This document shows positions 1 through 64,000 of a DNA stretch of 64,000 bases, piece after piece. The stretch is taken from the NCBI GenBank assembly GCA_945890645.1, contig CAMDCV010000006.1, forward strand, positions 1 through 64,000. Reading direction: 5' to 3'. The stretch comes from Akkermansia muciniphila (lineage in GTDB: Bacteria > Verrucomicrobiota > Verrucomicrobiia > Verrucomicrobiales > Akkermansiaceae). The notes below the pieces were generated by a model. The model was not told the origin of the DNA. It was given only the letters and a program-made list of their open reading frames with translations, and searched no databases. Each line of letters starts with the position of its first letter. Within the stretch, counting starts at the first letter, position 1. The position numbers and the translations under genes were made by a program.

Positions 1-972
1 CGCATCGACGCTGTGCGTGAGATGATTCTGGCCGACAACCTGGAAGACCGTAAGAAGGCTCTCGCGAAGCTTCTGCCTTATCAGCGCGAAGACTTCACTG
101 GCATCTTCAAGGCTCTGAAGGGCCTGCCGGCGACGATTCGTCTGCTGGATCCACCGTTGCATGAATTCGTTCCTCATGACGACAAGGCTCAGGCCGACCT
201 CGCCAAGAAGATGGGTGTTAAGCCGGACAAGGTGAAGGCTCGCGTCGCTCAGTTGCACGAGTTCAATCCGATGCTTGGTCACCGTGGTTGTCGTCTTGGT
301 ATTGCTTATCCGGAAATCACGGAAATGCAGGCCCGAGCGATCTTTGAAGCCGCTGCTGACGTGGCAAAGAAGAAGATCCCGGTAAACCCTGAAGTGATGG
401 TTCCACTGGTTGGGTTCAAGAAGGAACTCGATCTGCAGGTGGAAATCATCCACCGCGTGGCGAAGGAAGTGATGTCTGAGAAGAAGATCACTTTCAATTA
501 CATGGTTGGCACCATGATTGAAGTTCCTCGCGGAGCGCTGACGGCTGACGAGATCGCAAACACTGCGGAGTTCTTCAGCTTCGGCACGAACGACCTCACG
601 CAGACCGCTCTCGGCATCAGCCGCGACGACATGGGCAACTTCCTGCTGCCTTACACCGAAAACGAAATCTTCAAGAAAAACCCCTTCGCCACCCTCGATA
701 CGACAGGCGTGGGACAACTCATGGAGATCGCCGTTGCCAAAGGCCGCAGCGTCCGTCCGGACATCAAGCTCGGCATCTGCGGTGAGCACGGTGGCGACCC
801 AGACAGCGTCAAGTTCTGCCACAAACTCGGCCTGAACTACGTCAGCTGCTCGCCCTACCGCGTGCCCGTAGCCCGCCTCGCCGCTGCGCAAGCCGCGATC
901 GAAGAAAAACGCGCCGGTGGCAACCCCGCCCCAGCGAAAAAAGCCGCCAAAAAAGCAGCGAAGAAGAAGTAA
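1..972 (+). CDS. ppdK: Pyruvate, phosphate dikinase, C-terminal part (partial)
   Basis: The reading frame is open from base 1, so the gene begins outside the window; about 323 C-terminal residues are present. PPDK interconverts pyruvate, ATP and Pi with PEP, AMP and PPi in the cytoplasm. The part seen is the PEP/pyruvate-binding TIM barrel. It contains RIDAVREMI at the left edge, [18 protein letters not shown], the [10 protein letters not shown] segment, and [10 protein letters not shown], which carries the catalytic cysteine of the family. An in-frame GTG at base 13 is not the true start. The protein ends in an unusual Ala/Lys-rich tail (AAKKAAKKK) that PPDKs normally lack. A strong hairpin terminator follows 26 bases after the stop. 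Identification is firm. Confidence 0.95.
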
Positions 973-997
973 TCGAATCTTCTAACAACAATCACAA

Positions 998-1031
998 ACC
1001 GCCCACCAGCAACCCTGGTGGGCGGTTTTTT
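998..1031 (+). terminator. Rho-independent terminator after ppdK
   Basis: An 11-bp G+C-rich stem (CCGCCCACCAG pairing with CTGGTGGGCGG) around a 5-nt loop is followed by a run of six T. It lies 26 bases downstream of the ppdK stop codon. Confidence 0.92.
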
Positions 1032-1189
1032 ATGTGGCGGAGGCGTCCTCGCCTCCCATCCTTGCCTTCAACTGCCAAACAATCCAGATGCAGCTCGCTA
1101 CGGACTAACTCAGAGCCGCATGTCTCCCCCCCCCGAAAAATACATTTGCTTTTCGTAACACTTTTGTGGATATTTCTTCCACAAAGCCT

Positions 1190-1930
1190 ATGAAAAAAAC
1201 CCAAGCCCGTTGCCTTACAATGTCATCACACCGTCGTGGTTTCACGTTGGTGGAATTACTCGTCGTTATTGCCATCCTCGCCGTGTTAGCCACACTCATT
1301 GTAGCAGGTGCGCAAAAGGTAAAACAAAAAGCCTATGAGGCCACAGCGCTCAATGGCATCCGTCAGATCTCGTCGGCCAATATGAGCTATTCGATGGAAA
1401 ACTTCGGTGATATCAATGTGTTGCTGGATGCGGCAGATCCCCGAAATGCCACCGGCTACGTATCAAAAAATTATTGGGGTCGCCTGACTCCCTATTTATT
1501 TGACGACATTACAACTACTGATGAAAAACAAATGGCTAGCGAAATCAAGGTCAAGCTCGCTGGACTTTTTGCTACGAGCGAGCTTTCCTCTATGACGAAA
1601 ACTTTCCAGCAAGGTGCTCAAATCTATACTGACGAGTCAGGGATCTCCGTACCATTTGCTTTCAGCAACAGTATTTACAAATGGAATAAGTATCTCAAAA
1701 CCAGTGCCTATCCAGATCCCTCACTCACACTCTACATGACATATGGTTTTTACCGCTTTAATGCAGAAGATGGAGAGGCCTACGCGCCCCTTACGAAAAA
1801 AGGCGGAAAACGCACGAACAACATCGACTATTTCCCGAGCAAAAAAGCCGTTTTCACCTTTCTCGATGGGCACGTCGAAATGCTCAACCCGCCCATTAAT
1901 GATCGCCATTTCCCAGAAGTTCCTCAATAA
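1190..1930 (+). CDS. Prepilin-type N-terminal cleavage/methylation protein (pseudopilin)
   Basis: This is a type II secretion/type IV pilus pseudopilin-like protein of 246 aa. Residues 17-22 read GFTLVE: the class III signal peptidase site, with Glu at +5 of the mature protein, followed by a hydrophobic helix (LLVVIAILAVLATLIV) that serves as membrane anchor and assembly helix. Near the C-terminus, VFTFLDGHVEML matches the ending of the H-X9-DG pseudopilins that are expanded in PVC bacteria. The ATG at 1190 is preferred over the upstream GTG at 1166, because it gives a short basic leader. The gene is monocistronic, between two terminators. The exact role (secretion or surface fibre) cannot be told from sequence. 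Confidence 0.85.
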   Translation: MKKTQARCLTMSSHRRGFTLVELLVVIAILAVLATLIVAGAQKVKQKAYEATALNGIRQISSANMSYSMENFGDINVLLDAADPRNATGYVSKNYWGRLTPYLFDDITTTDEKQMASEIKVKLAGLFATSELSSMTKTFQQGAQIYTDESGISVPFAFSNSIYKWNKYLKTSAYPDPSLTLYMTYGFYRFNAEDGEAYAPLTKKGGKRTNNIDYFPSKKAVFTFLDGHVEMLNPPINDRHFPEVPQ

Positions 1931-1993
1931 CGAACGAGTTGCATTTATCCCATAATCGATTGGGTTTGGGGAAATACCCCATCCAAACGCAAA

Positions 1994-2035
1994 GCCGCCG
2001 AGAAACAGGTTCGTCCTACTTCTCGGCGGTATTTT
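1994..2035 (+). terminator. Rho-independent terminator after the pseudopilin gene
   Basis: CCGCCGAGAA (1995-2004) pairs with TTCTCGGCGG (2020-2029), followed by TATTTTATTT. It sits 64 bases after the pseudopilin stop and 18 bases from the end of the convergent lipoprotein gene, so it may also stop that transcript. Confidence 0.85.
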
Positions 2036-2046
2036 ATTTCTTCCGA

Positions 2047-2910
2047 CTACGGCGCTGTCGCAAAGGGATTCGCCGTGCTGCGCTGCTTGACTTCGCCCGG
2101 CATCCAAGTCCAAGGATCGAAGCCTTTTTCGGTGTACACGGCGATGCCAACTACACCCACATTCCGCGTATTGCCGTGACGCAAATTAGCGTAGGATTCG
2201 GATACACTACTGAATTGAAAGGCTGACACAGCATCGTAGCTGGTGCGGAAACCTTTGATTTCCAAAGTTTTGCCGGGATCAATCACATATCCAGGTCGGC
2301 TCACACTCGCGGGTTTGCCATCGAGCACATCGAGCCCGTCCACACTGGCCACCACTTGCACGCGGCTCTTGCAACGGTTCTTGATGACGATGCTGTATTG
2401 GCCGCCGTGCGCGCCCTGGGCAAATCGACGATAGCCACCCGTAGTGTAGGATTTGTAGGCGGGCAGATAACCGATGCCACCTTTGATGCCCCACTCGATG
2501 ATGCCGCCCGCGGCGGTTTGAATCGCATCGACTTTCATATCCATGGCATCCATCGCTTCCAATCCTTCGCGGTTGTTGTAGAAAATCGCATCAACTCCCA
2601 CCGGAGCATTCGAGGCACGAGTGAAACGCAAATCACCCATCGGCGCCTTCACCGACTTGCCCCATGTCGTGGCCAATCCCGGACGCTCTTTCGCCGGTTT
2701 CGCAAACGCTTCGGAGGAATCGACCGAATTGTCCGATCTCGGCCCCGATTTGATGGAACGCGCCTCGGGAGAGGCCGGCTGATAATTCGAACCCGCCGGA
2801 CCAGAAGCACAGGAAGCCAGCAACCACGCCGTGGCCGCGACGCTAACCCATCCGAATCCACTTCCACCGCGCGTGCGCAGTGCCGTCATTGTTTGTGTCA
2901 ACCAGTTCAT
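2047..2910 (-). CDS. Putative lipoprotein of unknown function
   Basis: This 287-aa protein has a basic n-region, a hydrophobic stretch and the lipobox LLASC at about residues 31-35, so it is expected to be exported and lipid-anchored. The mature part starts with a Ser/Pro-rich segment and continues into a domain with aromatic and Gly-rich stretches (GGIIEWGIKGGIGYLP, then GYRRFAQGAHGGQYSIVIKN). The text around VIKNRCKSRVQVVASVDGLDVLDGKPAS reads like a beta-sandwich that handles protein or sugar contacts, but I do not recognise a family. It is divergent from the gene at 3050 and convergent with the pseudopilin gene. Function unknown. Confidence 0.75.
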   Translation of the reverse strand: MNWLTQTMTALRTRGGSGFGWVSVAATAWLLASCASGPAGSNYQPASPEARSIKSGPRSDNSVDSSEAFAKPAKERPGLATTWGKSVKAPMGDLRFTRASNAPVGVDAIFYNNREGLEAMDAMDMKVDAIQTAAGGIIEWGIKGGIGYLPAYKSYTTGGYRRFAQGAHGGQYSIVIKNRCKSRVQVVASVDGLDVLDGKPASVSRPGYVIDPGKTLEIKGFRTSYDAVSAFQFSSVSESYANLRHGNTRNVGVVGIAVYTEKGFDPWTWMPGEVKQRSTANPFATAP

Positions 2911-3049
2911 GGTGCTGGAAAAACAGCATTTAATTCATCGACCGTCAACAATAAAATGCACTTTTTTCAGCATTTCATATTTTTCCCTAAAATGCCAGGT
3001 CATGGAATTCCTGCTTTCCCTCGCTGGCATAGGTGCTACAATACACGCA

Positions 3050-4426
3050 ATGCAGGAAACTACCTCTCCCCAAACCACATGGGAATCTCATGCTCGCAAC
3101 GTAGCGCGCAAGGTGAACCTTGCTTGGTGGCTGCAACGTTTTTCCGCACCTCTCCTATTGTGCAGTTTGATCGGCACAGGCTTGCTCCTCTGGCTGCGCC
3201 GGCAGTATCCAGACCATGGTCTTGAGCCCTATTTATTTGCCGCAGGCGGTATGATCCTAGTCATCGCAGTGATTACCTGGGCCATCGCTCAGCGCAACTT
3301 TGAAAAGCCGGAGCAGTCTCTCGTACGCATAGAAGCCGCGATGCGTTTGCGCAGTGGTCTGTCCGCCGCACGGGCAGGCGTCGCAGCATGGCCGACACCA
3401 CCCGCTAAGATTGATGCGGGTCTGCGTTGGAATTGGCAGCGTGTGCTTTTGCCCCCGATTGCCGCATTGTTGTTATTAGCGGCCGGACTGTTCATTCCTT
3501 TGCATCGTTTTTTACCACCGGTCACACCACCGGATGAACCACAAGCGTGGGAGCGCACGGAATCGGAGCTCGCCAAACTGGCAGAAGAAAAAGTTGTCGA
3601 TGAAGAATACATCGAAGAAGTGCGGAAAAAAATTGAAGACCTTCGTGCGCAGGACCCGGAAGAATGGTTCAGCCATGCCTCCATGGAAGCGACGGATAAC
3701 ATGCGCAAGGAGCATAAGTCGGAGAGCAAGCGTCTCGAACGCGAAATGAACCAGGCAGCGAAAACCTTGGAGACGCTGCAACAAAATCCCCAACTGGGAG
3801 ACAAAGAGAAGGCAAGGCTTGCCAACGAATTCCAGCAAGCACTGGAAGGTATGAAGAACGGCGCGATGAAACCGAATCCTGCGCTGATGGAACAACTCAA
3901 GCAACTCGACCCGAACAAACTCGGACAATTGACGCCAGAGCAAATGAAGCAGATGCAACAAAACTTGCAGAAGGGCGCGGAACAACTCAAGGAGCAGGGC
4001 CAAGGCCAAAATGGCGAAGGCGGACAAGGCGAAGAATGGCTCGATGAATTGCTCGCCGATGGCAGCCATCCGGGTGACAAAAAATGTCAGGGCGAGGGAG
4101 AAGGTAAAGGCGAAGGAGAAGAAGATGGCGAAGGTCCCGGCAAAGGAGGCGTCAATCGCGGTCCCGGGCACGACCCGAATTTGTTAGGCAAAGCATCGCA
4201 AGAACTCGAGACCGGCGATATGCAAGGACTCAAGGCCACCGATCTATCGAAATCACTTCCCGGCGATTTACTCGAACTGCAAGACGGCGAACACGATGTC
4301 GATAAAAGCGCCAGTCAAGCCAAGGCCGGTGGCGATGTTACCGATACCGGCAAGGGCGGTGATCGCGTCTGGAAAGAATCACTCGACCCCCAAGAACAAA
4401 AAGCACTTAAGAAATTTTTCGAATAA
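3050..4426 (+). CDS. Membrane protein with coiled-coil and Glu/Gly/Gln-rich tail, MoxR partner
   Basis: The reading frame is open from 2831, but the segment before 3050 lacks protein-like character. The ATG at 3050 (MQETTSPQ) gives 458 aa. Two hydrophobic helices lie at about residues 35-85 and a third at about 135-152 (LLPPIAALLLLAAGLFIPL). A long charged coiled coil follows (EESELAKLAEEK-type heptads and REMNQAAKTLETLQQN), then low-complexity Gln/Gly/Glu repeats (GEGEGKGEGEEDGEG). The MoxR ATPase gene begins 9 bases downstream, so the two are probably co-transcribed. In PVC bacteria MoxR genes often sit with such large membrane proteins; a role as its membrane client or partner is inference. 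No enzyme motif is seen. Confidence 0.75.
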   Translation: MQETTSPQTTWESHARNVARKVNLAWWLQRFSAPLLLCSLIGTGLLLWLRRQYPDHGLEPYLFAAGGMILVIAVITWAIAQRNFEKPEQSLVRIEAAMRLRSGLSAARAGVAAWPTPPAKIDAGLRWNWQRVLLPPIAALLLLAAGLFIPLHRFLPPVTPPDEPQAWERTESELAKLAEEKVVDEEYIEEVRKKIEDLRAQDPEEWFSHASMEATDNMRKEHKSESKRLEREMNQAAKTLETLQQNPQLGDKEKARLANEFQQALEGMKNGAMKPNPALMEQLKQLDPNKLGQLTPEQMKQMQQNLQKGAEQLKEQGQGQNGEGGQGEEWLDELLADGSHPGDKKCQGEGEGKGEGEEDGEGPGKGGVNRGPGHDPNLLGKASQELETGDMQGLKATDLSKSLPGDLLELQDGEHDVDKSASQAKAGGDVTDTGKGGDRVWKESLDPQEQKALKKFFE

Positions 4427-4435
4427 CGCACTATC

Positions 4436-5443
4436 ATGTCACACGCCACCGAAACCGAAGTCGCCGATGCCGCCAAGCACATTCGCTCACTCAACCAAGC
4501 TCTCAACCAAGTCCTTTTCGGCCAAGAAGAACTCATCGACCTAGTGATCACCGGCGTGCTCGCACGCGGACACATTTTGTTAGAGGGCCTCCCAGGTCTC
4601 GGCAAAACTGAGTTGGTCAAAGGTCTCTCTCGCTCGCTCCGTCTCGACACCAAACGCGTGCAGTTCACACCCGACCTTTTGCCTGGCGACATCACTGGCA
4701 ACCCCGTGTTGCAAGAAGTTAATGGCAAGCGCGAATTCATCTTCCAACCCGGTCCGCTGTTCACCAACATCCTGCTGGCCGATGAGATCAACCGCGCCTC
4801 CCCGAAAACGCAATCTGCTTTGCTGGAAGCGATGCAAGAACGCCGCGTGACTGTACTCGGTCAAACCCACGACTTGCCCAAACCATTCTTCGTCTTAGCC
4901 ACACAGAACCCGATCGAACTTGAAGGCACATATCCCCTGCCCGAGGCGCAACTCGATCGCTTCCTTTTCAAACTCGAAGTGACACGCAATAACGTCGCCA
5001 CCTTGGAACGCATCGTCAATCACCGCGAACTCGGCACGGATCCCGTGGTCGAGCCCATCATGAGCTCCGAAACCCTCGACGAGGTCCTCGGTCTGGTGCG
5101 TCGTATTTATTTACCCACTCCCGTGGCTAACTACATCGCTCGCTTGGTCGATGCCACACATCCGGGACAATCGACTGCATCGCGCGGCATCCGTTATGGC
5201 GCTTCGCCTCGTGCCGCTCTATCGCTGGCTTCGGCTGCCAAGGCCCGCGCATTGATCAATGAACGTCCGCATGCTTCGTTTGAAGATGTGCGCTTCGTCG
5301 CCGGTGCCGTATTACGTCATCGCATCGTTTTGGAATACAATGCTCGCATCGAAGGATTGACCGCTAACGATTTGGTTCGCACCATCCTCGAAGAGGTCCC
5401 GTTCCAAGCGACTGCCACACCACGCACCATGGTGAATTCCTGA
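4436..5443 (+). CDS. MoxR family AAA+ ATPase
   Basis: This 335-aa cytoplasmic AAA+ ATPase belongs to the MoxR class, which acts as a chaperone for maturing metalloenzymes and membrane complexes. Walker A is GLPGLGKT at residues 51-58. Walker B is LLADEINRA at about 112-120, followed by KTQSALLEAMQERRVT, the MoxR hallmark. Sensor 1 is in FVLATQNPIELEGTYPLPEAQLDRF. The lid domain contains SPRAALSLASAAKARAL. Length and motifs are typical. It starts 9 bases after the membrane protein gene and ends 2 bases before the convergent transporter gene. No DUF58 or VWA gene, the usual MoxR companions, follows directly. Confidence 0.93.
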   Translation: MSHATETEVADAAKHIRSLNQALNQVLFGQEELIDLVITGVLARGHILLEGLPGLGKTELVKGLSRSLRLDTKRVQFTPDLLPGDITGNPVLQEVNGKREFIFQPGPLFTNILLADEINRASPKTQSALLEAMQERRVTVLGQTHDLPKPFFVLATQNPIELEGTYPLPEAQLDRFLFKLEVTRNNVATLERIVNHRELGTDPVVEPIMSSETLDEVLGLVRRIYLPTPVANYIARLVDATHPGQSTASRGIRYGASPRAALSLASAAKARALINERPHASFEDVRFVAGAVLRHRIVLEYNARIEGLTANDLVRTILEEVPFQATATPRTMVNS

Positions 5444-5445
5444 TC

Positions 5446-6363
5446 TCACCCGAGCACCCAGCGAATTCCGAGGGCGATCATCCACGGCAGCGTCAATAGA
5501 CTCAGCACGGTCGTGACGACGATGATTTGTGCCGCGATTCCCGGACGTCCACCATACAACTTGGCAATCAAGAGCGGCGACATCGCGGCAGGCATCGCCG
5601 CTTGCACGATTAGCACTTGTTTCAATTCTAACGCTAACGGAAAAAACTTTGCCACCGAGAGGATGATCAGCGGGATCACCAACAAGCGCAGCACCGAGCC
5701 CATCACCGCAATGCGAAGCGATGGTTTCTCCGCATGCACCATGTCGATCATAATCGCGCCAGTCACCAGCAGCGCTAACGGAAACGCACCGCTGCCCAGC
5801 CATTTCATCATTTCACGAATTGGACCCGTGATACTTTGATCGACTCCCAGTGCCACCAACAACAAGCCCGCTACCACTGACAGCGCTGGACCGTTGATCA
5901 GTTTTTTCCAGGGGATTTTTTTTTCGTTGGACATCACCATCACCCCGAAAGTCCAGATGGAAAGTTCGACACCGAGATTGTGCACCATCAAGACCGATAC
6001 CGCCGCCGCGCCCCACAGCGCTTGCACAATGGGAATGGCAGTGAAGCCGAAATTTTGTATGCCCACGGAAAACGCAAACGTGCGTAGGCCATTGCCTTTT
6101 TCCAGTTTGATCAACTTCCCCGCCACGATGCCCACCATCATACCGACCAGCAGCTCACAGAATCCGATACCGATGCTCCATCCCACCACCCCGCCATTGC
6201 GCAAGGCTTCGCTACCGAGAATTTTATCCAAGATAAAACACGGATACATCACATGAAAAACCACGTGCATGAGCGGCTCATCATGCTCCTGACGCAAGAT
6301 GCGTGTCTTCCGCAGAATGACTCCTAACAAAATCAGCAAATACGCCGGCAACACGGCGGTCAT
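5446..6363 (-). CDS. AEC family transporter (auxin efflux carrier type)
   Basis: The start ATG at 6363 (MTAVLPAYLLILLG) gives about 305 aa, the usual size of AEC transporters; the open frame further upstream to 6561 is not membrane-like. About ten hydrophobic segments are visible. The N-terminal half has ILLGVILRKTRIL and VFHVMYPCFILDKIL. The middle has GIQNFGFTAIPIVQALWG, typical of the family, and the C-terminal half has IVQAAMPAAMSPLLIAKLYGG. Members export small carboxylates or other anions across the inner membrane; the substrate cannot be inferred. The gene is convergent with moxR and divergent from the DUF3820 gene. Confidence 0.88.
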   Translation of the reverse strand: MTAVLPAYLLILLGVILRKTRILRQEHDEPLMHVVFHVMYPCFILDKILGSEALRNGGVVGWSIGIGFCELLVGMMVGIVAGKLIKLEKGNGLRTFAFSVGIQNFGFTAIPIVQALWGAAAVSVLMVHNLGVELSIWTFGVMVMSNEKKIPWKKLINGPALSVVAGLLLVALGVDQSITGPIREMMKWLGSGAFPLALLVTGAIMIDMVHAEKPSLRIAVMGSVLRLLVIPLIILSVAKFFPLALELKQVLIVQAAMPAAMSPLLIAKLYGGRPGIAAQIIVVTTVLSLLTLPWMIALGIRWVLG

Positions 6364-6458
6364 AATGGCACTCGCTGATAACACAGACACAGCATCCACA
6401 TTTGCCCCCCCATGTGCAAGCGCATTGATTTTTTTGCAACACTCTCTATCATCTCCCC

Positions 6459-6773
6459 ATGGACCATGCTGAAATCGACCGCGATGACTTCCGCCGCTTG
6501 CTGGCGGACATCGGGGTGATGCGCATGCCGTATGGGAAATTCGGTCCGAAGGAGTGCCCACCCAAAGGCGTGTGGATTTGTGATTTACCCGTGGAATACC
6601 TTGCGTGGTTTAAAGAGCGCGGCTTTCCAAAAGATCGGCTTGGCGAATTGCTCTCTGCTGTGTATGACATCAAGTCGCATGGCATGGATTCACTCTTCGA
6701 TCCAATCCGCCAAGCTCACGGCGGACGCTCCGCCTTGCGACCCAAACGACCCAAATCTTTCGATTTCGAATAA
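6459..6773 (+). CDS. DUF3820 family protein
   Basis: This 104-aa soluble protein carries the DUF3820 signature: MRMPYGKFGPKE, then ICDLPVEYLAWFKERGFPKDRLGELL, a compact helical module near residues 20-70. The biochemical function of the family is not established; some members were named as quorum-sensing-regulated virulence factors on weak grounds. It starts 95 bases from the divergent AEC gene and ends 15 bases before the rhamnosidase gene, so it may share a transcript with it. Confidence 0.82.
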   Translation: MDHAEIDRDDFRRLLADIGVMRMPYGKFGPKECPPKGVWICDLPVEYLAWFKERGFPKDRLGELLSAVYDIKSHGMDSLFDPIRQAHGGRSALRPKRPKSFDFE

Positions 6774-6788
6774 TTTCCCTCAACACTC

Positions 6789-8516
6789 ATGAAACGAATC
6801 CTACTTCTCGTCGCGTGCCTCTGCACCACTTCTCATGCTGCGCCAACTCACCTCGTCACACAGCCCGCTGTCAGCGTAAAGACGCTCGAAGATGGGATTA
6901 TCCTCGTCGATTTTGGCAAGGTCGCCTTTGCCAATATTGATCTCCTACAGCTCACGGAATCCCAAACACTTACCGTCCACTTTGGCGAAGCTGCAAAAGG
7001 TGGACGCATCGATCGCAATCCCGGTGGCACCATCCGCTACGCCCAAACGAAAATCACGGCAAAAGGGGAAAAAACACTTGTCGCCCCCGCAGCCGATAAA
7101 CGCAATACCAGCCAACCGGCCGCCGTTCTCACACCGAAAGAATGGGGCGTCGTGCTGCCCTTTCGGTGGGTTGAAATCGAAGGCTGGAAAGGCACTTTCA
7201 CCGCTGCTAATATCCAACGCAGTGCCGCTTTTGCCAAAACGTGGCAAGACGATGCCGCAAGTTTTACTTCATCCGATGCCACACTCGACCAGATCTGGGA
7301 ATTGTGTCGTTACTCGATCAAAGCCACTACTTTTGCCGGCGTCTATGTCGATGGCGACCGCGAACGCATTCCCTACGAGGCAGATGCTTATCTGAATCAA
7401 CTCAGCCATTACGCCTGCGATCCCGATCCGCAGATGGCGCGTGATACCTTTGACCACTTGATGAAACAACCGACCTGGCCGAGCGAATGGGCTCCGCATT
7501 TAATCTTCATGGTCTATGCCGACTGGATGTTCACCGGTGATGCTAAGTGGATGAGCGAACGCTACGAATCACTCAAACCTAAAACGCTAGGCGAGCGAGC
7601 ACGCGAAGACGGATTGCTAGTGAGCAACGATAAACAAATCAAACGCGATGACATCGTCGACTGGCCCGCCAGAGAGCGTGATGGCTTTGTCTTCACACCC
7701 GTCAACACTGTCGTAAATGCCTTCCACCTGCGCGCTGTGCAAATGATGGGCGAACTCGCCATGGCAGCGGGCAAAGCCGACGACGCCAAAGTCCATCAAA
7801 CACAGTACCAAAAAGCCTACGCGGCGTTTCAAGCGAAACTTTTCGATCCCGCCACGGGCCTCTACACCGATGGCGAAACCACCAAACACAGTTCCCTGCA
7901 TGCCAACCTTTTCCCCTTAGCCTTTGGCCTTGTGCCAGAGGATCGCAAGCCCAAGGTCATCGCCTTTCTCATCCAAAAAGGCATGAAGTGCTCGGTGTAT
8001 GCCGCGCAGTATCTGCTAGAAGGTTTGTATGAAAATGGTGCCGGTGCTGCCGCCCTCGATCTCATTCTCGCCGATGGTGATCGCAGTTGGAAACACATGC
8101 TCAAAAGTGGCACGACAATTACCTGGGAAGCATGGGACAACAAATACAAACCCAATCAAGACTGGAACCACGCTTGGGGTGCCGCGCCCGCGAATCTGCT
8201 ACCGCGCTACGTAGCCGGAGTGCGCCCCTTGCAAGCAGGATGGTCGAAAATCATCATCCAACCCCAACCCGCTTCTCTAACGAAAATTTCCTCCAAAGTC
8301 CCCTCACCCAAAGGGCCGATTGAACTAAAGTGGGACAAGGCCAGCAAGACATGGAATTTTTCCTTGCCTGAAGGCATCAGTGCGACAATCGATCTACCTG
8401 CCACCGCTACACAAAAAGCCTACGTCGGCACCAAAGTGATGGAGTCTACCTTCGCCAATGGCCGCCTGCGACTCAGCGAAACTGTTACCGGTAAAGGTGC
8501 GGTAATCGTAAAATAA
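6789..8516 (+). CDS. Secreted alpha-L-rhamnosidase-like glycoside hydrolase (GH78)
   Basis: This 575-aa protein has a signal peptide (MKRILLLVACLCTTSHA). An N-terminal beta-sandwich is followed by an (alpha/alpha)6 barrel from about residue 160. The motif DGDRERIPYEADAY near residue 187 is the GH78 six-hairpin signature carrying acidic catalytic candidates. TWEAWDNK and DWNHAWGAAPANLLPRYVAGV are the second and third conserved blocks, and a C-terminal beta-domain follows. Family members hydrolyse terminal alpha-L-rhamnose from plant or algal glycans. At 575 aa it is shorter than most GH78 enzymes because accessory N-terminal domains are absent. It ends 4 bases before the convergent ecotin gene. 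Confidence 0.88.
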   Translation: MKRILLLVACLCTTSHAAPTHLVTQPAVSVKTLEDGIILVDFGKVAFANIDLLQLTESQTLTVHFGEAAKGGRIDRNPGGTIRYAQTKITAKGEKTLVAPAADKRNTSQPAAVLTPKEWGVVLPFRWVEIEGWKGTFTAANIQRSAAFAKTWQDDAASFTSSDATLDQIWELCRYSIKATTFAGVYVDGDRERIPYEADAYLNQLSHYACDPDPQMARDTFDHLMKQPTWPSEWAPHLIFMVYADWMFTGDAKWMSERYESLKPKTLGERAREDGLLVSNDKQIKRDDIVDWPARERDGFVFTPVNTVVNAFHLRAVQMMGELAMAAGKADDAKVHQTQYQKAYAAFQAKLFDPATGLYTDGETTKHSSLHANLFPLAFGLVPEDRKPKVIAFLIQKGMKCSVYAAQYLLEGLYENGAGAAALDLILADGDRSWKHMLKSGTTITWEAWDNKYKPNQDWNHAWGAAPANLLPRYVAGVRPLQAGWSKIIIQPQPASLTKISSKVPSPKGPIELKWDKASKTWNFSLPEGISATIDLPATATQKAYVGTKVMESTFANGRLRLSETVTGKGAVIVK

Positions 8517-8520
8517 AGAA

Positions 8521-8994
8521 TTATCCCTTCGGCGCAATCTCTTCTTTGCCCGCCTGCCAAATGCGATAGCGCAACTCGACCCCCTCAGGCAAATACACCA
8601 CGATCGGCATACGCGAATTATAACGCAGCAACGGCACGTTATGATTCATGCGCACAAAGGATTCCACGGGTTTTGACCCCGGCGGAATATGGATCATCGT
8701 GCTGGCCATCGGCCCTAGCTTCTTCACTTCATAATAACTATAACCCCAGCCTTTCAGTTCGACCTCTTCCATTTGTCCGCCAAAAAACGTGCGATTCACC
8801 CCATCAGTTTGGACAGTTTTCCCAACGATCAACTCGACTTTATGACTTTCCTCCGCCTCCATTTTCGGCACTGTGATCACATATCGCACCTGACCCTCCT
8901 TAGCCGCAGGAAATGCCGTCAAAGGGTCCGATTGCCCCATGCTCATGCTCGCAAAACAGAAGAATACAAGTAATGAGCTGATGTGCTTGTTCAT
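8521..8994 (-). CDS. eco: Ecotin family serine protease inhibitor
   Basis: The start at 8994 (MNKHISSLLVFF) gives 157 aa with a signal peptide ending near SMSMGQS, so the protein is periplasmic. Ecotin features are clear: HKVELIVGKTVQTDG, the LKGWGYSYYEV block, the reactive loop MASTMIHIPPG and the dimer-forming tail LRYNSRMPIVVYLPEGVELRYRIWQA. Aligned by eye to E. coli ecotin, the P1 methionine is kept (STM). Both cysteines that brace the reactive loop in E. coli are missing: the first is Gly, the second Ile. Ecotins inhibit trypsin-fold serine proteases. The next gene clusters downstream on the other strand include an HtrA-like protease, but a link is only speculation. Confidence 0.9.
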   Translation of the reverse strand: MNKHISSLLVFFCFASMSMGQSDPLTAFPAAKEGQVRYVITVPKMEAEESHKVELIVGKTVQTDGVNRTFFGGQMEEVELKGWGYSYYEVKKLGPMASTMIHIPPGSKPVESFVRMNHNVPLLRYNSRMPIVVYLPEGVELRYRIWQAGKEEIAPKG

Positions 8995-9130
8995 GATCGT
9001 GTGATTGAGTTTCCGATATCTATGACACATCAAACGCAATGGTATTAGAAAAAAATCAAAAATTTGCCAGCGGATGGCAGGACTTCATATCGCGCATTGA
9101 CAGCCTGTCATTTCCCAGTAATTTTATTCC

Positions 9131-9304
9131 ATGACCAAATTACGTCTAGCATCTCTCGTCGCACTATCCGCTTTCGCTTTTTCCATGACCTCTTGTGTGC
9201 CTCTTGCTGTCGGCGCGGCCGCTGGTTACGTTGCGCACGACAATGGCTATCGCGTACAGTCACCCGTCAAGAAAACCGATGACGGTGATTCTTACGAAGA
9301 CTAA
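9131..9304 (+). CDS. Small putative lipoprotein (57 aa)
   Basis: A short reading frame starts at ATG 9131 and ends at TAA 9302-9304. It encodes MTKLRLASLVALSAFAFSMT, then SCVPLAVGAAAGYVAHDNGY and a charged tail ending DDGDSYED. The first 21 residues form a lipoprotein signal with Cys at position 22 (SMTSC). The Gly/Ala-rich VPLAVGAAAGYVA stretch recalls small glycine-zipper lipoproteins common in Gram-negative bacteria. It lies alone between ecotin and the HtrA-like gene. No function can be assigned, and the coding status is inferred from the signal sequence. Confidence 0.65.
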   Translation: MTKLRLASLVALSAFAFSMTSCVPLAVGAAAGYVAHDNGYRVQSPVKKTDDGDSYED

Positions 9305-9455
9305 CACTTCGACCCAAGAGCGAAATTTCCGCTCACAGTTTCGCCGCGTCACGCATGGATCGACCCTGAGCGTAAGATCATGGAGAATCGGATGATATGA
9401 CTGCGGAGAAAATTCTTTTCCATCGACTTCGCATCACTTATACCCGACCAGCTCT

Positions 9456-10940
9456 ATGAAATATTTTTTCCTCTGTTTTCTAATCGCGTGTCCCGCATTT
9501 AGTCAGACAACTGTGCCCGCTGAGCCCGCGAAAGCAGAACCGACAACGGCGGAAATCTATCGCTCAGTAGTCAGGGTAGAAGTTGCGACCCAGGTCCCGA
9601 ATTATTCCGCTCCATGGAACGCAGGTCGCTTCAGTGGCGGCATCGGCACAGGATTTTTGATCGGGCCCAATCGCTTTCTCACCAATGCCCATGTGGTATC
9701 GAATGGCCAACGTTTTCTCATCACCATCTACGGATCGCCGGAAAAGCATCAGGCCAAAGTCGAGTTCATTGCACACGATTGCGACCTCGCGATTCTCTCA
9801 GTGGAGGATTTTGCCCCATTTGAAAAATTACCTGTCTTCACCATTGGACAGGCTGTTCCCGCACTCGAGTCTCAGGTCCGAGTGATTGGCTATCCGATCG
9901 GCGGTGAACGCCTTTCCGTCACGCGCGGCGTCGTTTCCCGCATCGACTTCCAACCTTACTCGCACTCACGCGCCGACTCGCATTTGATCGTGCAAATTGA
10001 TGCCGCCATTAACCCCGGCAACTCTGGTGGTCCCGTGCTCCAAGATAACAAAGTGGTCGGAGTCGCCTTTCAAGGACTAACGCAAGCAGACAATACCGGC
10101 TACATCATCCCCACACCAGTGGTGAATCGATTTTTGAAAGACGTCGAAGATGGCAAGTATGATGAATACACGGATCTTGGCATCACCGAGTTTCCCTTGA
10201 TCAACCCTGCGATGCGCGCGGCGTTACAGTTGCAAAATAACGGCCTCGGTGTGCTCATCACTAATGTTACCGCGACCAGCGCCTGCGATGGAATCGTCAA
10301 ACCGGGGGATGTCTTAATGAGCATCGATGACCATCCCATCGACGCGAACGGATCGATTTTGATTGATGGAGAGAAGGTCAACATGCACGAAATCGTGGAA
10401 CGCAAATTTGCCGGTGATCCGGTAAAACTACGCGTTCTCCGCAATCGCGAATCGCTGGATCTGAACGTGACTTTGAAGTCGCTTCCCCAAGGTCGCATGT
10501 ATGCCATCAAGTATGAAGAAAAGCCGCGCTACATCGTCTTTGCTGGACTGCTTTTGCAACCACTCGATACCAATCTTTTTGCCACACAATCCTTCCGCGA
10601 TGTAACGGTGCGCCGCATGTATTCCGATTATGTTTCCAAAGGAATTTTTCAAGAATACAAAGACATCGTCATTCTAACGGATTTTTTGACCGACGAACTC
10701 AACAGCAGCATGCCCAGATATGAAGGCCGAGTAGTGAAGACTATCAACGGCTTCAAAGTCACCTCGCTGGCGATAGCGCAAGAGTTACTCTATCCAGAAA
10801 AACCTCCTGAGCATTTTGTGATCGAACTCATGGGAGTCGACCGGCCGCTGGTGCTACCCGCAGCCCAGATCAAGGCCGCCAACGATCGTGTGCAAAAAAA
10901 TTACAACATCCCACGCCTGAGCAATTTGCAAGCCCGCTAA
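9456..10940 (+). CDS. HtrA/DegP-like trypsin-fold serine protease with PDZ domains
   Basis: This 494-aa protein has a signal peptide (MKYFFLCFLIACPAFSQ), so it acts outside the cytoplasm. The catalytic triad is complete: His79 in TNAHVV, Asp110 in HDCDLAILSVED and Ser190 in INPGNSGGPVL. A PDZ domain follows at about 245-330 (LGVLITNVTATSACDGIVKPGDVLMSID). A second, more diverged PDZ-like region ends the protein. HtrA proteases degrade or refold damaged envelope proteins. A close relative that has lost the triad follows 18 bases after the stop, so the pair is probably one transcript. Confidence 0.92.
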   Translation: MKYFFLCFLIACPAFSQTTVPAEPAKAEPTTAEIYRSVVRVEVATQVPNYSAPWNAGRFSGGIGTGFLIGPNRFLTNAHVVSNGQRFLITIYGSPEKHQAKVEFIAHDCDLAILSVEDFAPFEKLPVFTIGQAVPALESQVRVIGYPIGGERLSVTRGVVSRIDFQPYSHSRADSHLIVQIDAAINPGNSGGPVLQDNKVVGVAFQGLTQADNTGYIIPTPVVNRFLKDVEDGKYDEYTDLGITEFPLINPAMRAALQLQNNGLGVLITNVTATSACDGIVKPGDVLMSIDDHPIDANGSILIDGEKVNMHEIVERKFAGDPVKLRVLRNRESLDLNVTLKSLPQGRMYAIKYEEKPRYIVFAGLLLQPLDTNLFATQSFRDVTVRRMYSDYVSKGIFQEYKDIVILTDFLTDELNSSMPRYEGRVVKTINGFKVTSLAIAQELLYPEKPPEHFVIELMGVDRPLVLPAAQIKAANDRVQKNYNIPRLSNLQAR

Positions 10941-10958
10941 CATCGCACCGATCCACCC

Positions 10959-12470
10959 ATGAAATCATATTTCTTTCTGCCTCTGTTGTTGCTCGTCGCT
11001 TGCCAAAAGCCCACAGCAGTGCCCCCTACACCAGAGCACGCAACCACGAACATCGTTGACACCAATTTGTCGGTAGTGCGTGTGAATGCCACGCTACAAA
11101 ATTGGAACGTCGGCCAGCCTTGGGAAAAAAATCCACCGCGTCGACTTCGTTCGCTCGGCACGATCGTCGGCGACTTTCAGGTCATCACCACTGCAGAGAT
11201 GGTCGCTGATGCGACATTCCTCGAACTCGAATCGACCGATGGCACCCGCCGCGCCCGCGCCGAGGTCGTCAATGTGGATTACGAAGCCAACCTCGCCTTG
11301 CTGCGCCTGCCCGAAGGCGAGGAAGCTAAGAAATTTTTCGTCGGCATGAAAGCGCTGGAGATTGCGGCGAATCCGCCACTGCGCGATAGCTTGGAGATCA
11401 TCCAAGTCGAAGACACCGGACAAAGCCTCATCACTGCGGGGCAGTTGTTGTCCGCTGACGTGCGCTCGACTTTTCTGCCAGGACAAATGTTTCTCACCTA
11501 CCGCGTGAAAGCATCGATGCAGTCCTCCGTTTCATCATTTACTTTACCGGTACTCAATGAAGGAAAACTCGCGGGCATACTCAGTTCCTACGACAGCAAG
11601 GACCAAATTTGCGAAGTCATTGCCACTCCCTTGATCTCCCGCTTTCTCAGTGAATCGAAAAAAGAAACGTATCAAGGATTTCCGAATCTCGGTGTTAGTA
11701 TTTCCGACACCGAAGACAGCCACTTCCGGTCCTATCTGAAAATCCCTGAGTCCGTTGGCGGCATCTACATCAGCAAAGTCCGAAAGGGTTCGGCGGCCGA
11801 TACCGCAAAGCTGCAGCCCGGTGATGTCATACTCGCCATCGAGGGCAAGGCCATTGATCGTCGGGGTTATTACAATGATGACCTATACGGGGCACTTCAC
11901 TGGGTGCAATTGGTTCGCGGCAACAAGTCCGCCGGTGACACTATCGCGCTTACTTTGTGGCGAGATGGCAAGGAAATCACAGCCAATGTGACACTCACAC
12001 GTCAGGAAGAAAACACCCGCCTTGTGCCCCTCTATCAATTCGGCACTGCGCCTAACTTCCTCATCAAGGGCGGCATGATTTTTCAGGAACTCACAAAGCC
12101 GCTGCTCGAAGCGTATGGCGAAGAATGGGAATCCCGCGCGCCCCTTCATTTCCTCAATGCATTAAGCAATCCCGAGAGCTATCAAGAAAATCACGACCGC
12201 ATGCTGTGCCTCACGGGTGTTATTCCCACTCAAGCCACCGTAGGCTATGAAAGCTTACGCAACCTCATGATCAGTAAGGTCAATGGCAAGCCCGTCCGCA
12301 ATATGAAGGAATTGATCAAAGCATTCCAAGCGCCACCCCTCGGCACCAAATCACACAGCATCGAATTTATCGATGAAACTCTCGTCATTTATCTCGACGA
12401 TTCGGTTTCTAACATGATCGATAAAGCCCTGCTCCAACGGGGCTTGCAACAACTCTCACGTTCGGAATAA
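10959..12470 (+). CDS. HtrA-like lipoprotein, catalytically dead paralogue with PDZ domain
   Basis: This 503-aa protein has a lipobox (LLLVAC, Cys15), unlike its upstream relative, so it should be membrane-anchored. The fold and order match the HtrA-like protein before it, but the triad is gone. The His position in TNAHVV reads TTAEMV (Glu80), the Asp position reads EANLALL (Asn111), and NSGGPVL reads SFTLPVL (Phe194 at the Ser position). The PDZ domain (GGIYISKVRKGSAADTAKLQPGDVILAIEGKAID) is intact, with a second diverged region after it. It may act as a scaffold, regulator or substrate-binding partner of the active protease. Alignment was done by eye. Confidence 0.85.
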   Translation: MKSYFFLPLLLLVACQKPTAVPPTPEHATTNIVDTNLSVVRVNATLQNWNVGQPWEKNPPRRLRSLGTIVGDFQVITTAEMVADATFLELESTDGTRRARAEVVNVDYEANLALLRLPEGEEAKKFFVGMKALEIAANPPLRDSLEIIQVEDTGQSLITAGQLLSADVRSTFLPGQMFLTYRVKASMQSSVSSFTLPVLNEGKLAGILSSYDSKDQICEVIATPLISRFLSESKKETYQGFPNLGVSISDTEDSHFRSYLKIPESVGGIYISKVRKGSAADTAKLQPGDVILAIEGKAIDRRGYYNDDLYGALHWVQLVRGNKSAGDTIALTLWRDGKEITANVTLTRQEENTRLVPLYQFGTAPNFLIKGGMIFQELTKPLLEAYGEEWESRAPLHFLNALSNPESYQENHDRMLCLTGVIPTQATVGYESLRNLMISKVNGKPVRNMKELIKAFQAPPLGTKSHSIEFIDETLVIYLDDSVSNMIDKALLQRGLQQLSRSE

Positions 12471-12684
12471 CTCATTCAAGCGCCGATTTTTTTCCCCTTT
12501 CTATCACAACCCAACGCCACCCGCGATGGTTCTCAATTAACCCATTTACTCGCTCATCGAAAACATGAGCCGATCACCCAAACCCTTGTTACATTCCCCA
12601 GCACAGAATTGAAAAGAAAGTCTGTTTCCCGCAACTTCCTGCTTTTCCTCTGTGCAAAACTCATTCAGAATAATCCCACTCAGT

Positions 12685-15402
12685 ATGGAAGAACGTTACG
12701 ACATTCTCGGAAAAATCGGCCAAGGCGGACTTGGTGCAGTCTATCGTGCCTACGATAATCATCTGAGCCGGGAGGTAGCGATTAAGCGAATCTTGCCGGG
12801 CGTGGCCTCTGATCTCGAAAGTGAAGCAACACGCCAACTTACAAAGGAAGCAGGTGCTCTCTCCGCTTTGCAACATCCACACATTGTCACCATTTATGAT
12901 GTCGGTGTGGACAAGGACGGCTCTTTCGTAGTCATGGAATTGCTGCACGGCGTCACCATCGACGATGTTGTCAAAAAAGCTGTTTTCACTTGGGCGGATT
13001 TCCGCGAGTTCGCGCTGCAAACCCAAGAGGCGCTGATCGCCGCGCAGGACATGAATCTCGTCCATCGCGACTTGAAACCAGCCAACGTGATGCTCACTTG
13101 GTTGCCCTCAGGAAAATTCCAAGTCAAAATCGTGGACTTTGGTCTCGCGAAATTCACCCCTAAGCCATCGCTACAAACCATCGACCAAAAGGATGGGATT
13201 TTCGGCTCGATCTTCTTCATGGCACCCGAGCAGTTCGAGCGCGTGGAATTGGACTCCCGGACTGACATGTATGCCATTGGTTGCGTTTACTATTACGCAC
13301 TCACCGGCATGCACCCTTTTGATGGAGAGACTGGCCCACAAGTGATGGCCGCCCACCTTGACCATCGTGTTTTCCCACTGCAAGAAATCCGTCCCGACCT
13401 GCCACGCTGGGCTACAGAATGGATTATGTGGCACATCAATCGACTGCCCGAACATCGCCCCGTGAAAGCCCGCGACTCACTCGCACTCTTTATTCAAAAT
13501 GACCAGCTCGGCGACGCCGCCCCCGTACCCGAGGAAGCTCCCACACCGCGTGGCAGACCCGCTCTCAACATTCCGGGTGCCGCGGTAAGCAACACGCCCG
13601 ATATGCCCAAGCCGCCCATGACCTCGCTGCTGCGATCAGTGCCGCAACCGATCATGCCACCGGAAAATTTCGGTCGCGCCAATGTTCACACCTCTTCGCA
13701 GCCCGCCATCGAGACCGCATCGATTCTCGTTGCTTCACCGAACGCCCCTGCGCCAGCGGAAATTTCGACTCCTCCTGCGAACACGCCACCACCGCCAGCG
13801 CCGACCGTAGCTCCTGCTGCCACCGATGACTCCGCCGCGAAGCCCAAACCTCGCTTACTTATACCCGGCTCAAAGCCCACCGAAACGGTCACTGTCAAAC
13901 CTGCGGCCGTACCGCAAGCTACCGTGCCTGTAGCGAGCGTCACTCCGCCCGACAACGTTTCCAAAGAAGTTCCTGTGGCGATTACTCCGGCTGCCGCTCC
14001 ACCGCCTCCGGTGTTGGTTTCGCCTAAAGCTCCTGCCCCCGTGCCCACAGGCAATCTCGGAATGAAACGGCCCGCCAGCCCCGTAACTGCGGCCTTGGTG
14101 AAACCAGTGCCGAAAGGAGGCGCCGCACCTGTCATTCCTGCTCGCCCTATACCCACAGCAGCCTTGGCTCCCGGCTCTCCGCGAACGGCAGCCATGCAGC
14201 CACAGGACAATGCCAAAGCAGCTGCTGCAGAACAAGCTGCCGGCCCTCAGCACAAGAAATCGAACATGAACAACGGTGCCAAAGCAGCACTCGCTTCCAT
14301 CCTTGGCATTATTATCATTCTCGTCGTCTGGTTGATGATCTCTCGCAGTGCCCAGAGTAAAATCAATCAGCGCTACAACGTGCTCGTCACTTTAGCAGCA
14401 AAAGAGGGAACAACAGCACTGCCTGTTGATAAGAAAGATCTCGATATCTTGTTAAACGCTACTACCGGAATTGCTTCCAAAAACAGTCGCGAAACAGTGT
14501 ATCAAGCGCTCTTTATCGCTGAGGCTACCGATGGCACAGATGTGGATGAAAAACTCATCAACTTTGCCACCACGGCCACCATGCATAAGGAAATCCGTGT
14601 CGACCTGATCAGTCGCGTGATTGGTGGACGCATCGCCAAAGGTCATAAGAGTGAAGGCACGGCCAGTGCCTTGATGCAATTCATTAACTCAAACCCCGAA
14701 CCCGAAACCGCAGTAGCAGCACTCACGGCATTCAAAGGTATGGCGGCCGATCAACACCTGCCGGTGTTATTGCAACTGATACAAAACACGAGCGAAAGCG
14801 CCGTTCGCAAGAGCAGTGAGGAAGTGATCGTCAACCTGATCAAAAAATCCACCACCCGCGACGCCCTGGCATCCAGCGTGGAAAGTGCTTATCAGTCCGC
14901 CTCTACTGCAGAGATAAAACAAGCACTGCTTCGCGTGTTCGGCGCCACGGGCACACCCAAAGCGCAGGAAGTGATTCTCGGTCACCTCAAGGGAACGGAC
15001 AAGCTGATGCAAATCGCCGCCGCCGATGCCTCGAAAAATTGGCCCGATGAATCATTGATGGAACCACTCTTGGGCATTCTGGATGAAGTCAAGGAGCCCA
15101 TGCTTCGTGGGCGTATTTTCAACTCCTGCCGTGAAGTTCTGTTGCAACAATCCGAGCGCAGCGATGACGCGACCCAGGCTCTGTGGAAACTCCTCGCCAC
15201 CGCCGCAAAGCTGGAAGCAGAACAGGAAGCCGTGATCCGCTCACTTGTCCAGAATTCTGACATCAATGCAAAACCTTGGGTCCGCGCCATCATCAAGAAC
15301 TATGAAGACACTGCCTCAAGCGACCGCGTCATCGATGTCGCGGGTAAAGCAATTGATCGCCTCGACGATATCGCGCCAGTGGATCCAAAAAATGAAAAGT
15401 GA
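12685..15402 (+). CDS. Membrane-anchored Ser/Thr protein kinase with C-terminal HEAT-like repeats
   Basis: The start ATG at 12685 (MEERYDILGKIGQGGLG) gives 905 aa; an in-frame GTG at 12652 is less likely. The N-terminal Hanks-type kinase domain has the glycine loop GQGGLG, Lys34 in VAIK, HRDLKPAN near 128 (Asp129), DFG at 151-153 and MAPEQF. A long Pro/Ala-rich linker runs from about 290 to 520. One transmembrane helix sits near 532-552 (LASILGIIIILVVWLMI). The extracytoplasmic part has helical repeats of HEAT type (ALTAFKGMAADQHLPVLLQL, then LIQNTSESAVRKSSEEVIV). Such kinases sense envelope signals. The output here is unknown. Confidence 0.9.
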   Translation: MEERYDILGKIGQGGLGAVYRAYDNHLSREVAIKRILPGVASDLESEATRQLTKEAGALSALQHPHIVTIYDVGVDKDGSFVVMELLHGVTIDDVVKKAVFTWADFREFALQTQEALIAAQDMNLVHRDLKPANVMLTWLPSGKFQVKIVDFGLAKFTPKPSLQTIDQKDGIFGSIFFMAPEQFERVELDSRTDMYAIGCVYYYALTGMHPFDGETGPQVMAAHLDHRVFPLQEIRPDLPRWATEWIMWHINRLPEHRPVKARDSLALFIQNDQLGDAAPVPEEAPTPRGRPALNIPGAAVSNTPDMPKPPMTSLLRSVPQPIMPPENFGRANVHTSSQPAIETASILVASPNAPAPAEISTPPANTPPPPAPTVAPAATDDSAAKPKPRLLIPGSKPTETVTVKPAAVPQATVPVASVTPPDNVSKEVPVAITPAAAPPPPVLVSPKAPAPVPTGNLGMKRPASPVTAALVKPVPKGGAAPVIPARPIPTAALAPGSPRTAAMQPQDNAKAAAAEQAAGPQHKKSNMNNGAKAALASILGIIIILVVWLMISRSAQSKINQRYNVLVTLAAKEGTTALPVDKKDLDILLNATTGIASKNSRETVYQALFIAEATDGTDVDEKLINFATTATMHKEIRVDLISRVIGGRIAKGHKSEGTASALMQFINSNPEPETAVAALTAFKGMAADQHLPVLLQLIQNTSESAVRKSSEEVIVNLIKKSTTRDALASSVESAYQSASTAEIKQALLRVFGATGTPKAQEVILGHLKGTDKLMQIAAADASKNWPDESLMEPLLGILDEVKEPMLRGRIFNSCREVLLQQSERSDDATQALWKLLATAAKLEAEQEAVIRSLVQNSDINAKPWVRAIIKNYEDTASSDRVIDVAGKAIDRLDDIAPVDPKNEK

Positions 15403-15514
15403 TGGGAGTCGCAATTCAAAAATAACTTACAATAAGAGTCACGATCGCTCCGCTTTTCAATACAGGGAGACTGAGTGAACAGTGAATTGAATCTCCAACA
15501 ATCAACACGAAAAC

Positions 15515-16060
15515 ATGCACGAAGAAATTACTTTAACACGCGACGTCGCAGCCATCCAAATCCCCAGCGGTGATAGCCTCACCCTGCCGATCGGCACCGT
15601 CGTTTACATCACGCAACGACTCGGTGGCACGTATACAGTTGCCACCTCATCCGGCCTCGCACGCATTTCCTCCCAAGATGCAGACGCACTCGGCATCAAT
15701 CCAGAAGCTGAGCAAAAAAAAGTCGAAGAGATCGAACGACTGAAAGACGCACCTCTCGAAGAACAAGTCTGGGCTCAACTGAAAGGTGTATATGACCCGG
15801 AAATTCCCGTTGATATTGTCAACCTCGGTTTGGTGTATGATTGCGCCCTCGAAAAACAAGATGGCAAAACCGTAGCCCTCGTCAAAATGACCCTCACGGC
15901 TCCCGGCTGCGGCATGGGTCCGGTGATCGCTGCCGATGCCCAAGCGCGCATCATGTCGCTTCCTCAAATCGATGACGCGCGCGTCGAACTCGTCTGGGAT
16001 CCGATGTGGAATCAGGATATGATTTCCGAAGAAGGTAGAATGATTTTAGGCATGGTCTAA
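15515..16060 (+). CDS. sufT: SufT-type DUF59/MIP18 Fe-S assembly protein
   Basis: This 181-aa cytoplasmic protein has a short N-terminal domain (GDSLTLPIGTVVYITQRLGGTYTV) fused to a MIP18/DUF59 domain. The latter shows VYDPEIPVDIVNLGLVYDC near 92-110 and the conserved cysteine in TLTAPGCGMGP (Cys132). This two-part form is SufT, which helps mature Fe-S proteins. No other suf genes are adjacent. The preceding kinase gene ends 112 bases upstream. A lipoprotein gene starts 14 bases after the stop and may be in the same transcript. Confidence 0.9.
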   Translation: MHEEITLTRDVAAIQIPSGDSLTLPIGTVVYITQRLGGTYTVATSSGLARISSQDADALGINPEAEQKKVEEIERLKDAPLEEQVWAQLKGVYDPEIPVDIVNLGLVYDCALEKQDGKTVALVKMTLTAPGCGMGPVIAADAQARIMSLPQIDDARVELVWDPMWNQDMISEEGRMILGMV

Positions 16061-16074
16061 CATAACTTTTCCCC

Positions 16075-16665
16075 ATGAAGCATATCATTCTACTCGCCGC
16101 CGCTCTCTTCTTGTCACAATGCGCGGACAAGGCGGAAAGCAATAAGCTCGCGAGTGAGGCATCGAAGCCTCGTTCGATGAATGATCGCTTCAACGGCAAG
16201 GGCAAGGAAGGATATTATCAAGACGCCGAGGGCAATTGGAAAATCCAGAATGATAAGCGCAGTTCGTTTGAAGGGATGGGACAGTCCACCCTTGCCAATC
16301 GCGAGTTTGCTGGTAAGGCCTATACACCTGCCTCGGTGAATAAAAAATCATGGTGGGGCAATACCGAGCATTCCAAGCAAGCATATACGGGTAACACAAC
16401 CACCACACAATTCAACAAAAGCCCAAACGATGCGGCTAAGAACGCGCAAGAAGGCGGATTCCGTTCCTTGTTCTCACGCAAGTCGGTGAACACACCACGC
16501 ATTGCCAGTCAGACAGCTCGCGAGAGTTCCACATCCGGCATTGCACGACCCCGCGCAACGCAAAACGAAAGCCAGCGCTCCTCGATGGAGCAAGCGGATA
16601 TCATCGACTGGAAAGAGCAGCGTGCGATGGATGTGCAGGATACCAAGTCGTGGCTGAAGAAGTAG
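16075..16665 (+). CDS. Putative lipoprotein, Ser/Asn/Gln-rich
   Basis: This 196-aa protein starts MKHIILLAAALFLSQC, a lipoprotein signal with Cys16. The mature part is polar and probably disordered: it is rich in Ser, Asn, Lys and Arg, with no second hydrophobic segment. It has WKIQNDKRSSFEGMGQ, a Tyr-Thr-rich middle and a C-terminal DIIDWKEQRAMDVQDTKSWL. The gene begins 14 bases after sufT and is convergent with the two coiled-coil genes at 16682. No family is recognised. Confidence 0.72.
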   Translation: MKHIILLAAALFLSQCADKAESNKLASEASKPRSMNDRFNGKGKEGYYQDAEGNWKIQNDKRSSFEGMGQSTLANREFAGKAYTPASVNKKSWWGNTEHSKQAYTGNTTTTQFNKSPNDAAKNAQEGGFRSLFSRKSVNTPRIASQTARESSTSGIARPRATQNESQRSSMEQADIIDWKEQRAMDVQDTKSWLKK

Positions 16666-16681
16666 CAATCACAAGGACGGC

Positions 16682-17011
16682 TTACAGCAGACCATAGCGT
16701 TCCATGGATCGATAAGCCCACCAAACCATCGCTACAACTGCGATGAGCAATAGCAACATCACCCACAAATGGCGCGTCACTTCGCGTTTGACGTTGCCGA
16801 TTTCACCGCGTCCTGCCAATTTGTCATACTCATTCTGACGAATGCGATGCTCAATCAAATCCGAGGGCGGCAGCGTATTCATCCGATCGTGTTGCTCTTG
16901 ACGAAGTTGCTCAGGCAATTGCTTTAATCGCTCGATTTCCGCATCAATCTGCGCCTTGCTGCGGTGAACCTGAGCAAGGTCGGGAATGGCGCTGTCGGAA
17001 TACTTCGTCAT
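16682..17011 (-). CDS. Small tail-anchored coiled-coil protein
   Basis: This 109-aa protein has a charged helical N-terminal part (SKAQIDAEIERLKQLPEQLR) and a single hydrophobic helix near the C-terminus (VMLLLLIAVVAMVWWAY). The topology implies a cytoplasmic domain held by a tail anchor. Its start is 4 bases after the stop of the larger coiled-coil gene upstream, so the two are co-transcribed and probably translated together. Unknown family. Confidence 0.75.
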   Translation of the reverse strand: MTKYSDSAIPDLAQVHRSKAQIDAEIERLKQLPEQLRQEQHDRMNTLPPSDLIEHRIRQNEYDKLAGRGEIGNVKREVTRHLWVMLLLLIAVVAMVWWAYRSMERYGLL

Positions 17012-17015
17012 GAAC

Positions 17016-17651
17016 TTATTTCAAATAGTATAGTACCATCGCTACCAGCGCCAGCGTGATGATAGGCAGATTGAATGCCAAGCCATTTTTAAGTTGCGCC
17101 AAAAATTCGCCCGTTTCCGCATGCATGGTAGGCTTGCGACGACGACCGGTGCCAAAAATTTCGCCCGAGCGCATCGAGGCAAAGTGCTGTGCCGCTTGCT
17201 CATACTCGTCCGTAGCTTGATCGATCACGCCAATGGCTTTTTCCAAGTTGAGCTTGAGGTTGTCTCGCGTCCAACTTTCAGGATCAAACTTGGCGATTTT
17301 TTTCAAACGATTGTCAAAGGCATGACGGCACTGCTCGAGCTCATGCAGTTCGGTACGCATGGCAAGTAACTCGCGATCGATCAAAGTAACCGCATTGCTC
17401 AGCTTCTCGGTAATTTCTACCTGGCTGGAGAGGAAAATCCGCTTCTTGGAATTCAGCTCTTCCAGCTCTTGCGCGAGACGCTCCAATTCCTGCTGCTCCG
17501 CCTGCAACTGGTGCAAACGCGCCTGAGATTCACGCAGCTGATTTTCATAGTCATCTGACAAAACAGACTCACCCACATAGTTGTCGTGAGACATTTCGAG
17601 CTGTCGTGAGCCGACTTTAATCTGATGTCGATAGAGAGCTTCTTCTGTCAT
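17016..17651 (-). CDS. Coiled-coil protein with C-terminal membrane anchor
   Basis: This 211-aa protein is dominated by a long coiled coil from about residue 30 to 160 (QARLHQLQAEQQELERLAQE and KLSNAVTLIDRELLAMRTEL) and ends in a hydrophobic helix (LPIITLALVAMVLYYLK). There is no signal peptide. With the gene at 16682 it forms a two-gene unit encoding tail-anchored helical proteins, which may assemble together on the inner membrane; this is inference. No family is recognised. Confidence 0.75.
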   Translation of the reverse strand: MTEEALYRHQIKVGSRQLEMSHDNYVGESVLSDDYENQLRESQARLHQLQAEQQELERLAQELEELNSKKRIFLSSQVEITEKLSNAVTLIDRELLAMRTELHELEQCRHAFDNRLKKIAKFDPESWTRDNLKLNLEKAIGVIDQATDEYEQAAQHFASMRSGEIFGTGRRRKPTMHAETGEFLAQLKNGLAFNLPIITLALVAMVLYYLK

Positions 17652-17820
17652 ATGCGTGTATTTTCAGACGCAGGCATAGCAGATTCGGTGCCTTTTACCA
17701 GAAAAAAGTTCATTTATCTTGATTTTCTGGACTAGACGGTAATCGGGCATTGTAAAACGTTCTTTTAAAAAATTTGTTTCAGACGGACGAGTGAGCGGAC
17801 GGCGGACTATGCGCGCAGGT

Positions 17821-17856
17821 GACAAGTGGAATTTCATCCTTGTTTTCCACTTGTCG
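17821..17856 (+). promoter_or_regulatory. Hairpin just upstream of the terC start codon
   Basis: GACAAGTGGAA (17821-17831) is an exact inverted repeat of TTCCACTTGTC (17846-17856). It ends two bases before the ATG at 17859. The stem would cover the ribosome-binding region, so it may control translation of terC. No T tract follows, so it is not a terminator. Confidence 0.5.
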
Positions 17857-17858
17857 AA

Positions 17859-18950
17859 ATGACTATCGCCCTACAGCTTTCGCGCATGACTTGGGCGTGG
17901 GTAATTTTCATTGGTTTCGTTTTCATTATGTTGGCACTGGATCTGGGGGTATTTCACCGCAAATCGCATATCGTAAGTTTCAAGGAGTCTCTCTCCTGGT
18001 CTGCTGTGTGGATCACCTTGGGCTTATCTTTTTCCATCCTGGTCTATTTTGCCTACGAGCTGCATTGGTTTGAACTCGGTCTCTCGGTGGATGCCGTGGA
18101 TCAAATGGTGAACACCGGAAAATTGGCTGCGACGAAATATCTGACCGCCTACGTCGTCGAAAAATCTCTCAGTGTGGACAATATTTTTGTCATAGCCATG
18201 GTTTTCAGTTCATTGGCTGTGCCCGCGCGCTATCAACACCGTGTGCTCTTTTGGGGGATTCTCGGGGCACTACTCATGCGCGGCATGATGATTGGCTTGG
18301 GTTCGGTTTTGGTGCAGAACTTCCACGCGATTCTTTACTTTTTCGGCGCTTTCCTGATTTTTACCGGGATCAAGATGCTCGTGATGGAAGAGAAGGAAGA
18401 GCATCCAGAGAACAATCCGATTGTACGATGGTTGCGCAAGTTTTTCCCCATCACACGCGACTACCATGGCCAACACTTCATGGTTAGAGCGGGTAGTGAC
18501 TGGTCACGCGAAGCCGCAGAACCTGGTGAGGAAAAAAAGCTAGACCCTGTGGTTGAAGCTGCCCCCGTGGGTAAGTGGTTACTCACGCCCCTTGCGGTCG
18601 CTCTCATACTTGTGGAAGTCACCGATTTGATTTTTGCAGTCGATTCCATCCCTGCCGTGTTCGCCATCACGGCGGATCCCTTCTTAGTATTCACCAGCAA
18701 CGTTTTTGCGATTCTTGGACTTCGCTCACTCTATTTTGCCTTGGCAGGATTGATCACGAAATTCCGTTATCTCAAACCGGCATTATCGCTGATCCTGATT
18801 CTCGTAGGTATCAAAATGTTAGCAGCCAAATGGCTCAAAATATGGCTCGGTGACTCTTTCAATCTCACGGTGTTGGCAGTGATCCTCGCGATCCTAGCCA
18901 CAGGAGTCATTACTTCGTTAATCGTCGGCGCGAAGGAACCAGAGAAATAG
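17859..18950 (+). CDS. TerC family integral membrane protein
   Basis: The start ATG at 17859 (MTIALQLSRMTWAW) gives 363 aa; an in-frame GTG at 17826 would put the hairpin inside the gene. About nine membrane helices are visible. TerC hallmarks are ALDLGVFHRKSH, AYVVEKSLSVDNIFVIAMVF and EVTDLIFAVDSIPAVFAITAD, whose acidic residues lie in membrane segments and are linked to metal (manganese) export in the Alx/TerC group. A large cytoplasmic loop separates the halves (about 190-235). It is convergent with the sulfatase gene, 11 bases apart. Confidence 0.93.
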   Translation: MTIALQLSRMTWAWVIFIGFVFIMLALDLGVFHRKSHIVSFKESLSWSAVWITLGLSFSILVYFAYELHWFELGLSVDAVDQMVNTGKLAATKYLTAYVVEKSLSVDNIFVIAMVFSSLAVPARYQHRVLFWGILGALLMRGMMIGLGSVLVQNFHAILYFFGAFLIFTGIKMLVMEEKEEHPENNPIVRWLRKFFPITRDYHGQHFMVRAGSDWSREAAEPGEEKKLDPVVEAAPVGKWLLTPLAVALILVEVTDLIFAVDSIPAVFAITADPFLVFTSNVFAILGLRSLYFALAGLITKFRYLKPALSLILILVGIKMLAAKWLKIWLGDSFNLTVLAVILAILATGVITSLIVGAKEPEK

Positions 18951-18961
18951 TCCGCGCGCGC

Positions 18962-20341
18962 TTACTTTTTTTGACGATCTTTGAGACGCTGGGGCGCAAC
19001 GCCGGTGAGCGGCCAATCAGGATTCTCACCGTGCGATGCTTTCATCAACTCGATCGCTTGCTCGACAATCTTCGGTTGACTCTCGGCAAGGTTTACTTTT
19101 TCGCTAGGGTCTTTGATCAAATCATAGAGCTCCAGCTTAGCTTTTGGACCGTTTTTAATTGCTTTCCATTGCAAATCTTTGCCAAATCGAACGGCTTGAA
19201 TCGGCGTGCCTTCATGCAGTTCCCAGTAAAACGAGTCGCGCGTGGGCGCAGGACCACCCTTGAAAAAAGAAACCAAAGATCGCCCATCTGTTTTGCATTC
19301 CGCAGGAATTTTTGCACCGGCCAACTCAGCGGCAGTGGGGAGAAAATCCCAAAATGCCCATGGATCATCATTCACTTTTCCTGCCGGAATCTGCCCCGGC
19401 CAACGAGCAATGGCGGCCTGACGCAAGGCTCCTTCATATAGCCCGCGCTTGAAGCCTCGCATACCGTTCGATGCCTGATCAAAAAGTTTGCCGATATCGG
19501 AATCCGGTGAAAAAGACGAACCATTGTCACCTGTAAGTATGACGATGGTTTTTTCATCGATTTTTAATTCACCCAGCAGATCCAGCAAAGCGCCAATATC
19601 GCTATCGAGTCGCGTTACTTGGGCAGCATAGGCTTTCTGTTGTTCGTTCCAGGGCTTATCTTGATAGATGCCAAGTTTGTCGATCTCGTGTTTTCCATGA
19701 GGCAAGGTAGCGGCGTAAAAGAGAAAAAATGGTTGATCCTTTTTGGCACGCACCCATTGCAAAACATCCTTCTGAATCAACTCTTGCGCATAGGTCTCTC
19801 GACCATTGGCCGTATTGCCTGCAAGCTCGATGCGTTGATCATTGCGATAGAGATAGGTGGGAAAATACGAGTGCGCGTGACGTTGACAGTTGTATCCGAA
19901 AAAATGATCGAAGCCTTGTTTCAAAGGATCGCCTGTTGTGCCGAACATGCCCATGCCCCACTTGCCCATGGTAGCCGTCGCATAGCCCTGCGGCTTGAGA
20001 ATTTCCGCAACGGTGATCGTTTGATCCGGCAGTGGATACTGACCTTCGCCTTTGGCGATTTCCCAATTTCCGCGCACAGGTGCGTGACCGCTGTGCAGCC
20101 CTGTCATGAGCGAGGTTCGACTCGGTGCGCAAACGGTCGTACCGCAATACGATTGAAGAAAACGCGTGCCCTCCCGTGCCATCTGATCAATGCGCGGCGT
20201 TTGGATCATTTTCTGACCATAACAGCCGAGATCACCTTGCGCGAGGTCATCACTCAAAATGAAAATGATATTTGGTTTCTCGGCACTTAGGCAAGGCGAG
20301 GAGAGGAAAACAAATGCCAAGATAGAAAATAACAATTTCAT
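18962..20341 (-). CDS. Secreted type I sulfatase (arylsulfatase family S1)
   Basis: The start ATG at 20341 ([20 protein letters not shown]) gives 459 aa with a signal peptide. Metal ligands appear in [12 protein letters not shown] at about 29-38. The formylglycine motif CAPSR (Cys71) is intact, so an anaerobic-type or FGE maturase is needed elsewhere in the genome. Further motifs are [22 protein letters not shown] and [15 protein letters not shown]. Such enzymes desulfate carbohydrates such as algal or host glycans. The size is typical. The gene stands alone, convergent with terC. Confidence 0.93.
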
Positions 20342-20428
20342 GAAGAGTAAGCGCGTGAGTGATCGTGATAAAAATATAGAGCCAAGGACGTGGCAATCAT
20401 GCACCGCTGTCCTTGGCTTTCGAAAAAT

Positions 20429-22555
20429 TTAATTCGCAGGGGTTAACGTGAAATCCTTAATGGTCACGCCTTTGCTGCCCGCTAAAAGCTCGTATTGAAT
20501 CGTGTTTTTGCCTTGCACCAAAGTCAACTCAATCGGAGCTGTTGGCTGCCACATGCCGAGCGTGTAGGGCACACCGGATTCCACAGACGCGCCACCATTC
20601 GCGGACACCGTGAATTTTTGTCCGTCTTGCACTGTCGATACACGAGCCGTGAGAAGATATTTCCCGGCAGCTGGGGCATCAATCTCATACTCGGCTTTGT
20701 GTCCACCGAGCGAATGGATCTGCATGCCACCAGAGAAGCTTTTCATGGCGGCGCCTTTGCCGCTGGTTTTCACGTGCGCGACAGAGGGAATCGTGATCAC
20801 GCCGTTTTTTACCGTGATCTGAGTGTCCGATTTTGATACGGCAGCGGACTCGACTTTCTGTTCGCGTTCATTGGCTTCCGCGAGTTCCTGCCCCAAGGGA
20901 CCGAGAGCCGATGCAGACGAAGCGAGGACTTTCGATTGGTAAAGTGCGACGTTGCTCCAAAGACCACCGGCCTCTTTTTTGCGCTCGTTATAAGAAGTTT
21001 CACCGAGGATGCGGCTCACCCACTGGGCGCGCTGCACTTTCAAATATGCATCATTATGCGCACGGGCCTGAGTCTCTAACAGAAACTGCGTGCCGCTCAT
21101 CGATACCTCGTCTTTATCCCACCAACTGGCATGATAGCCTGCGCCAAGATTGACGACCCAACCCTTCGGCGTCCAGTGGCTCAAAGCAGCATGTGCTTTC
21201 TGAGTCACACCCCAGGTAGGAATGCCAAAGCTGCGCAATATGAAACGACCGAAAAACGCACGACGTCCGCAGACGCCACCATTTTTGATGATGTTCTGAT
21301 AATGGTGCTGGGTAGGAATATCATGGATGACATTTTGCGAACCATAGGGCACTTCGGTTTTGACTGCTAATACATAACGCCAACCGTAATCAGCGCTGTA
21401 GATGTGATCGGGACGATAGTTGCGCAACATGGTGCGACCCCACTGAAGAATTTCATCCGGTGCATCGCAATTTACCACATGACGGTATTCCCACACGCTG
21501 AGGTTTTTGAAGACCGGATCCAGTTCGCCATCGAGAAAGGCTTTTTCATAATGCTGATAACGTTTCACTGGATCAATCGTGGCTGGGCCGGTGGTGTCCG
21601 ACTTCGGATTGCTCTGCTCGATCGGCTTTGCGTGTTCCAACGCCGTGGCGAGAGCGAGACGCTGGAAATTTCCATCAGCGGCCTTGGGGCTGGCCTTTTG
21701 AATGGCGGTGTAAATTTCAATGGCTTTGCCATATTCCGCAAATTTTGCGCCACCAGCGATGAGCATAGCTTTCATCATGGCAGGATCATTCAGAAGCTTT
21801 TCCACAAGAGCCGCCTTGTCCGGACCCTGCGCGGCGAACGCGGCCAACTTAGCAGGCGTAGCGTCCAGCATCACCACACACTTGGTGATTTTAGCATCCA
21901 TTTTATCGCTGTTCAAAACGGGACTCATCTGTGTCATCAATTCTCTCGCCGCTGTAGTTTCTGCGGCTTTCGCATTGGCCAATGTCGCTTGCGCAGCCGC
22001 AAGTGCTTTGCGACTCTCCGCGTCACTTTTTAACGCCTGGTCCAACAGCGCCTTACGTTCGGCAAGAGCCTTGAGGCCCTCCGCTTTGTTGGCTTCCCAC
22101 TTGGCCAATTCTGCTTCCGCCGCCGCACGTGCCGCAGCGTCGCCCGCTTTCGCCAACGCAGCCTTGGAGGCAGCGATGCCTTTTTCCGCACCTCCAATCC
22201 ACTTGTCAGTGGCATGTTTGACCAAGCCTTGTGCGCTAGCCACTTTATCATTATTTTTGGATGCCGCATCGACCGCAGCGGCCGCCACTTGAACGGCATC
22301 GCGCGTTGTCTGCATGGCAGACTTTTTCTTTTCATCCAACTTTGGCAAGGATTTGATGATATCATCCTGCAACGCAGTGAGCATCGCTGTATACTCGGCT
22401 TGAAGTTTGGTTCCTTCAGCACTCAAGGTGACTGCCGGCGCGGCAGACTTGGGTTTGGCGCTCGCGACTGCTGCGCCTAAGGTCATCGCCAGGCCGCACA
22501 CTACGGCTCGTGTCATCGGTAAAATTTGCATCAATGCCATTACGGAGTAATGCAC
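20429..22555 (-). CDS. Exported transglutaminase-like protein with N-terminal coiled coil
   Basis: The protein is 708 aa from the first ATG; MTRAVVCGLAMTLGAAVASA at residues 14-33 is a plausible signal peptide, so the start could be 22516. An Ala/Lys-rich coiled coil spans about 50-235. From about 350 to 540 a transglutaminase-like domain is suggested by NGGVCGRRAFFGRFILRSFG, HAALSHWTPKGWVVNLGAGY and following Trp-rich text, with the Cys and His arranged as in that superfamily. The last ~120 residues (KAEYEIDAPAAGKYLLTARV) look like a carbohydrate-binding beta-sandwich. The family assignment is by motif only. Confidence 0.7.
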   Translation of the reverse strand: MHYSVMALMQILPMTRAVVCGLAMTLGAAVASAKPKSAAPAVTLSAEGTKLQAEYTAMLTALQDDIIKSLPKLDEKKKSAMQTTRDAVQVAAAAVDAASKNNDKVASAQGLVKHATDKWIGGAEKGIAASKAALAKAGDAAARAAAEAELAKWEANKAEGLKALAERKALLDQALKSDAESRKALAAAQATLANAKAAETTAARELMTQMSPVLNSDKMDAKITKCVVMLDATPAKLAAFAAQGPDKAALVEKLLNDPAMMKAMLIAGGAKFAEYGKAIEIYTAIQKASPKAADGNFQRLALATALEHAKPIEQSNPKSDTTGPATIDPVKRYQHYEKAFLDGELDPVFKNLSVWEYRHVVNCDAPDEILQWGRTMLRNYRPDHIYSADYGWRYVLAVKTEVPYGSQNVIHDIPTQHHYQNIIKNGGVCGRRAFFGRFILRSFGIPTWGVTQKAHAALSHWTPKGWVVNLGAGYHASWWDKDEVSMSGTQFLLETQARAHNDAYLKVQRAQWVSRILGETSYNERKKEAGGLWSNVALYQSKVLASSASALGPLGQELAEANEREQKVESAAVSKSDTQITVKNGVITIPSVAHVKTSGKGAAMKSFSGGMQIHSLGGHKAEYEIDAPAAGKYLLTARVSTVQDGQKFTVSANGGASVESGVPYTLGMWQPTAPIELTLVQGKNTIQYELLAGSKGVTIKDFTLTPAN

Positions 22556-22677
22556 GAGTTTTATCGATCATTAGGAAAATAATTCATTTTGAACACTCGA
22601 ACGAATCGTGCAAAATCACACCTTGCCAAGAAAATTACTGAACTCCGTGCACGTTCTGACATAGTGGCATCCATCAC

Positions 22678-24021
22678 ATGTCCCTCACTTCGCTCAAGCA
22701 ATCTCTCAAACAAACAATCTCACGTTGCCCAACCTGTCACTGCGATGTCCCGGGCGAAGTCTGGAAAACCACGGCCTCTCCCGCGAAAGTCTATCTCTCG
22801 CGCACTTGCCCGGCTCACGGGGAAACTACGGTCTGTATCTCCAGCGACGCACGCTTTTACTGGCTCGCTCAAGGAAACCCCGCCAACTCCTGCGGCGCCG
22901 GATGCGCCTGTGCTGCGGGCGCGGGCGGCATCGATGGCACTCTCGGGAAAAATGCCCATCCCACGGATTCGAGCACGGAGATCTTGTCCACCTGCCTGGC
23001 GCTAATCGAAATTGTCGATTCCTGCAATCTCGCCTGTCCGACCTGTTTCGCCGACTCACCCGTGGGAGCTTCGGCTGATCGACTGAAATCTCATTCGTTT
23101 GATTCTCTCGTCGCACGCATCAAAGGCGTGCTGGATCGCAAGGGCCATATCGAAATTTTACAACTATCCGGTGGCGAGCCGACCTTGCATCCAGAATTGT
23201 TTCGCTTGCTCGACTGGATTCACGATGAACCGCGTATCGATTACTGCCTCATTAATACCAACGGTGTGCGCATCGCCAAGGAGGATCATTTTCTGCAACA
23301 ACTCGGCGAACGGGCGCGACGCGGCCACTTGCAACTTTACCTGCAATACGATGGCCCGCAAGAAGCGGGCCAAAAAGAACTGCGCGGCAGCGATCTTCGC
23401 ACCATGAAACAACGTACGATGGAACGCTGCGAACAAGAACGCATTCCCTTCACCCTAGCGATGACCGTCACCGCCGATAACTTGCCGCATCTCGGCGCGA
23501 CCATCGATGTCGGTCTCGGCTTCGAGGCTTGTCGTGGAGTTTCTTTTCAGCCAATGTTTCGCTCGGGTCGCAATGGGCAAATCGAGAGCGCGATTCTCAA
23601 CACTGCCGACATCATCCTTGCCAGCGTGGCGCAATCGCAAGGGCGACTGCGTTTCGAGGACTTTACGCCCCTGCCCTGCGGTGACCCGAACTGTGCGACC
23701 ATCGGCTATTTGCTTCGCACGCCGATCGGAGTCCGCAGCATTTCTGAATTCATCGACTTCGCCAGCGTGCAGGGCTTCCTGCGCGACAAGGTCCGCTACG
23801 AACTCGCGGATCTCATCCAGTGCGGCTGCGAAAACACCGAATTAGGAGAAATTTTACACCGATTTGAAATGAAGGAAAAAGATGCGTTTCGCTTGTTCAT
23901 CAAACCGTTCATGGACTCATGGACATGGGATCAAGATCGCATCGATCGTTGCTGCACCCATGTGATTCGCCCCGATGGAAAACTGGATTCTTTCTGTCGC
24001 TATTACTCCCAACAATCGTAA
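22678..24021 (+). CDS. Radical SAM enzyme, Tes/MJ0619-like architecture
   Basis: This 447-aa protein has the radical SAM cluster CNLACPTC (Cys116, Cys120, Cys123). Upstream is a Cys-rich module: CPTCHC (17-22), then CPAHGE (44-49) and CGAGCAC (72-78). The SAM-binding region shows LQLSGGEPTLHPEL. The C-terminal part has further cysteines (PCGDPNCATIGYLL, CGCENTE, RCCTHVIRPDGKLDSFC) that could hold additional Fe-S clusters. The CxxC plus CPxHG N-terminus recalls the tetraether lipid synthase (Tes) and MJ0619 methyltransferase group. The first of four tandem small membrane genes starts 3 bases after the stop. Lipid or membrane modification is inference. Confidence 0.85.
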   Translation: MSLTSLKQSLKQTISRCPTCHCDVPGEVWKTTASPAKVYLSRTCPAHGETTVCISSDARFYWLAQGNPANSCGAGCACAAGAGGIDGTLGKNAHPTDSSTEILSTCLALIEIVDSCNLACPTCFADSPVGASADRLKSHSFDSLVARIKGVLDRKGHIEILQLSGGEPTLHPELFRLLDWIHDEPRIDYCLINTNGVRIAKEDHFLQQLGERARRGHLQLYLQYDGPQEAGQKELRGSDLRTMKQRTMERCEQERIPFTLAMTVTADNLPHLGATIDVGLGFEACRGVSFQPMFRSGRNGQIESAILNTADIILASVAQSQGRLRFEDFTPLPCGDPNCATIGYLLRTPIGVRSISEFIDFASVQGFLRDKVRYELADLIQCGCENTELGEILHRFEMKEKDAFRLFIKPFMDSWTWDQDRIDRCCTHVIRPDGKLDSFCRYYSQQS

Positions 24022-24024
24022 AAC

Positions 24025-24441
24025 ATGTTAGAACAACCACCGGAACGTTCTTCGTTAGAGATCGCAGCTGAGGCTGCCGTCGCCGCTCAGATTTCGACGC
24101 ATCGTCGTCCCCACGGGTGTTTTCGTCTCATCATCTGGTGCATGCCCACGTTTTTCTTTTATGCGTCTTTGATCGCAGTTGTCTATGCCACCAACGCCCT
24201 CTTTCGTGGCCGCAATGAATCACTCACCACCGCAGTGTTTTTCATCCTGATGCTGGGACTGACATATGGCGTGGGATTTTTCGATGGCTACTTTAGCGTC
24301 AACTCGATTGTCTCATCACCGGAACAACGACAACGCGAAATCCTCTGGCACGCCGCGAAATTCACTGCATGGCAAGTGCTGCTCATCCCGGCGATCTCAG
24401 TTCTTATATTCGGCGCCTGCATGGCGGTCGTCACGTATTGA
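24025..24441 (+). CDS. MLEQPPERS small membrane protein, copy 1
   Basis: This is the first of four tandem paralogues (138 aa). The N-terminus MLEQPPERSSLEIAAEAAVA is followed by HGCFRLIIWCMPTFFFY, a Cys-bearing first membrane segment. Two to three hydrophobic segments follow, with VGFFDGYFS between and WQVLLIPAISVLIFGAC at the end. It has no signal peptide; the charged ~35-residue N-terminus is probably cytoplasmic. The start is 3 bases after the radical SAM stop, which argues for one transcript. Function unknown. Confidence 0.82.
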   Translation: MLEQPPERSSLEIAAEAAVAAQISTHRRPHGCFRLIIWCMPTFFFYASLIAVVYATNALFRGRNESLTTAVFFILMLGLTYGVGFFDGYFSVNSIVSSPEQRQREILWHAAKFTAWQVLLIPAISVLIFGACMAVVTY

Positions 24442-24471
24442 TCGGAAATTTTTTCTCCACACAGCCGCATT

Positions 24472-24903
24472 ATGTTAGAACAACCACCCGAGCGTTCTTT
24501 GTTAGAGATCGAAGCGGAAGTAGCCGCTACTGCCCAAGCACCGCCGCAACGCAGCATTCATGGGTGTTTCCGTTTTGTCTTATGGTGCATGCCAACCCTA
24601 TTGTTTTACGTCATTCTTGCCGCAGCATTCTACGGCAACTATGTCTTCTTTCGTGAAGCTCATCTCACCACTGCATTGATTATAGCATTCACTTTCTTTG
24701 CAGGAATCACTTTTGGTATTGGTATGTTCAATGCATGTTTTTCTAAAAAAACCATCAGCTCGTCACCAGCAATTCGGCATCGCGAAATTCTCTGGTATGC
24801 TGCCGCCTTCACCGTCATGCAGTTTTGGATTATTCCCGCACTCACGGTCGTAATGATTGTTGTATGCGTGATCGTTTTTGACCAATTTGGTATCATTGAC
24901 TAG
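24472..24903 (+). CDS. MLEQPPERS small membrane protein, copy 2
   Basis: The second paralogue (143 aa) starts MLEQPPERSLLEIEAEVAAT and continues with HGCFRFVLWCMPTLLFY, three hydrophobic segments, a central GIGMFNACFSKKTISSSP, and IIPALTVVMIVVCVIVF at the end. It is closest to copy 1 and keeps the WCMP motif and the R..EILW...A element before the last helix (HREILWYAAAFTVMQ). It lies 30 bases after copy 1. Unknown family. Confidence 0.82.
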   Translation: MLEQPPERSLLEIEAEVAATAQAPPQRSIHGCFRFVLWCMPTLLFYVILAAAFYGNYVFFREAHLTTALIIAFTFFAGITFGIGMFNACFSKKTISSSPAIRHREILWYAAAFTVMQFWIIPALTVVMIVVCVIVFDQFGIID

Positions 24904-24934
24904 TGAGTGGTAATATTCTTATTCTTTATCAGTT

Positions 24935-25348
24935 ATGCTAGAACAACCTCCAGAGCGCTCCCCAATGGAAATCGAAGCCGAGATAGCGGCGCAGGCACGC
25001 AATCACCCCAAAAAGCAGTATGGCTGCATTCGTTTGGTCGTCTGGGCAATGCCCACATTTCTCTACTGGGTATTACTCATCTTTTCCATCTTTGGAACTC
25101 GCTTGCTTAACCCTCTATTGAATAAATCAGGACAAAGTGTAGTATTTTGGTTGCTCTCCATAGGACTTTTACTCGGTCTTGGATGCTACGATGCTTCTTT
25201 TACGGAATCGGTCAGGCGCGCAATGCCATCGAAACGAATCATCCGCATTTTCATTCACACATGCATTTTCAGTTTGGCGCAGGTCTTAATCGTTAGCGTG
25301 ATCTATATATCTATCATTTATATCGCGTGCAGCACTATTCTCAAATAA
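24935..25348 (+). CDS. MLEQPPERS small membrane protein, copy 3
   Basis: The third paralogue (137 aa) starts MLEQPPERSPMEIEAEIAAQ and continues YGCIRLVVWAMPTFLYWVLL. It has diverged most: Trp-Cys-Met-Pro becomes WAMP, and the middle carries LLGLGCYDASFTESV. The last helix is rich in Ile and Ser (AQVLIVSVIYISIIYIAC). It lies 31 bases after copy 2 and only 1 base before copy 4. Unknown family. Confidence 0.82.
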   Translation: MLEQPPERSPMEIEAEIAAQARNHPKKQYGCIRLVVWAMPTFLYWVLLIFSIFGTRLLNPLLNKSGQSVVFWLLSIGLLLGLGCYDASFTESVRRAMPSKRIIRIFIHTCIFSLAQVLIVSVIYISIIYIACSTILK

Positions 25349-25349
25349 T

Positions 25350-25769
25350 ATGTTAGAACAACCACCCGAACGCTCCGAATGGGAGATTCAAGCCGAGATC
25401 GCCGCCGTCGCAGAACAGCGGCCACCAGCAAATCGCGCGCACGGTTGCTTCCGCGTCATCATCTGGTGTTCGCCGGTGATTGTCGTTGGAGGAATTGCTT
25501 GGCTATTGGCTCTAATGCGAATGGGATATTCGACCTTCTTCCCAAAACAAACATTATTCTTTGTCCTCGCTCATGCTGCAACCTTTGGCATCGGCTACTT
25601 CGACGGTATGCTGTCGCGCAAGACCTTTGGCCCGACCGATCAAGAACGCCGCAGCAAGCTTCACGTCCTCGCTTTGAAATTTCTTTTATGGCAATATCAG
25701 ATCACTCCTGCACTGGGCGTATTGCTGATCGGGGGCGCTTGCATGGTCATTTATTACTCCACCTGGTAA
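25350..25769 (+). CDS. MLEQPPERS small membrane protein, copy 4
   Basis: The fourth paralogue (139 aa) starts MLEQPPERSEWEIQAEIAAV and continues HGCFRVIIWCSPVIVVGG. Conserved central text is FGIGYFDGMLSRKTFGPTDQ and the C-terminal helix is WQYQITPALGVLLIGGACMV. It begins one base after copy 3 ends and 21 bases before the Lgt-like gene. All four keep the acidic N-terminus, a HGC.R...W..P element, a G.G..D/N turn and a final helix with a Cys. Unknown family. Confidence 0.82.
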   Translation: MLEQPPERSEWEIQAEIAAVAEQRPPANRAHGCFRVIIWCSPVIVVGGIAWLLALMRMGYSTFFPKQTLFFVLAHAATFGIGYFDGMLSRKTFGPTDQERRSKLHVLALKFLLWQYQITPALGVLLIGGACMVIYYSTW

Positions 25770-25790
25770 CGTCTTCTCCTCGCCCGATTC

Positions 25791-26459
25791 ATGCATCTTC
25801 CGCTCTACCAAATTTTTGCGATTCTCGGCATCCTTGTCGGGATCGCCTTCTGGTGGCGCGCGGCGCGAACCGATTCCCAAGTTCTTTTTCTTTATGGCGC
25901 CGGGCTCATCGGTGGACTTCTCGGCGCCAAACTTGCTTATCTTCTGGCGGAAGGATGGTTATACATTGATCACCCGCAACGGATGGAGATTTGGCTCACC
26001 GGAAAATCGGTGATGGGCGCTTTACCCGGTGGCTGGATCGGAGTCGAGATCGCAAAAAAAATCCTGCACTACAATCGCATCACCGGAGACCGTTTCGCGA
26101 TCACCTTGCCGCTGCCCTTGATGCTGGGTCGCATCGGTTGCCTGCAAGCAGGTTGCTGCTTGGGTGTCATCACACCTCAGGGACGATGGCCCGCAGTGGA
26201 AGTGGAAATGGCGTTTCTCGCGCTACTACTGCTCTTGTTACTGATTCTGCGCGCCAAAAACGCATGGCCCACGCAGCACTTCCATCTTTTCCTGATCACC
26301 TATGGACTGTTTCGTTTTAGCCATGAATTCCTCCGCGCCACGCCAAAGCCTTTTTTCGGGCTGTCCGGTTACCAACTCATCGCACTCGCCACGGCGATCG
26401 CAGCAGCACTCGCGTTTCGACATCGGAGTAAGAAAACTTTCTTCCCAGGCCCTCAATGA
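25791..26459 (+). CDS. Lgt-like (prolipoprotein diacylglyceryl transferase family) membrane protein
   Basis: This 222-aa polytopic protein starts MHLPLYQIFAILGILVG. It resembles the Lgt family: GGLLGAKLAYLL, GALPGGWIGVEIAKK, and LMLGRIGCLQAGCCLGVITP, which replaces the Lgt RxGNFxNxE block with the RIGC..AGCC form of a divergent subgroup. True Lgt transfers diacylglyceryl from phosphatidylglycerol to the lipobox Cys. This subgroup is not proven to do so. Placement after the radical SAM gene and four membrane paralogues suggests a joint role with lipids. It is shorter than canonical Lgt (about 260-290 aa). Confidence 0.8.
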   Translation: MHLPLYQIFAILGILVGIAFWWRAARTDSQVLFLYGAGLIGGLLGAKLAYLLAEGWLYIDHPQRMEIWLTGKSVMGALPGGWIGVEIAKKILHYNRITGDRFAITLPLPLMLGRIGCLQAGCCLGVITPQGRWPAVEVEMAFLALLLLLLLILRAKNAWPTQHFHLFLITYGLFRFSHEFLRATPKPFFGLSGYQLIALATAIAAALAFRHRSKKTFFPGPQ

Positions 26460-26508
26460 GCAATTCTGATGATAGACAAACGCATCTTTTTGCGTATCGT
26501 TTCGTTGG

Positions 26509-28389
26509 ATGAATATAGTCTCTCGAACCATTTGGATGTCGATTCTTTCTGCTATCGCACAACCCGTGCTAGCCGTCGATTTTGTGCATGAGGTCGCGCC
26601 TTTGCTCAAAAAACATTGTGCTGAATGCCACATGGGCACCAAACACAAGGGCGGCTTCGCCATGAACACCCGCGAGGAGTTGATGACGGAAAACGACAAC
26701 GGTTTCGTGCTCGCTCTAGGCGATAGTAAAAAAAGCCTGATGATGCACCTTGTCACCTCCGATGACGAGGACGAGCGCATGCCCCCTAAGGGCGATGGCC
26801 TCAATGAAAAAGAAGTCGCCATCCTCGCCGCATGGATCAATGCTGGTGCCCCATGGGAGCCAGGCTTCACATTCAAACAAAGCGGCTACGAGCCCCCACT
26901 CAAACTAAAACGCCCGAAACTCCCTGCCGCTCAGGACAATCGCACGCATCCAATCGATCGCATCCTCGATGCGCAACTCACCAAGACCAAGGTCGCACGC
27001 CCTGCCGCGCTCGACGAAGCTGCTTTCGTCCGCCGTGCCCATCTCGATATCACCGGCCTACTGCCTTCGCCCGAGGTCCTGCAAAAACATCTCGCCGATA
27101 AGGACCCCAACAAACGCGCGAAGCTCATCCAGTCACTCCTTTCTGACAACCAAGCTTACGCGTCGCACTGGATGACATTCTGGAACGACCTCCTGCGCAA
27201 CGACTACGCTGGCACCGGATACATCGATGGCGGACGCACCCAGATCAGCCAATGGCTCTACAGCTCGCTCTACACGAACAAACCCTACAACCAATTCGCC
27301 ACCGAACTCATCGCTCCCACCAAGGAAAGCGCGGGATTCGCCAACGGCATCAAATGGCGGGGCGAAGTCAGTGCCGGACAGAAAGTGCCCATCCAATACG
27401 CTCAATCCGTCGGCCAAACATTCCTCGGCATCAACCTCAAATGCGCCTCCTGCCACGACTCCTTCACCGATCAGTGGAAACTCACTGACTCGTACGGACT
27501 CGCCGCCGCATTTTCGCCTGAGAAAATTGAAATTGCCCGTTGTGATAAACCCACCGGAAAAATTGCCGAACCCTATTGGCTCTACCCCGAGCTCGGAAAA
27601 ATCGATCCTTCAAAACCACCCGCCGAACGCCTCAAACAAGTGGCCGCTCTGACCACAATGCCCGAAAATGGTCGCTTCAGCCGCACCATCGCCAATCGCC
27701 TCTGGCATCGCCTTATGGGCCGTGGCATCGTCCATCCCGTCGATGCGATGGGCACCGAGCCATGGAACGAAGCATTGCTTGATTACCTCGCCATCTATCT
27801 GGTCGAAAATCAATACGACGTCAAAAAAGTCCTCGCTCACATCTGCGAATCACAAGCCTATCAAGCGAAAACGCAGAGACTCGTGAGCGATGACGAATCG
27901 AAGTGGACCTACGCCGGCCCCCGCGCCAAGCGCATGACGTCGGAGGAATTTGTCGATGCCCTATGGCAAATCCTCGGCACCGCTCCCGACAAAGCCCATT
28001 TCGTCCCCGCAAAAATCGAAGGCTCCCTCCGCGTTCGCGCCAGCCTTATGAAATCGGACATGCTCATGCGCTCACTCGGTCGCCCGAACCGCGAGCAGAT
28101 CGTCACCTCGCGTCCGAACGACCTCACCACACTGGAAGCGATGGACCTCAATAATGCCAATATTCTCGCAGCGAAACTCGAAAGTGGTGCCAAGCAAATC
28201 CTCGCAACGCAAGGCGCTGATTCCTCCAAACTTGTCGATTCCCTCTACCTCGCGGCACTCTCCCGCCCACCCACGGGAGAGGAAAAACAAATCTCCCTTG
28301 AAGTCCTCGGTGCCCAGCCCTCTGCGGAATCCCTTCAAGATTTCCTCTGGACCATCCTCATGCTTCCCGAATTCCAACTCATCCGCTAA
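26509..28389 (+). CDS. PSCyt1-DUF1549-DUF1553 secreted cytochrome c-like protein
   Basis: This 626-aa protein has a signal peptide (MNIVSRTIWMSILSAIAQPVLA). A planctomycete-type cytochrome domain carries CAECH (Cys37, Cys40, His41). DUF1549 follows (HPIDRILDAQL, FVRRAHLDITGLLPSPE). A second possible haem or metal motif is CASCHDSF near 310. DUF1553 fills the C-terminal half (NGRFSRTIANRLWHRLMGRG, then KRMTSEEFVDALWQILG). These proteins are widespread in PVC bacteria and pair with a DUF1501 gene, as here 18 bases downstream. Their redox or glycan role is not established. Confidence 0.93.
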   Translation: MNIVSRTIWMSILSAIAQPVLAVDFVHEVAPLLKKHCAECHMGTKHKGGFAMNTREELMTENDNGFVLALGDSKKSLMMHLVTSDDEDERMPPKGDGLNEKEVAILAAWINAGAPWEPGFTFKQSGYEPPLKLKRPKLPAAQDNRTHPIDRILDAQLTKTKVARPAALDEAAFVRRAHLDITGLLPSPEVLQKHLADKDPNKRAKLIQSLLSDNQAYASHWMTFWNDLLRNDYAGTGYIDGGRTQISQWLYSSLYTNKPYNQFATELIAPTKESAGFANGIKWRGEVSAGQKVPIQYAQSVGQTFLGINLKCASCHDSFTDQWKLTDSYGLAAAFSPEKIEIARCDKPTGKIAEPYWLYPELGKIDPSKPPAERLKQVAALTTMPENGRFSRTIANRLWHRLMGRGIVHPVDAMGTEPWNEALLDYLAIYLVENQYDVKKVLAHICESQAYQAKTQRLVSDDESKWTYAGPRAKRMTSEEFVDALWQILGTAPDKAHFVPAKIEGSLRVRASLMKSDMLMRSLGRPNREQIVTSRPNDLTTLEAMDLNNANILAAKLESGAKQILATQGADSSKLVDSLYLAALSRPPTGEEKQISLEVLGAQPSAESLQDFLWTILMLPEFQLIR

Positions 28390-28407
28390 TCTCATCCCTT
28401 TGCTCTT

Positions 28408-29820
28408 ATGAATAATCGACGTGAATTTCTCAAAGCTCTCAGTGCCGGCACCACTGCTGCCATGATGGCCCGCGCACCGCGTTTATCCGCGGAAGAAATC
28501 AAACACCCTGCTGCCAAGGCCGATAGCTGCATTCTTCTCTGGATGGCTGGCGGTATGGCAGCACCCGAAACCTTCGACCCAAAGCGCTACCAGCCGTTTG
28601 AAAAAGGCACCCCCATGTCGCGCATCCTTAGCACGTTTCCTTCTATCCGCACCGCTGTCGATAATATCAATTTCTGCCAAGGTTTGGAAAACATCGCCTC
28701 GGTCATGGATCGTGGCACCATCATCCGCTCGCACGTGCAGCAGGATCTCGGCTCTATCCTCCACTCGCGTCACCAGTACCACTGGCACACCGGCTACGTG
28801 CCCCCACAAACCGTCGCCGCTCCTCACATCGGTGCGTGGATGGCAAAAGTGTTAGGCCCGAAAAATCCAGTCATGCCCGCCTTCATCAACATCGGCCAAC
28901 GCCTCGAAGGCATCGGCGAAAGCGAGGAACTAAAAGCTTTCACCACCGCAGGATTTTTCGGTTCAGAATTCGGCCCGATGAATTTGCCATTCCCTGATCA
29001 AGCAGCGGCCTCGGTCCGACCTCCGCAAGGCATGACGCCGGGACGTTTTCAGAGCCGTCGCGAGCTACTCACGAAGCTTCTCAAAAATTCGCCGCACCGC
29101 GAATACATGTCCGACCACCAGCAAGAGTCCATGCTGCGCTCGCTCGATAACGCCCACCGCCTCCTTTCATCGAAAGAGCGAGACGCCTTCGATATCACGC
29201 TCGAACCAAAAGAAAATTACGACCGCTACAATACCTCTCGCTTCGGTCAAGGTTGCTTGCTCGCCCGACGCCTCGTCGAAAACGGGGCACGCTTTATCGA
29301 AGTCACCACAGAATACGAGCCCTTCTTCCAGTGGGACACTCACAAGAACGGCCACGATGTAGCTGCAAAGATGCACAAGGAAATCGACATGCCCATCGCC
29401 CAACTCATCAAGGATCTCGAAGAGCGCGGGCTTCTCGACCGCACCCTCGTCATCATTGCCAGCGAATTCTCGCGCGATGCCATGATGGAAGGCGGCCCCG
29501 GCTCAAGTGCGAAAGACCAAGCCACCGTCAAAGGTGACACCCTCGAAAGCCCCGCACACTACGGTCTGCACCGCCATTTCACCCAAGGCTCCAGCGTTCT
29601 CATGTTCGGCGGCGGTGTGAAAAAAGGTCACGTCCACGGTGCCACGGCAGATGAGCGCCCACTCGTCGCTATCAAGGATCCAGTCACCATTACCGACCTC
29701 CATGCCACGATCTTCACTGCCATGGGCATCAGTCCGAAAACGGTTTACGACATCGAGCAACGTCCCTTCTACGCCACCCTCGACGGCAAAGGAAAATCAG
29801 TCGATTCCATCTTCGCCTAA
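28408..29820 (+). CDS. DUF1501 family protein with Tat signal
   Basis: This 470-aa protein starts MNNRREFLKALSAGTTAAMM, a Tat-like leader. The body is the alkaline-phosphatase/sulfatase-like DUF1501 fold: CILLWMAGGMAAPETFDPK, SHVQQDLGSILHSRHQYHWH, WDTHKNGHD, VIIASEFSRDAMMEGGPGSS and AHYGLHRHF. It forms a standard two-gene unit with the preceding PSCyt gene. Enzymatic activity has not been shown for the family. A small terminator follows 16 bases later. Confidence 0.93.
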   Translation: MNNRREFLKALSAGTTAAMMARAPRLSAEEIKHPAAKADSCILLWMAGGMAAPETFDPKRYQPFEKGTPMSRILSTFPSIRTAVDNINFCQGLENIASVMDRGTIIRSHVQQDLGSILHSRHQYHWHTGYVPPQTVAAPHIGAWMAKVLGPKNPVMPAFINIGQRLEGIGESEELKAFTTAGFFGSEFGPMNLPFPDQAAASVRPPQGMTPGRFQSRRELLTKLLKNSPHREYMSDHQQESMLRSLDNAHRLLSSKERDAFDITLEPKENYDRYNTSRFGQGCLLARRLVENGARFIEVTTEYEPFFQWDTHKNGHDVAAKMHKEIDMPIAQLIKDLEERGLLDRTLVIIASEFSRDAMMEGGPGSSAKDQATVKGDTLESPAHYGLHRHFTQGSSVLMFGGGVKKGHVHGATADERPLVAIKDPVTITDLHATIFTAMGISPKTVYDIEQRPFYATLDGKGKSVDSIFA

Positions 29821-29835
29821 TTCAAAGGAAAGGAG

Positions 29836-29858
29836 CACAGGCATCTTGCCTGTGTTTT
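29836..29858 (+). terminator. Short rho-independent terminator after the DUF1501 gene
   Basis: CACAGGCA (29836-29843) pairs with TGCCTGTG (29847-29854) around a 3-nt loop, followed by four T. The stem is short but perfect. Confidence 0.65.
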
Positions 29859-29916
29859 CATTTCTCTTCAGTGGAGAGATGCCTGCCTGTCTCGCTGAGC
29901 GGAGTGCACCTTACCA

Positions 29917-30990
29917 TCAAGGATCAAAATCCGTACCGAGAAACTTGCTCGCCGCCTGACCAGCATAACGTTTTCCTTCATGATACAGCACGAAGGATCC
30001 GCCCGTCTTTTTCGCAATTTCACTAAGATCATAGGCAGGTGAGCCGGGAAGTTCAAAGGCGATCGTGTCGACAGGAATGCCCGTCGGATTGAGCGTTTTC
30101 ATGTCGTCCAAGACCATGTTGCTGTCGCGTGCTTCACCATCAGAAAGCAAATAAATCACATCCGGTGGTGGCCCCATCGACAGTGCCATTTTCATCGGCG
30201 AAAACCAACCCGTATTGCCTTGCGCAGCCGTGGCATTAATTTTAGCGATCGCTTTCGCTTTCGTATCTTTATCTGCCGGCATCCAATCGACCATCGGCAC
30301 CTCGCCCAAACCATTCCATCCCTTATCCACCTGATTCGGGCCGGGAGTCTCATCAGTCCACGCGTTGTGAGAAAAGTAAATCACCTTAAAGCGCATGTTG
30401 TCAGAGAGCCCGTTGATCGAATTGATCAGCTCTTTTTTCAGCAATTGAATGCGAGTGCCCCCTGCGCAATCACTTTCCATCGATAAGGAAAAATCGACGA
30501 TATACGCCACGCGGCGACCCGTGCGCTTGGTACCGAAGAATGACGAACCACCGCCGCCATCACCATCACCATCACCCGAACCAAAGCCGGCATTAAAATC
30601 ATCGTCCATGCCGAATGGCCGCGTCGGGTCCACTACCTCAGGCACGGGCACTGCAATCGATGAGGGCGTCGTCGCTGCAATCACGCGCGCCATCGAAGAA
30701 CTCGAACTCGCGGGCTTCGGCTTGAGACCGCGTGCCATGTCTTTCGGACGATCAACGATTTCTTCTTTTACGACGGGTGCTTGATAAGTGACAATAACCG
30801 GCACGTCACGAAAGTTCGGTAAGATTGCAATCAAGGCCAGAATCGCACCACACAAGGCAACCACCACAGCCGACACTATGATCGATTGAATGCTATCCTT
30901 CTTCTTCTGCGCAGCGAGATGCATCTCCATCTGCTGTTGGCGCGAGGCGAGCTTCGTCGAGGGTCGGGTGAGGTTCAGTTGTTGTTTCAT
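29917..30990 (-). CDS. von Willebrand factor A domain membrane protein
   Basis: This 357-aa protein has a basic N-terminal cytoplasmic segment, one membrane helix at about 34-56 (SIIVSAVVVALCGAILALIAIL), a polar linker with a Gly/Asp run (SGDGDGDGGGGSS), and a VWA domain. The MIDAS motif is DFSLSMES near residue 170. Later, VIYFSHNAW and IYLLSDGEARDSN show the rest of the fold. VWA proteins bind partners through a metal ion; the partner here is unknown. The gene is divergent from hprK. Confidence 0.85.
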   Translation of the reverse strand: MKQQLNLTRPSTKLASRQQQMEMHLAAQKKKDSIQSIIVSAVVVALCGAILALIAILPNFRDVPVIVTYQAPVVKEEIVDRPKDMARGLKPKPASSSSSMARVIAATTPSSIAVPVPEVVDPTRPFGMDDDFNAGFGSGDGDGDGGGGSSFFGTKRTGRRVAYIVDFSLSMESDCAGGTRIQLLKKELINSINGLSDNMRFKVIYFSHNAWTDETPGPNQVDKGWNGLGEVPMVDWMPADKDTKAKAIAKINATAAQGNTGWFSPMKMALSMGPPPDVIYLLSDGEARDSNMVLDDMKTLNPTGIPVDTIAFELPGSPAYDLSEIAKKTGGSFVLYHEGKRYAGQAASKFLGTDFDP

Positions 30991-31129
30991 GCAGCAGTGC
31001 TGTCAGCTTTTCCCAAAGCTACTGATCTATGGCTGCCTTGGCGAGTGAAAAATCGAGCCCATCCTCGTCGTCGAACACAAATTTTTTCCCTTCTTGTCGA
31101 GCCGACCATTTTCCCGCATAATCGATGCC

Positions 31130-32086
31130 ATGGCTGCCAGCAATAAAATCCGCACCGTCAACGCCATCACCGTCGGCGAGTTTTACGAACATCACAAAGA
31201 CGCGCTCGGACTGGAATTGCTCAGTGAAAAACACGACCTGCAACGCCTCATCCGCGAACCCGCCGTGAACCGACCCGGCCTCGCCTTAGCAGGATTTCTC
31301 TCTTACTTCGCTCGCAAGCGTATCCAGATTCTCGGCAACTCAGAACTTTCCTATCTCGAAAAATTGCCACCTCTCCGCCAAATGGCTCGCTTCCGACGTC
31401 TCTGCAAGGAAGGCATCCCCTGCCTCGTCGTATCGCGCAATCGCGGCCTACCAGAAAACCTGCTCGCTCTCGCCGCCGAATACGAACTGCCCATCTTCGG
31501 CACCTCGCAGGTCACGATGAAGTTCCTCAACGCGGCCACCCTGCGCTTGGAGAATGATTTTTCACCCATCACCACGCTTCATGGATGCATGGTCGATGTC
31601 CGCGGCATCGGCGTCCTCATCATGGGCAAGAGCGGCTCAGGAAAATCGGAAACCGCGATCGGTCTCATCGAAAAAGGCGCGTCGCTCGTAGCCGATGACA
31701 TGGTGCGCGTGAAATTCGTCGGAGGCGAACTGATGGCCTACTCACCCGAGCTCTCACGCGGCTACATCGAAATGCGTGGCATCGGCATCGTCAACGTCGC
31801 GAACCTCTACGGCCTCGCAGCGATCCGACCAGAAAAACGACTGGATCTTATTGTTACCCTCAAGCCACACGCCGACCTCAACAACGTTGATCGGCTCGGC
31901 ATCCAGACCAACACCTTCGAAGTGTTAGGCCAACCGATCCCACACGTAGAGATCCCCGTAGCGCCCGGTCGCGACAACGCCCGCATGATCACCATCGCCG
32001 CCCTCGATCAACAACTCCGACGCCTAGGCTACAACATGGCCGACGAATTCAATCAACGCCTCCTCAAGCACATGAGTGAGAAGTGA
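31130..32086 (+). CDS. hprK: HPr kinase/phosphorylase
   Basis: The ATG at 31130 (MAASNKIRTVNAITV) gives 318 aa, the usual HprK size; upstream in-frame ATG at 31094 is less likely. The N-terminal domain ends in PGLALAGFLSYFARKRIQILG, typical of HprK. The Walker A loop GKSGSGKSE is near 165-173, and the signature region ELSRGYIEMRGIGIVNVANLYG follows. HprK phosphorylates and dephosphorylates Ser46 of HPr and links carbon status to regulation. No PTS genes are nearby, which is common in PVC bacteria. Confidence 0.95.
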   Translation: MAASNKIRTVNAITVGEFYEHHKDALGLELLSEKHDLQRLIREPAVNRPGLALAGFLSYFARKRIQILGNSELSYLEKLPPLRQMARFRRLCKEGIPCLVVSRNRGLPENLLALAAEYELPIFGTSQVTMKFLNAATLRLENDFSPITTLHGCMVDVRGIGVLIMGKSGSGKSETAIGLIEKGASLVADDMVRVKFVGGELMAYSPELSRGYIEMRGIGIVNVANLYGLAAIRPEKRLDLIVTLKPHADLNNVDRLGIQTNTFEVLGQPIPHVEIPVAPGRDNARMITIAALDQQLRRLGYNMADEFNQRLLKHMSEK

Positions 32087-32210
32087 GATTGAAAGTGCAA
32101 AGTCAGCAGTGATCAGTGAGTAGTGTTTTTCGACAACCAAACCATCCCGACTCAAATCCCTTTCGTGTATTTGGTGGTCAAGCATGCCTTAAAATCCGGA
32201 AAATCCGTCG

Positions 32211-35200
32211 TTAAAATTTAACCTCTCTACTAACTGCCTCCCAGGCCTGGCGGATCTTCTTCTCGGAAATACTCCCGCGCACCGGAATATTCGGCGCAAA
32301 AAACGATATGCGATATTCCATCAACATCCACCCGATCGCCCATAACTCCACGCGCTGCGGCTCGCGTTTCCACGCGTCAAACCACGGCTCCCACAGGTCT
32401 CGCACGCGATCCATTTTTTCCAAATCTTTCTGAATCGGTAGACTTTGCAGTCGATCGATCCGCATCTGCATCGCTTGCAAATGCCTCGGATAATCGCACA
32501 ACACCGCATGCCCCGCCCGCCACACGAATTGCTCGCGCATCAACCACTCCAAACTCTCGCGAATGTCTTCTCCCACCGCGGCTAAAAATTTCGACGCCCG
32601 TTGCGCCTCACACCATTCCTGCAATCGCGGCACTTGCGACACCACCGCATCGAGCGCCTGACCTATCGGCACGGCCGCCGCATGCCAATCACCACGCGCC
32701 TTGGCAGCGAGCTTCGAAAACTCATCTGCGGTTCGCGGCACCGCGCCCAACGCCCCTTCCGCTGACAACTGAATCAAAGTCTCCAGCTTCGTGCCACCCA
32801 CCCCCAAGCGCGGCAACTCGACCCGCGCCGCGAGACCGATCGGAAATTTTTTCGTGAGATACGCGACTTGATCGGCCTGCGCCAGCATCAGCAATCTTGC
32901 ACAACCCGCCCGATGCGATTGACGCGCCTGCTCGGGTTCATGAAAGGCCCTTACGCCCACACACACACCTTCATCCACCAGCGCGGGATAAGCAAAGCCA
33001 CCGATGCTTTCGACTTTCTCGGGCAAGTCCATCGGCCACGTGGTCGCACCACTGCACTGCCACTCTTCGTTCGCATGTTCTTCGAGACGCTTGCGCAACA
33101 GGGGTTTGAGCTTCTCTCGCAGCGCCGACAAATCCGTGCCTAACAAAATCTCATTGCCCTCATCATCGCAGACCCAGCATTTCACCTGCCACTCGGGCGG
33201 CAGCGCTGCGAGATCGATATCGGACTCAGGCACGCTGTAGCGCAAACGACTTTGCACCTGCTGAATCAAGGCCTGCACCAGCGTGATCCGCGGCGTTTGA
33301 TCGGCATAGAGCTCGACAAATTCGCGCACGAAATCACTGATCGGCTGACACGCCTTGCGCAGGTCTTTCGGCAGTGCCCGCACGAGAAATTCCACCCGAT
33401 CCGCCAAATGCCCAGACACGCCCCATTGCAGCAAGGCCTCGGGGAAATCGCGCAACTGATCGATGTGCACACCGATCGTCACCCCATCATCGCGCTCGCT
33501 TGGTGCCATCGCGTAATAGACGCTGTATTCCTGATCCTGCCACGTCAACGAATCAGGAAAGCCCGACATGTCCTCTAACAAATTTTCATCCCACACCACA
33601 TCGCGCACCTCGGCGAACAAAGTCTTTTCATAATCCATGCGCCATTGATGAAAGGCCTTCGCGGTGCACATGCCTGCAGGAATGCGTTCGTCGAAAAACG
33701 CATAGACTTGCTCTTCGCTCCACAAGTAATCGGGCCGACGCATCTTCGCTTCCATCGCCCGCACCTCCTCGCGCACTTGTTGCAAGTGCTGCAACGACGG
33801 ACAAGCCGCACGTATGCCGCCGCCGAGCAAGCCTTCGCGAATGAACACTTCGCGCGCGGCAGCGGGATCGATCCGACCCCAGTGCACGGGCCTATCTTTC
33901 ACCACCACCAGCCCACCACACAGGACGGTCTCTTTCGCATACACCGCGCCCTGTTTTTCCTCCCAGTAGCCGTGGCTGTAGCGGTAGGTGCACAGGTGCG
34001 ACGCGACTTGTTCCACCCAGGTCGGATCGATCCTCGCCAAGCGCCGTGCCCACAAACGCGTGGTCTCGACAATCTCCATGCCGATCACCCAATCAAAGCG
34101 TTTCGCGGAAAATAAGCCCGACCCCGGAAACACGGCGAAGGCGCCACCGCTCGCACTCTTATAAATTTTCTCCTGCACATCCCACAACGCAAATTGGCGC
34201 GGCACACCGGCGAGCAAGGAGCGATGAAACGGATCGTACGCCGCCTGCCACTCGGCATCGTTGGACTCCAAACGCAACAAGGGCTTCGGGATGTCCCACT
34301 TCAGTTCGCGTTGGCACAAGTCTAACAATTCTTCGTGAATGTTCCCCCACTCCATCGCCCGACGCATGTTCAAAAATGCTTCGTTGCAGTACTTGCGCAA
34401 GGCATTGCGACGCCACTTGCCCTTTTCCTGAAAGCGTTGCAAGTCGAGCCACAAACGCAGCAAGGAGAAAAAGTCGGACTGCGGGTGCTTCCAGCGCGCA
34501 TGGGCGGCATCGGCTTCTTTTTGTTTTTCCGCAGGACGCTCGCGCGGATCGCTGCTCTCGAGTGCTGCGATCACGGGCAACAATTCGCGCAGGCATCGCT
34601 CGTGCGCCGCTTCTAACAACATCCGCGCCAATCGAGGATCGACGGGCATGCGCGCCATCTGTCGACCGGCTTCGGTGAGCTGCTTGTCCTTGCCCAGCGC
34701 CCCGACCTCGCGCAGGGTTCTATAGCCCTCCGACACGGCCTTAGGCGCGGGCGCATCAATCAGAGGAAATTCTTCGATCGGCGGCAAGCCTAACGAAATC
34801 ATCCGCAAGATCACTCCAGCCAAGGAACTGCGACGGATCTCCGGATCGGTAAATTCCGAGCGTTCGGCGAGGTCATCTTCGTCGTAGAGCCGCACGCAAA
34901 TGCCTTCCTTCACCCGACCGCAGCGGCCCTTGCGCTGTCGGGCGCTGGCCTGGCTCACGGGCTCGATCTGCAAGCGCTGCACGCCGCGCGCGGGGCTCCA
35001 TCGACTCACCCGCGCCACACCCGAATCGACGACGCTGGTGATGCGCGGGATGGTCAGTGATGTTTCCGCAACATTGGTCGCAAGAATCACCCGACGCAAA
35101 TTCCCCGGCGAAAACACGCGCTGCTGATCACCCATACTCAAGCGCGCATACAGCGGTAAAATTTCCGTGCGAAAGTAGCGACGCCCTTCCAAGGCATCGG

Positions 35201-35945
35201 CGCACTCGCGGATCTCTTTTTCGCCGGGCAAAAATACCAACACATCGCCCACCGGATCCATGTCGCTCAGCCAATCGACCGCGCGTGCGACGTGCTGCGG
35301 CAACTCCTCTTCCTCCTCGGGCGGCAGGAAAAATTCTTCCACGCCATAAGTCCGACCTTCGGCCTGGATGATTGGCACCTCTTGCCCGTCCTCGCGAAAA
35401 AATTCCGCAAAGGCACCGGCATCGAGCGTCGCCGATGAAATCACGATCTTCAAACTCGGTCGCACCCGACGCAGCTCTTTCAAGTAGCCTAGCAGAAAAT
35501 CAATATTGAGCGAGCGTTCGTGCGCTTCATCGAGAATGATCGCATCGTAGCGTTTCAGCATGCGGTCTCCTTGCGTCTCCGCGAGCAGAATGCCATCGGT
35601 CATGAACTTGATCCGCGTCGCCGCCGAAGTCTTTTCATCAAAGCGCACCTGATAGCCCACGAGACCACCGAGGGCTTGCTTCAATTCCTCCGCCACCCGC
35701 TTCGCCACACTCACCGCCGCAATCCGCCGCGGCTGCGTCACGCCGATCAAGCCCATCTTGTCCGCATAAATTTCCCGCAAAACTTCCGTGACCATCTTCG
35801 GCAACTGCGTCGTCTTCCCCGATCCCGTCTCGCTCACCACTACCAACACATCGTGTGCTCGCAGTGCCTCCATGATCTCCCCACGCAAGCCCACCACCGG
35901 CAGCTCCGCCGGGTAATGCCACTTCATCTGCAAGGACTCCTCCAC
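32211..35945 (-). CDS. hrpA: DEAH-box ATP-dependent RNA helicase HrpA
   Basis: This 1244-aa protein has Walker A SETGSGKTTQLP near 37-48, the DEAH box (LDEAHERSLN) near 138, SSATLD (motif III) and QRKGRCGRVKEG (motif VI). The helicase-associated winged-helix domain follows, and the C-terminal two-thirds carry the DUF3418 region of HrpA (GVTIGVHIDQLRDFPEALLQWGVSGH). HrpA acts on mRNA and rescues stalled ribosomes in E. coli. Length is close to the normal ~1300 aa. The upstream flank is the repeat-rich intergenic region at 35946. Confidence 0.95.
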   Translation of the reverse strand: MEESLQMKWHYPAELPVVGLRGEIMEALRAHDVLVVVSETGSGKTTQLPKMVTEVLREIYADKMGLIGVTQPRRIAAVSVAKRVAEELKQALGGLVGYQVRFDEKTSAATRIKFMTDGILLAETQGDRMLKRYDAIILDEAHERSLNIDFLLGYLKELRRVRPSLKIVISSATLDAGAFAEFFREDGQEVPIIQAEGRTYGVEEFFLPPEEEEELPQHVARAVDWLSDMDPVGDVLVFLPGEKEIRECADALEGRRYFRTEILPLYARLSMGDQQRVFSPGNLRRVILATNVAETSLTIPRITSVVDSGVARVSRWSPARGVQRLQIEPVSQASARQRKGRCGRVKEGICVRLYDEDDLAERSEFTDPEIRRSSLAGVILRMISLGLPPIEEFPLIDAPAPKAVSEGYRTLREVGALGKDKQLTEAGRQMARMPVDPRLARMLLEAAHERCLRELLPVIAALESSDPRERPAEKQKEADAAHARWKHPQSDFFSLLRLWLDLQRFQEKGKWRRNALRKYCNEAFLNMRRAMEWGNIHEELLDLCQRELKWDIPKPLLRLESNDAEWQAAYDPFHRSLLAGVPRQFALWDVQEKIYKSASGGAFAVFPGSGLFSAKRFDWVIGMEIVETTRLWARRLARIDPTWVEQVASHLCTYRYSHGYWEEKQGAVYAKETVLCGGLVVVKDRPVHWGRIDPAAAREVFIREGLLGGGIRAACPSLQHLQQVREEVRAMEAKMRRPDYLWSEEQVYAFFDERIPAGMCTAKAFHQWRMDYEKTLFAEVRDVVWDENLLEDMSGFPDSLTWQDQEYSVYYAMAPSERDDGVTIGVHIDQLRDFPEALLQWGVSGHLADRVEFLVRALPKDLRKACQPISDFVREFVELYADQTPRITLVQALIQQVQSRLRYSVPESDIDLAALPPEWQVKCWVCDDEGNEILLGTDLSALREKLKPLLRKRLEEHANEEWQCSGATTWPMDLPEKVESIGGFAYPALVDEGVCVGVRAFHEPEQARQSHRAGCARLLMLAQADQVAYLTKKFPIGLAARVELPRLGVGGTKLETLIQLSAEGALGAVPRTADEFSKLAAKARGDWHAAAVPIGQALDAVVSQVPRLQEWCEAQRASKFLAAVGEDIRESLEWLMREQFVWRAGHAVLCDYPRHLQAMQMRIDRLQSLPIQKDLEKMDRVRDLWEPWFDAWKREPQRVELWAIGWMLMEYRISFFAPNIPVRGSISEKKIRQAWEAVSREVKF

Positions 35946-36396
35946 TCACGAGCCATAGCTCTTCTTATCCAAATTGAAAAGCCGAGTTTCCCAAAATCAA
36001 AAATCAAAAATCGTCAACTTGTCCTTCCATAGCCGAATGGCGACGGAGGATCATCAATCGTAAATCTTCCAACTCTTAGCGCCAACGGTGCGCTCCTATA
36101 CCAGCCTAGTGGCAACGCCCTAGGATAAATACCATCCAAAAAAATCCCCGAGCTCTGAAGGAGCGGCACCCTGCTTTGAAGATTCTTCACCGCTAAGGAC
36201 GCAAAGACGCCGAGACGCAAAGGATTGAAAAGTGCTTTGTTCTTTGGTTTTCTCAAATCAAAAATCGACAATCAAAATTCGAAAATCGTCAATTTTCCAA
36301 AAGAAAAAGACTGCTCACTGATCACTGATCACTGATCACTCGCCACTTTGCCCAATGAAACAGCAACTTTTCGCCCTCCCCGTAGTTCAAACCCAC
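35946..36396 (+). repeat. Repeat-rich intergenic region (about 450 bases)
   Basis: No gene is seen. Contents: a copy of the sequence beginning AACTTGTCCTTCCATAGCCG (about 36015-36050); an element at 36078-36170 that recurs at 39296-39387 (both contain CCAACGGTGCG, CAGCCTAG, CAACGCCCTAGG and CTCTGAAGGAGC); a run of CGCAAAG-like units near 36190-36225; short ATCAAAAATCGACAATC repeats; and three tandem ACTGATC units near 36315-36340. Confidence 0.75.
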
Positions 36397-37374
36397 ATGC
36401 TCCGCTATCTACTCACTCTTTTACTCTTCTCCGCTTCCCTACCAGCCGCAGAAAAGCCCCTCTACGATCCACTCAAGACCGCCGACAGTAAAATCGTCTC
36501 GGAGACATTCGAGGCCACCGACGCCGCGCGCAACCGCACGCTGCCCTTGCGCGTGTATCTGCCCGAGTCCACCAAACCGTGTCCTGTCATTCTGTTTTCT
36601 CACGGACTCGGCGGCTCGCGTGATAACAATCCTTATCTCGGCAATCATTGGGCCAAGCGCGGCTATGTGGTGGTCTTCGTGCAACACCCCGGCAGCGACG
36701 AATCCGTCTGGAAAGGAGTGCCCGCCCTGCAACGCATGACGGCGATGAAAAAAGCGGCATCGCTCGAAAATGTCATCGCCCGCGGACAGGACATTCCGTT
36801 CGTGATCACCACGCTGAGCACTTGGAATCTCGACAAAAAACATCCGCTCCACGGGCGAATGAATCTCGATGCCATCGGCATGTCGGGCCACTCGTTCGGC
36901 GCCAACACCACCCAATCCGTCGCGGGGCAGGAATTTCCGGGCAACAAGCTTTCCTTCACCGAACCAAGAATCGATGCCGCGGTGATGATGAGCCCCGGCC
37001 CACCAGCGATCGGCGACCCCGCCCAAGCCTTCGGCAACATCAAGATCCCCTGCCTGCTGATGACCGGGACAAAGGATGATAGCCCGATCGGAAATCAGAC
37101 GCCCGAAGATCGACTCAAAGTCTTTCCCCACCTGCAAAAAGCGCCCGCCTGGCAAGTGGTCTTCGACGGCGCCACGCACATGGACTTCGGACAGCGTTCC
37201 TTACGAGGTCAGGAAATCAAAAACACCCGCTATCACCAAGCCATCCTAGCCCTCAGCACCGCCTTCTGGGACTCCACGCTCAAAAAAAACAACGCCGCCA
37301 CCACATGGCTCAAAGGAAAAGATCCCCGCTTCGTTCTAGACGCCAAAGACGTCTGGCAAACGAATGGGAAGTGA
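36397..37374 (+). CDS. Secreted alpha/beta hydrolase (dienelactone/PAF-acetylhydrolase-like)
   Basis: The start ATG at 36397 (MLRYLLTLLLFSASLPAAE) gives 325 aa with a signal peptide. The alpha/beta hydrolase fold shows PCPVILFSHGLGGSRDNN (oxyanion-hole region), the nucleophile elbow GHSFGANT (Ser near 166), an acid region (IPCLLMTGTKDDSPIG) and a late His (FDGATHMDFG). The family handles esters or lipids, but the substrate is unknown. The gene lies alone between two repeat-rich intergenic regions. Confidence 0.87.
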   Translation: MLRYLLTLLLFSASLPAAEKPLYDPLKTADSKIVSETFEATDAARNRTLPLRVYLPESTKPCPVILFSHGLGGSRDNNPYLGNHWAKRGYVVVFVQHPGSDESVWKGVPALQRMTAMKKAASLENVIARGQDIPFVITTLSTWNLDKKHPLHGRMNLDAIGMSGHSFGANTTQSVAGQEFPGNKLSFTEPRIDAAVMMSPGPPAIGDPAQAFGNIKIPCLLMTGTKDDSPIGNQTPEDRLKVFPHLQKAPAWQVVFDGATHMDFGQRSLRGQEIKNTRYHQAILALSTAFWDSTLKKNNAATTWLKGKDPRFVLDAKDVWQTNGK

Positions 37375-37829
37375 GCCCTACTTCGTTCCGCTCAGCGGAA
37401 CTACGAAGGGTGAACTTTGTGCTTTGTGCTTTGCGCCCTAGTTCTCTCAAATCAAAAATCGACAATCAAAAATCGACAATCGTCAATGATCGTTAAGAGA
37501 AAAGACCGCTTCGCTTTCAGACATAAGACATAAGACTTGAGCAAGAAGGAAACGCAGGAAGAATTGCCTCGCGCAAAGGCGCCAAGCCGCAAAGGATTGA
37601 ATAAATTATTTGTGCCCTACTTCGTCCCGCTCAGCGGAACTCCGAAGGGTGAACCTTGTGCCTTGTTCTCTCAAATCAACAATCAAAAATCATCAACTTG
37701 TCCTTCCATAGCCGAATGGCGACGGAGGATCGTCAATTTTCAAAAAGTCCATTCACTACTCACCATTCACTACTCACTACTCCAAAAACCAAGCTTGCTT
37801 GTCTAACTTCATCCGCTATGTAAAGAGCC
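37375..37829 (+). repeat. Repeat-rich intergenic region with left copy of a 229-bp direct repeat
   Basis: No gene is seen. A REP-like imperfect palindrome (CTTCGTTCCGCTCAGCGGAA and following CTACGAAG) lies at about 37380-37408 and again near 37620. The segment 37519-37747 is nearly identical in length and sequence to 38968-39196 on the other side of the beta-propeller gene. It is followed by TTCACTACTCACCA-type low-complexity units. Confidence 0.8.
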
Positions 37830-38864
37830 ATGGATGCATCTCCATTCTCACGCCGGAAATTTTTAACGATGGGAAGCGCGGCCCTGATGACGCAAAGGCT
37901 TTGCTCGACGGCTCGCGCCGAGGGCGTATTGGGGCAGGCCGATTTTGTCTACCGCATCGTCCCCGCTTGGGGCGTTCTCGGTGCAGCGACGCCGGTGAAA
38001 AACTGTCATGGCATCGTCTGTGATCGGGAGGGCAACCTCATCCTCCTCACCGACGAAGTACGGAACAACTTCATCGTCTATGATGCCGCGGGAAAGCTCC
38101 TCCACAAATGGGACTCGGCCTACCCCGGAGCCCATGGTCTTTCGCTTGTCACCGAAGGAGGAAAAGAGCTGCTGTACTTTACCGATTTGGAGCGACACAT
38201 GGTATTTCGCTCCACCCTCAGTGGGGAAATCACGGGTGAGTGGGAATGGCCGGCACAGACAGGAAAATACACCAAGAAAGCCGAATACCGTCCCTCGTGG
38301 ACACTGCACAAAGCGAATGGCGAGTTCTTTGTGCTCGATGGCTATGGCCGCGATTTCATCATCCATTATGGCGCGGACGGAAAACAGAAGGGCCTATTTG
38401 GCGGCCAAGAAGGCGGCATCGCTCACTGGGGACCACATGGCGGGATGATCGATGCCAACCGCAAGGGCGAGGAAACACTGCTGATCGCGATGAGCGACCA
38501 ACAACATCTCCTACGCCTGGATCTGCAGGGAAACAAGCTCGGCGAGATTGCGCTGCCGGGAGGAAATCCACGACAGATCAAAAAGCACGGCGACCATTAC
38601 TTCGTCGCGCATCTGGCCGACAACTGGCCCGCGGATCGCGACAGCCACGGATTTCTTTCGGTGTTGAATTCGGATCTGAAAGTGATCTCCAACATTGCAG
38701 GCCACGCCCCCGAATACGGCGACGACGGAAAGCTACGAAAAATGTCCCACCGCGAACCCGTCTTCCTCCATCCGCATGATCTCGCCGTCGGCAAGGACGG
38801 TAGTTTGTATGTGGCCCAATTCGCCTCAAAAAACACCTACCCGATCAAGCTGGAGCGGATCTGA
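37830..38864 (+). CDS. Tat-exported NHL/beta-propeller protein
   Basis: This 344-aa protein starts MDASPFSRRKFLTMGSAALM, a twin-arginine signal. The mature part has repeated propeller blades: HGIVCDREGNLILLTDEVRN, HGLSLVTEGGKELLYFTD, LHKANGEFFVLDGYGRDFIIH and HDLAVGKDGSLYVAQFASK. The pattern is like NHL-repeat proteins and peptidyl-alpha-hydroxyglycine lyase relatives, so it may be a metal-binding lyase or a ligand-binding propeller. The exact family cannot be fixed. It is enclosed by two long direct repeats. Confidence 0.82.
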   Translation: MDASPFSRRKFLTMGSAALMTQRLCSTARAEGVLGQADFVYRIVPAWGVLGAATPVKNCHGIVCDREGNLILLTDEVRNNFIVYDAAGKLLHKWDSAYPGAHGLSLVTEGGKELLYFTDLERHMVFRSTLSGEITGEWEWPAQTGKYTKKAEYRPSWTLHKANGEFFVLDGYGRDFIIHYGADGKQKGLFGGQEGGIAHWGPHGGMIDANRKGEETLLIAMSDQQHLLRLDLQGNKLGEIALPGGNPRQIKKHGDHYFVAHLADNWPADRDSHGFLSVLNSDLKVISNIAGHAPEYGDDGKLRKMSHREPVFLHPHDLAVGKDGSLYVAQFASKNTYPIKLERI

Positions 38865-39416
38865 GTGAGTCGGAGGTCAGGGGTCAGGGGTCAGAAAAAT
38901 CAAAAATCAAACGTCAACAATCGACAATCGGAATTCAAAGAGTAGAAAATAAGACCGCCGCGCTCCCAGACATAAGACATAAGACTTGAGCAAGAAGAAA
39001 AGGCAGGAAGATTTTTTCAACGCAAAGTCGCAAAGACGCAAAGGATTGAATAAATTATTTGTGCCCTACCTCGTCCCGCTCAGCGGAACTACGAAGGGTG
39101 AACCTTGTGCCTTGTTTTCTCAAATCAACGATCAAAAATCATCAACTTGTCCTTCCATAGCCGAATGGCGACGGAGGATCGTCAATTTTCAAAAAGACCA
39201 AGCACCAAGAACCATTCACTCTTCACTCTTCACCATTCACTATTCAAAATTCACTACTCACCATTCACTACTCACCATTCACTACTGACTCCCCCAGCAC
39301 CAACGGTGCGATCCCATACCAGCCTAGCGGCAACGCCCTAGGAAAAATGCCACCCAAAAAAATTCCAGCGCTCTGAAGGAGCGCACCATTTCAAATTCAA
39401 GACTCTCACCACGCCT
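38865..39416 (+). repeat. Repeat-rich intergenic region with right copy of the 229-bp direct repeat
   Basis: No gene is seen. The copy at 38968-39196 matches 37519-37747. After it come many TTCACTCTTCACCATTCACT-like units (about 39218-39290), then the element 39296-39387 that matches 36078-36170. Restriction-system genes begin directly after at 39417 on the minus strand. Confidence 0.8.
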
Positions 39417-40493
39417 CTAACGCCATTTAGCAAGGGAGAATTGTATCGCCTTGTCGGGAAATGCTTTGCTGAGAGCTTCGATGCAGGAATGGGTTTTGGG
39501 TCCCCACATTTTCGAAAAGACATACGTGCGTCCTTCAAATTGTATTAGATCCTCATCCTTGATAAACCAACGTGCCGACAGGAATAATTTACCACTGTCA
39601 GTGGGAATTGCTTGTCGAGAGACCTCAGCGAGAAAATCGTCTGTTGTCAGGAACTCTCCCTCAATGCCATAAAAACGTTGCATCTGTCCGCTCGGAAGGG
39701 CTGCTTGAATCTGATCGGGTGAAATCCCTGCTGCCACCAAATGCTTTGCAATCGAGAAGATCGCTTGCCGCTTTGATAATTGCGACTCGCAATGCCCCGC
39801 AAGATTCAAATCATAATATGTTAGGTCCCTCGTATTTTGTCGTAATGTCGCTTTCTTCTCTTCCCCTTTTGCGCGCAATTTCACCATGTAGTCGGATGCT
39901 TCTGGTATGGGAATGACTTGTTGAATATCGAAAAGTATTTCGGCACCATTCTGATAGGGAACCATGCGCACGCATCGGATTTCTAGACCCTGTGAATTTA
40001 ACCACAATACCGTTGTTGTGATTTCTTGCCCGAAATCTGCAGACACCAAGATGATTCGAACTTGTTTGCCAATTTCATCGTCTCCTTCCGCATCCCATCC
40101 GAGATGGTTTAATAAAATTTCTACGGCGTTCCCATCCTTTTTAAGAACGGCAAGATGGTTCGCGAAAACCTCAGCTACGCGTTCAAAGGTAAGTGCAGAT
40201 ACCATCGCAGCATAGCGCACTGCCTGTAAATCCATGTGCCCACCATCGTTCGTCCGCTTCAACTCAATTACAACAATCGATCCATCGGGATCAATGCCTA
40301 ACAAATCAATACGGCGTTTGCTATCTTCCCACTCGGAAAATTCTTCAGCAACAATCAGTGTGCCCGGCGAAACGGCATCGATGTTTTCCCGCAACACACT
40401 TTGAAGATCCTGGCGCTCACGAATTCCAAGATTCGACATCGTGTCGGTTTTCACGGCTGTGAGGCCAGATTCTGTTAATTTATAAATTGCCAT
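39417..40493 (-). CDS. NucS/PD-(D/E)XK-like nuclease protein downstream of hsdR
   Basis: This 358-aa protein has an N-terminal domain with a candidate nuclease core: RRIDLLGIDPDGSIVVIELKRT (Asp, then Glu-Leu-Lys), followed by QAVRYAAMVSALTFERVAEV. This arrangement resembles NucS/DUF91-type PD-(D/E)XK enzymes. The C-terminal half (TDDFLAEVSRQAIPTDSGKL and SKMWGPKTHSCIEALSKAFP) is not assigned. It starts 35 bases after hsdR, in the same orientation, as the last gene of the operon. A role in restriction or in DNA protection is inference. Confidence 0.68.
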   Translation of the reverse strand: MAIYKLTESGLTAVKTDTMSNLGIRERQDLQSVLRENIDAVSPGTLIVAEEFSEWEDSKRRIDLLGIDPDGSIVVIELKRTNDGGHMDLQAVRYAAMVSALTFERVAEVFANHLAVLKKDGNAVEILLNHLGWDAEGDDEIGKQVRIILVSADFGQEITTTVLWLNSQGLEIRCVRMVPYQNGAEILFDIQQVIPIPEASDYMVKLRAKGEEKKATLRQNTRDLTYYDLNLAGHCESQLSKRQAIFSIAKHLVAAGISPDQIQAALPSGQMQRFYGIEGEFLTTDDFLAEVSRQAIPTDSGKLFLSARWFIKDEDLIQFEGRTYVFSKMWGPKTHSCIEALSKAFPDKAIQFSLAKWR

Positions 40494-40527
40494 GAATTTG
40501 TAATCGGGTAGTTACATTTTTTAATTA

Positions 40528-43455
40528 TCAAGCAGCCACACCGCGAATGAACGTCTGTACGTAGTCCACCACCTTTTCTAGCACTCGCTTCCTAGTGGGG
40601 CCTCGCTCCAAAATAGTAAGAGGTTTTTTGATCAGTTCCACGATATCGGGATCTGGTAGCGGCTCTTGCCCGGTGTAAACGAAGCGATCGATCACTTTCT
40701 TCAGCTTTTCGGCGTCGAGTTGTTCTTCTTTGCAGAGTTGATCAAATGCCGCTACGCGTTCCTTCTCCCAGAAATCCTCGAAACTATCCGGGATCTCTGC
40801 TGATGATTCCAGTTTCGGCAAATTGCTGTCGATAAACTTCTGGATTAGCTCACGCTTGCTGCGGAGTTCGATATCGCCAGAGACAGTATCGAGCACGAGC
40901 TTGCGCACTTGCTGACGTTCCGGTTCTTCTGCATCGTAGAGTTTGGCGAGCAGACTGAGGATGTACTGGACGTTGATCACGTCGCGATGGATGAGCTCTA
41001 ACTCAAAGTCCACATCTTCGAGGATGGAGGCCTTCTCTTTGGTGTTATCGGTTTTGACCTTGTCGTACAGATCCAGATAGGCGCTGCGGTAGTCGGCGAA
41101 GAGCTGGGCGGGCAGGGTCAAATCTCCGTCATCGAATTCGGAAAATGATTCCAATATATTCATCAGGCGCATCAGCTCGCGGAAAATTTTTACAAACTTC
41201 AGCTCGGCTTCTTCATCGGGCAGGGCTTTCACGCTCTTTACCGTGGGTGTCAGTGCCAGCAGTTCCATCACGGTTTGATTAAAGACCTTCGCGTATTCGT
41301 CATAGGGAGGCACGAAGATTTCCTCCTTCGCATTGACATTGGAAAATAGCGCGATGGCCTCGTCCGTGCGTTTTTTGAGGTTACGGAAAACGACGATGTT
41401 TCCCTGCGACTTCACTTCGTTAAGAATGCGGTTCGTGCGGGAGTATGCCTGCACCAGCCCGTGGTAGCGCAGGGTTTTGTCCACATAGAGAGTATTGAGC
41501 GTTTTGCTGTCGAATCCAGTGAGAAACATATTCACTACCAACAGAATGTCCACCTTGCGCTCCTTCACTTTCTTGGCGATATCTTGATAGTAGTTGTAAA
41601 AACTCTGTGTGTCCTTGGTGGAAAAATTCGTGCCAAACATCGCGTTGTAGTCGGCGATGAAACCGTCGAGCTTCTCCCGCGTGTGCGGGTTGCCGCCTTC
41701 GCCACCGATGATCTCGCTGTCTTCATCGAGAATGCCATCCGCGTCTTTGTCCTCCTCGTTGCTGGTGTAGCTAAAGATGGTCGCTATGCGCAGATTGTGC
41801 TTCCCTTCTTTTTTTCGTTGAGCAAACAGCTCGTAATATTTGATCAGCACGTCCACCGAGCTGACGCACATCATCGCGGTGAATTCCCTGCTGCGCGTCT
41901 TTAAGGCATGATGTTCGATGATATAGTCGGTGATCTTCGCAAGCCGCTGCGGCGAATCCATCAACTCCTTGGTATCGATACTTTCCACCTCGATGTCCAC
42001 CTCCGTCGCGACACCTTGTTTGCGTTTGTAGCGGCCCACGTATTCCACGGCAAATCTCAACACGTTCTCATCCTTGATCGCATCCGTTATGACATAGGAG
42101 TGCAGTTTCTTGTGGAAAAGGTCTTTGGTTGTTCGCTTGAGTCCGCCAGCGGGATACGGCGTTTCGTCCTCCGCCGCGAGGCTCAGCGCAGATGCCTCTT
42201 TTTTGCTCTTCTGCGTTTCTCTAACAACTGCAGCATTCGCGGCGAAGATCGGTGTGCCGGTGAAACCGAACATCTGATGATTGCGGAAAAAGGCGGTGAT
42301 GCGCTTATGCGTGTCACCGAACTGGCTGCGGTGGCACTCGTCGAATATGAAAATGATGCGCTCATCTCGCAGCTTTTCCATTTGCGCCAGATACTGTGGC
42401 TTGCTGATAGCAGTATTCAGCTTTTGCAGGGTCGTTACGATCAGCTTGGTTTCATCGGTGAACTGTTGTACCAGCTTCTTGGTGTCATTGGTGCTGTCCA
42501 CACTGCCTTTGCTAAAGCCGTTGAATTCCTTGATCGTCTGGTAATCCAGATCCTTCCGGTCGACGCAGAAGACGACTTTATACACGCTCGACAGTCCCGT
42601 GAGAATCTGCGCCGCCTTGAAAGAGGTGAGTGTTTTGCCTGATCCTGTGGTATGCCAAACATAGCCGTTTGGATCGACTTCCGGCGGGTGGATCACACGT
42701 TCCACGATCTCCACGGCGGCGTAGAACTGATACGGGCGCAGCACCATCAAGATCTTGTCCGTCTCGTTTAGCACCGTGTATTTGCCGATCATCCCGCCAA
42801 GATGCTCTCGGTTCAGAAAGGCGGTGGTGAAGGCGGGTAGCTCGCGGATGGTCTTGTTGTCCTCGCTGGCCCAGTAAAAGGTCTGCTTGAAGGACTGTTT
42901 GCGGGCGTTGGCGTAATACTTCGTGTTCACTCCGTTAGAGATCGCGAAGAGCTGGACGAAATGGAACAATCCCTGCGCGCTCCAGTAACTGTGCTTCTGG
43001 TAACGCTGGATTTGGTTGAACGCCTCCTTCATTTCCAAACCGCGCCGCTTCAGCTCGATCTGAAGCAAAGGCAAGCCGTTGACGAGAATGGTCACGTCGT
43101 AGCGGTTCTTGTAGGAGCCTTCCTCCATGGCCACCTGCTGGGTCACCTGATAGAGGTTCCGCAGCGGATTCACCGAGTCGAAAAACTCAAGGTAAACCGT
43201 TTGCCCGTCCTCCCGATCCAGCTTCATGCGGTCCCGCAGCGTCTTCGCCTTCTCAAAGACGCCCGCCCTGCGGTTAAGATGATTCAGCACCTTGGCGAAC
43301 TCGCCCGCCGTCAGCGTGAGGCCGTTGAATGCTTCCAACTGTGCCTTCAGGTTCGCCAGCATCGACGCCTCATCCGTCACCGCCACGGGCGCGTAACCCT
43401 GAGCGGTGAGCTGGGCGACGAGTTGATTTTCGAGAACTTGCTCTGATTGGGTCAT
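40528..43455 (-). CDS. hsdR: Type I restriction enzyme R subunit
   Basis: This 975-aa protein has a PD-(D/E)XK nuclease domain (Asp120; Glu134-Leu-Lys136 in LLQIELKRRG), then Walker A TTGSGKT (269-275) and the DECH helicase box (FIFDECHRSQFGD). Further helicase motifs are FGFTGTPIFA and DILLVVNMFLTGFDSKTLNT, and a C-terminal helical domain follows. HsdR uses ATP to translocate DNA and cleaves unmodified DNA. Start ATG at 43455; its upstream partner gene ends 22 bases away. Length is normal for the family. Confidence 0.95.
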   Translation of the reverse strand: MTQSEQVLENQLVAQLTAQGYAPVAVTDEASMLANLKAQLEAFNGLTLTAGEFAKVLNHLNRRAGVFEKAKTLRDRMKLDREDGQTVYLEFFDSVNPLRNLYQVTQQVAMEEGSYKNRYDVTILVNGLPLLQIELKRRGLEMKEAFNQIQRYQKHSYWSAQGLFHFVQLFAISNGVNTKYYANARKQSFKQTFYWASEDNKTIRELPAFTTAFLNREHLGGMIGKYTVLNETDKILMVLRPYQFYAAVEIVERVIHPPEVDPNGYVWHTTGSGKTLTSFKAAQILTGLSSVYKVVFCVDRKDLDYQTIKEFNGFSKGSVDSTNDTKKLVQQFTDETKLIVTTLQKLNTAISKPQYLAQMEKLRDERIIFIFDECHRSQFGDTHKRITAFFRNHQMFGFTGTPIFAANAAVVRETQKSKKEASALSLAAEDETPYPAGGLKRTTKDLFHKKLHSYVITDAIKDENVLRFAVEYVGRYKRKQGVATEVDIEVESIDTKELMDSPQRLAKITDYIIEHHALKTRSREFTAMMCVSSVDVLIKYYELFAQRKKEGKHNLRIATIFSYTSNEEDKDADGILDEDSEIIGGEGGNPHTREKLDGFIADYNAMFGTNFSTKDTQSFYNYYQDIAKKVKERKVDILLVVNMFLTGFDSKTLNTLYVDKTLRYHGLVQAYSRTNRILNEVKSQGNIVVFRNLKKRTDEAIALFSNVNAKEEIFVPPYDEYAKVFNQTVMELLALTPTVKSVKALPDEEAELKFVKIFRELMRLMNILESFSEFDDGDLTLPAQLFADYRSAYLDLYDKVKTDNTKEKASILEDVDFELELIHRDVINVQYILSLLAKLYDAEEPERQQVRKLVLDTVSGDIELRSKRELIQKFIDSNLPKLESSAEIPDSFEDFWEKERVAAFDQLCKEEQLDAEKLKKVIDRFVYTGQEPLPDPDIVELIKKPLTILERGPTRKRVLEKVVDYVQTFIRGVAA

Positions 43456-43477
43456 GGCGCTACTTTTGGGAGTCGCT

Positions 43478-44266
43478 TCATTTATTGGCTTTTAAAAGGA
43501 CTTCATGAATCCGATCTGTCTCATCAAACCCACAAAACAGTTCACACTTTTCCTCGCCAATGTGACGACTGTAGCTATCGATCATCTGCGTATTTCGATC
43601 GTAGAGCATGATCGGCTTCAGGCCTTGGTAATTCTTTTTGAGCTCATCCCAACGGAATCCCCACTGCTCCATCTTGCTCGAAAGATCGTTTTTTGCCCGC
43701 AGCAATTGCACGGCTATTGGAGTGGCGACTGGCATGTAGAAATCCACCTTGATCGTGCGCTCCTTGGTAATATTAAGACGACGATTGCGCTCGGCCGCCA
43801 TCCCAGCATCATGAAACACACGCTGCACCACGCTTTCCGCTACATTTTCCTCGGTGACGCGGGGATCGTGCAAGAGATGGAGCTGGGAAATGCTAAGCAG
43901 CCCCTCGGTGAAGACCTGAATTTCTGTTGCATCCATGGGAACCTCTAACCAGCGGTAGAGCTCATCACCGTTTATCACAAGCCCACATTCGCCACTAATT
44001 CGAGCAATATGTGCCTGCAAAGCCGGCGTATCTACATTCTGCCCCTGCCCTGCTAGCCATCCAAGTGTGCGGCCTTGGTCACTGAGGCGAAATCCCTTGG
44101 GTGTCTTTTGACTGATTTCCAATACCATCTGCCATCCATCAGGAAACGACGCTGGCATCGTAAAAATATAACCATCGCGATGGGATTCAATCGAAAGCAA
44201 ACGATCCCAAAGTGTCGTTAATGACTCGCGAAGCAGAGTAGATGTGAGTGACGTGTTGTTGCTCAT
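43478..44266 (-). CDS. DUF1828/DUF1829-like protein within the type I R-M operon
   Basis: The ATG at 44266 (MSNNTSLTSTLLRESL) gives 262 aa, with an ATGA overlap to the upstream gene (its TGA is at 44263-44265). The N-terminal half has RLSDQGRTLGWLAGQGQNVD, the DUF1828 hallmark, and the C-terminal half (TIKVDFYMPVATPIAVQLLRAK) looks like the DUF1829 partner domain. Such genes occur near mobile and defence genes but their role is unclear. Here it is translationally coupled inside the hsd operon, so it is likely functionally tied to it. Confidence 0.72.
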   Translation of the reverse strand: MSNNTSLTSTLLRESLTTLWDRLLSIESHRDGYIFTMPASFPDGWQMVLEISQKTPKGFRLSDQGRTLGWLAGQGQNVDTPALQAHIARISGECGLVINGDELYRWLEVPMDATEIQVFTEGLLSISQLHLLHDPRVTEENVAESVVQRVFHDAGMAAERNRRLNITKERTIKVDFYMPVATPIAVQLLRAKNDLSSKMEQWGFRWDELKKNYQGLKPIMLYDRNTQMIDSYSRHIGEEKCELFCGFDETDRIHEVLLKANK

Positions 44267-44739
44267 GAGAATAACCCTCCATCCCATTGAAAGCCAAGAT
44301 CAATATTCCACATTTTAGCCGTCTGGCTAATGAAATCCTGAAAGTCCGAGGGCGCAAACCCCTCCAAAGGGTGATGAATATTTTGCCGCACATCATTCGT
44401 CGGCAGGTTGGGATCACAAACGTTTTGGTGCCAACCCTTCGGAATTCGATTCTTGTAGCGAAGATTCTCGCGAGCAATGGGATTGTAACCCACGCCGCGC
44501 ACCCGCTGGTTGGCTATGAGAAAACTTGCATCATAGGTTTCTGGCTGGTCGAGCCTCGGCGCACTGCCAAGAAAGCGCATGTCAATGAAGCCTCCATTGA
44601 TCAAATGCGGCCGAGTCTCAAATTTCATCGATTTGCGTTCTTTGCCGCAACGTTCCAATTCGACCGCCTCTCCTGCCGGAAGGCACTTCGGCTTAGAGAT
44701 GATCTCCTGAATCTGATGAGTGGGATAAGGATAGGACAT
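44263..44739 (-). CDS. Unknown protein between hsdS and the DUF1828-like gene
   Basis: This 158-aa protein has no family I recognise. It contains several His/Trp/Cys-containing segments (GKERKSMKFETRPHLINGGF, then SFLIANQRVRGVGYN, then NRIPKGWHQNVCDPNLPTND) and an acidic C-terminal tail (FQDFISQTAKMWNIDLGFQW). It starts 12 bases after hsdS and its TGA overlaps the ATG of the next gene. It has no signal peptide or membrane segment, so it is cytoplasmic. A role as a regulator or an immunity component of the system is inference. Confidence 0.7.
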   Translation of the reverse strand: MSYPYPTHQIQEIISKPKCLPAGEAVELERCGKERKSMKFETRPHLINGGFIDMRFLGSAPRLDQPETYDASFLIANQRVRGVGYNPIARENLRYKNRIPKGWHQNVCDPNLPTNDVRQNIHHPLEGFAPSDFQDFISQTAKMWNIDLGFQWDGGLFS

Positions 44740-44751
44740 GATTGTTACGGG

Positions 44752-45978
44752 TTAGACAAACATTTGCTGCAAAAGCCCTTTCTTGAAGGTTTGGGTGTGG
44801 GTGATCTGCTGGGCCACGCTTTCGATCTTGCGGTCGAGGGCGGTGAGGAAGTTGGCGATCTTGGTTTGTTCAGCGTTGCTGGGGAAACGTAGGGAAAGCC
44901 CCTTCAGTTGGTCGGGGTAGAGGTGAATCACGGAACTCCCTTGGGCAACTCTCGCGATAGCGTGCTTGCAGGCGTTGTTGAGATAGTAGGCGAGGAAAAC
45001 TCCGTTCAACTTCGTGCGAATGATGTTGAGATCTCCACCGAGTGCGATGCCTTTGGACATGACGCAGGAAGCTGTCGCAATATCGATGTGGGTTTCGCCA
45101 GAGGCAGGTATGATCACATCGTTTTCTTCACTGAGAACAAGCTCCTTCTCAGGCACGTTAGTGCGAGAGTTCGTTTCCTGAATCAACTCGGAGTAAATGG
45201 TGTAAAGCTCCCCATAGCGGATGCAAGGGATTTCACCATCCTCCACAAGATCAGCTTTCGATAAACCTTTCCCTTTTAAGATCCGGCATACCGTACCCAA
45301 TTTCTTCTCCTCCCACTCGGGGAAGTCGTTGCCGTGGTCGTCTTTGAAGCGGAGGGCTTGGGTGAAGAGCTGTTGCATCACGCCCTTCTTGTAGTCCTCC
45401 AGCAGGGCTTTCTTTTGGCTCAGTTGCCCAATCCGCCCATCCACCACCGTCAAGAAGTCCGCGATCTTCCGCTGCTCGGGGAGCGTAGGGAATGCGAACG
45501 GAATACTCTCGATGTCACGGCTACCGATGTTCGGCTGTGCCCCGGCGACCAAGAGTGATGATAGCGAGTCTTGGAATTTCTTCGCACCCACGTAACCCGT
45601 TAAAAATCTCGTATCGTGATCGGTGCCCAAACGGCGAAACAAACCGACGCGCTGATTTAAGTAAGCCTTTTGATCGAGTGAGTAGGTGCAGGTTTTTCCC
45701 GTCGTCGCGCCCGACATTGCGATCAACAAATCACCGTTCAGTATCACAAAAGCGCTTTCGTTGCGAATTTCCGGATGATATTTCACCCCCGAAAGATCGA
45801 TCCCGCCTACTGTAACGTTTGATATTCTAATTACTGGAACACCCTCCGTTGTGAAATCTTCGCTTTTAAAAGCGTAACCGCCTTGCAGGCGGTATGCCGT
45901 ACCAACGGTTCCCTCCTCCCATGGCGTGTCAAAGCCGGAGAACCGCAGTTGTGGCATCGTTTCAAGGTCAGCAATCAT
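44752..45978 (-). CDS. hsdS: Type I restriction-modification specificity subunit S
   Basis: This 408-aa protein has two target-recognition domains separated by conserved helical spacers. TRD1 is at about 15-170 (PWEEGTVGTAYRLQGGYAFK), with FAFPTLPEQRKIADFLTVVD marking the first spacer. TRD2 is at about 220-360 (PEWEEKKLGTVCRILKGKGL), and a second spacer ends the protein (QTKIANFLTALDRKIESVAQ). HsdS sets the DNA target for both the M and R subunits; the target sequence cannot be read from protein. It starts 3 bases after hsdM. Confidence 0.93.
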   Translation of the reverse strand: MIADLETMPQLRFSGFDTPWEEGTVGTAYRLQGGYAFKSEDFTTEGVPVIRISNVTVGGIDLSGVKYHPEIRNESAFVILNGDLLIAMSGATTGKTCTYSLDQKAYLNQRVGLFRRLGTDHDTRFLTGYVGAKKFQDSLSSLLVAGAQPNIGSRDIESIPFAFPTLPEQRKIADFLTVVDGRIGQLSQKKALLEDYKKGVMQQLFTQALRFKDDHGNDFPEWEEKKLGTVCRILKGKGLSKADLVEDGEIPCIRYGELYTIYSELIQETNSRTNVPEKELVLSEENDVIIPASGETHIDIATASCVMSKGIALGGDLNIIRTKLNGVFLAYYLNNACKHAIARVAQGSSVIHLYPDQLKGLSLRFPSNAEQTKIANFLTALDRKIESVAQQITHTQTFKKGLLQQMFV

Positions 45979-45981
45979 AGA

Positions 45982-47550
45982 TCAGAGTGGAGTTTTGATT
46001 CCCAGTTCCTCGCAATATCCTGCAATTACCTTTTCGGTGTCGCTCATATTCTTCTCCAAAGCCGCTAGCTTCTCCGCGACGTATTCCAAATCGATTGCTT
46101 CTTCAGCATCGAAGGTATCGACGTAGCGCGGAATGTTTAAGTTGAACTCGTTTTCCTCTACCTCGCTCAATTCGGCGACGTGACTGAATTTCTCGATACT
46201 CTCACGTTTCTGGTAAGTGCTAACAATGCGCTCGATGTGTTCGGGGCGCAGGTAGTTTTGATTGCCTACTTTTTCAAAGCCTTGGCTGGCATCGATGAAA
46301 AGGATTTCGTCAGGGTTTTCGCGCCGTTTTTTGAACACCAGAACGCAGGTGGGAATGCCCGCACCGTAGAAGATATTGGCCGGGAGGCCGATGACGGCAT
46401 CGAGGTAGTTGCAATCCTCGATGAGGTATTTTCTGATGTGCCCTTCCGCACCACTGCGGAAGAGCACGCCGTGCGGTAGGACGCAGGCCATAATACCATC
46501 GTTGTCGAGGTGGTGGACCATGTGCTGGACGAAGGCAAAGTCGGCCTTGGTTTTCGGAGCCAGTTTGCCGTAGGCGCTGAAGCGGTCGTCATTTTCATGG
46601 ATGGCGCTGGCGGACCAGTTGGCGGAGAATGGCGGATTGGCGACGATGGCATCGAAGCGCAGATCGGCGTGTTCGGGCGCAGGATGCTCCAGGGTATCCT
46701 CGTTTTTGAGGTCGAAGCGCTGATAGTGGACGCCGTGCAGGATCATGTTCATGCGGGCGAGGTTGTAGGTGGTGGGGTTCATCTCCTGCCCGTAGAAGTG
46801 GCCGACGTCCTTCACCTCCTTGGCCACACGCAGCAGCAGGGAGGCGGAGCCGCAGGTAGGGTCATAGACGCTCTTTAGTTTCTTTTTCCCGGTGGTGACG
46901 ATCTTCGCCAGAATGGTGCTGACTTCCTGCGGGGTATAGAACTCGCCCGCCTTCTTCCCCGCGCCGCTGGCGAACTGGCCGATGAGATACTCGTAGGCAT
47001 CGCCCAGCACATCGGCCTCGGTATCGGCGAGGCGGAAGTCGATCTTATCGAGGTGGCTGAGCACCTTGGCGATAAGTTCGTTTTTCTGGCTCTCGGTTTT
47101 CCCGAGCTTGGACGAGCCGAGATCGAGATCCTCGAAAAGTCCCTCGAAATCGTCCTCGCTGGCGTGGCCCATGGTGCTGGCCTCGATGTGCTTGAGCACG
47201 GCGGTGAGGTCGGAAAGAATGAAGTTGTCTGTTTTCTGTGCGCCCTTTTCCGCGATCTTGTGGAAGAGTTCGGTGGGTTTCAGGAAATAGCCGAGGCGCT
47301 CGATGGCCTCCTCCTTGATGGCGGAGAGCATTTCCTTGCCCTGCTTCGTGGTGTCGTCGAGCTGATCGAACTGGATGCCGTCGTGCTTCAGGATCTCATC
47401 CGCGAAGAGGTGCATCCGCTCGGAGAGGTATTTGTAGAAGATGAAGCCCAGGATGTAGTCCCGGAACTCATCCGCTCCCATCTTCCCGCGCAGGGTGTTG
47501 GCGATGTTCCAGAGCTGGCTTTGGAGAGTCTTCTTGTGGTCTTCGGACAT
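45982..47550 (-). CDS. hsdM: Type I restriction-modification methyltransferase M subunit
   Basis: This 522-aa adenine-N6 methyltransferase has an N-terminal helical domain, then DPTCGSAS (230-237, motif I, SAM binding) and NPPF (305-308, motif IV, catalytic) in VANPPFSANW. Start is ATG at 47550 (MSEDHKKTLQSQLWN). It is the first gene of the operon; a repeated 24-bp sequence lies 86 bases upstream of its start. It methylates the target defined by HsdS and protects host DNA. Confidence 0.95.
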   Translation of the reverse strand: MSEDHKKTLQSQLWNIANTLRGKMGADEFRDYILGFIFYKYLSERMHLFADEILKHDGIQFDQLDDTTKQGKEMLSAIKEEAIERLGYFLKPTELFHKIAEKGAQKTDNFILSDLTAVLKHIEASTMGHASEDDFEGLFEDLDLGSSKLGKTESQKNELIAKVLSHLDKIDFRLADTEADVLGDAYEYLIGQFASGAGKKAGEFYTPQEVSTILAKIVTTGKKKLKSVYDPTCGSASLLLRVAKEVKDVGHFYGQEMNPTTYNLARMNMILHGVHYQRFDLKNEDTLEHPAPEHADLRFDAIVANPPFSANWSASAIHENDDRFSAYGKLAPKTKADFAFVQHMVHHLDNDGIMACVLPHGVLFRSGAEGHIRKYLIEDCNYLDAVIGLPANIFYGAGIPTCVLVFKKRRENPDEILFIDASQGFEKVGNQNYLRPEHIERIVSTYQKRESIEKFSHVAELSEVEENEFNLNIPRYVDTFDAEEAIDLEYVAEKLAALEKNMSDTEKVIAGYCEELGIKTPL

Positions 47551-47635
47551 ACGGATGAAAAGGAACTGTAACGGTCCACACTCTCTAGCAATTTAATAGA
47601 TCAAAGGGAAGCACAAAAGTAAGCCGTTCATCTGT

Positions 47636-47659
47636 ATTTTTTGCCGATGTGTCGTTTTT
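47636..47659 (-). promoter_or_regulatory. 24-bp repeat upstream of hsdM (copy A)
   Basis: TTTTTGCCGATGTGTCGTTT plus TTGT matches 49751-49774 with one mismatch. It lies 86-109 bases before the hsdM start; the other copy lies 117-140 bases before the TPR gene start. Both copies have the same orientation relative to their gene. Confidence 0.5.
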
Positions 47660-47702
47660 GTAATAGGGTCATTGAAACGCAGGACGTTTCGAAGGAGTTT
47701 CT

Positions 47703-49634
47703 CTATCCGACGTCGAGGATGGTGTTGAACTCCGCATTGAGGGATTGCTGAAAGTCAGTGGCGAGCGGATGATCGATTTGTAGATCTTTCACCTTAGTGG
47801 CCATGGATTTCACGAGAGCGGGCTCATTCATTTTTAGCCCATCGAGAACGCGCCAGAGCAGAATGCGCGATGGGAGATGATGGGGATTTTGAAGGCAAAG
47901 GTAGATGATGCCATCCAGAATTTCCGCTGGGTTGCTCAGTAATCCAGACGTGGCACCCGACATCATGGAGCATCGCACGGCTAGAGTCTGCTCCAAACGA
48001 AACAAATAGTGATCAAGTTCAGAAACTTGGATTTGAGACTCAGGAGGTGGAGAGCAAGAGACGATACCCGCTTCGCTAGTGAGAGTTGTTAAGAGATCTT
48101 CGATGACCCGGACCGCAATACGGTGGAAGTCCCCTTCTGCGAAATCATAAGAATAGGAGACGAGTTTATTTCCATCGATGGTGCGCACGATCGATAGCTG
48201 AAGTTTCCAGTTTTCTCCCAGCGTAATGAGATGGGTACTCACGAGAAAATCGGCCGGGCGTGATTCTTGATCGCTCTTCGTCAACTGTCGCACTTGATGG
48301 GCTATTTCGCCGAGATTCGGAGCTTTACCAAAAAGACCAAATCCACCGCCACCATTCGTAATCCAAGGCACGAGTGTAGTAGTGCGAGCATCGCTACGCA
48401 AATATACGATTTCGTTTAGAAAGAGAGGTAAGGCGCGGCTCATCCGACCCGGTCCGTCCGCGGGCTGAAGGGTGCGAGCGGTAGGCATGCTAGCAGTCTC
48501 ATAAGAACTGCCGAGAAATACAATGTGCGGAGCATCCGGCACGCGCTCGGAAGCGATGTGTGAAGTATCATGATCTGGTATGCACCAGAGTGGCCCGCAC
48601 AATGTGAGCATCGTCATGTTGATCTCATCTTTGGGAAACGCATCTTTTGTTTCTAGCTTTGCTTTGAGAAGTTCATTCTCCCAGTATCCGAGGTTCTCCC
48701 TCCAATCCGGGCGCTGACAGGCTTCCAACTGGCGAAGAATGTTATGGGCGTTGTCGAGATGGCCGGTATCGATGCTGGCCTTGATGAGATTATTACCGAC
48801 GAGGATGCCATGCGTTTCTACATCAAAGTGTGGTCCTACGAGTTCCAAAATATCGGGTAGATGTCCATTTTTTCCCAAGTCCCCACTCATTTGCACAAGA
48901 AGATCGGTAGGTATCGGGCGCTCCACGATGCGTAAACACGCCCGATAAAGTTCCAGCGCGGCATCGAGATCACGAGCTTCCAGCGCAGAGCGCGCGAGCC
49001 ACAAGCGGGCACGCCAACTTCCGGGAATGGCAGCTATACGCTTGAGTGCTTCCACACCGGCAGAAGGTCCACCCTTCTCGCGTTGGATTACCTCGTACCA
49101 AGCGAGGCCGTTGTCTAGATTTGGATCTTGTTCCAGTGCGCGCCATAGTGTGCGCTCCATTTCCTCGTTACGGCCCATGGCAGCTTGCGCCTTGGCTAAA
49201 TTTGTAAGTACGACACCATCATCGCCATACTTGTTTAAATAATCGGACAATACCCGTGCGGTTTCAGCAGGTCGGTCGGTGTGAAGATACACAATGCCCA
49301 GCAGCGTCGCTCCACGTGACGGATTTGTATCAATCGAATGAAGATGTTTCACCGCATCTTCGACTTCTGCAAAAAAGCCGTCATTGAAAGACTGGATCAA
49401 TAAACCCGCCAATTCATCAGGGTCGTTCCAATGCCTGTTAATTTCACGGGGTAATATGTCAGTGATCCAATCGTGCCGGGCGATCGAGATTTCCCTGCCA
49501 AACTTATCGTACGCTTTGATCGGTTCGCCTTCTGAAACAGCAGGTTTCGCAGGTGACGGCGGGAGCGCAGGTGTGGGTGATGAGGAAGGCTCGGACTTCT
49601 TGCCGGAGCCAAAGAGTTTTTTGAAAAAGCTCAT
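47703..49634 (-). CDS. Large TPR-like repeat protein
   Basis: This 643-aa protein starts MSFFKKLFGSGKKSEPSSSP, a basic then Pro/Ser-rich linker with no clear signal peptide. From about 70 to 300 helical repeats of TPR type appear (RGATLLGIVYLHTDRPAETA, then VLTNLAKAQAAMGRNEEMER). The C-terminal half is not recognised; it includes GILVGNNLIKASIDTGHLDN and DLLTTLTSEAGIVS. Position beside the R-M operon with a shared upstream repeat suggests possible co-regulation, but no function is known. The region upstream to 50076 has no gene. Confidence 0.72.
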   Translation of the reverse strand: MSFFKKLFGSGKKSEPSSSPTPALPPSPAKPAVSEGEPIKAYDKFGREISIARHDWITDILPREINRHWNDPDELAGLLIQSFNDGFFAEVEDAVKHLHSIDTNPSRGATLLGIVYLHTDRPAETARVLSDYLNKYGDDGVVLTNLAKAQAAMGRNEEMERTLWRALEQDPNLDNGLAWYEVIQREKGGPSAGVEALKRIAAIPGSWRARLWLARSALEARDLDAALELYRACLRIVERPIPTDLLVQMSGDLGKNGHLPDILELVGPHFDVETHGILVGNNLIKASIDTGHLDNAHNILRQLEACQRPDWRENLGYWENELLKAKLETKDAFPKDEINMTMLTLCGPLWCIPDHDTSHIASERVPDAPHIVFLGSSYETASMPTARTLQPADGPGRMSRALPLFLNEIVYLRSDARTTTLVPWITNGGGGFGLFGKAPNLGEIAHQVRQLTKSDQESRPADFLVSTHLITLGENWKLQLSIVRTIDGNKLVSYSYDFAEGDFHRIAVRVIEDLLTTLTSEAGIVSCSPPPESQIQVSELDHYLFRLEQTLAVRCSMMSGATSGLLSNPAEILDGIIYLCLQNPHHLPSRILLWRVLDGLKMNEPALVKSMATKVKDLQIDHPLATDFQQSLNAEFNTILDVG

Positions 49635-50076
49635 GATAGGCGAAACGAGATGATAGGCTGCACTGTAAGAAACAACAATGACAGAAGAGACAATCTGTTT
49701 CTATCAGCTTCGCCTTGTGGCTCAAGAACAAAAGACGGGCCGTGAATGAATTTTTGCCGATGAGTCGTTTTTGTGAATGGGTGAGAGCGCGGAGACGCGA
49801 GGAGCGAGCAGCGTGCGATTTGAAAGTGGAAAATGGAAAGCTGGAATAGAGAAACCGCGAAATACCGCGAATGGGAAAGGGAAAAATAGTGAAGAGTGCA
49901 GAGTGAAAATTTCGATTCAAATTTCCTGCGTTCCAGCCTTCCTTATGAAATTGCCATTCATCATGAGGAATAATTCCCTCCCATGCAAAAGGCAATGAGG
50001 CGTCCCGTTAGGATGCAAGAGGGGTGGTGGGGGTATGTCCCATGATTAAAATCATGGGCTATGATGAGTCGTCCCG
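49635..50076 (-). other. Gene-free region upstream of the TPR gene (about 440 bases)
   Basis: I see no convincing gene: the open frames here lack signal, codon pattern and homology. It contains the second copy of the 24-bp repeat (49751-49774) upstream of the TPR gene, and at its right end the hairpin repeat element 49998-50090. Confidence 0.6.
49751..49774 (-). promoter_or_regulatory. 24-bp repeat upstream of the TPR gene (copy B)
   Basis: TTTTTGCCGATGAGTCGTTT plus TTGT, one mismatch to 47636-47659. It lies 117-140 bases before the TPR gene start. It may be a shared operator, or a footprint of a duplication. Confidence 0.5.
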
Positions 50077-50090
50077 TTAGGACGTTTGAG
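49998..50090 (+). repeat. Dispersed repeat element with hairpin
   Basis: CGTCCCGTTAGGATG (50001-50015) recurs as CGTCCCGTTAGGACG (50070-50084). Between them CCCATGA (50039-50045) pairs with TCATGGG (50052-50058). This is a REP-like intergenic element, related in style to the ones at 36078 and 39296. Confidence 0.65.
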
Positions 50091-50268
50091 GCGGCAGGTC
50101 CTCGGGGTTGCTGACGATGGGTTCTAGTCCTGCGGCGCGGGCGCGGGCGATGGCCACGGCGGCGGCTCGTTTGAAGGCGGCTTCGGCACCGATGAAATCA
50201 GGATCATCGAGTGGCTCGATGCGTGGCTTTTGTGGGCCTTTCGTTCCGTATGTTTCCGGTTCTTGCAT
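50077..50268 (-). CDS. Small Ala-rich protein (possible antitoxin-like)
   Basis: This 63-aa protein reads MQEPETYGTKGPQKPRIEPL, then DPDFIGAEAAFKRAAAVAIA and RARAAGLEPIVSNPEDLPPQ. The helical, Ala/Arg-rich centre resembles short antitoxin-like proteins in PVC genomes that follow the pattern GAEAALRRAA..A. No toxin partner is visible, and the 3' end overlaps the repeat element by a few bases. Coding status is uncertain. Confidence 0.4.
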   Translation of the reverse strand: MQEPETYGTKGPQKPRIEPLDDPDFIGAEAAFKRAAAVAIARARAAGLEPIVSNPEDLPPQTS

Positions 50269-50532
50269 GAGTGTTTGTGGGGGACAGCTGTCAAATCAAC
50301 CTAACAAAAACATAGCTTTACTCAAGGATAAACTACGACTCCTACTCTTGATTTAATTTAACCACAAAGAGCACAGAGAACACATAGCTTGAGATTATAA
50401 GGTTTTTGCATTTCTCTTTTTTGTGGTCCTTGTGATCTCTGTGGTAATACACTCTTCACTTTTCAAGACCTGAAGCCCGCATCTTCGATGCACGTTTGCG
50501 GGGAGGATCACTAGCAGAAAAAGCTTCTGGTG
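50269..50532 (+). other. Gene-free flank of the integrated element
   Basis: No gene is seen between the small gene at 50077 and the left att repeat. It carries the ACCACAAAGAGC inverted-repeat element (50359-50452), then plain sequence up to the attL repeat at 50533. Confidence 0.6.
50359..50452 (+). repeat. Inverted repeat of the ACCACAAAGAGCACAGAG family
   Basis: ACCACAAAGAGCACAGAGAA near 50359-50380 is inverted at about 50420-50445 as GTGGTCCTTGTGATCTCTGT. This ACCACAGAG-type dispersed element is known from many environmental bacterial genomes. It lies about 80 bases left of the att site. Confidence 0.6.
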
Positions 50533-50563
50533 ATGGTGCGCGATGCAGGGTTCGAACCTGCGA
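50533..50563 (-). repeat. attL: 31-bp direct repeat of the tRNA-Val 3' end
   Basis: This 31-base segment is identical to 58455-58485, which is the 3' end of tRNA-Val(CAC) (minus strand) including the T arm, acceptor 3' strand and CCA. The sequence diverges one base after each end. It is not a functional tRNA. Confidence 0.9.
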
Positions 50564-50647
50564 AACCAATTTTACTATTGATAGCCCAATAAAACATTGA
50601 TAAATCAACAAAATAAAATGTCAAAAACTTGACAGAACGCCAAAAAT

Positions 50648-50668
50648 AGGTGACAATATGGGTGACAA
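50648..50668 (+). promoter_or_regulatory. Candidate integrase arm-type sites, left pair
   Basis: AGGTGACAA (50648-50656) and GGGTGACAA (50660-50668) are direct repeats spaced 12 bases apart, between attL and the integrase start. The same spacing and core are found at 58374-58394 near attR. Confidence 0.6.
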
Positions 50669-50686
50669 CAAACCACCAATCACCCT

Positions 50687-51988
50687 ATGGCATCAGTATT
50701 CAAACGCAAAGCAGGCGGAAAAGCGGACGGGAAAAAATCCGCGATTTACACCGCGCAATTTTACATCACCAATCCCGATACGGGCGAACTCGAAAAAGTG
50801 TGGAAATCCACGGGCGAGACTAACAAATCGAAAGCACTCGCCAAGGCGGTGGAAATGGAACGCTTGGCGCAAGGGGCAATGCCAGCGGATGACAGCAAGC
50901 AAGAGCAAATGAAATCCCTATACTCGCAGCTAGGGCAAGAGATGGCGCGGGAAACGATCACGAGCGTATCTCTCAGAAAATTCTTTTCATCCATGATGCG
51001 GATTCTCACGGGCGAGGAAATGGAAATCGTCACGATCAAATCGTGGTGCAGTGAATGGCTTGCGAGAAAAGAGCGGGAAAGCAGCAAGGCAACGATGGCG
51101 CGATACAAGGGGCATGTGAAAGCGTTCATTGCATGGATGGGAGACAATGCCGCCAAACCACTGGAAACGCTCACCACGGGGGACGTGGAACGCTGGAAAC
51201 GGCATTTACTCGATCAGGGCATAGCGGGAAAAACCGCGCTTTCCTATCTGAAAGACCTAGGGCAAATTTACCGCTACGCGATCAGAGAGGGATTGATTGC
51301 GTTCTCACCCGTGGGAGCCGTGGCAGCACCTAGCACCGATGATTCACAAGAGCGCAAACCGTTCACATCAGAGGAAGTCTCGAAACTTATCGCAGCAGCG
51401 CCAAGCGAGCAATGGCGGGGCATGATACTTGCCGCCGCATTTACAGGCTTGCGCCTTGGTGATGTGGCACGTCTCAAGTGGTCATCAGTGAACCTTGAAA
51501 CGAAGATGATCGAACTCATGCCAGCAAAAACCAAGCGCAAGAAAAAAACAGTCTCAATCCCGATACATCCCGACTTGCTCGCCTATCTCTCCGCCGCACC
51601 CGTGGCAGATGATTCACCGGATGCGTACGTTTTCCCCGACATGGCGCGTTTGAAAGAAAATGCAGGCTCGAAACTTTCCGACCGTTTCCCCGAAATCATG
51701 AAAGCCGCCGGAGTGAGCAGGGGCAAAGCGTCCCGAGAGATACCGGATGGCGATGAGGAAGCGGCGAAAACGAAAGGAAAAGGACGCATCACTTACGAGC
51801 GCGGATTCCACAGCTTGCGCCACACGTTCACGACATGGCTACGCACGGCGGGAGTTAGCGAAGAAGATCGTATGAGCCTCACAGGACACAGCACCCGCGA
51901 CACACACGCGATTTACTCGCACACCGACGAAAAAGTCTTGCGCGATGCAGTCGGAAAACTCTCAACCCTGAAAGACAAAAAGAAATGA
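50687..51988 (+). CDS. Tyrosine recombinase (integrase)
   Basis: This 433-aa protein starts MASVFKRKAGGKADGKKSAI. An N-terminal arm-binding-like region is followed by the SAM-like core-binding domain and a catalytic domain. Catalytic residues visible: Arg256 (TGLRLGDVARLKW), His375 and Arg378 in HSLRHTFTTWL, His401 in GHSTRDTHAIYSH and Tyr410. It is located beside attL as expected for a tRNA-targeting integrase, and its TGA overlaps the next gene's ATG (ATGA). It should catalyse integration and excision at tRNA-Val. Confidence 0.95.
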   Translation: MASVFKRKAGGKADGKKSAIYTAQFYITNPDTGELEKVWKSTGETNKSKALAKAVEMERLAQGAMPADDSKQEQMKSLYSQLGQEMARETITSVSLRKFFSSMMRILTGEEMEIVTIKSWCSEWLARKERESSKATMARYKGHVKAFIAWMGDNAAKPLETLTTGDVERWKRHLLDQGIAGKTALSYLKDLGQIYRYAIREGLIAFSPVGAVAAPSTDDSQERKPFTSEEVSKLIAAAPSEQWRGMILAAAFTGLRLGDVARLKWSSVNLETKMIELMPAKTKRKKKTVSIPIHPDLLAYLSAAPVADDSPDAYVFPDMARLKENAGSKLSDRFPEIMKAAGVSRGKASREIPDGDEEAAKTKGKGRITYERGFHSLRHTFTTWLRTAGVSEEDRMSLTGHSTRDTHAIYSHTDEKVLRDAVGKLSTLKDKKK

Positions 51989-52572
51989 GCGCGAAACCAA
52001 ACAAAGTCGGCAGACCGAAAAAAGAACTACGCGCAAAGTCTATTTATCGCGTTCCAATCCTAACGGAAAAAGAACTAGTTATGACCAAGACTAAGAAAAA
52101 AATGCGACCGCTTGAGAAGCTAGCGAATGACCCAAAATTCAGAGTGATTATTCAAAACGTCACGCGAAAGGGTTATCTTGTAAATGCCATAACTGACCCT
52201 CACAGTCAGGAAAAAATGCCAGCCAAGGCGTTTGGTTATTCTCTTGTCGTAAACGACCACGACGAAGACGAATCAATGGGGGCAATGCTTTGTGAGTTCA
52301 TGAGAGACATGAGCGCGGATGACTTGCAAAAAGTTTTCGATTCAATCATGCGGATGAAACGCAATGCAGAATTCTGGCATCGCAATTCCTACGCTTACGA
52401 TGCTTACAATAAATACATTGAAACGTATGGGAGAGAGCCAAGCAAAAACGCTTTGAAATGCTTCATCATTGATCACCCGAGAGAGTTTAGAGACGCACCA
52501 GACCCCGACGAAAAAAGCGGATGGACTCGACTATGGAAAGCCGTGGGGCTTGAAAAACTTAAATCAAAGTAG
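51985..52572 (+). CDS. Unknown element protein with Lys/Arg-rich N-terminus
   Basis: This 195-aa protein overlaps the integrase stop by ATGA. It starts MSAKPNKVGRPKKELRAKSI, an AT-hook-like GRPKK basic segment, and continues with a globular region (GYLVNAITDPHSQEKMPAKA, DDLQKVFDSIMRMKRNAEFW, YDAYNKYIETYGREPSKNAL). No membrane segment. I recognise no family. Coupling to the integrase gene and the basic N-terminus suggest DNA binding; this is inference. Its stop codon lies inside an inverted repeat (52569-52598). Confidence 0.72.
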   Translation: MSAKPNKVGRPKKELRAKSIYRVPILTEKELVMTKTKKKMRPLEKLANDPKFRVIIQNVTRKGYLVNAITDPHSQEKMPAKAFGYSLVVNDHDEDESMGAMLCEFMRDMSADDLQKVFDSIMRMKRNAEFWHRNSYAYDAYNKYIETYGREPSKNALKCFIIDHPREFRDAPDPDEKSGWTRLWKAVGLEKLKSK

Positions 52573-52598
52573 GCATGAAACCCTAATTCAATGCCTAC
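52569..52598 (+). promoter_or_regulatory. Inverted repeat upstream of the excisionase-like gene
   Basis: GTAGGCAT (52569-52576) and ATGCCTAC (52591-52598) form an 8-bp perfect inverted repeat 37 bases before the HTH gene start. It may be an operator or a weak hairpin; there is no T tract. Confidence 0.4.
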
Positions 52599-52635
52599 GA
52601 CATAGCGCATAAAAATCCCAAAAGTGCTTTGCGGT

Positions 52636-52932
52636 ATGAAAAACGCAAGTGCGATTCAACAACGACAGGCGCAACCAAAAACGGTAGCGAATAACCAAGC
52701 GGCAAAACAAGAACCCGAGTGGTGCGATGAAAAAACCATCACCCGACTTTTCGGCATAACCCACACTCCGCTTTTCAATCTCAGGAAAGCGGGAAAAATT
52801 CGCAGCGTATCAACGGCAGTTGACGGGGCGAAATACGGAAAGCGATTGTATCTATTGCAATCCGTTCGTGATTTTCTGGAAGCACAAGAGCGCGACCAGA
52901 ACAATGCTAACAAGGAGGGCGCACTCGTATGA
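52636..52932 (+). CDS. Excisionase/AlpA-like helix-turn-helix protein
   Basis: The ATG at 52636 (MKNASAIQQRQAQPK) gives 98 aa. The domain EWCDEKTITRLFGITHTPLF and following NLRKAGKIRSV is a MerR/excisionase-type winged helix (start-site recognition then wing KYGKRLYLLQSVRDFLEAQE). In PICI-like elements a small gene of this type next to the integrase controls excision and early genes. Its stop overlaps the next start by ATGA. Assignment rests on the motif only. Confidence 0.7.
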   Translation: MKNASAIQQRQAQPKTVANNQAAKQEPEWCDEKTITRLFGITHTPLFNLRKAGKIRSVSTAVDGAKYGKRLYLLQSVRDFLEAQERDQNNANKEGALV

Positions 52933-53159
52933 GCAATCCTGATTTCATTGCCGTTAGATACACGCACGGCGCAAAGATAGTCACAGATGAATTGCTTGCT
53001 GATTTGCTTGCGCCACTGATTGACGAAATGAAAGAATCATCTGCCGAAGCGGGTGAAAATATTTTTTCACGACAAGAGTGGCTAGCAATCATCAAAAACG
53101 ATATTGCCAAGCTCCCTAACAACTTGCCAGCAGAATTGAAAGGAGAGCAAGCACAATGA
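52929..53159 (+). CDS. Unknown small element protein
   Basis: This 76-aa protein (MSNPDFIAVRYTHGAKIVTD, ending NLPAELKGEQAQ) is soluble and acidic in the middle (LIDEMKESSAEAGENIFSRQ). Both ends overlap its neighbours by ATGA, so it belongs to a coupled block with the HTH gene and the primase gene. No family recognised. Confidence 0.65.
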   Translation: MSNPDFIAVRYTHGAKIVTDELLADLLAPLIDEMKESSAEAGENIFSRQEWLAIIKNDIAKLPNNLPAELKGEQAQ

Positions 53160-54103
53160 TTGCCGACCTATTCAAACAAGCGCGGGAATCAATCACAATC
53201 CCCCAAGCGTGGAAAATGTTAGGTCTCGCAGGCGAACCCAAGGCATCATGCAAATCACCTTTCCGTGATGAGCGCACACCGTCATTCACGATTTACGAAA
53301 ACGGCACACGATGGAAAGACCATGGCGAACAAATCGGCGGTGACGTTGTGGAGTTTATCAAGACCGCTATCGGCGGCGACTACCAAGCCGTGAGGGAATG
53401 GCTACAGTCTCGCATTGGCACAATCGAAGCACCACGAACCACCGCCACGGCATCAGTGAAAGCGAAGCACATCGAATACCCCGCGACGATCACCGAGGGC
53501 ACAGAACGGCATTGGCGCACACTAGCTAGGGCACGTGGTCTCGACCAGATCACCGTGGAATTTCTCGCCAAGTTTGGAATGGTGAAATTCATGCATCACG
53601 ATGAAAAAAATTGTTTCATTGTCACCGATGCGACCAACCGAGCAGCAGAGATCCGCAGGCTCGACGGTGAACTTTTCAGCAATGGCAAAAAGGCGTATGC
53701 ACTAACGGGCGTGGACAAGTCGTGGCTCGTCGGTGCTGACCTGCTACGCCATACGCCCGAGGCTCATGTTTTACTTGTGGAAGGTTGCACCGATTTTCTG
53801 ACCGCATGGGACATGAATGTCGTTTTCCGCCAGGACAAACATGTTAGGGAATCGAAATGGCTACCCGTGGCACTACTTGGCGCGAGCTGTAAAGCATTGC
53901 ACCCCGAGTGCGCGGAATTACTCGCAGGGCGACACGTTCGGCTTGTGCCAGACGGCGACGATGCAGGCGATAAGATGCGCGATGACTGGACGGCAACCTT
54001 GCAAGCTATCGGATGCACCGTGGACGTTGTTGTCGTGCCAAGGGGCAAGGACTTAACCGACCTTAAAAACGAAATCGAACCCCAAGAACTTTTCACTCTA
54101 TGA
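53156..54103 (+). CDS. Primase-like protein with Toprim domain
   Basis: This 315-aa protein has a DnaG-like N-terminal segment: CKSPFRDERTPSFTIYENG, in which only one zinc-binding Cys (Cys32) is visible rather than a full CHC2 set. The next block is WKDHGEQIGGDVVEFIKTAI. The Toprim domain shows VLLVEGCTDFLTAW (Glu209) and RLVPDGDDAGDKM (Asp266, Asp268). It should make primers for element replication. ATGA overlaps link it to both neighbours. The downstream gene is a RepA-like ATPase, together a primase-helicase pair as in satellites. Confidence 0.85.
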   Translation: MIADLFKQARESITIPQAWKMLGLAGEPKASCKSPFRDERTPSFTIYENGTRWKDHGEQIGGDVVEFIKTAIGGDYQAVREWLQSRIGTIEAPRTTATASVKAKHIEYPATITEGTERHWRTLARARGLDQITVEFLAKFGMVKFMHHDEKNCFIVTDATNRAAEIRRLDGELFSNGKKAYALTGVDKSWLVGADLLRHTPEAHVLLVEGCTDFLTAWDMNVVFRQDKHVRESKWLPVALLGASCKALHPECAELLAGRHVRLVPDGDDAGDKMRDDWTATLQAIGCTVDVVVVPRGKDLTDLKNEIEPQELFTL

Positions 54104-55254
54104 GCGCAATTCAAATCATCAAACCAGCATTGCAAGTGAATACTGAACCAGAGAAAAAACCACGGCGCACGCTCGAATCGTTTCGCGTAAATCATACTGA
54201 CACCGTGGGCATGTCGTGGGAACAAATCGACAACTTGCGACCACCTTTCGTCGTGGACGGATTTGGACGGCGTGGGGAACTCATGCTGTGTGCCGCTGAA
54301 AGCAAATCGCGCAAATCGTGGCTTGTGCAAGACCTAGGTTTTTGCGTGGCTATCGGCGAACCGTGGCTTGCTAAGGAGAACGGCACAGGCGGATTTGAGA
54401 CGGCACAAGCAAAGGTGCATGTCATGGATTTGGAACTTAGCCAAGGGGAGATGCGTTTCCGCTTTGCTAAGGCGCGGGGAAATCGAACGGCGAACATCGC
54501 AGAGCAAAATCATCTCACCGATCAATTCGCGCATTACTCACTCGATGATGTGCAAACGCTCGACGTGTTTGTCCTACTCGATGAACTAAAGGGCACAGTG
54601 GCCGCTGGTGATTTGGTAATCGTGGACTGTCTCTATCGCCTGCATCCAGACGGCAATGAGGCAAAAGAAATTGCGTCCGCATTCACTACGCTGAAAGACT
54701 TTGCCAAGGCCACCGCCGCGCTTGTCGTCGTCGTCGATCACTTTCGCAAAGCGGGTGCCGATAAAGCAAAAGACCGCATTGCCGGAACCTTCGTTAAATC
54801 GGCATCGGCAAGCACCATCGTGGCGATCCAGACAAACGCCGAGGGAGTTCTCGAAATGTCAATCGACGCTCGCACCTTCCACGGCAACGATAAAGTGCAT
54901 GCACGTTTCAACGTGGACAACTACCGATTCGAGACGGTGGGCGATGACTACGCGGCACCCGTCACGGTGGACACGTTCACTCAACACTTGTTTGATTTGT
55001 GGCAAAGCCATGACCACGGCGCAACAGTGACAAAGAAGCAAGCACAGGCGAAATGGAACCTCGATAACCTACAAGCAGCCGACTACCGATTGAAGAAAAT
55101 GGAGGGCATGAAATGGCTTTTCAAGCGGAAGGACGGCAAGGCGTGGACATATTCACTCTCAGGGCGCGGAGTGGAGATTTTACAAAGTGCAAAACCGCTT
55201 GCACATTCACTTGCACTTGGTGAGGGAAAACAGGCTGAAATGCTTATGGAATAA
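54100..55254 (+). CDS. RepA-like AAA/RecA-fold replicative ATPase
   Basis: This 384-aa protein has a variant Walker A (AAESKSRKSW, residues 65-74), where the last Gly of GxGKS is Arg; such KARKS/KSRKS forms occur in RepA-type phage helicases. Walker B is DLVIVDCLYRLHPDGNE. The C-terminal part is a winged-helix-like region (WNLDNLQAADYRLKKMEGMK). It overlaps the primase-like gene by ATGA. The iteron cluster begins inside its last codons and continues downstream, so this ATPase may bind or act at that origin. A replicative helicase role is inference. Confidence 0.8.
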   Translation: MSAIQIIKPALQVNTEPEKKPRRTLESFRVNHTDTVGMSWEQIDNLRPPFVVDGFGRRGELMLCAAESKSRKSWLVQDLGFCVAIGEPWLAKENGTGGFETAQAKVHVMDLELSQGEMRFRFAKARGNRTANIAEQNHLTDQFAHYSLDDVQTLDVFVLLDELKGTVAAGDLVIVDCLYRLHPDGNEAKEIASAFTTLKDFAKATAALVVVVDHFRKAGADKAKDRIAGTFVKSASASTIVAIQTNAEGVLEMSIDARTFHGNDKVHARFNVDNYRFETVGDDYAAPVTVDTFTQHLFDLWQSHDHGATVTKKQAQAKWNLDNLQAADYRLKKMEGMKWLFKRKDGKAWTYSLSGRGVEILQSAKPLAHSLALGEGKQAEMLME

Positions 55255-55400
55255 AGGAGAAAACTACAAAAAGCATTTTGCACATAAGTAACCAGAAAAC
55301 TCGCCTTTGTCTGTCAGTAGTGCGCTTTTCAAGCACTACTGACAGGCAAGTGCAAAAGTGCAAGTCACCTATAAGGATTGCACTTGCACTTGCACTTGGT
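55181..55400 (+). other. Iteron cluster with hairpin: candidate replication origin
   Basis: TTGCAC/GTGCAA-type units in both orientations are packed into ~215 bases: AAAGTGCAA (55184-55192), TTGCAC at 55200, TTGCACTTGG (55211-55220), TTGCAC at 55279, AAGTGCAA twice around 55349-55363, and three tandem TTGCACTT-like units at 55379-55399. CTGTCAGTAGTGC (55311-55323) and its exact inverse (55333-55345) form a 13-bp hairpin with a 9-nt loop in the middle. This layout next to a primase-helicase pair fits an origin. There is no gene between 55255 and 55438. Confidence 0.65.
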
Positions 55401-55438
55401 GAACCAGAGCAAAAACAGAACTCAAACCACCCCATGCA

Positions 55439-55687
55439 ATGAATGATTTTTTCCCAACTATCCCGAGCAAGAAATCACCAGCGACCCCGCGCAAGATTGT
55501 GAGAATCTTACTAGGCGAGACGGCATCACAAGCCCTCGATGATACTGGTATCCCCGCCTTCGCTATCTGTGGATGCGAGAGAACACCCGACCACCCGAGG
55601 CGATGGGTAATTTATCTGGCAGAGACTCGACACCCCGCAGCGCAAGAGTGCATCAAAATGATGAGAACCAAAGCCGCCAACCAATGA
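55439..55687 (+). CDS. Unknown small element protein
   Basis: This 82-aa protein begins MNDFFPTIPSKKSPATPRKI and ends RHPAAQECIKMMRTKAANQ. It contains a Cys pair (AICGCERTPDH) in the middle. No family recognised. It follows the iteron region, and its TGA overlaps an ATG at 55684 that opens a 32-codon frame ending in GSRKDG; that frame may be remnant or non-coding. Confidence 0.55.
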   Translation: MNDFFPTIPSKKSPATPRKIVRILLGETASQALDDTGIPAFAICGCERTPDHPRRWVIYLAETRHPAAQECIKMMRTKAANQ

Positions 55688-55705
55688 CAAACAATCGTTT
55701 TATGA

Positions 55706-55990
55706 ACTTCCCGAACATTTGTTTTACACCGCCGTCACCTAAACGAAGCTCAGCGCGGAATGGTAGCCGCAAAGATGGCTAATTTGCAGCATGGGGGAGA
55801 TCGTAAAAGCGATGAAATCAAAAGTGCTAAAGCACCATTGATAACCCAAGCCCAAGCATCGGAAATGCTGAACATTTTCGACACCGCCGCCATTCTGTAT
55901 GGCATTCGATACAGGAGACCAACAAACCGCACAAGATTGGCTGGCACAAGAAGCGCAATGGATGAACGAACCCGAGGACGAGCGTATTGA
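55706..55990 (+). pseudogene. Fragment of a ParB-like/DNA-binding gene, likely frameshifted
   Basis: In this frame the sequence reads TFVLHRRHLNEAQRGMVAAK, then MANLQHGGDRKSDEIKSAKA and PLITQAQASEMLN. This is the typical ParB-like pattern (LHRRHL..QR.MVAA.. then ..SQ..AAEMLNVS). The family's next motif is missing after MLN, where the frame drifts to non-matching text, and there is no start codon upstream (stop at 55703-55705). The pattern suggests a decayed gene or a gene expressed by frameshift; a sequencing indel is also possible. Another real-looking gene overlaps it from 55899. Confidence 0.5.
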
Positions 55991-56342
55991 AAAACCGATA
56001 CACAATTTGGATGCAGAAACGGTCCGAGCCCTCGTATTGTTGGTGCTGCCACCAGTCGAAAATCATGTTACAAACGTAAGATTGAAAACGGCATTTAAGC
56101 GTTTCCTGATATTGGCGGCACTCATCGATGATTCACTTGCCGCGCGTGGTCTGGGTGCTATCGCCAAAGCACTCACAGAAATCGGATTGACTACGTCCAG
56201 AGCGTCACTCTCGCAGTTGCATGTCGCACTTGCTGACATCGTCGGAATCCATCGACTTGGCAGATCAGATGCAGCTCGGGAATCGTATCGGCAAAGCGCA
56301 AAAAAAGTCTGGTCACAAAAGAAAAAAGCTCATGCACTATGA
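55899..56342 (+). CDS. Unknown element protein, helical
   Basis: This 147-aa protein begins MAFDTGDQQTAQDWLAQEAQ and continues with ETVRALVLLVLPPVENHVTN and LKTAFKRFLILAALIDDSLA, then GLTTSRASLSQLHVALADIV near the C-terminus. It is mainly helical and has no membrane signature strong enough to call. Its start lies inside the ParB-like fragment in another frame, so start and frame are uncertain. No family recognised. Confidence 0.5.
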   Translation: MAFDTGDQQTAQDWLAQEAQWMNEPEDERIEKPIHNLDAETVRALVLLVLPPVENHVTNVRLKTAFKRFLILAALIDDSLAARGLGAIAKALTEIGLTTSRASLSQLHVALADIVGIHRLGRSDAARESYRQSAKKVWSQKKKAHAL

Positions 56343-56547
56343 TCATCGTTTTATTCCACACAATCGCCTTTCTAGGGCGTTTCACTCGATTCTGGTATGG
56401 ACACACTAAAACAATCCGAAACGCTCGCACAGGGCAACAGGAGCGGTGAGGGATAGCCCCTATAACTAATATCTTACGATAAAGCTCCTATCCGGTGTCC
56501 GCATCATAGCGTCTTGTCCGTGTGAATAACATTTTTACCACCTATCT
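56343..56547 (+). other. Gap before the late gene block
   Basis: No gene is seen in these 205 bases. It likely holds the promoter for the four right-hand genes, but I can point to no convincing -35/-10 pair. Confidence 0.4.
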
Positions 56548-57006
56548 ATGCAAAAAAAGGAATCACTCTCATCAATATCCCGCAGAACGGGCGTTACGCT
56601 GGCAACCCTTCGCGCTTGGCGTGAATCCGGTGTTGATTTGCATTCACCCAAGGCACTAGCCGACAAGATTGCGAATCGGCAACCCTCGAAGCCGACCCTG
56701 GCAGGAAACGCGCTTCACGATGCAAAATTGAAGAAGCTGTTAGCCGAAGCAAGAACGGCAGAACTCCGCGCTGACATTGCCGAGGGTAAAGCTATCAACC
56801 TCGAAGACCTCACGATTTGCCTAACGAAAATCGGATCCGTTTTGAAAGCCCAGTTGTCGAAACTCCGCGCAGATATGCCGCCTATGCTCTACGGACTCTC
56901 ACAAGCGGAGATGACAAAAAGAATTGGCGATGCAGTCGAAAAAACCTTGCAAGGCATCGTCGATGAATTGGAAGCGATTAAGACCGACCCGCCCCGTCCC
57001 GAGTAA
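56548..57006 (+). CDS. HTH protein resembling phage terminase small subunit
   Basis: This 152-aa protein starts with an HTH (ISRRTGVTLATLRAWRESGV) like the MerR/Nu1-type DNA-packaging proteins, followed by a charged coiled-coil stretch (DAKLKKLLAEARTAELRADI) and LKAQLSKLRADMPPMLYGLS, with the ending KTLQGIVDELEAIKTD. Small terminases of this kind mark packaging sites; a satellite copy would redirect packaging of a helper phage. No large terminase is present. The assignment is by layout and motif, so it could also be another HTH regulator. Confidence 0.5.
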   Translation: MQKKESLSSISRRTGVTLATLRAWRESGVDLHSPKALADKIANRQPSKPTLAGNALHDAKLKKLLAEARTAELRADIAEGKAINLEDLTICLTKIGSVLKAQLSKLRADMPPMLYGLSQAEMTKRIGDAVEKTLQGIVDELEAIKTDPPRPE

Positions 57007-57029
57007 AACTTGCGAAACTTTTTGACACT

Positions 57030-57287
57030 ATGTCTTTAGTGATGACTGTCACACCGCCTAACATTTCACGCATCGCAAATGCCTATGGAATAAGCGAGCA
57101 AACGCTCCGCAAATACAAGCGTGAAAGGGGCATCACAAACGCCGACTTGCTCAATCCGTTCACCCTCGCCGCCAAGCTCCGCGCTAGTGCCGTGAATGAT
57201 TCCCCACGTTTGCGCTTGCTCGAAGACAAAACCACTTGCGGACAAATTACTTTTCGTCTGGCAGTTGCCGGACTCATCGAACCTTAA
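57030..57287 (+). CDS. Small HTH-like element protein
   Basis: This 85-aa protein reads MSLVMTVTPPNISRIANAYG, then ISEQTLRKYKRERGITNADL and LNPFTLAAKLRASAVNDSPR, with RLLEDKTTCGQITFRLAVAG at the end. The first part resembles a short helix-turn-helix. It sits 23 bases after the terminase-like gene. No family recognised. Confidence 0.6.
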   Translation: MSLVMTVTPPNISRIANAYGISEQTLRKYKRERGITNADLLNPFTLAAKLRASAVNDSPRLRLLEDKTTCGQITFRLAVAGLIEP

Positions 57288-57305
57288 ATTCTCACCCGTA
57301 AAATT

Positions 57306-57719
57306 ATGACTGAAACAAAACAAATGACATCGCTCTTTGCGAATAAAGCCGACTTAATCGCTTCACAATCGCGAGTGAAAGAACTCGAAAAGGAAATCAC
57401 CGCGCTGAAATCATCGCCACTTGGCGCACAGCTTACAGCGGCAAAAGCTACCATCACACTACTCACCGCCGAAAATACGGCTTTGAAATCGCGACCGTTG
57501 GCTGTGACCGCAACCAAGGCAGCTACCGCCCCCGCTAAGGTATCCCCCGCGCCTGCTAAGGTATCGACAGCCCCCGCAGCCAAGCCGATCACGGCAGAAG
57601 AATATCGCAGCACACTCGCCCCAAAAATGACCATGACCATTGCAGATTTTAACACGCTGACAACTAACGAAAAAAACCTATTCATCAAACAGGGCGGCAA
57701 ACTGACACCAACTAACTAA
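57306..57719 (+). CDS. Coiled-coil element protein with phage-like C-terminus
   Basis: This 137-aa protein has a coiled coil (RVKELEKEITALKS, then ATITLLTAENTALKS), an Ala/Pro/Lys linker with AKVSPAPAKVSTAPAA, and a C-terminal module MTIADFNTLTTNEKNLFIKQ, then GGKLT. The last motif resembles short modules seen in phage-encoded small proteins (DFN.L...EK..FI..GG.L). Function unknown. Confidence 0.6.
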   Translation: MTETKQMTSLFANKADLIASQSRVKELEKEITALKSSPLGAQLTAAKATITLLTAENTALKSRPLAVTATKAATAPAKVSPAPAKVSTAPAAKPITAEEYRSTLAPKMTMTIADFNTLTTNEKNLFIKQGGKLTPTN

Positions 57720-57723
57720 AATC

Positions 57724-58281
57724 GTGAAATCAATCCTCGAAGAAATCAAAGTCGTGAAAAAATCACTCCGCAGCTCCGCAGAAATCCGCGCCGAAATTCA
57801 ATCTTTTCCGCGCTGGCAGAGGCTACTTCGTTTGAACTTAATCGCCGCCCGTAACCGTGCCGAGGAGTTACGACAAGCCGTTGTCCTTTATTCCTTGCAA
57901 TCGAACACCCATCTCGACATAGCAAACGGCGCAGATCAAAACCACGTCGAAAACGCCGCTGGCACTTTCTCCAATTCAATGAGCATAACCAATCTTTTTG
58001 CGCCGCTGGCATCGTGCGAAGCCGTCTTGAAAATTCTCGAAGGCGACCAACAGCATCAAGCCGCTTATCAAAAAATTCAGCCATTGCAGGACGAACTTAT
58101 CGAAGCGGAAAATCGCGAGGCATTGTTACGAGCCGAGGCAAACCAAGCCGCAAACGAATTGGAAGCCGCCAAGGAAACCGCACGCGCTGAAATGGAGAGC
58201 AAGATCGACGATCACCCCGCAGTCGTGGAAGCGCAACGCAAGCTCGAACCCTTTCGCCGCTTGGGTGAAGTCATAGTATAA
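57724..58281 (+). CDS. Coiled-coil element protein
   Basis: This 185-aa protein (MKSILEEIKVVKKSLRSSAE) has coiled-coil heptads in the N- and C-terminal parts (QPLQDELIEAENREALLRAE, then LEAAKETARAEMESKIDDHP). The middle (LQSNTHLDIANGADQNHVEN) is polar. It starts 4 bases after the previous gene and is followed by the element's terminator. No family recognised. Confidence 0.6.
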   Translation: MKSILEEIKVVKKSLRSSAEIRAEIQSFPRWQRLLRLNLIAARNRAEELRQAVVLYSLQSNTHLDIANGADQNHVENAAGTFSNSMSITNLFAPLASCEAVLKILEGDQQHQAAYQKIQPLQDELIEAENREALLRAEANQAANELEAAKETARAEMESKIDDHPAVVEAQRKLEPFRRLGEVIV

Positions 58282-58311
58282 TCTCGCATCGGCTTCTCAT
58301 CACCGGATGCG

Positions 58312-58349
58312 CCCCACCTAGGTTTTGTTTTCCCTAGGTGGGGTTTTTT
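58312..58349 (+). terminator. Strong rho-independent terminator at the element's end
   Basis: CCCCACCTAGG (58312-58322) pairs with CCTAGGTGGGG (58333-58343), an 11-bp perfect stem with a 10-nt loop, followed by six T. Confidence 0.93.
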
Positions 58350-58373
58350 GTGTCGTGGTGGGAAAATCTGAAT

Positions 58374-58394
58374 AGGTGACACTTTAGGTGACAG
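58374..58394 (+). promoter_or_regulatory. Candidate integrase arm-type sites, right pair
   Basis: AGGTGACAC (58374-58382) and AGGTGACAG (58386-58394) are direct repeats spaced 12 bases apart, the same spacing as the left pair at 50648 and 50660. They lie about 60 bases inside attR. Confidence 0.6.
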
Positions 58395-58454
58395 GAAACC
58401 CGCGAAAACCACCTCGAAACGCCGGAAATCATTGATTTTACAATAAAAAAAGAA

Positions 58455-58485
58455 ATGGTGCGCGATGCAGGGTTCGAACCTGCGA
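58455..58485 (-). repeat. attR: 31-bp direct repeat within tRNA-Val
   Basis: This is identical to 50533-50563. It is the 3' portion of tRNA-Val(CAC) and shows that the element integrated at the tRNA end while leaving the gene complete. Confidence 0.9.
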
Positions 58486-58530
58486 CCCCATCCGTGTGAA
58501 GGATGTGCTCTACCACTGAGCTAATCGCGC
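58456..58530 (-). tRNA. tRNA-Val (anticodon CAC)
   Basis: Read on the minus strand, a cloverleaf is seen: acceptor GCGCGAT/ATCGCGC, D arm GCTCAGTGGTAGAGC, anticodon stem CATCC/GGATG with loop TTCACAC (anticodon CAC, Val, reads GUG), T arm GCAGG-TTCGAAC-CCTGC, discriminator A and an encoded CCA. It is the target site of the element to its left. Confidence 0.95.
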
Positions 58531-58612
58531 GTTGCGGGTGGAGGGGCGTTATGCGAGCCCGCCTGAACTTTGGCAAGGCAAAATGCAATCGTGGCGAAAT
58601 TTCATCCTGTAA

Positions 58613-59419
58613 TCAAACGTCATCGCTCACCCGACGCGGGCGAGTGGCCATGACGATGCGTAACAAGGCCAAGGGCAGCAATGAGATGCCTGCCGCGGCC
58701 AGAGCAATCTGCCAACCGGGGTAGACGCGCGCTTGATCGGCATCCATCGCGCGGATCGCCTGGGCAACGACTTGTTCTTTTTTCACGTAGAACCAATCGC
58801 GCATGCCATCGAAGGCGTTCGCTTCGCCACGGGCGGCAACCGCGCCAAACTCGGTGTGCACCGGGCCGGGACAAACTGCGAGCACGGAGATGCCATCGCT
58901 GCGGAGTTCGATGCGCAGGGCCTCGGAGAAACTGGATACGTAGGCCTTGGTGGCGGCGTAAACGGCGAAATCAGGGATAGGCAAAAGGCTGGCGAGCGAG
59001 CTGATGTTGATGATGGCCCCGCGCTGGCGAGTGCGCATCGCGGGAAGGAACAGGTGGGTGAGATGCGTGAGTCCTTCCATGTTCAGTCGCATCATCGGTT
59101 CCATTTTTTCCCAATCGGCCTCGGCGAAGGTGCCGTAGTCTCCCATGCCGGCATTGTTGATGAGCAAATCTGGGAACAGCGATTTTTCCGTGAGTGCTTC
59201 CCACAGTTGCACGCGTTGTTCGGGATCGACGAGGTCGGCTTCGAAACAACGAACTTTCACATCGTGAGTTGCGGCCAGCTCACCCGCCAAAGTAGCAAGG
59301 CGATCCCCGCGTCGTGCGACGAGGACCATCGCCCGGCAACGCGGTGCCAATTGTCGGGCAAATTCTTCTCCTAAGCCCGCAGAGGCTCCCGTGATCAATG
59401 CGCAGTCGATGTCTTTCAT
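58613..59419 (-). CDS. Short-chain dehydrogenase/reductase with C-terminal membrane segment
   Basis: The ATG at 59419 (MKDIDCALITGASAGLG) gives 268 aa. Rossmann motif TGASAGLG is at 10-17. The NNAGMG block, the Ser of ISSLASLLPIPDF and the YAATK active-site motif (Tyr and Lys) are all present. A C-terminal hydrophobic segment (IALAAAGISLLPLALLRIVM) suggests a membrane anchor. The substrate is unknown. It lies downstream of tRNA-Val on the same strand. Confidence 0.9.
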   Translation of the reverse strand: MKDIDCALITGASAGLGEEFARQLAPRCRAMVLVARRGDRLATLAGELAATHDVKVRCFEADLVDPEQRVQLWEALTEKSLFPDLLINNAGMGDYGTFAEADWEKMEPMMRLNMEGLTHLTHLFLPAMRTRQRGAIINISSLASLLPIPDFAVYAATKAYVSSFSEALRIELRSDGISVLAVCPGPVHTEFGAVAARGEANAFDGMRDWFYVKKEQVVAQAIRAMDADQARVYPGWQIALAAAGISLLPLALLRIVMATRPRRVSDDV

Positions 59420-59956
59420 AAAGTGCCATGGTAACACAGGAAACAAAAGATCTCAAGGTTAGAAAAAGTGGCTAGTGGGAAGCGATCAGTGAGCAGTGTT
59501 TTATGCCTATGGAGCGCGGACTTTCTATGGCCTTCATAGCCTTCTTGGCCTTCGTAGTCCTGCTGAGCGGGACGAAGTAGGCGGCGAAGTAGGCAGTCCG
59601 CTTCAAAATTTCAGGAGTCACCGCTGGAAAATCAAAAATCAAACCTCATCAATCAATCTGCCTTTTTGCCTTTCTATCCCCTTAATCCGAGTTCATCCGT
59701 GGTTATACTTGCCGCTTCGGTAGGGCCTGCCATTTTGACAGAATTACCATAATTTGCAGAATTGCTTTGAATTGTTGCTTTCTTTCCCGACCTTCGACTT
59801 TCAGACCTTCTCGGCTCAATTCCTTTCGTGTATTTGGTGTATTTGGTGATTAAAAATTGCCTATAAAAAAATCCGTAAATCCGTCGTTAAAAAATCGCTG
59901 CACAAAAAAAGGAGGAACGCCGAAACGTTCCTCCTTGGTGTGAAAATTTGTGAACC
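59420..59956 (+). repeat. Repeat-rich intergenic region (about 540 bases)
   Basis: No gene is seen. It holds an inverted copy of the REP-like palindrome (59570-59590, CTGAGCGGGACGAAGTAG), AATCAAAAATC-type units near 59630, TTCATCCGTGGTTAT near 59690 and TTTCGTGTATTTGGTG near 59824, the last of which also occurs near 32162. The DUF6941 gene's terminator lies at its right end. Confidence 0.65.
59904..59936 (-). terminator. Rho-independent terminator of the DUF6941 gene
   Basis: On the minus strand AAGGAGGAACG (read as 59926-59936 in reverse) pairs with its inverse at 59909-59919 around a 6-nt loop, followed by seven T (AAAAAAA at 59904-59910 on the plus strand). Confidence 0.9.
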
Positions 59957-60376
59957 TTACACGGGCTTGCCTTCGGCATTCACTTGCAGAATGCGCAGCG
60001 GCAGGCGTTGCAGCAATTCGCCATCGCAACCGATATCCACGGAATAAATGCCAGCATGCGGGAAGCGCAGGCCTTGCAGATTGAGAATCAGGTTGCGGGT
60101 CAGGAACGGCACATTGTTGGGCAGCGCAACGTCGAACTCGGGTTCGATCGGCATGTTGTTCGGGTCGAGCGCGGTGCCGTCCTCATCGATGATGGTGATG
60201 GAAAGTTTATGACGACCAGCATCCTGCGGAGTGAAGCAGAAACGCAGGGCGAGAGCGCAATGCGGATGCACCACCGGCAGAGCACGAGCGGCAAGAGTAT
60301 CGAACACACCAGTCACCACCAATTTGCCTTGGTAGTCAGCGGCGAAGTCACAGAGGGATGCAATTTGAATATCCAT
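59957..60376 (-). CDS. DUF6941 family protein
   Basis: The ATG at 60376 (MDIQIASLCDFAADYQGKLV) gives 139 aa; the upstream in-frame extension to 60445 is unlikely. It matches DUF6941 in its VTGVFDTL start, HCALALRFCFTPQDAGRHKL strand pattern and end LNLQGLRFPHAGIYSVDIGC. These are small all-beta proteins with no known function. It is divergent from the oxidoreductase gene. Confidence 0.82.
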   Translation of the reverse strand: MDIQIASLCDFAADYQGKLVVTGVFDTLAARALPVVHPHCALALRFCFTPQDAGRHKLSITIIDEDGTALDPNNMPIEPEFDVALPNNVPFLTRNLILNLQGLRFPHAGIYSVDIGCDGELLQRLPLRILQVNAEGKPV

Positions 60377-60614
60377 AAAGTTTGTTGAATCAGTTGGGTA
60401 AGGGTCGCAACAGTGCGCTGCGGCACGCGGTTGTAGCGCATGCACGCCAAGCGTCCAGCACGGAATGAGAAAATTTTGCCTAACAATCGGCAGGGCCGAC
60501 GAGTTTCTTTAACCCCATTGAGAGAAAATCATTTGCCCAAACTGCCTAAAAAAACACTACAGGCTTGCAAGATGGGCGGGATTGGGGCGTAGTCATGCAC
60601 GTAATTCCAACACC

Positions 60615-61892
60615 ATGAATCCACTCACCAATCGCCGTACGTTCATCAGTTCCGCCGCCGCTACCACCTTTCTGGCGGGATTTCCTAACATTTTGCGCGC
60701 TCAAGGCAATACCGCGAAGCTCAAGATTGGCTTGATCGGCTGTGGTGGTCGTGGCACTGGTGCCGCGCACCAAGCACTCACCGCCGACCCGAATGTCGTG
60801 TTGTGGGCCATCGGTGATGCTTTCGGCAGCCAGATCACCGCCAGTTTGAGCCACTTCTCAAAATTCGGTGCCAAGGTCGATGTGCCTGCTGAGCGCCAGT
60901 TCACTGGTCTCGATGCCTACCAAAAAGTCATCGCGAGTGGCGTCGATGTCGTATTGCTGACGACGCCTCCGGGATTCCGCCCGCTGCACCTGCGCGCGGC
61001 GGTGGAAGCCGGCAAGCACGTGTTCGCCGAGAAACCCATGGCGGTGGACGTCGCCGGTGTGAAATCGGTGCTCGAATCCGCTCGCATCGCGAAAGAAAAA
61101 AATCTCACTCTGCAACACGGCTACTGCTGGCGTTTCTCTCCGAATACCCGTGCAGGCTACAGCAAAGTAACCAGTGGCGAACTCGGTCGCGTGGTTTCCG
61201 TTTACGGCACCTACATGGGCGGCGTGCCTAAGCCCTCGACTCATGTGGACCAACGCGATCCGAATTACGGCGATGTCGAGTGGCAAATCCGCAATTGGAT
61301 GGCGCACGAGTGGCTTTCCGGCGGACCGCTGCTCGAGCAGGCGATTCACACCGTTGACAAAGTCGCTTGGGCGATGAACGACGTAGCTCCCATCGCCGCG
61401 CGAGGCAGTGGCGGACGCACGCAGCGCTCCGATGACGGCAACGTTTGGGACAACTATCAAATCACTTACGAGTATCCGAACGAAGTTCTTTGCCACGTAA
61501 GCCAACGCCAAATGAGCGGCTGCTTCAGTGAGGTAAAAGACCGTGTTCTCTGTGAAAAGGGCATTATGGAAGCACCGGATCGCGTCCTCACCAAAGATAT
61601 TACCGGGAAAACCGACTGGGCCTTCCGTGGCGACAAGGCGGACATGTATCAAGTGTGCCATAACGAATGGTTTGCCGCGATCCGCAAGGGTGAGGCGATC
61701 AACGCGGGCGTCTATATGGCGAACAGCACGATGCTCGGCATTCTCGGTCGCGAAGCCGCGCATTCCGGCCAACGCGTTACTTGGGAAGAACTCTGGAATG
61801 CTGATCAAGACCTCGCACCAGATACCCTGAAGATGGACGACAAGCACCCCACAGCTGTTGTTCCGACTCCTGGGAAATACAAATTGATCTAA
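60615..61892 (+). CDS. Tat-exported Gfo/Idh/MocA family oxidoreductase
   Basis: The start ATG at 60615 (MNPLTNRRTFISSAAATTFL) carries a Tat signal and gives 425 aa. The Rossmann fold shows GLIGCGGRGTG near 40-50, and the EKP motif is in VFAEKPMAVDVAGVK. A C-terminal alpha/beta domain follows (DNYQITYEYPNEVLCHVSQR). Such secreted versions are common in PVC bacteria and act on sugars using tightly bound NAD(P). The substrate is unknown. A terminator follows. Confidence 0.93.
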   Translation: MNPLTNRRTFISSAAATTFLAGFPNILRAQGNTAKLKIGLIGCGGRGTGAAHQALTADPNVVLWAIGDAFGSQITASLSHFSKFGAKVDVPAERQFTGLDAYQKVIASGVDVVLLTTPPGFRPLHLRAAVEAGKHVFAEKPMAVDVAGVKSVLESARIAKEKNLTLQHGYCWRFSPNTRAGYSKVTSGELGRVVSVYGTYMGGVPKPSTHVDQRDPNYGDVEWQIRNWMAHEWLSGGPLLEQAIHTVDKVAWAMNDVAPIAARGSGGRTQRSDDGNVWDNYQITYEYPNEVLCHVSQRQMSGCFSEVKDRVLCEKGIMEAPDRVLTKDITGKTDWAFRGDKADMYQVCHNEWFAAIRKGEAINAGVYMANSTMLGILGREAAHSGQRVTWEELWNADQDLAPDTLKMDDKHPTAVVPTPGKYKLI

Positions 61893-61912
61893 ACCTCCTT
61901 TCTAACATTCAA

Positions 61913-61950
61913 CGGCTGCCTTTTTTCACAAAAAGGCGGCTGTTTGTTTG
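61913..61950 (+). terminator. Rho-independent terminator after the oxidoreductase gene
   Basis: CGGCTGCCTTTTT pairs with AAAAAGGCGGCTG (two G-U pairs), followed by TTTGTTTG. It lies 21 bases after the stop and before the start chosen for the next gene (61986). Confidence 0.85.
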
Positions 61951-61985
61951 ACCAACCAAACGAATTCCACCAATCCTCACCCGCC

Positions 61986-63092
61986 ATGCTGCGCCCCGCC
62001 ACACTCCTTTTCACTTCCTGCCTGCTCGCCTCTGGCGAAGAAGCACTGCCTAACGCTTCCCTGCTGCCTACCACCAAAGCGATCTACGAATTGATCCGCA
62101 AAAAAGCCGATCTCGAAGCCAAGGACATGCAGCCCTATGCCGACAAGGTGCCACTTGCAGAAAATGCCGAGATCGCCCTCGTGCCGATTCCCGGCGGAGA
62201 ATTTCTCATCGGCTCGCCCGCGGAAGAAGAAAAGCGCAATGCCCACGAAGGTCCACAGCGCAAACTGAAAGTCGAACCATTTTGGATGGCGAAAGTTGAG
62301 ACGACATGGAACTTTTACCGCCCCTACATGGAGAACGGCAAGAACCGCAACAAAGACGGCACGCTCAATCGCGATTCCAACCTCACCACCAGCGAGGCCC
62401 CTGAAATCAAAGATGCCGAAACTCTCGTCGACACCGTCACGCAGCCGACACCACCCTACGTGCCGATGCATTTCTCGATGGGCGATGGTTACTCGAAAGA
62501 ATACCCTGCCGTCGGTGTCACGCAGCATGCCGCGAATCAATTTTGCCAATGGCTCAGCGCGCAAACCGGCCACTTCTATCGTCTCCCCACCGAAGCCGAA
62601 TGGGAATACGCCTGTCGCGCCGGCACGACCACCGCCTACTCTTGGGGGAACGACACTAGCCAGATGAAAGACTACGCATGGTATGCGGAAAATTCCGAAT
62701 TCCAGTACCAAAAAGTCGGCACCAAAAAACCAAACGCTTGGGGCCTGCACGACATGCACGGCAATGCCGCTGAACTCGTGCTCGATCAATTTCTCGCCAA
62801 CGCTTACGAAAGCTTCAAAGACGGTGCGACGAACCCTTTCACCTACCCCGCCAACCGCTACCCCACCACCGTGCGCGGCGGTCACTGGGATGCCGATGCC
62901 GATCAACTCCGCAGCGCCGCACGCCTCGGCACCACGCCCGCTTGGAAAGTGCGCGATCCCCAAATCCCGAAATCGATCTGGTACTTTACGGATGCCCCAT
63001 TTCTTGGTTTTCGCATCGTGCGCCCTCTAAAAACGCCTACGCTCGAGGAAATGCATCGCTACTGGAATACCTCGCCGGGTGAGTCGGAGTAA
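61986..63092 (+). CDS. SUMF1/FGE-like domain protein without catalytic cysteines
   Basis: The start ATG at 61986 (MLRPATLLFTSCLLASGEEA) gives 368 aa with a signal peptide; an upstream ATG at 61944 would place the terminator in the gene. The fold shows IPGGEFLIGSPAEEEKRNAH, FYRLPTEAEWEYACRAGTTT and WGLHDMHGNAAELVLDQF. The C-terminal block reads VRGGHWDADADQLRSAARLG, where catalytic FGEs have Cys; none is present. So it should not make formylglycine and likely binds a ligand instead. It lies 93 bases upstream of the aminotransferase gene. Confidence 0.85.
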   Translation: MLRPATLLFTSCLLASGEEALPNASLLPTTKAIYELIRKKADLEAKDMQPYADKVPLAENAEIALVPIPGGEFLIGSPAEEEKRNAHEGPQRKLKVEPFWMAKVETTWNFYRPYMENGKNRNKDGTLNRDSNLTTSEAPEIKDAETLVDTVTQPTPPYVPMHFSMGDGYSKEYPAVGVTQHAANQFCQWLSAQTGHFYRLPTEAEWEYACRAGTTTAYSWGNDTSQMKDYAWYAENSEFQYQKVGTKKPNAWGLHDMHGNAAELVLDQFLANAYESFKDGATNPFTYPANRYPTTVRGGHWDADADQLRSAARLGTTPAWKVRDPQIPKSIWYFTDAPFLGFRIVRPLKTPTLEEMHRYWNTSPGESE

Positions 63093-63183
63093 GCGTATAA
63101 AAACCTGCGAAAAATTTTCCGCCATTGACCGCATCGCGCTTTGACAAGTGGGGTATCCCTTCGCAGACTACGCGTCCACACCC

Positions 63184-64000
63184 ATGCCTACACCCAAACT
63201 TTTTATTCCCGGTCCGATTGACGTTTCCCCTGCCACCTACGCGGCGATGTCGCGTCCGATGATCGGCCACCGCGGCTCTGAGTTCGAAGCTCTCTACGCC
63301 TCGACTCAACCCGGCCTGCAACAACTCGCGGGCACGAAGCGTCCCGTCTTTCTCTCGACTTCCTCGGCCTGGGGTGTGATGGAGGCATCGCTGCGCAATC
63401 TCACGCAGAAAAAAGTTCTCACGCTGTGCAATGGCGCGTTTTCCGACAAGTGGTTCGATGTCGCCAAAAAGTGCGGCAAGGAAGTCGAAAAAATGCAATA
63501 CGAATGGGGCCAAGCGATCGACCCCGCGCAAGTGCGCACGAAGCTCGCCGAGGGCGGATTTGATACTGTCACTTTCATCCACAACGAAACCTCCACCGGC
63601 GTAATGAGCGATCTCGCGGCGATTGCAAAGGTGGTGAAATCCTTTCCTGATGTGCTCTTGATCGTCGATACCGTTTCGTCATTTTCCGCCGTGCCCATCG
63701 CGATGGATGAGCTCGGCATCGATGTCTTGCTCGCCGGTGTGCAAAAGGCGATCGCTTTGCCACCCGGCCTCACCGTTTTCGCGATTTCCGAAGCCGCGCT
63801 CGAGCGTTCGAAGACCAGCAAAGATCGCGGTTACTACTTTGACTTTGTCGAGTTCGAAAAGAATGCCGCTGCCAACAACACGCCCTCCACTCCGGCGATC
63901 TCGTTGATCTTTGGCTTGCAGCACATCCTCGAAACCATCGCCGCCGAAGGCCTCGAAAACCGCTTCGCCCGCCATCGCGATAATAACCAACTGATCCACG
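63184..64000 (+). CDS. Class V aminotransferase, N-terminal part (partial)
   Basis: The gene starts at ATG 63184 (MPTPKLFIPGPIDVSPATYA) and runs off the right end of the window; about 272 residues are visible. It matches class V PLP-dependent aminotransferases of the alanine/serine-glyoxylate group: PGPIDVSPATYAAMSRPMIG, GHRGSEF, FLSTSSAWGVMEASLRNLTQ and the PLP lysine in GVQKAIALPPG (Lys188). It probably transaminates glyoxylate or a related acceptor in photorespiratory-type or serine metabolism. The substrate is not certain. Confidence 0.9.
   Translation, partial: MPTPKLFIPGPIDVSPATYAAMSRPMIGHRGSEFEALYASTQPGLQQLAGTKRPVFLSTSSAWGVMEASLRNLTQKKVLTLCNGAFSDKWFDVAKKCGKEVEKMQYEWGQAIDPAQVRTKLAEGGFDTVTFIHNETSTGVMSDLAAIAKVVKSFPDVLLIVDTVSSFSAVPIAMDELGIDVLLAGVQKAIALPPGLTVFAISEAALERSKTSKDRGYYFDFVEFEKNAAANNTPSTPAISLIFGLQHILETIAAEGLENRFARHRDNNQLIH

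Follow-up and report, generated by a model that had tools for sequence, protein, structure and literature searches.

P4-like satellites carry the marker genes Sid, Psu, Delta, and P4 alpha. PICIs are defined by an integrase, a replication module, and a master regulator in conserved order, by an att site that prophages never use, by the absence of phage structural or lytic genes, by a size of about 12-15 kb, and by genes orthologous to known PICI genes (PMC6092414). Some SaPIs add the internal scaffold CpmB (PMC6092414, PMC6739421, PMC10945586), and in PLE (TcaP) and P4 (Sid) a scaffold encoded by the satellite redirects coat assembly (PMC10945586). The PICMIs of Vibrionaceae are very small, have few genes, and depend on a helper for their virions; they adjoin fis, encode no packaging genes, and have their concatemers packaged without capsid genes (PMC10803314). 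In the open-access literature that we searched, we came across no account of phage satellites from Verrucomicrobiota, in agreement with the first-pass annotation, which knew of no such family.

Within the window, the 64,000-nucleotide stretch of DNA that was analyzed, we identified a 7,922-bp element inserted at the 3′ end of tRNA-Val(CAC) in the genome of an Akkermansia relative. The host had been judged verrucomicrobial from the DNA alone, which is supported by a MAG of the same genus that is deposited as Akkermansia muciniphila. We interpret the element as an integrated phage satellite that belongs to a new family in Verrucomicrobiota, acting by the helper-piracy mechanism proposed below, and assign this reading a probability of roughly 75%.

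Comparison with described satellites

When held against the PICI definition, the element has the integrase and the replication module, and the only candidate for the regulator is a weak AlpA-like HTH protein. Phage structural or lytic genes are absent here as well: no large terminase, portal, coat, tail, or lysis family was recognized in the products searched (10 of 12 against PHROGs, 10 of 12 against Pfam), as expected from the first-pass annotation. Size and orthology are not satisfied. The element, correctly described at first as small (~7.9 kb), falls under the 12-15 kb criterion (PMC6092414), and in a comparison with one Gram-negative PICI, EcCICFT073, the integrase was the sole match, a weak one (E 1e-4). 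The original label "PICI-like" therefore stands for the way of life but not for the lineage: the element is PICI-like in its working, membership of the PICI lineage is not shown, and mobilization has not been demonstrated, there being no induction, excision, or packaging data.

The element has in common with SaPIs and Gram-negative PICIs an integrase, a primase and replication module, att repeats, and a predicted redirection of packaging via TerS or Rpp, but it resides in a different phylum and pairs TerS with an orphan scaffold (cc1) bearing a coat-matched tail. TcaP and Sid are scaffolds of the external kind; the likeness of cc1 is to the internal scaffold domain found in head-protease/scaffold proteins. 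The PICMI criteria are unmet, since the element lies in tRNA-Val, carries terS and cc1, and belongs to a family that uses tRNA genes. Capsid-forming PICIs share the putative influence of the satellite on its own head, but they encode their own coat, portal, and terminase, whereas coat, portal, and large terminase are missing here. Lambda-type prophages of Akkermansiaceae (L080, L155, and L194) share the scaffold tail, and L080 and L155 also TerS; these prophages carry TerL, portal, protease, and coat (L194 and L220 in part), all of which the satellite lacks. The general criterion for a phage satellite, an integrase and own replication genes without a complete virion gene set, is met; that of genes acting on helper packaging or capsid assembly is satisfied by homology only, through TerS and the scaffold tail.

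Boundaries and gene content of the element

The element is bounded by a perfect 31-bp direct repeat (ATGGTGCGCGATGCAGGGTTCGAACCTGCGA) and, as first proposed, an intact tRNA-Val lies at one end. The right copy is the 3′ end of this tRNA, because ARAGORN places tRNA-Val(cac) at 58456-58530 on the minus strand. In six congeners, this tRNA is without the element. All twelve genes run in the single direction originally reported, on the plus strand, and coding sequence makes up 87% of the element. GGTGACA repeats at both ends are, by inference, probable integrase arm sites. The features are as follows.

50533-50563, plus: attL, left copy of the 31-bp repeat (exact repeat)
50645-50674, plus: left GGTGACA repeats, probable integrase arm site (83% repeat of 58371-58400; function inferred)
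50687-51988, plus: tyrosine integrase, 433 aa (PF00589, Phage_integrase, 5e-16; phrog_1, 2e-53)
51985-52572, plus: g2, 195 aa, overlaps the integrase stop codon, function unknown (G324 homologue)
52636-52932, plus: AlpA/excisionase-like HTH protein (weak HTH_17 and phrog_66)
52929-53159, plus: g4, 76 aa, unknown (ORF only, no Pfam match)
53156-54103, plus: DnaG-type Toprim primase, 315 aa (PF13155, PF01807)
54100-55254, plus: RepA-like AAA_25 ATPase, 384 aa (PF13481, 3e-19)
55185-55397, plus: iterons, nine TTGCAC/GTGCAA, probable origin (repeat count; function inferred)
55439-55687, plus: g7, 82 aa, conserved satellite gene (homologues in two G286 elements)
55738-55900, plus: remnant like a ParB-like phage protein (LNEAQRGMVAAKMANLQHGGDRKS...; assignment by eye)
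55899-56342, plus: g8, 147 aa, HTH-type (alignment A9)
56548-57006, plus: terS, Nu1-type small terminase subunit, 152 aa (phrog_57, profile and BFVD matches)
57030-57287, plus: small conserved HTH protein after terS, 85 aa (same-genus sister elements)
57306-57719, plus: cc1, 137 aa, orphan scaffold-like protein (C-terminal tail matches phage head-protease/scaffold C-termini)
57724-58281, plus: cc2, 185 aa, coiled-coil protein at the operon end (G263 and L058)
58282-58366, plus: right-end double hairpin, terminator and conserved TGGTGGG (covariation, covariance model)
58371-58400, plus: right GGTGACA repeats, probable integrase arm site (paired with 50645-50674; function inferred)
58455-58485, plus: attR, right copy of the 31-bp repeat (exact repeat)
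58456-58530, minus: tRNA-Val(cac), intact, 3′ end supplied by the element (ARAGORN)

Family matches substantiated the integrase, the RepA-like ATPase, and the primase-like Toprim protein of the first-pass annotation. The primase matches Toprim_2 (3e-7) and Zn_ribbon_DnaG (1e-5) in Pfam, and PADLOC returned only DnaG-domain matches for it, plus one marginal HTH match; the ATPase gave a single weak match in the IMG/VR scan. The AlpA/Xis-like assignment could be upheld only in part, as the match is present but weak (HTH_17 in Pfam, E 0.08; phrog_66 excisionase in PHROGs, 0.005); a 43% homologue lies near a related integrase in L052. A gene 39% identical to g2 adjoins the integrase in the G324 element, and g7 shows 62% and 66% identity in the two G286 elements. 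The iterons are real, with nine copies within about 210 bp (55187-55395) versus at most three in 200 shuffles. The ParB-like remnant, an open stretch without a proper start codon, is a sign of some decay in the element.

The architecture of cc1 (coiled coil, Ala/Pro linker, and C-terminal tail) is that of a phage scaffold, and its family is confined to satellites across 145 family genomes. The tails are of two types, each matching the head-protease/scaffold tails of one of two phage coat lineages; these matches emerged both in an order-wide search and when 927 phage ORFs were ranked. Phages matching the window-type tail occur elsewhere in the family and order, with none in the same genus. Judged by sequence, cc1 resembles a free-standing scaffold-like protein without a protease, and not a virion protein. 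It remains conceivable, if rather unlikely, that cc1 of such a satellite is instead an inhibitor or decoy that blocks helper capsid assembly while concatemers are packaged in normal heads: the phage-scaffold match is limited to the tail and general architecture, and concatemer packaging without capsid genes is known from PICMIs (PMC10803314), yet the combination of coiled coil, linker, and tail reproduces the way in which phage scaffolds are built.

Downstream, cc2 has weakly similar counterparts in equivalent position in G263 and L058. The right-end double hairpin shows covariation across four satellites, yielded covariance model matches, and has no Rfam family; G205 and G091 were rejected as further carriers, as the first-stem pattern matched and the second hairpin was absent.

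The terminase-small-like HTH gene of the first-pass annotation was identified as TerS by family (phrog_57, 2e-8, in PHROGs), by profile search (TerS 6hn7_B and gpNu1 1j9i), and by the BFVD viral fold library (small terminase, E 4e-4). Foldseek searches of the PDB were uninformative for both TerS and g8, TerS had no match in the IMG/VR scan, and neither TerS nor the primase matched any of 50,697 phage records. In most prophages found, homologous terS is followed by TerL, which is absent here and in the sister elements. The g8 gene is homologous to the HTH gene upstream of terS in related phage-like loci (alignment A9) and stands at about 40% in G263; the HTH protein after terS has counterparts at 32-58% in sister elements of the same genus. 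In the element, no cos or pac site was identified, and the regions upstream of terS in satellites and phages do not align and share no DNA motif.

The TerS-like protein of a satellite might also be an Rpp-type adaptor that binds helper TerS and switches its DNA specificity (PMC6739421). RppC (E 0.22) and the lambda TerS from its complex are indeed weak matches of the profile, the protein is almost exactly as long as the RppC chain (152 versus 153 aa), and the N-terminal extension of local phage TerS is missing (alignment A8). We nevertheless consider an adaptor improbable because the likeness to phage TerS continues through the C-terminal half (phrog_57 positions 54-174; alignment A8), which in TerS serves oligomerization and contact with TerL.

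Sister elements in other tRNA genes

Relatives in other tRNA genes, which the first-pass annotation had proposed to seek, were indeed found. Eight complete elements of the sister type, all with perfect repeats of 32-53 bp, occupy seven tRNA species other than Val (Met, Asn, Pro, Leu, Arg, Thr, and Ser), giving the family at least eight kinds of tRNA gene; fragments were found besides. The family is present in 5 of 10 genomes of the genus. The sister elements measure 6.4-14.9 kb, and none of the eight encodes a homologue of any TerL, portal, coat, S49, or tape-measure protein tested. Replication modules are swapped between elements, while the g8-terS-HTH-cc1-cc2 series and, within the genus, the right-end double hairpin tend to be kept. 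The primase of the window, for example, is 76% identical to that of the G286a element, but its terS is 64% identical to that of G263; the G286 and G290 elements have 670 bp in common at 92%. TerS is not obligatory, because the otherwise similar G286b element (L182) is without terS.

A decayed prophage, stripped of its virion genes and with integrase, replication genes, and terS as chance survivors, could explain why TerS, g8, and the replication genes are all phage-related and why a ParB-like remnant is present. However, the same reduced gene set is found in many tRNA genes and genomes with ORFs and att repeats intact, cc1 as a protease-less free-standing scaffold was found only in these elements, and modules are exchanged between them. 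The recurrence of the element type already disfavors such decay, to which we give little credence. An integrative plasmid or integrative mobilizable element, suggested by the plasmid-like primase, RepA-like ATPase, and iterons, can be set aside as highly improbable, since no relaxase or mobilization family was found among the element products searched, the primase had zero matches among 72,556 plasmids, the right half holds packaging and scaffold genes, and relatives carry the conserved terS-scaffold module. The satellite interpretation thus survives the refutation that the first-pass annotation had envisaged: the right-hand genes relate to packaging (TerS) and head assembly (scaffold-type tail), and the relatives are not plasmids but compact tRNA-borne elements without virion genes.

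Proposed helper piracy

For the satellite, we propose that the integrase inserts the element at the tRNA-Val 3′ end and that the element restores the tRNA, as its anatomy shows; the further steps are inferred. Infection or induction of a helper would lead to excision, followed by replication from the iterons by the satellite's own primase and AAA ATPase. Its TerS would then take the place of helper TerS and offer the satellite DNA to the large terminase that a lambda-type helper supplies, a step proposed because of the TerS homology and the missing TerL. The C-terminal tail of cc1, on the basis of tail homology, would bind helper coat and steer it into particles suited to a small genome, and release and transfer would proceed via helper products. 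The helper prophage that had been suggested as a target in the same genome was not found: the helper-type large terminase PF05876 and portal PF05136 are absent from the assembly (97.6% complete), and a resident helper is therefore not shown.

Two satellite tail types match two phage coat lineages, and helper range may therefore be readable from sequence. We tentatively suggest, at somewhat short of even odds, that the cc1 tail is an interchangeable address for the helper coat, with helper range changing on a swap of cc1; given the match between tail and coat, helper choice can be tested directly from the sequence. If our reading is right, the phylum of Akkermansia gains a satellite family, present in half of the sampled genomes of one genus, which would represent another lineage that combines TerS piracy and scaffold piracy.

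Boundaries and gene content of the tRNA-Val element

The first-pass annotation had placed the candidate phage satellite between direct repeats in a tRNA gene, and these repeats prove to be perfect over 31 bp. The right copy is the 3′ end of tRNA-Val, the sole tRNA identified in the window by ARAGORN, and the element therefore restores the gene that it entered. The sites are as follows.

50533–50563: left copy of the 31-bp repeat
58455–58485: right copy of the 31-bp repeat
58456–58530, minus strand: tRNA-Val(cac)

All 12 genes of the element lie on the plus strand, in keeping with the single direction originally described, and occupy 87% of its length. Its GC content is 50%, versus 53% in the remainder of the window. 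Pfam, PHROGs, and NCBIfam backed the integrase, primase, ATPase, and small terminase (TerS) calls, and only weak support was obtained for the AlpA/Xis call. The proposed iterons were also borne out, as nine TTGCAC/GTGCAA copies fall within ∼210 bp and shuffled sequences reach three at most. Six congeners lack the element at this site; they retain the tRNA-Val gene with its right-hand neighbours and differ on the opposite side of the tRNA.

Two other features lie to the left. An Acido-Lenti-1 RNA (RF01687; 50039–50084) that scores right at the gathering threshold sits just outside the element, and type I restriction-modification genes (hsdR, hsdS, and hsdM, assigned by eye; 40528–47550) are found a few kilobases away. 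Restriction-like genes are also present at the tRNA-Val locus of G263, another genome searched.

Sister elements, mosaicism, and a right-end double hairpin

By searching the class with TerS, we recovered a 64% identical gene in G263, a same-genus metagenome-assembled genome deposited under the name Akkermansia muciniphila, where it is part of an element of 7,769 bp that occupies tRNA-Met and has a 40-bp repeat. With this one, and not counting the window element, there are eight complete sisters, two of them (G286a and G286b) in a single genome.

Other complete sister elements, with tRNA gene, perfect repeat, and length
G290: tRNA-Asn, 39 bp, 7,539 bp
G286a: tRNA-Pro, 45 bp, 6,695 bp
G286b: tRNA-Leu, 53 bp, 6,384 bp
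G324: tRNA-Arg, 52 bp, 14,881 bp
G373: tRNA-Thr, 39 bp, 8,311 bp
G393: tRNA-Ser, 32 bp, 10,633 bp
G189: tRNA-Pro, 50 bp, 9,453 bp

The last four share architecture and a TerS-like gene with the window element more than sequence, which makes their family membership less secure than that of the same-genus elements. Partial elements were found in G288 (one) and G384 (three, adjoining tRNA-Phe, tRNA-Thr, and tRNA-Val); the three G384 right ends are related, with parts up to 92% identical among themselves. With TerL, portal, coat, S49, and tape-measure queries from local phages, tblastn gave no match in seven complete sisters, the four partial elements, or the window element itself, and G286b was checked separately with the same query set.

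Identity to the sisters varies by gene. The window primase shares 76% identity with the G286a protein, terS is 52% identical to its G290 counterpart, g2 (a gene of unknown function) is 39% identical to that of G324, and the integrase is merely 27% identical to that of G290. Moreover, G286a and G290 have 670 bp in common at 92% identity around cc2, which encodes the 185-aa coiled-coil protein ending the operon, despite their differing TerS proteins. This is the pattern of recombining mobile elements and not of a single inherited wreck.

In four same-genus satellites, the stretch 3′ of cc2 folds as a double hairpin whose end carries a T-run and TGGTGG. Both partners have changed in nine of the 19 base pairs, and 95% of cells pair; no shuffle attains these two values, and slid controls are 32 to 43% paired. 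Note that the test rests on four sequences, from which the structure was also drawn. A covariance model scores these sources at 84 to 97 bits and finds two further strong places in 145 genomes, one within the G286b satellite (50 bits) and one at a G263 contig end (51 bits). The latter copy (L181:9908–9994), beside tRNA-Ser, probably marks one boundary of a second G263 satellite. At minimum, the double hairpin is a conserved terminator; any function in packaging or as an RNA would be putative.

Packaging-related proteins and candidate helpers

Phage links to TerS were obtained by several routes. The family phrog_57 matches TerS of the window, G263, and G189 elements, and a profile of 17 TerS proteins has as its best PDB match the lambda TerS of the RppC complex (6hn7_B, E 0.003), with gpNu1 lower (1j9i, E 0.02). 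In BFVD, the predicted model of the window protein (pLDDT 84, pTM 0.46) hits a small terminase from a phage (E 4e-4). In most prophages found, genes for a GpA-type TerL, portal, protease/scaffold, and coat come after the homologous terS. Several phage-like loci have, upstream of terS, a gene to which the HTH-type gene g8 aligns; a regulatory role for g8 is a guess.

The second link is cc1, a 137-aa orphan scaffold-like protein with a coiled coil, an Ala/Pro linker, and a conserved C-terminal tail. Its profile, run against 145 family genomes, matched only satellites; these lie in six genomes, of which five belong to the genus (ten genomes sampled). When 927 ORFs of 15 phage loci were ranked against the G286b and G263 tails, the top places went to C-termini of phage head-protease/scaffold proteins or to a separate scaffold-like gene after the protease; the window-type tail had no clear match in this ranking. 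An order-wide search (387 genomes) with the window-type tail gave three clear nonsatellite matches (E about 1e-5), all C-termini of head maturation proteases (Clp or S49 type) adjoining the major head protein.

Scores of tails against phages form two blocks. Tails from the window, G290, G286a, G324, and G152 score high against phages whose coat is ∼387 aa long (z 6–13) but not against the ∼298-aa-coat phages (z mostly <2, one 3.9); the G286b and G263 tails show the reverse, though not with every member. The two coat groups have no BLASTP match to each other, and both fall within phrog_283. Because these very tails served as queries in the search that turned up the ∼387-aa-coat phages, the z-scores of those phages are inflated, and the functional coherence of the matches is the stronger argument. 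Small-capsid formation by the satellite is inferred, with CpmB, TcaP, and Sid as analogues (PMC10945586).

Three integrase-bearing elements of compact size from other parts of the order (L058:4632–15151, L217:3996–13690, and L218:3225–13757) each carry a scaffold-tail protein, variously add a head maturation protease and a tape-measure-like protein, and have none of the tested TerL, portal, and coat set. They may be satellites that set tail length as well.

The genome carrying the window element has no match to PF05876, the one terminase family searched, or to the portal family PF05136. In G288, of the same genus, a satellite fragment (L138) coexists with a candidate helper-type late module (L080). 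This genome also has a second, divergent TerS–TerL pair (L063, G288:C118), whose TerL is just 26% identical.

Relation to known satellites

No description of satellites from Verrucomicrobiota was found in the open-access literature searched, and an earlier one elsewhere is not excluded. Under published criteria for phage-inducible chromosomal islands (PICIs; PMC6092414), the window element qualifies by its lack of structural genes and largely by its gene content, fails on size, and has no gene in common with EcCICFT073 beyond a weak integrase match. The initial description as PICI-like stands for mode of life and not for classification: the element works like a PICI or PLE and should not be classed as either. 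The analysis directly establishes the element's boundaries and gene content, its sisters, the mosaicism among them, the homology of TerS and of the cc1 tail, and the covariation of the hairpins. As inferred here, the satellite would excise, depend on a helper, and replicate from its iterons; its TerS would cooperate with TerL, and it would bind coat protein and change capsid size.
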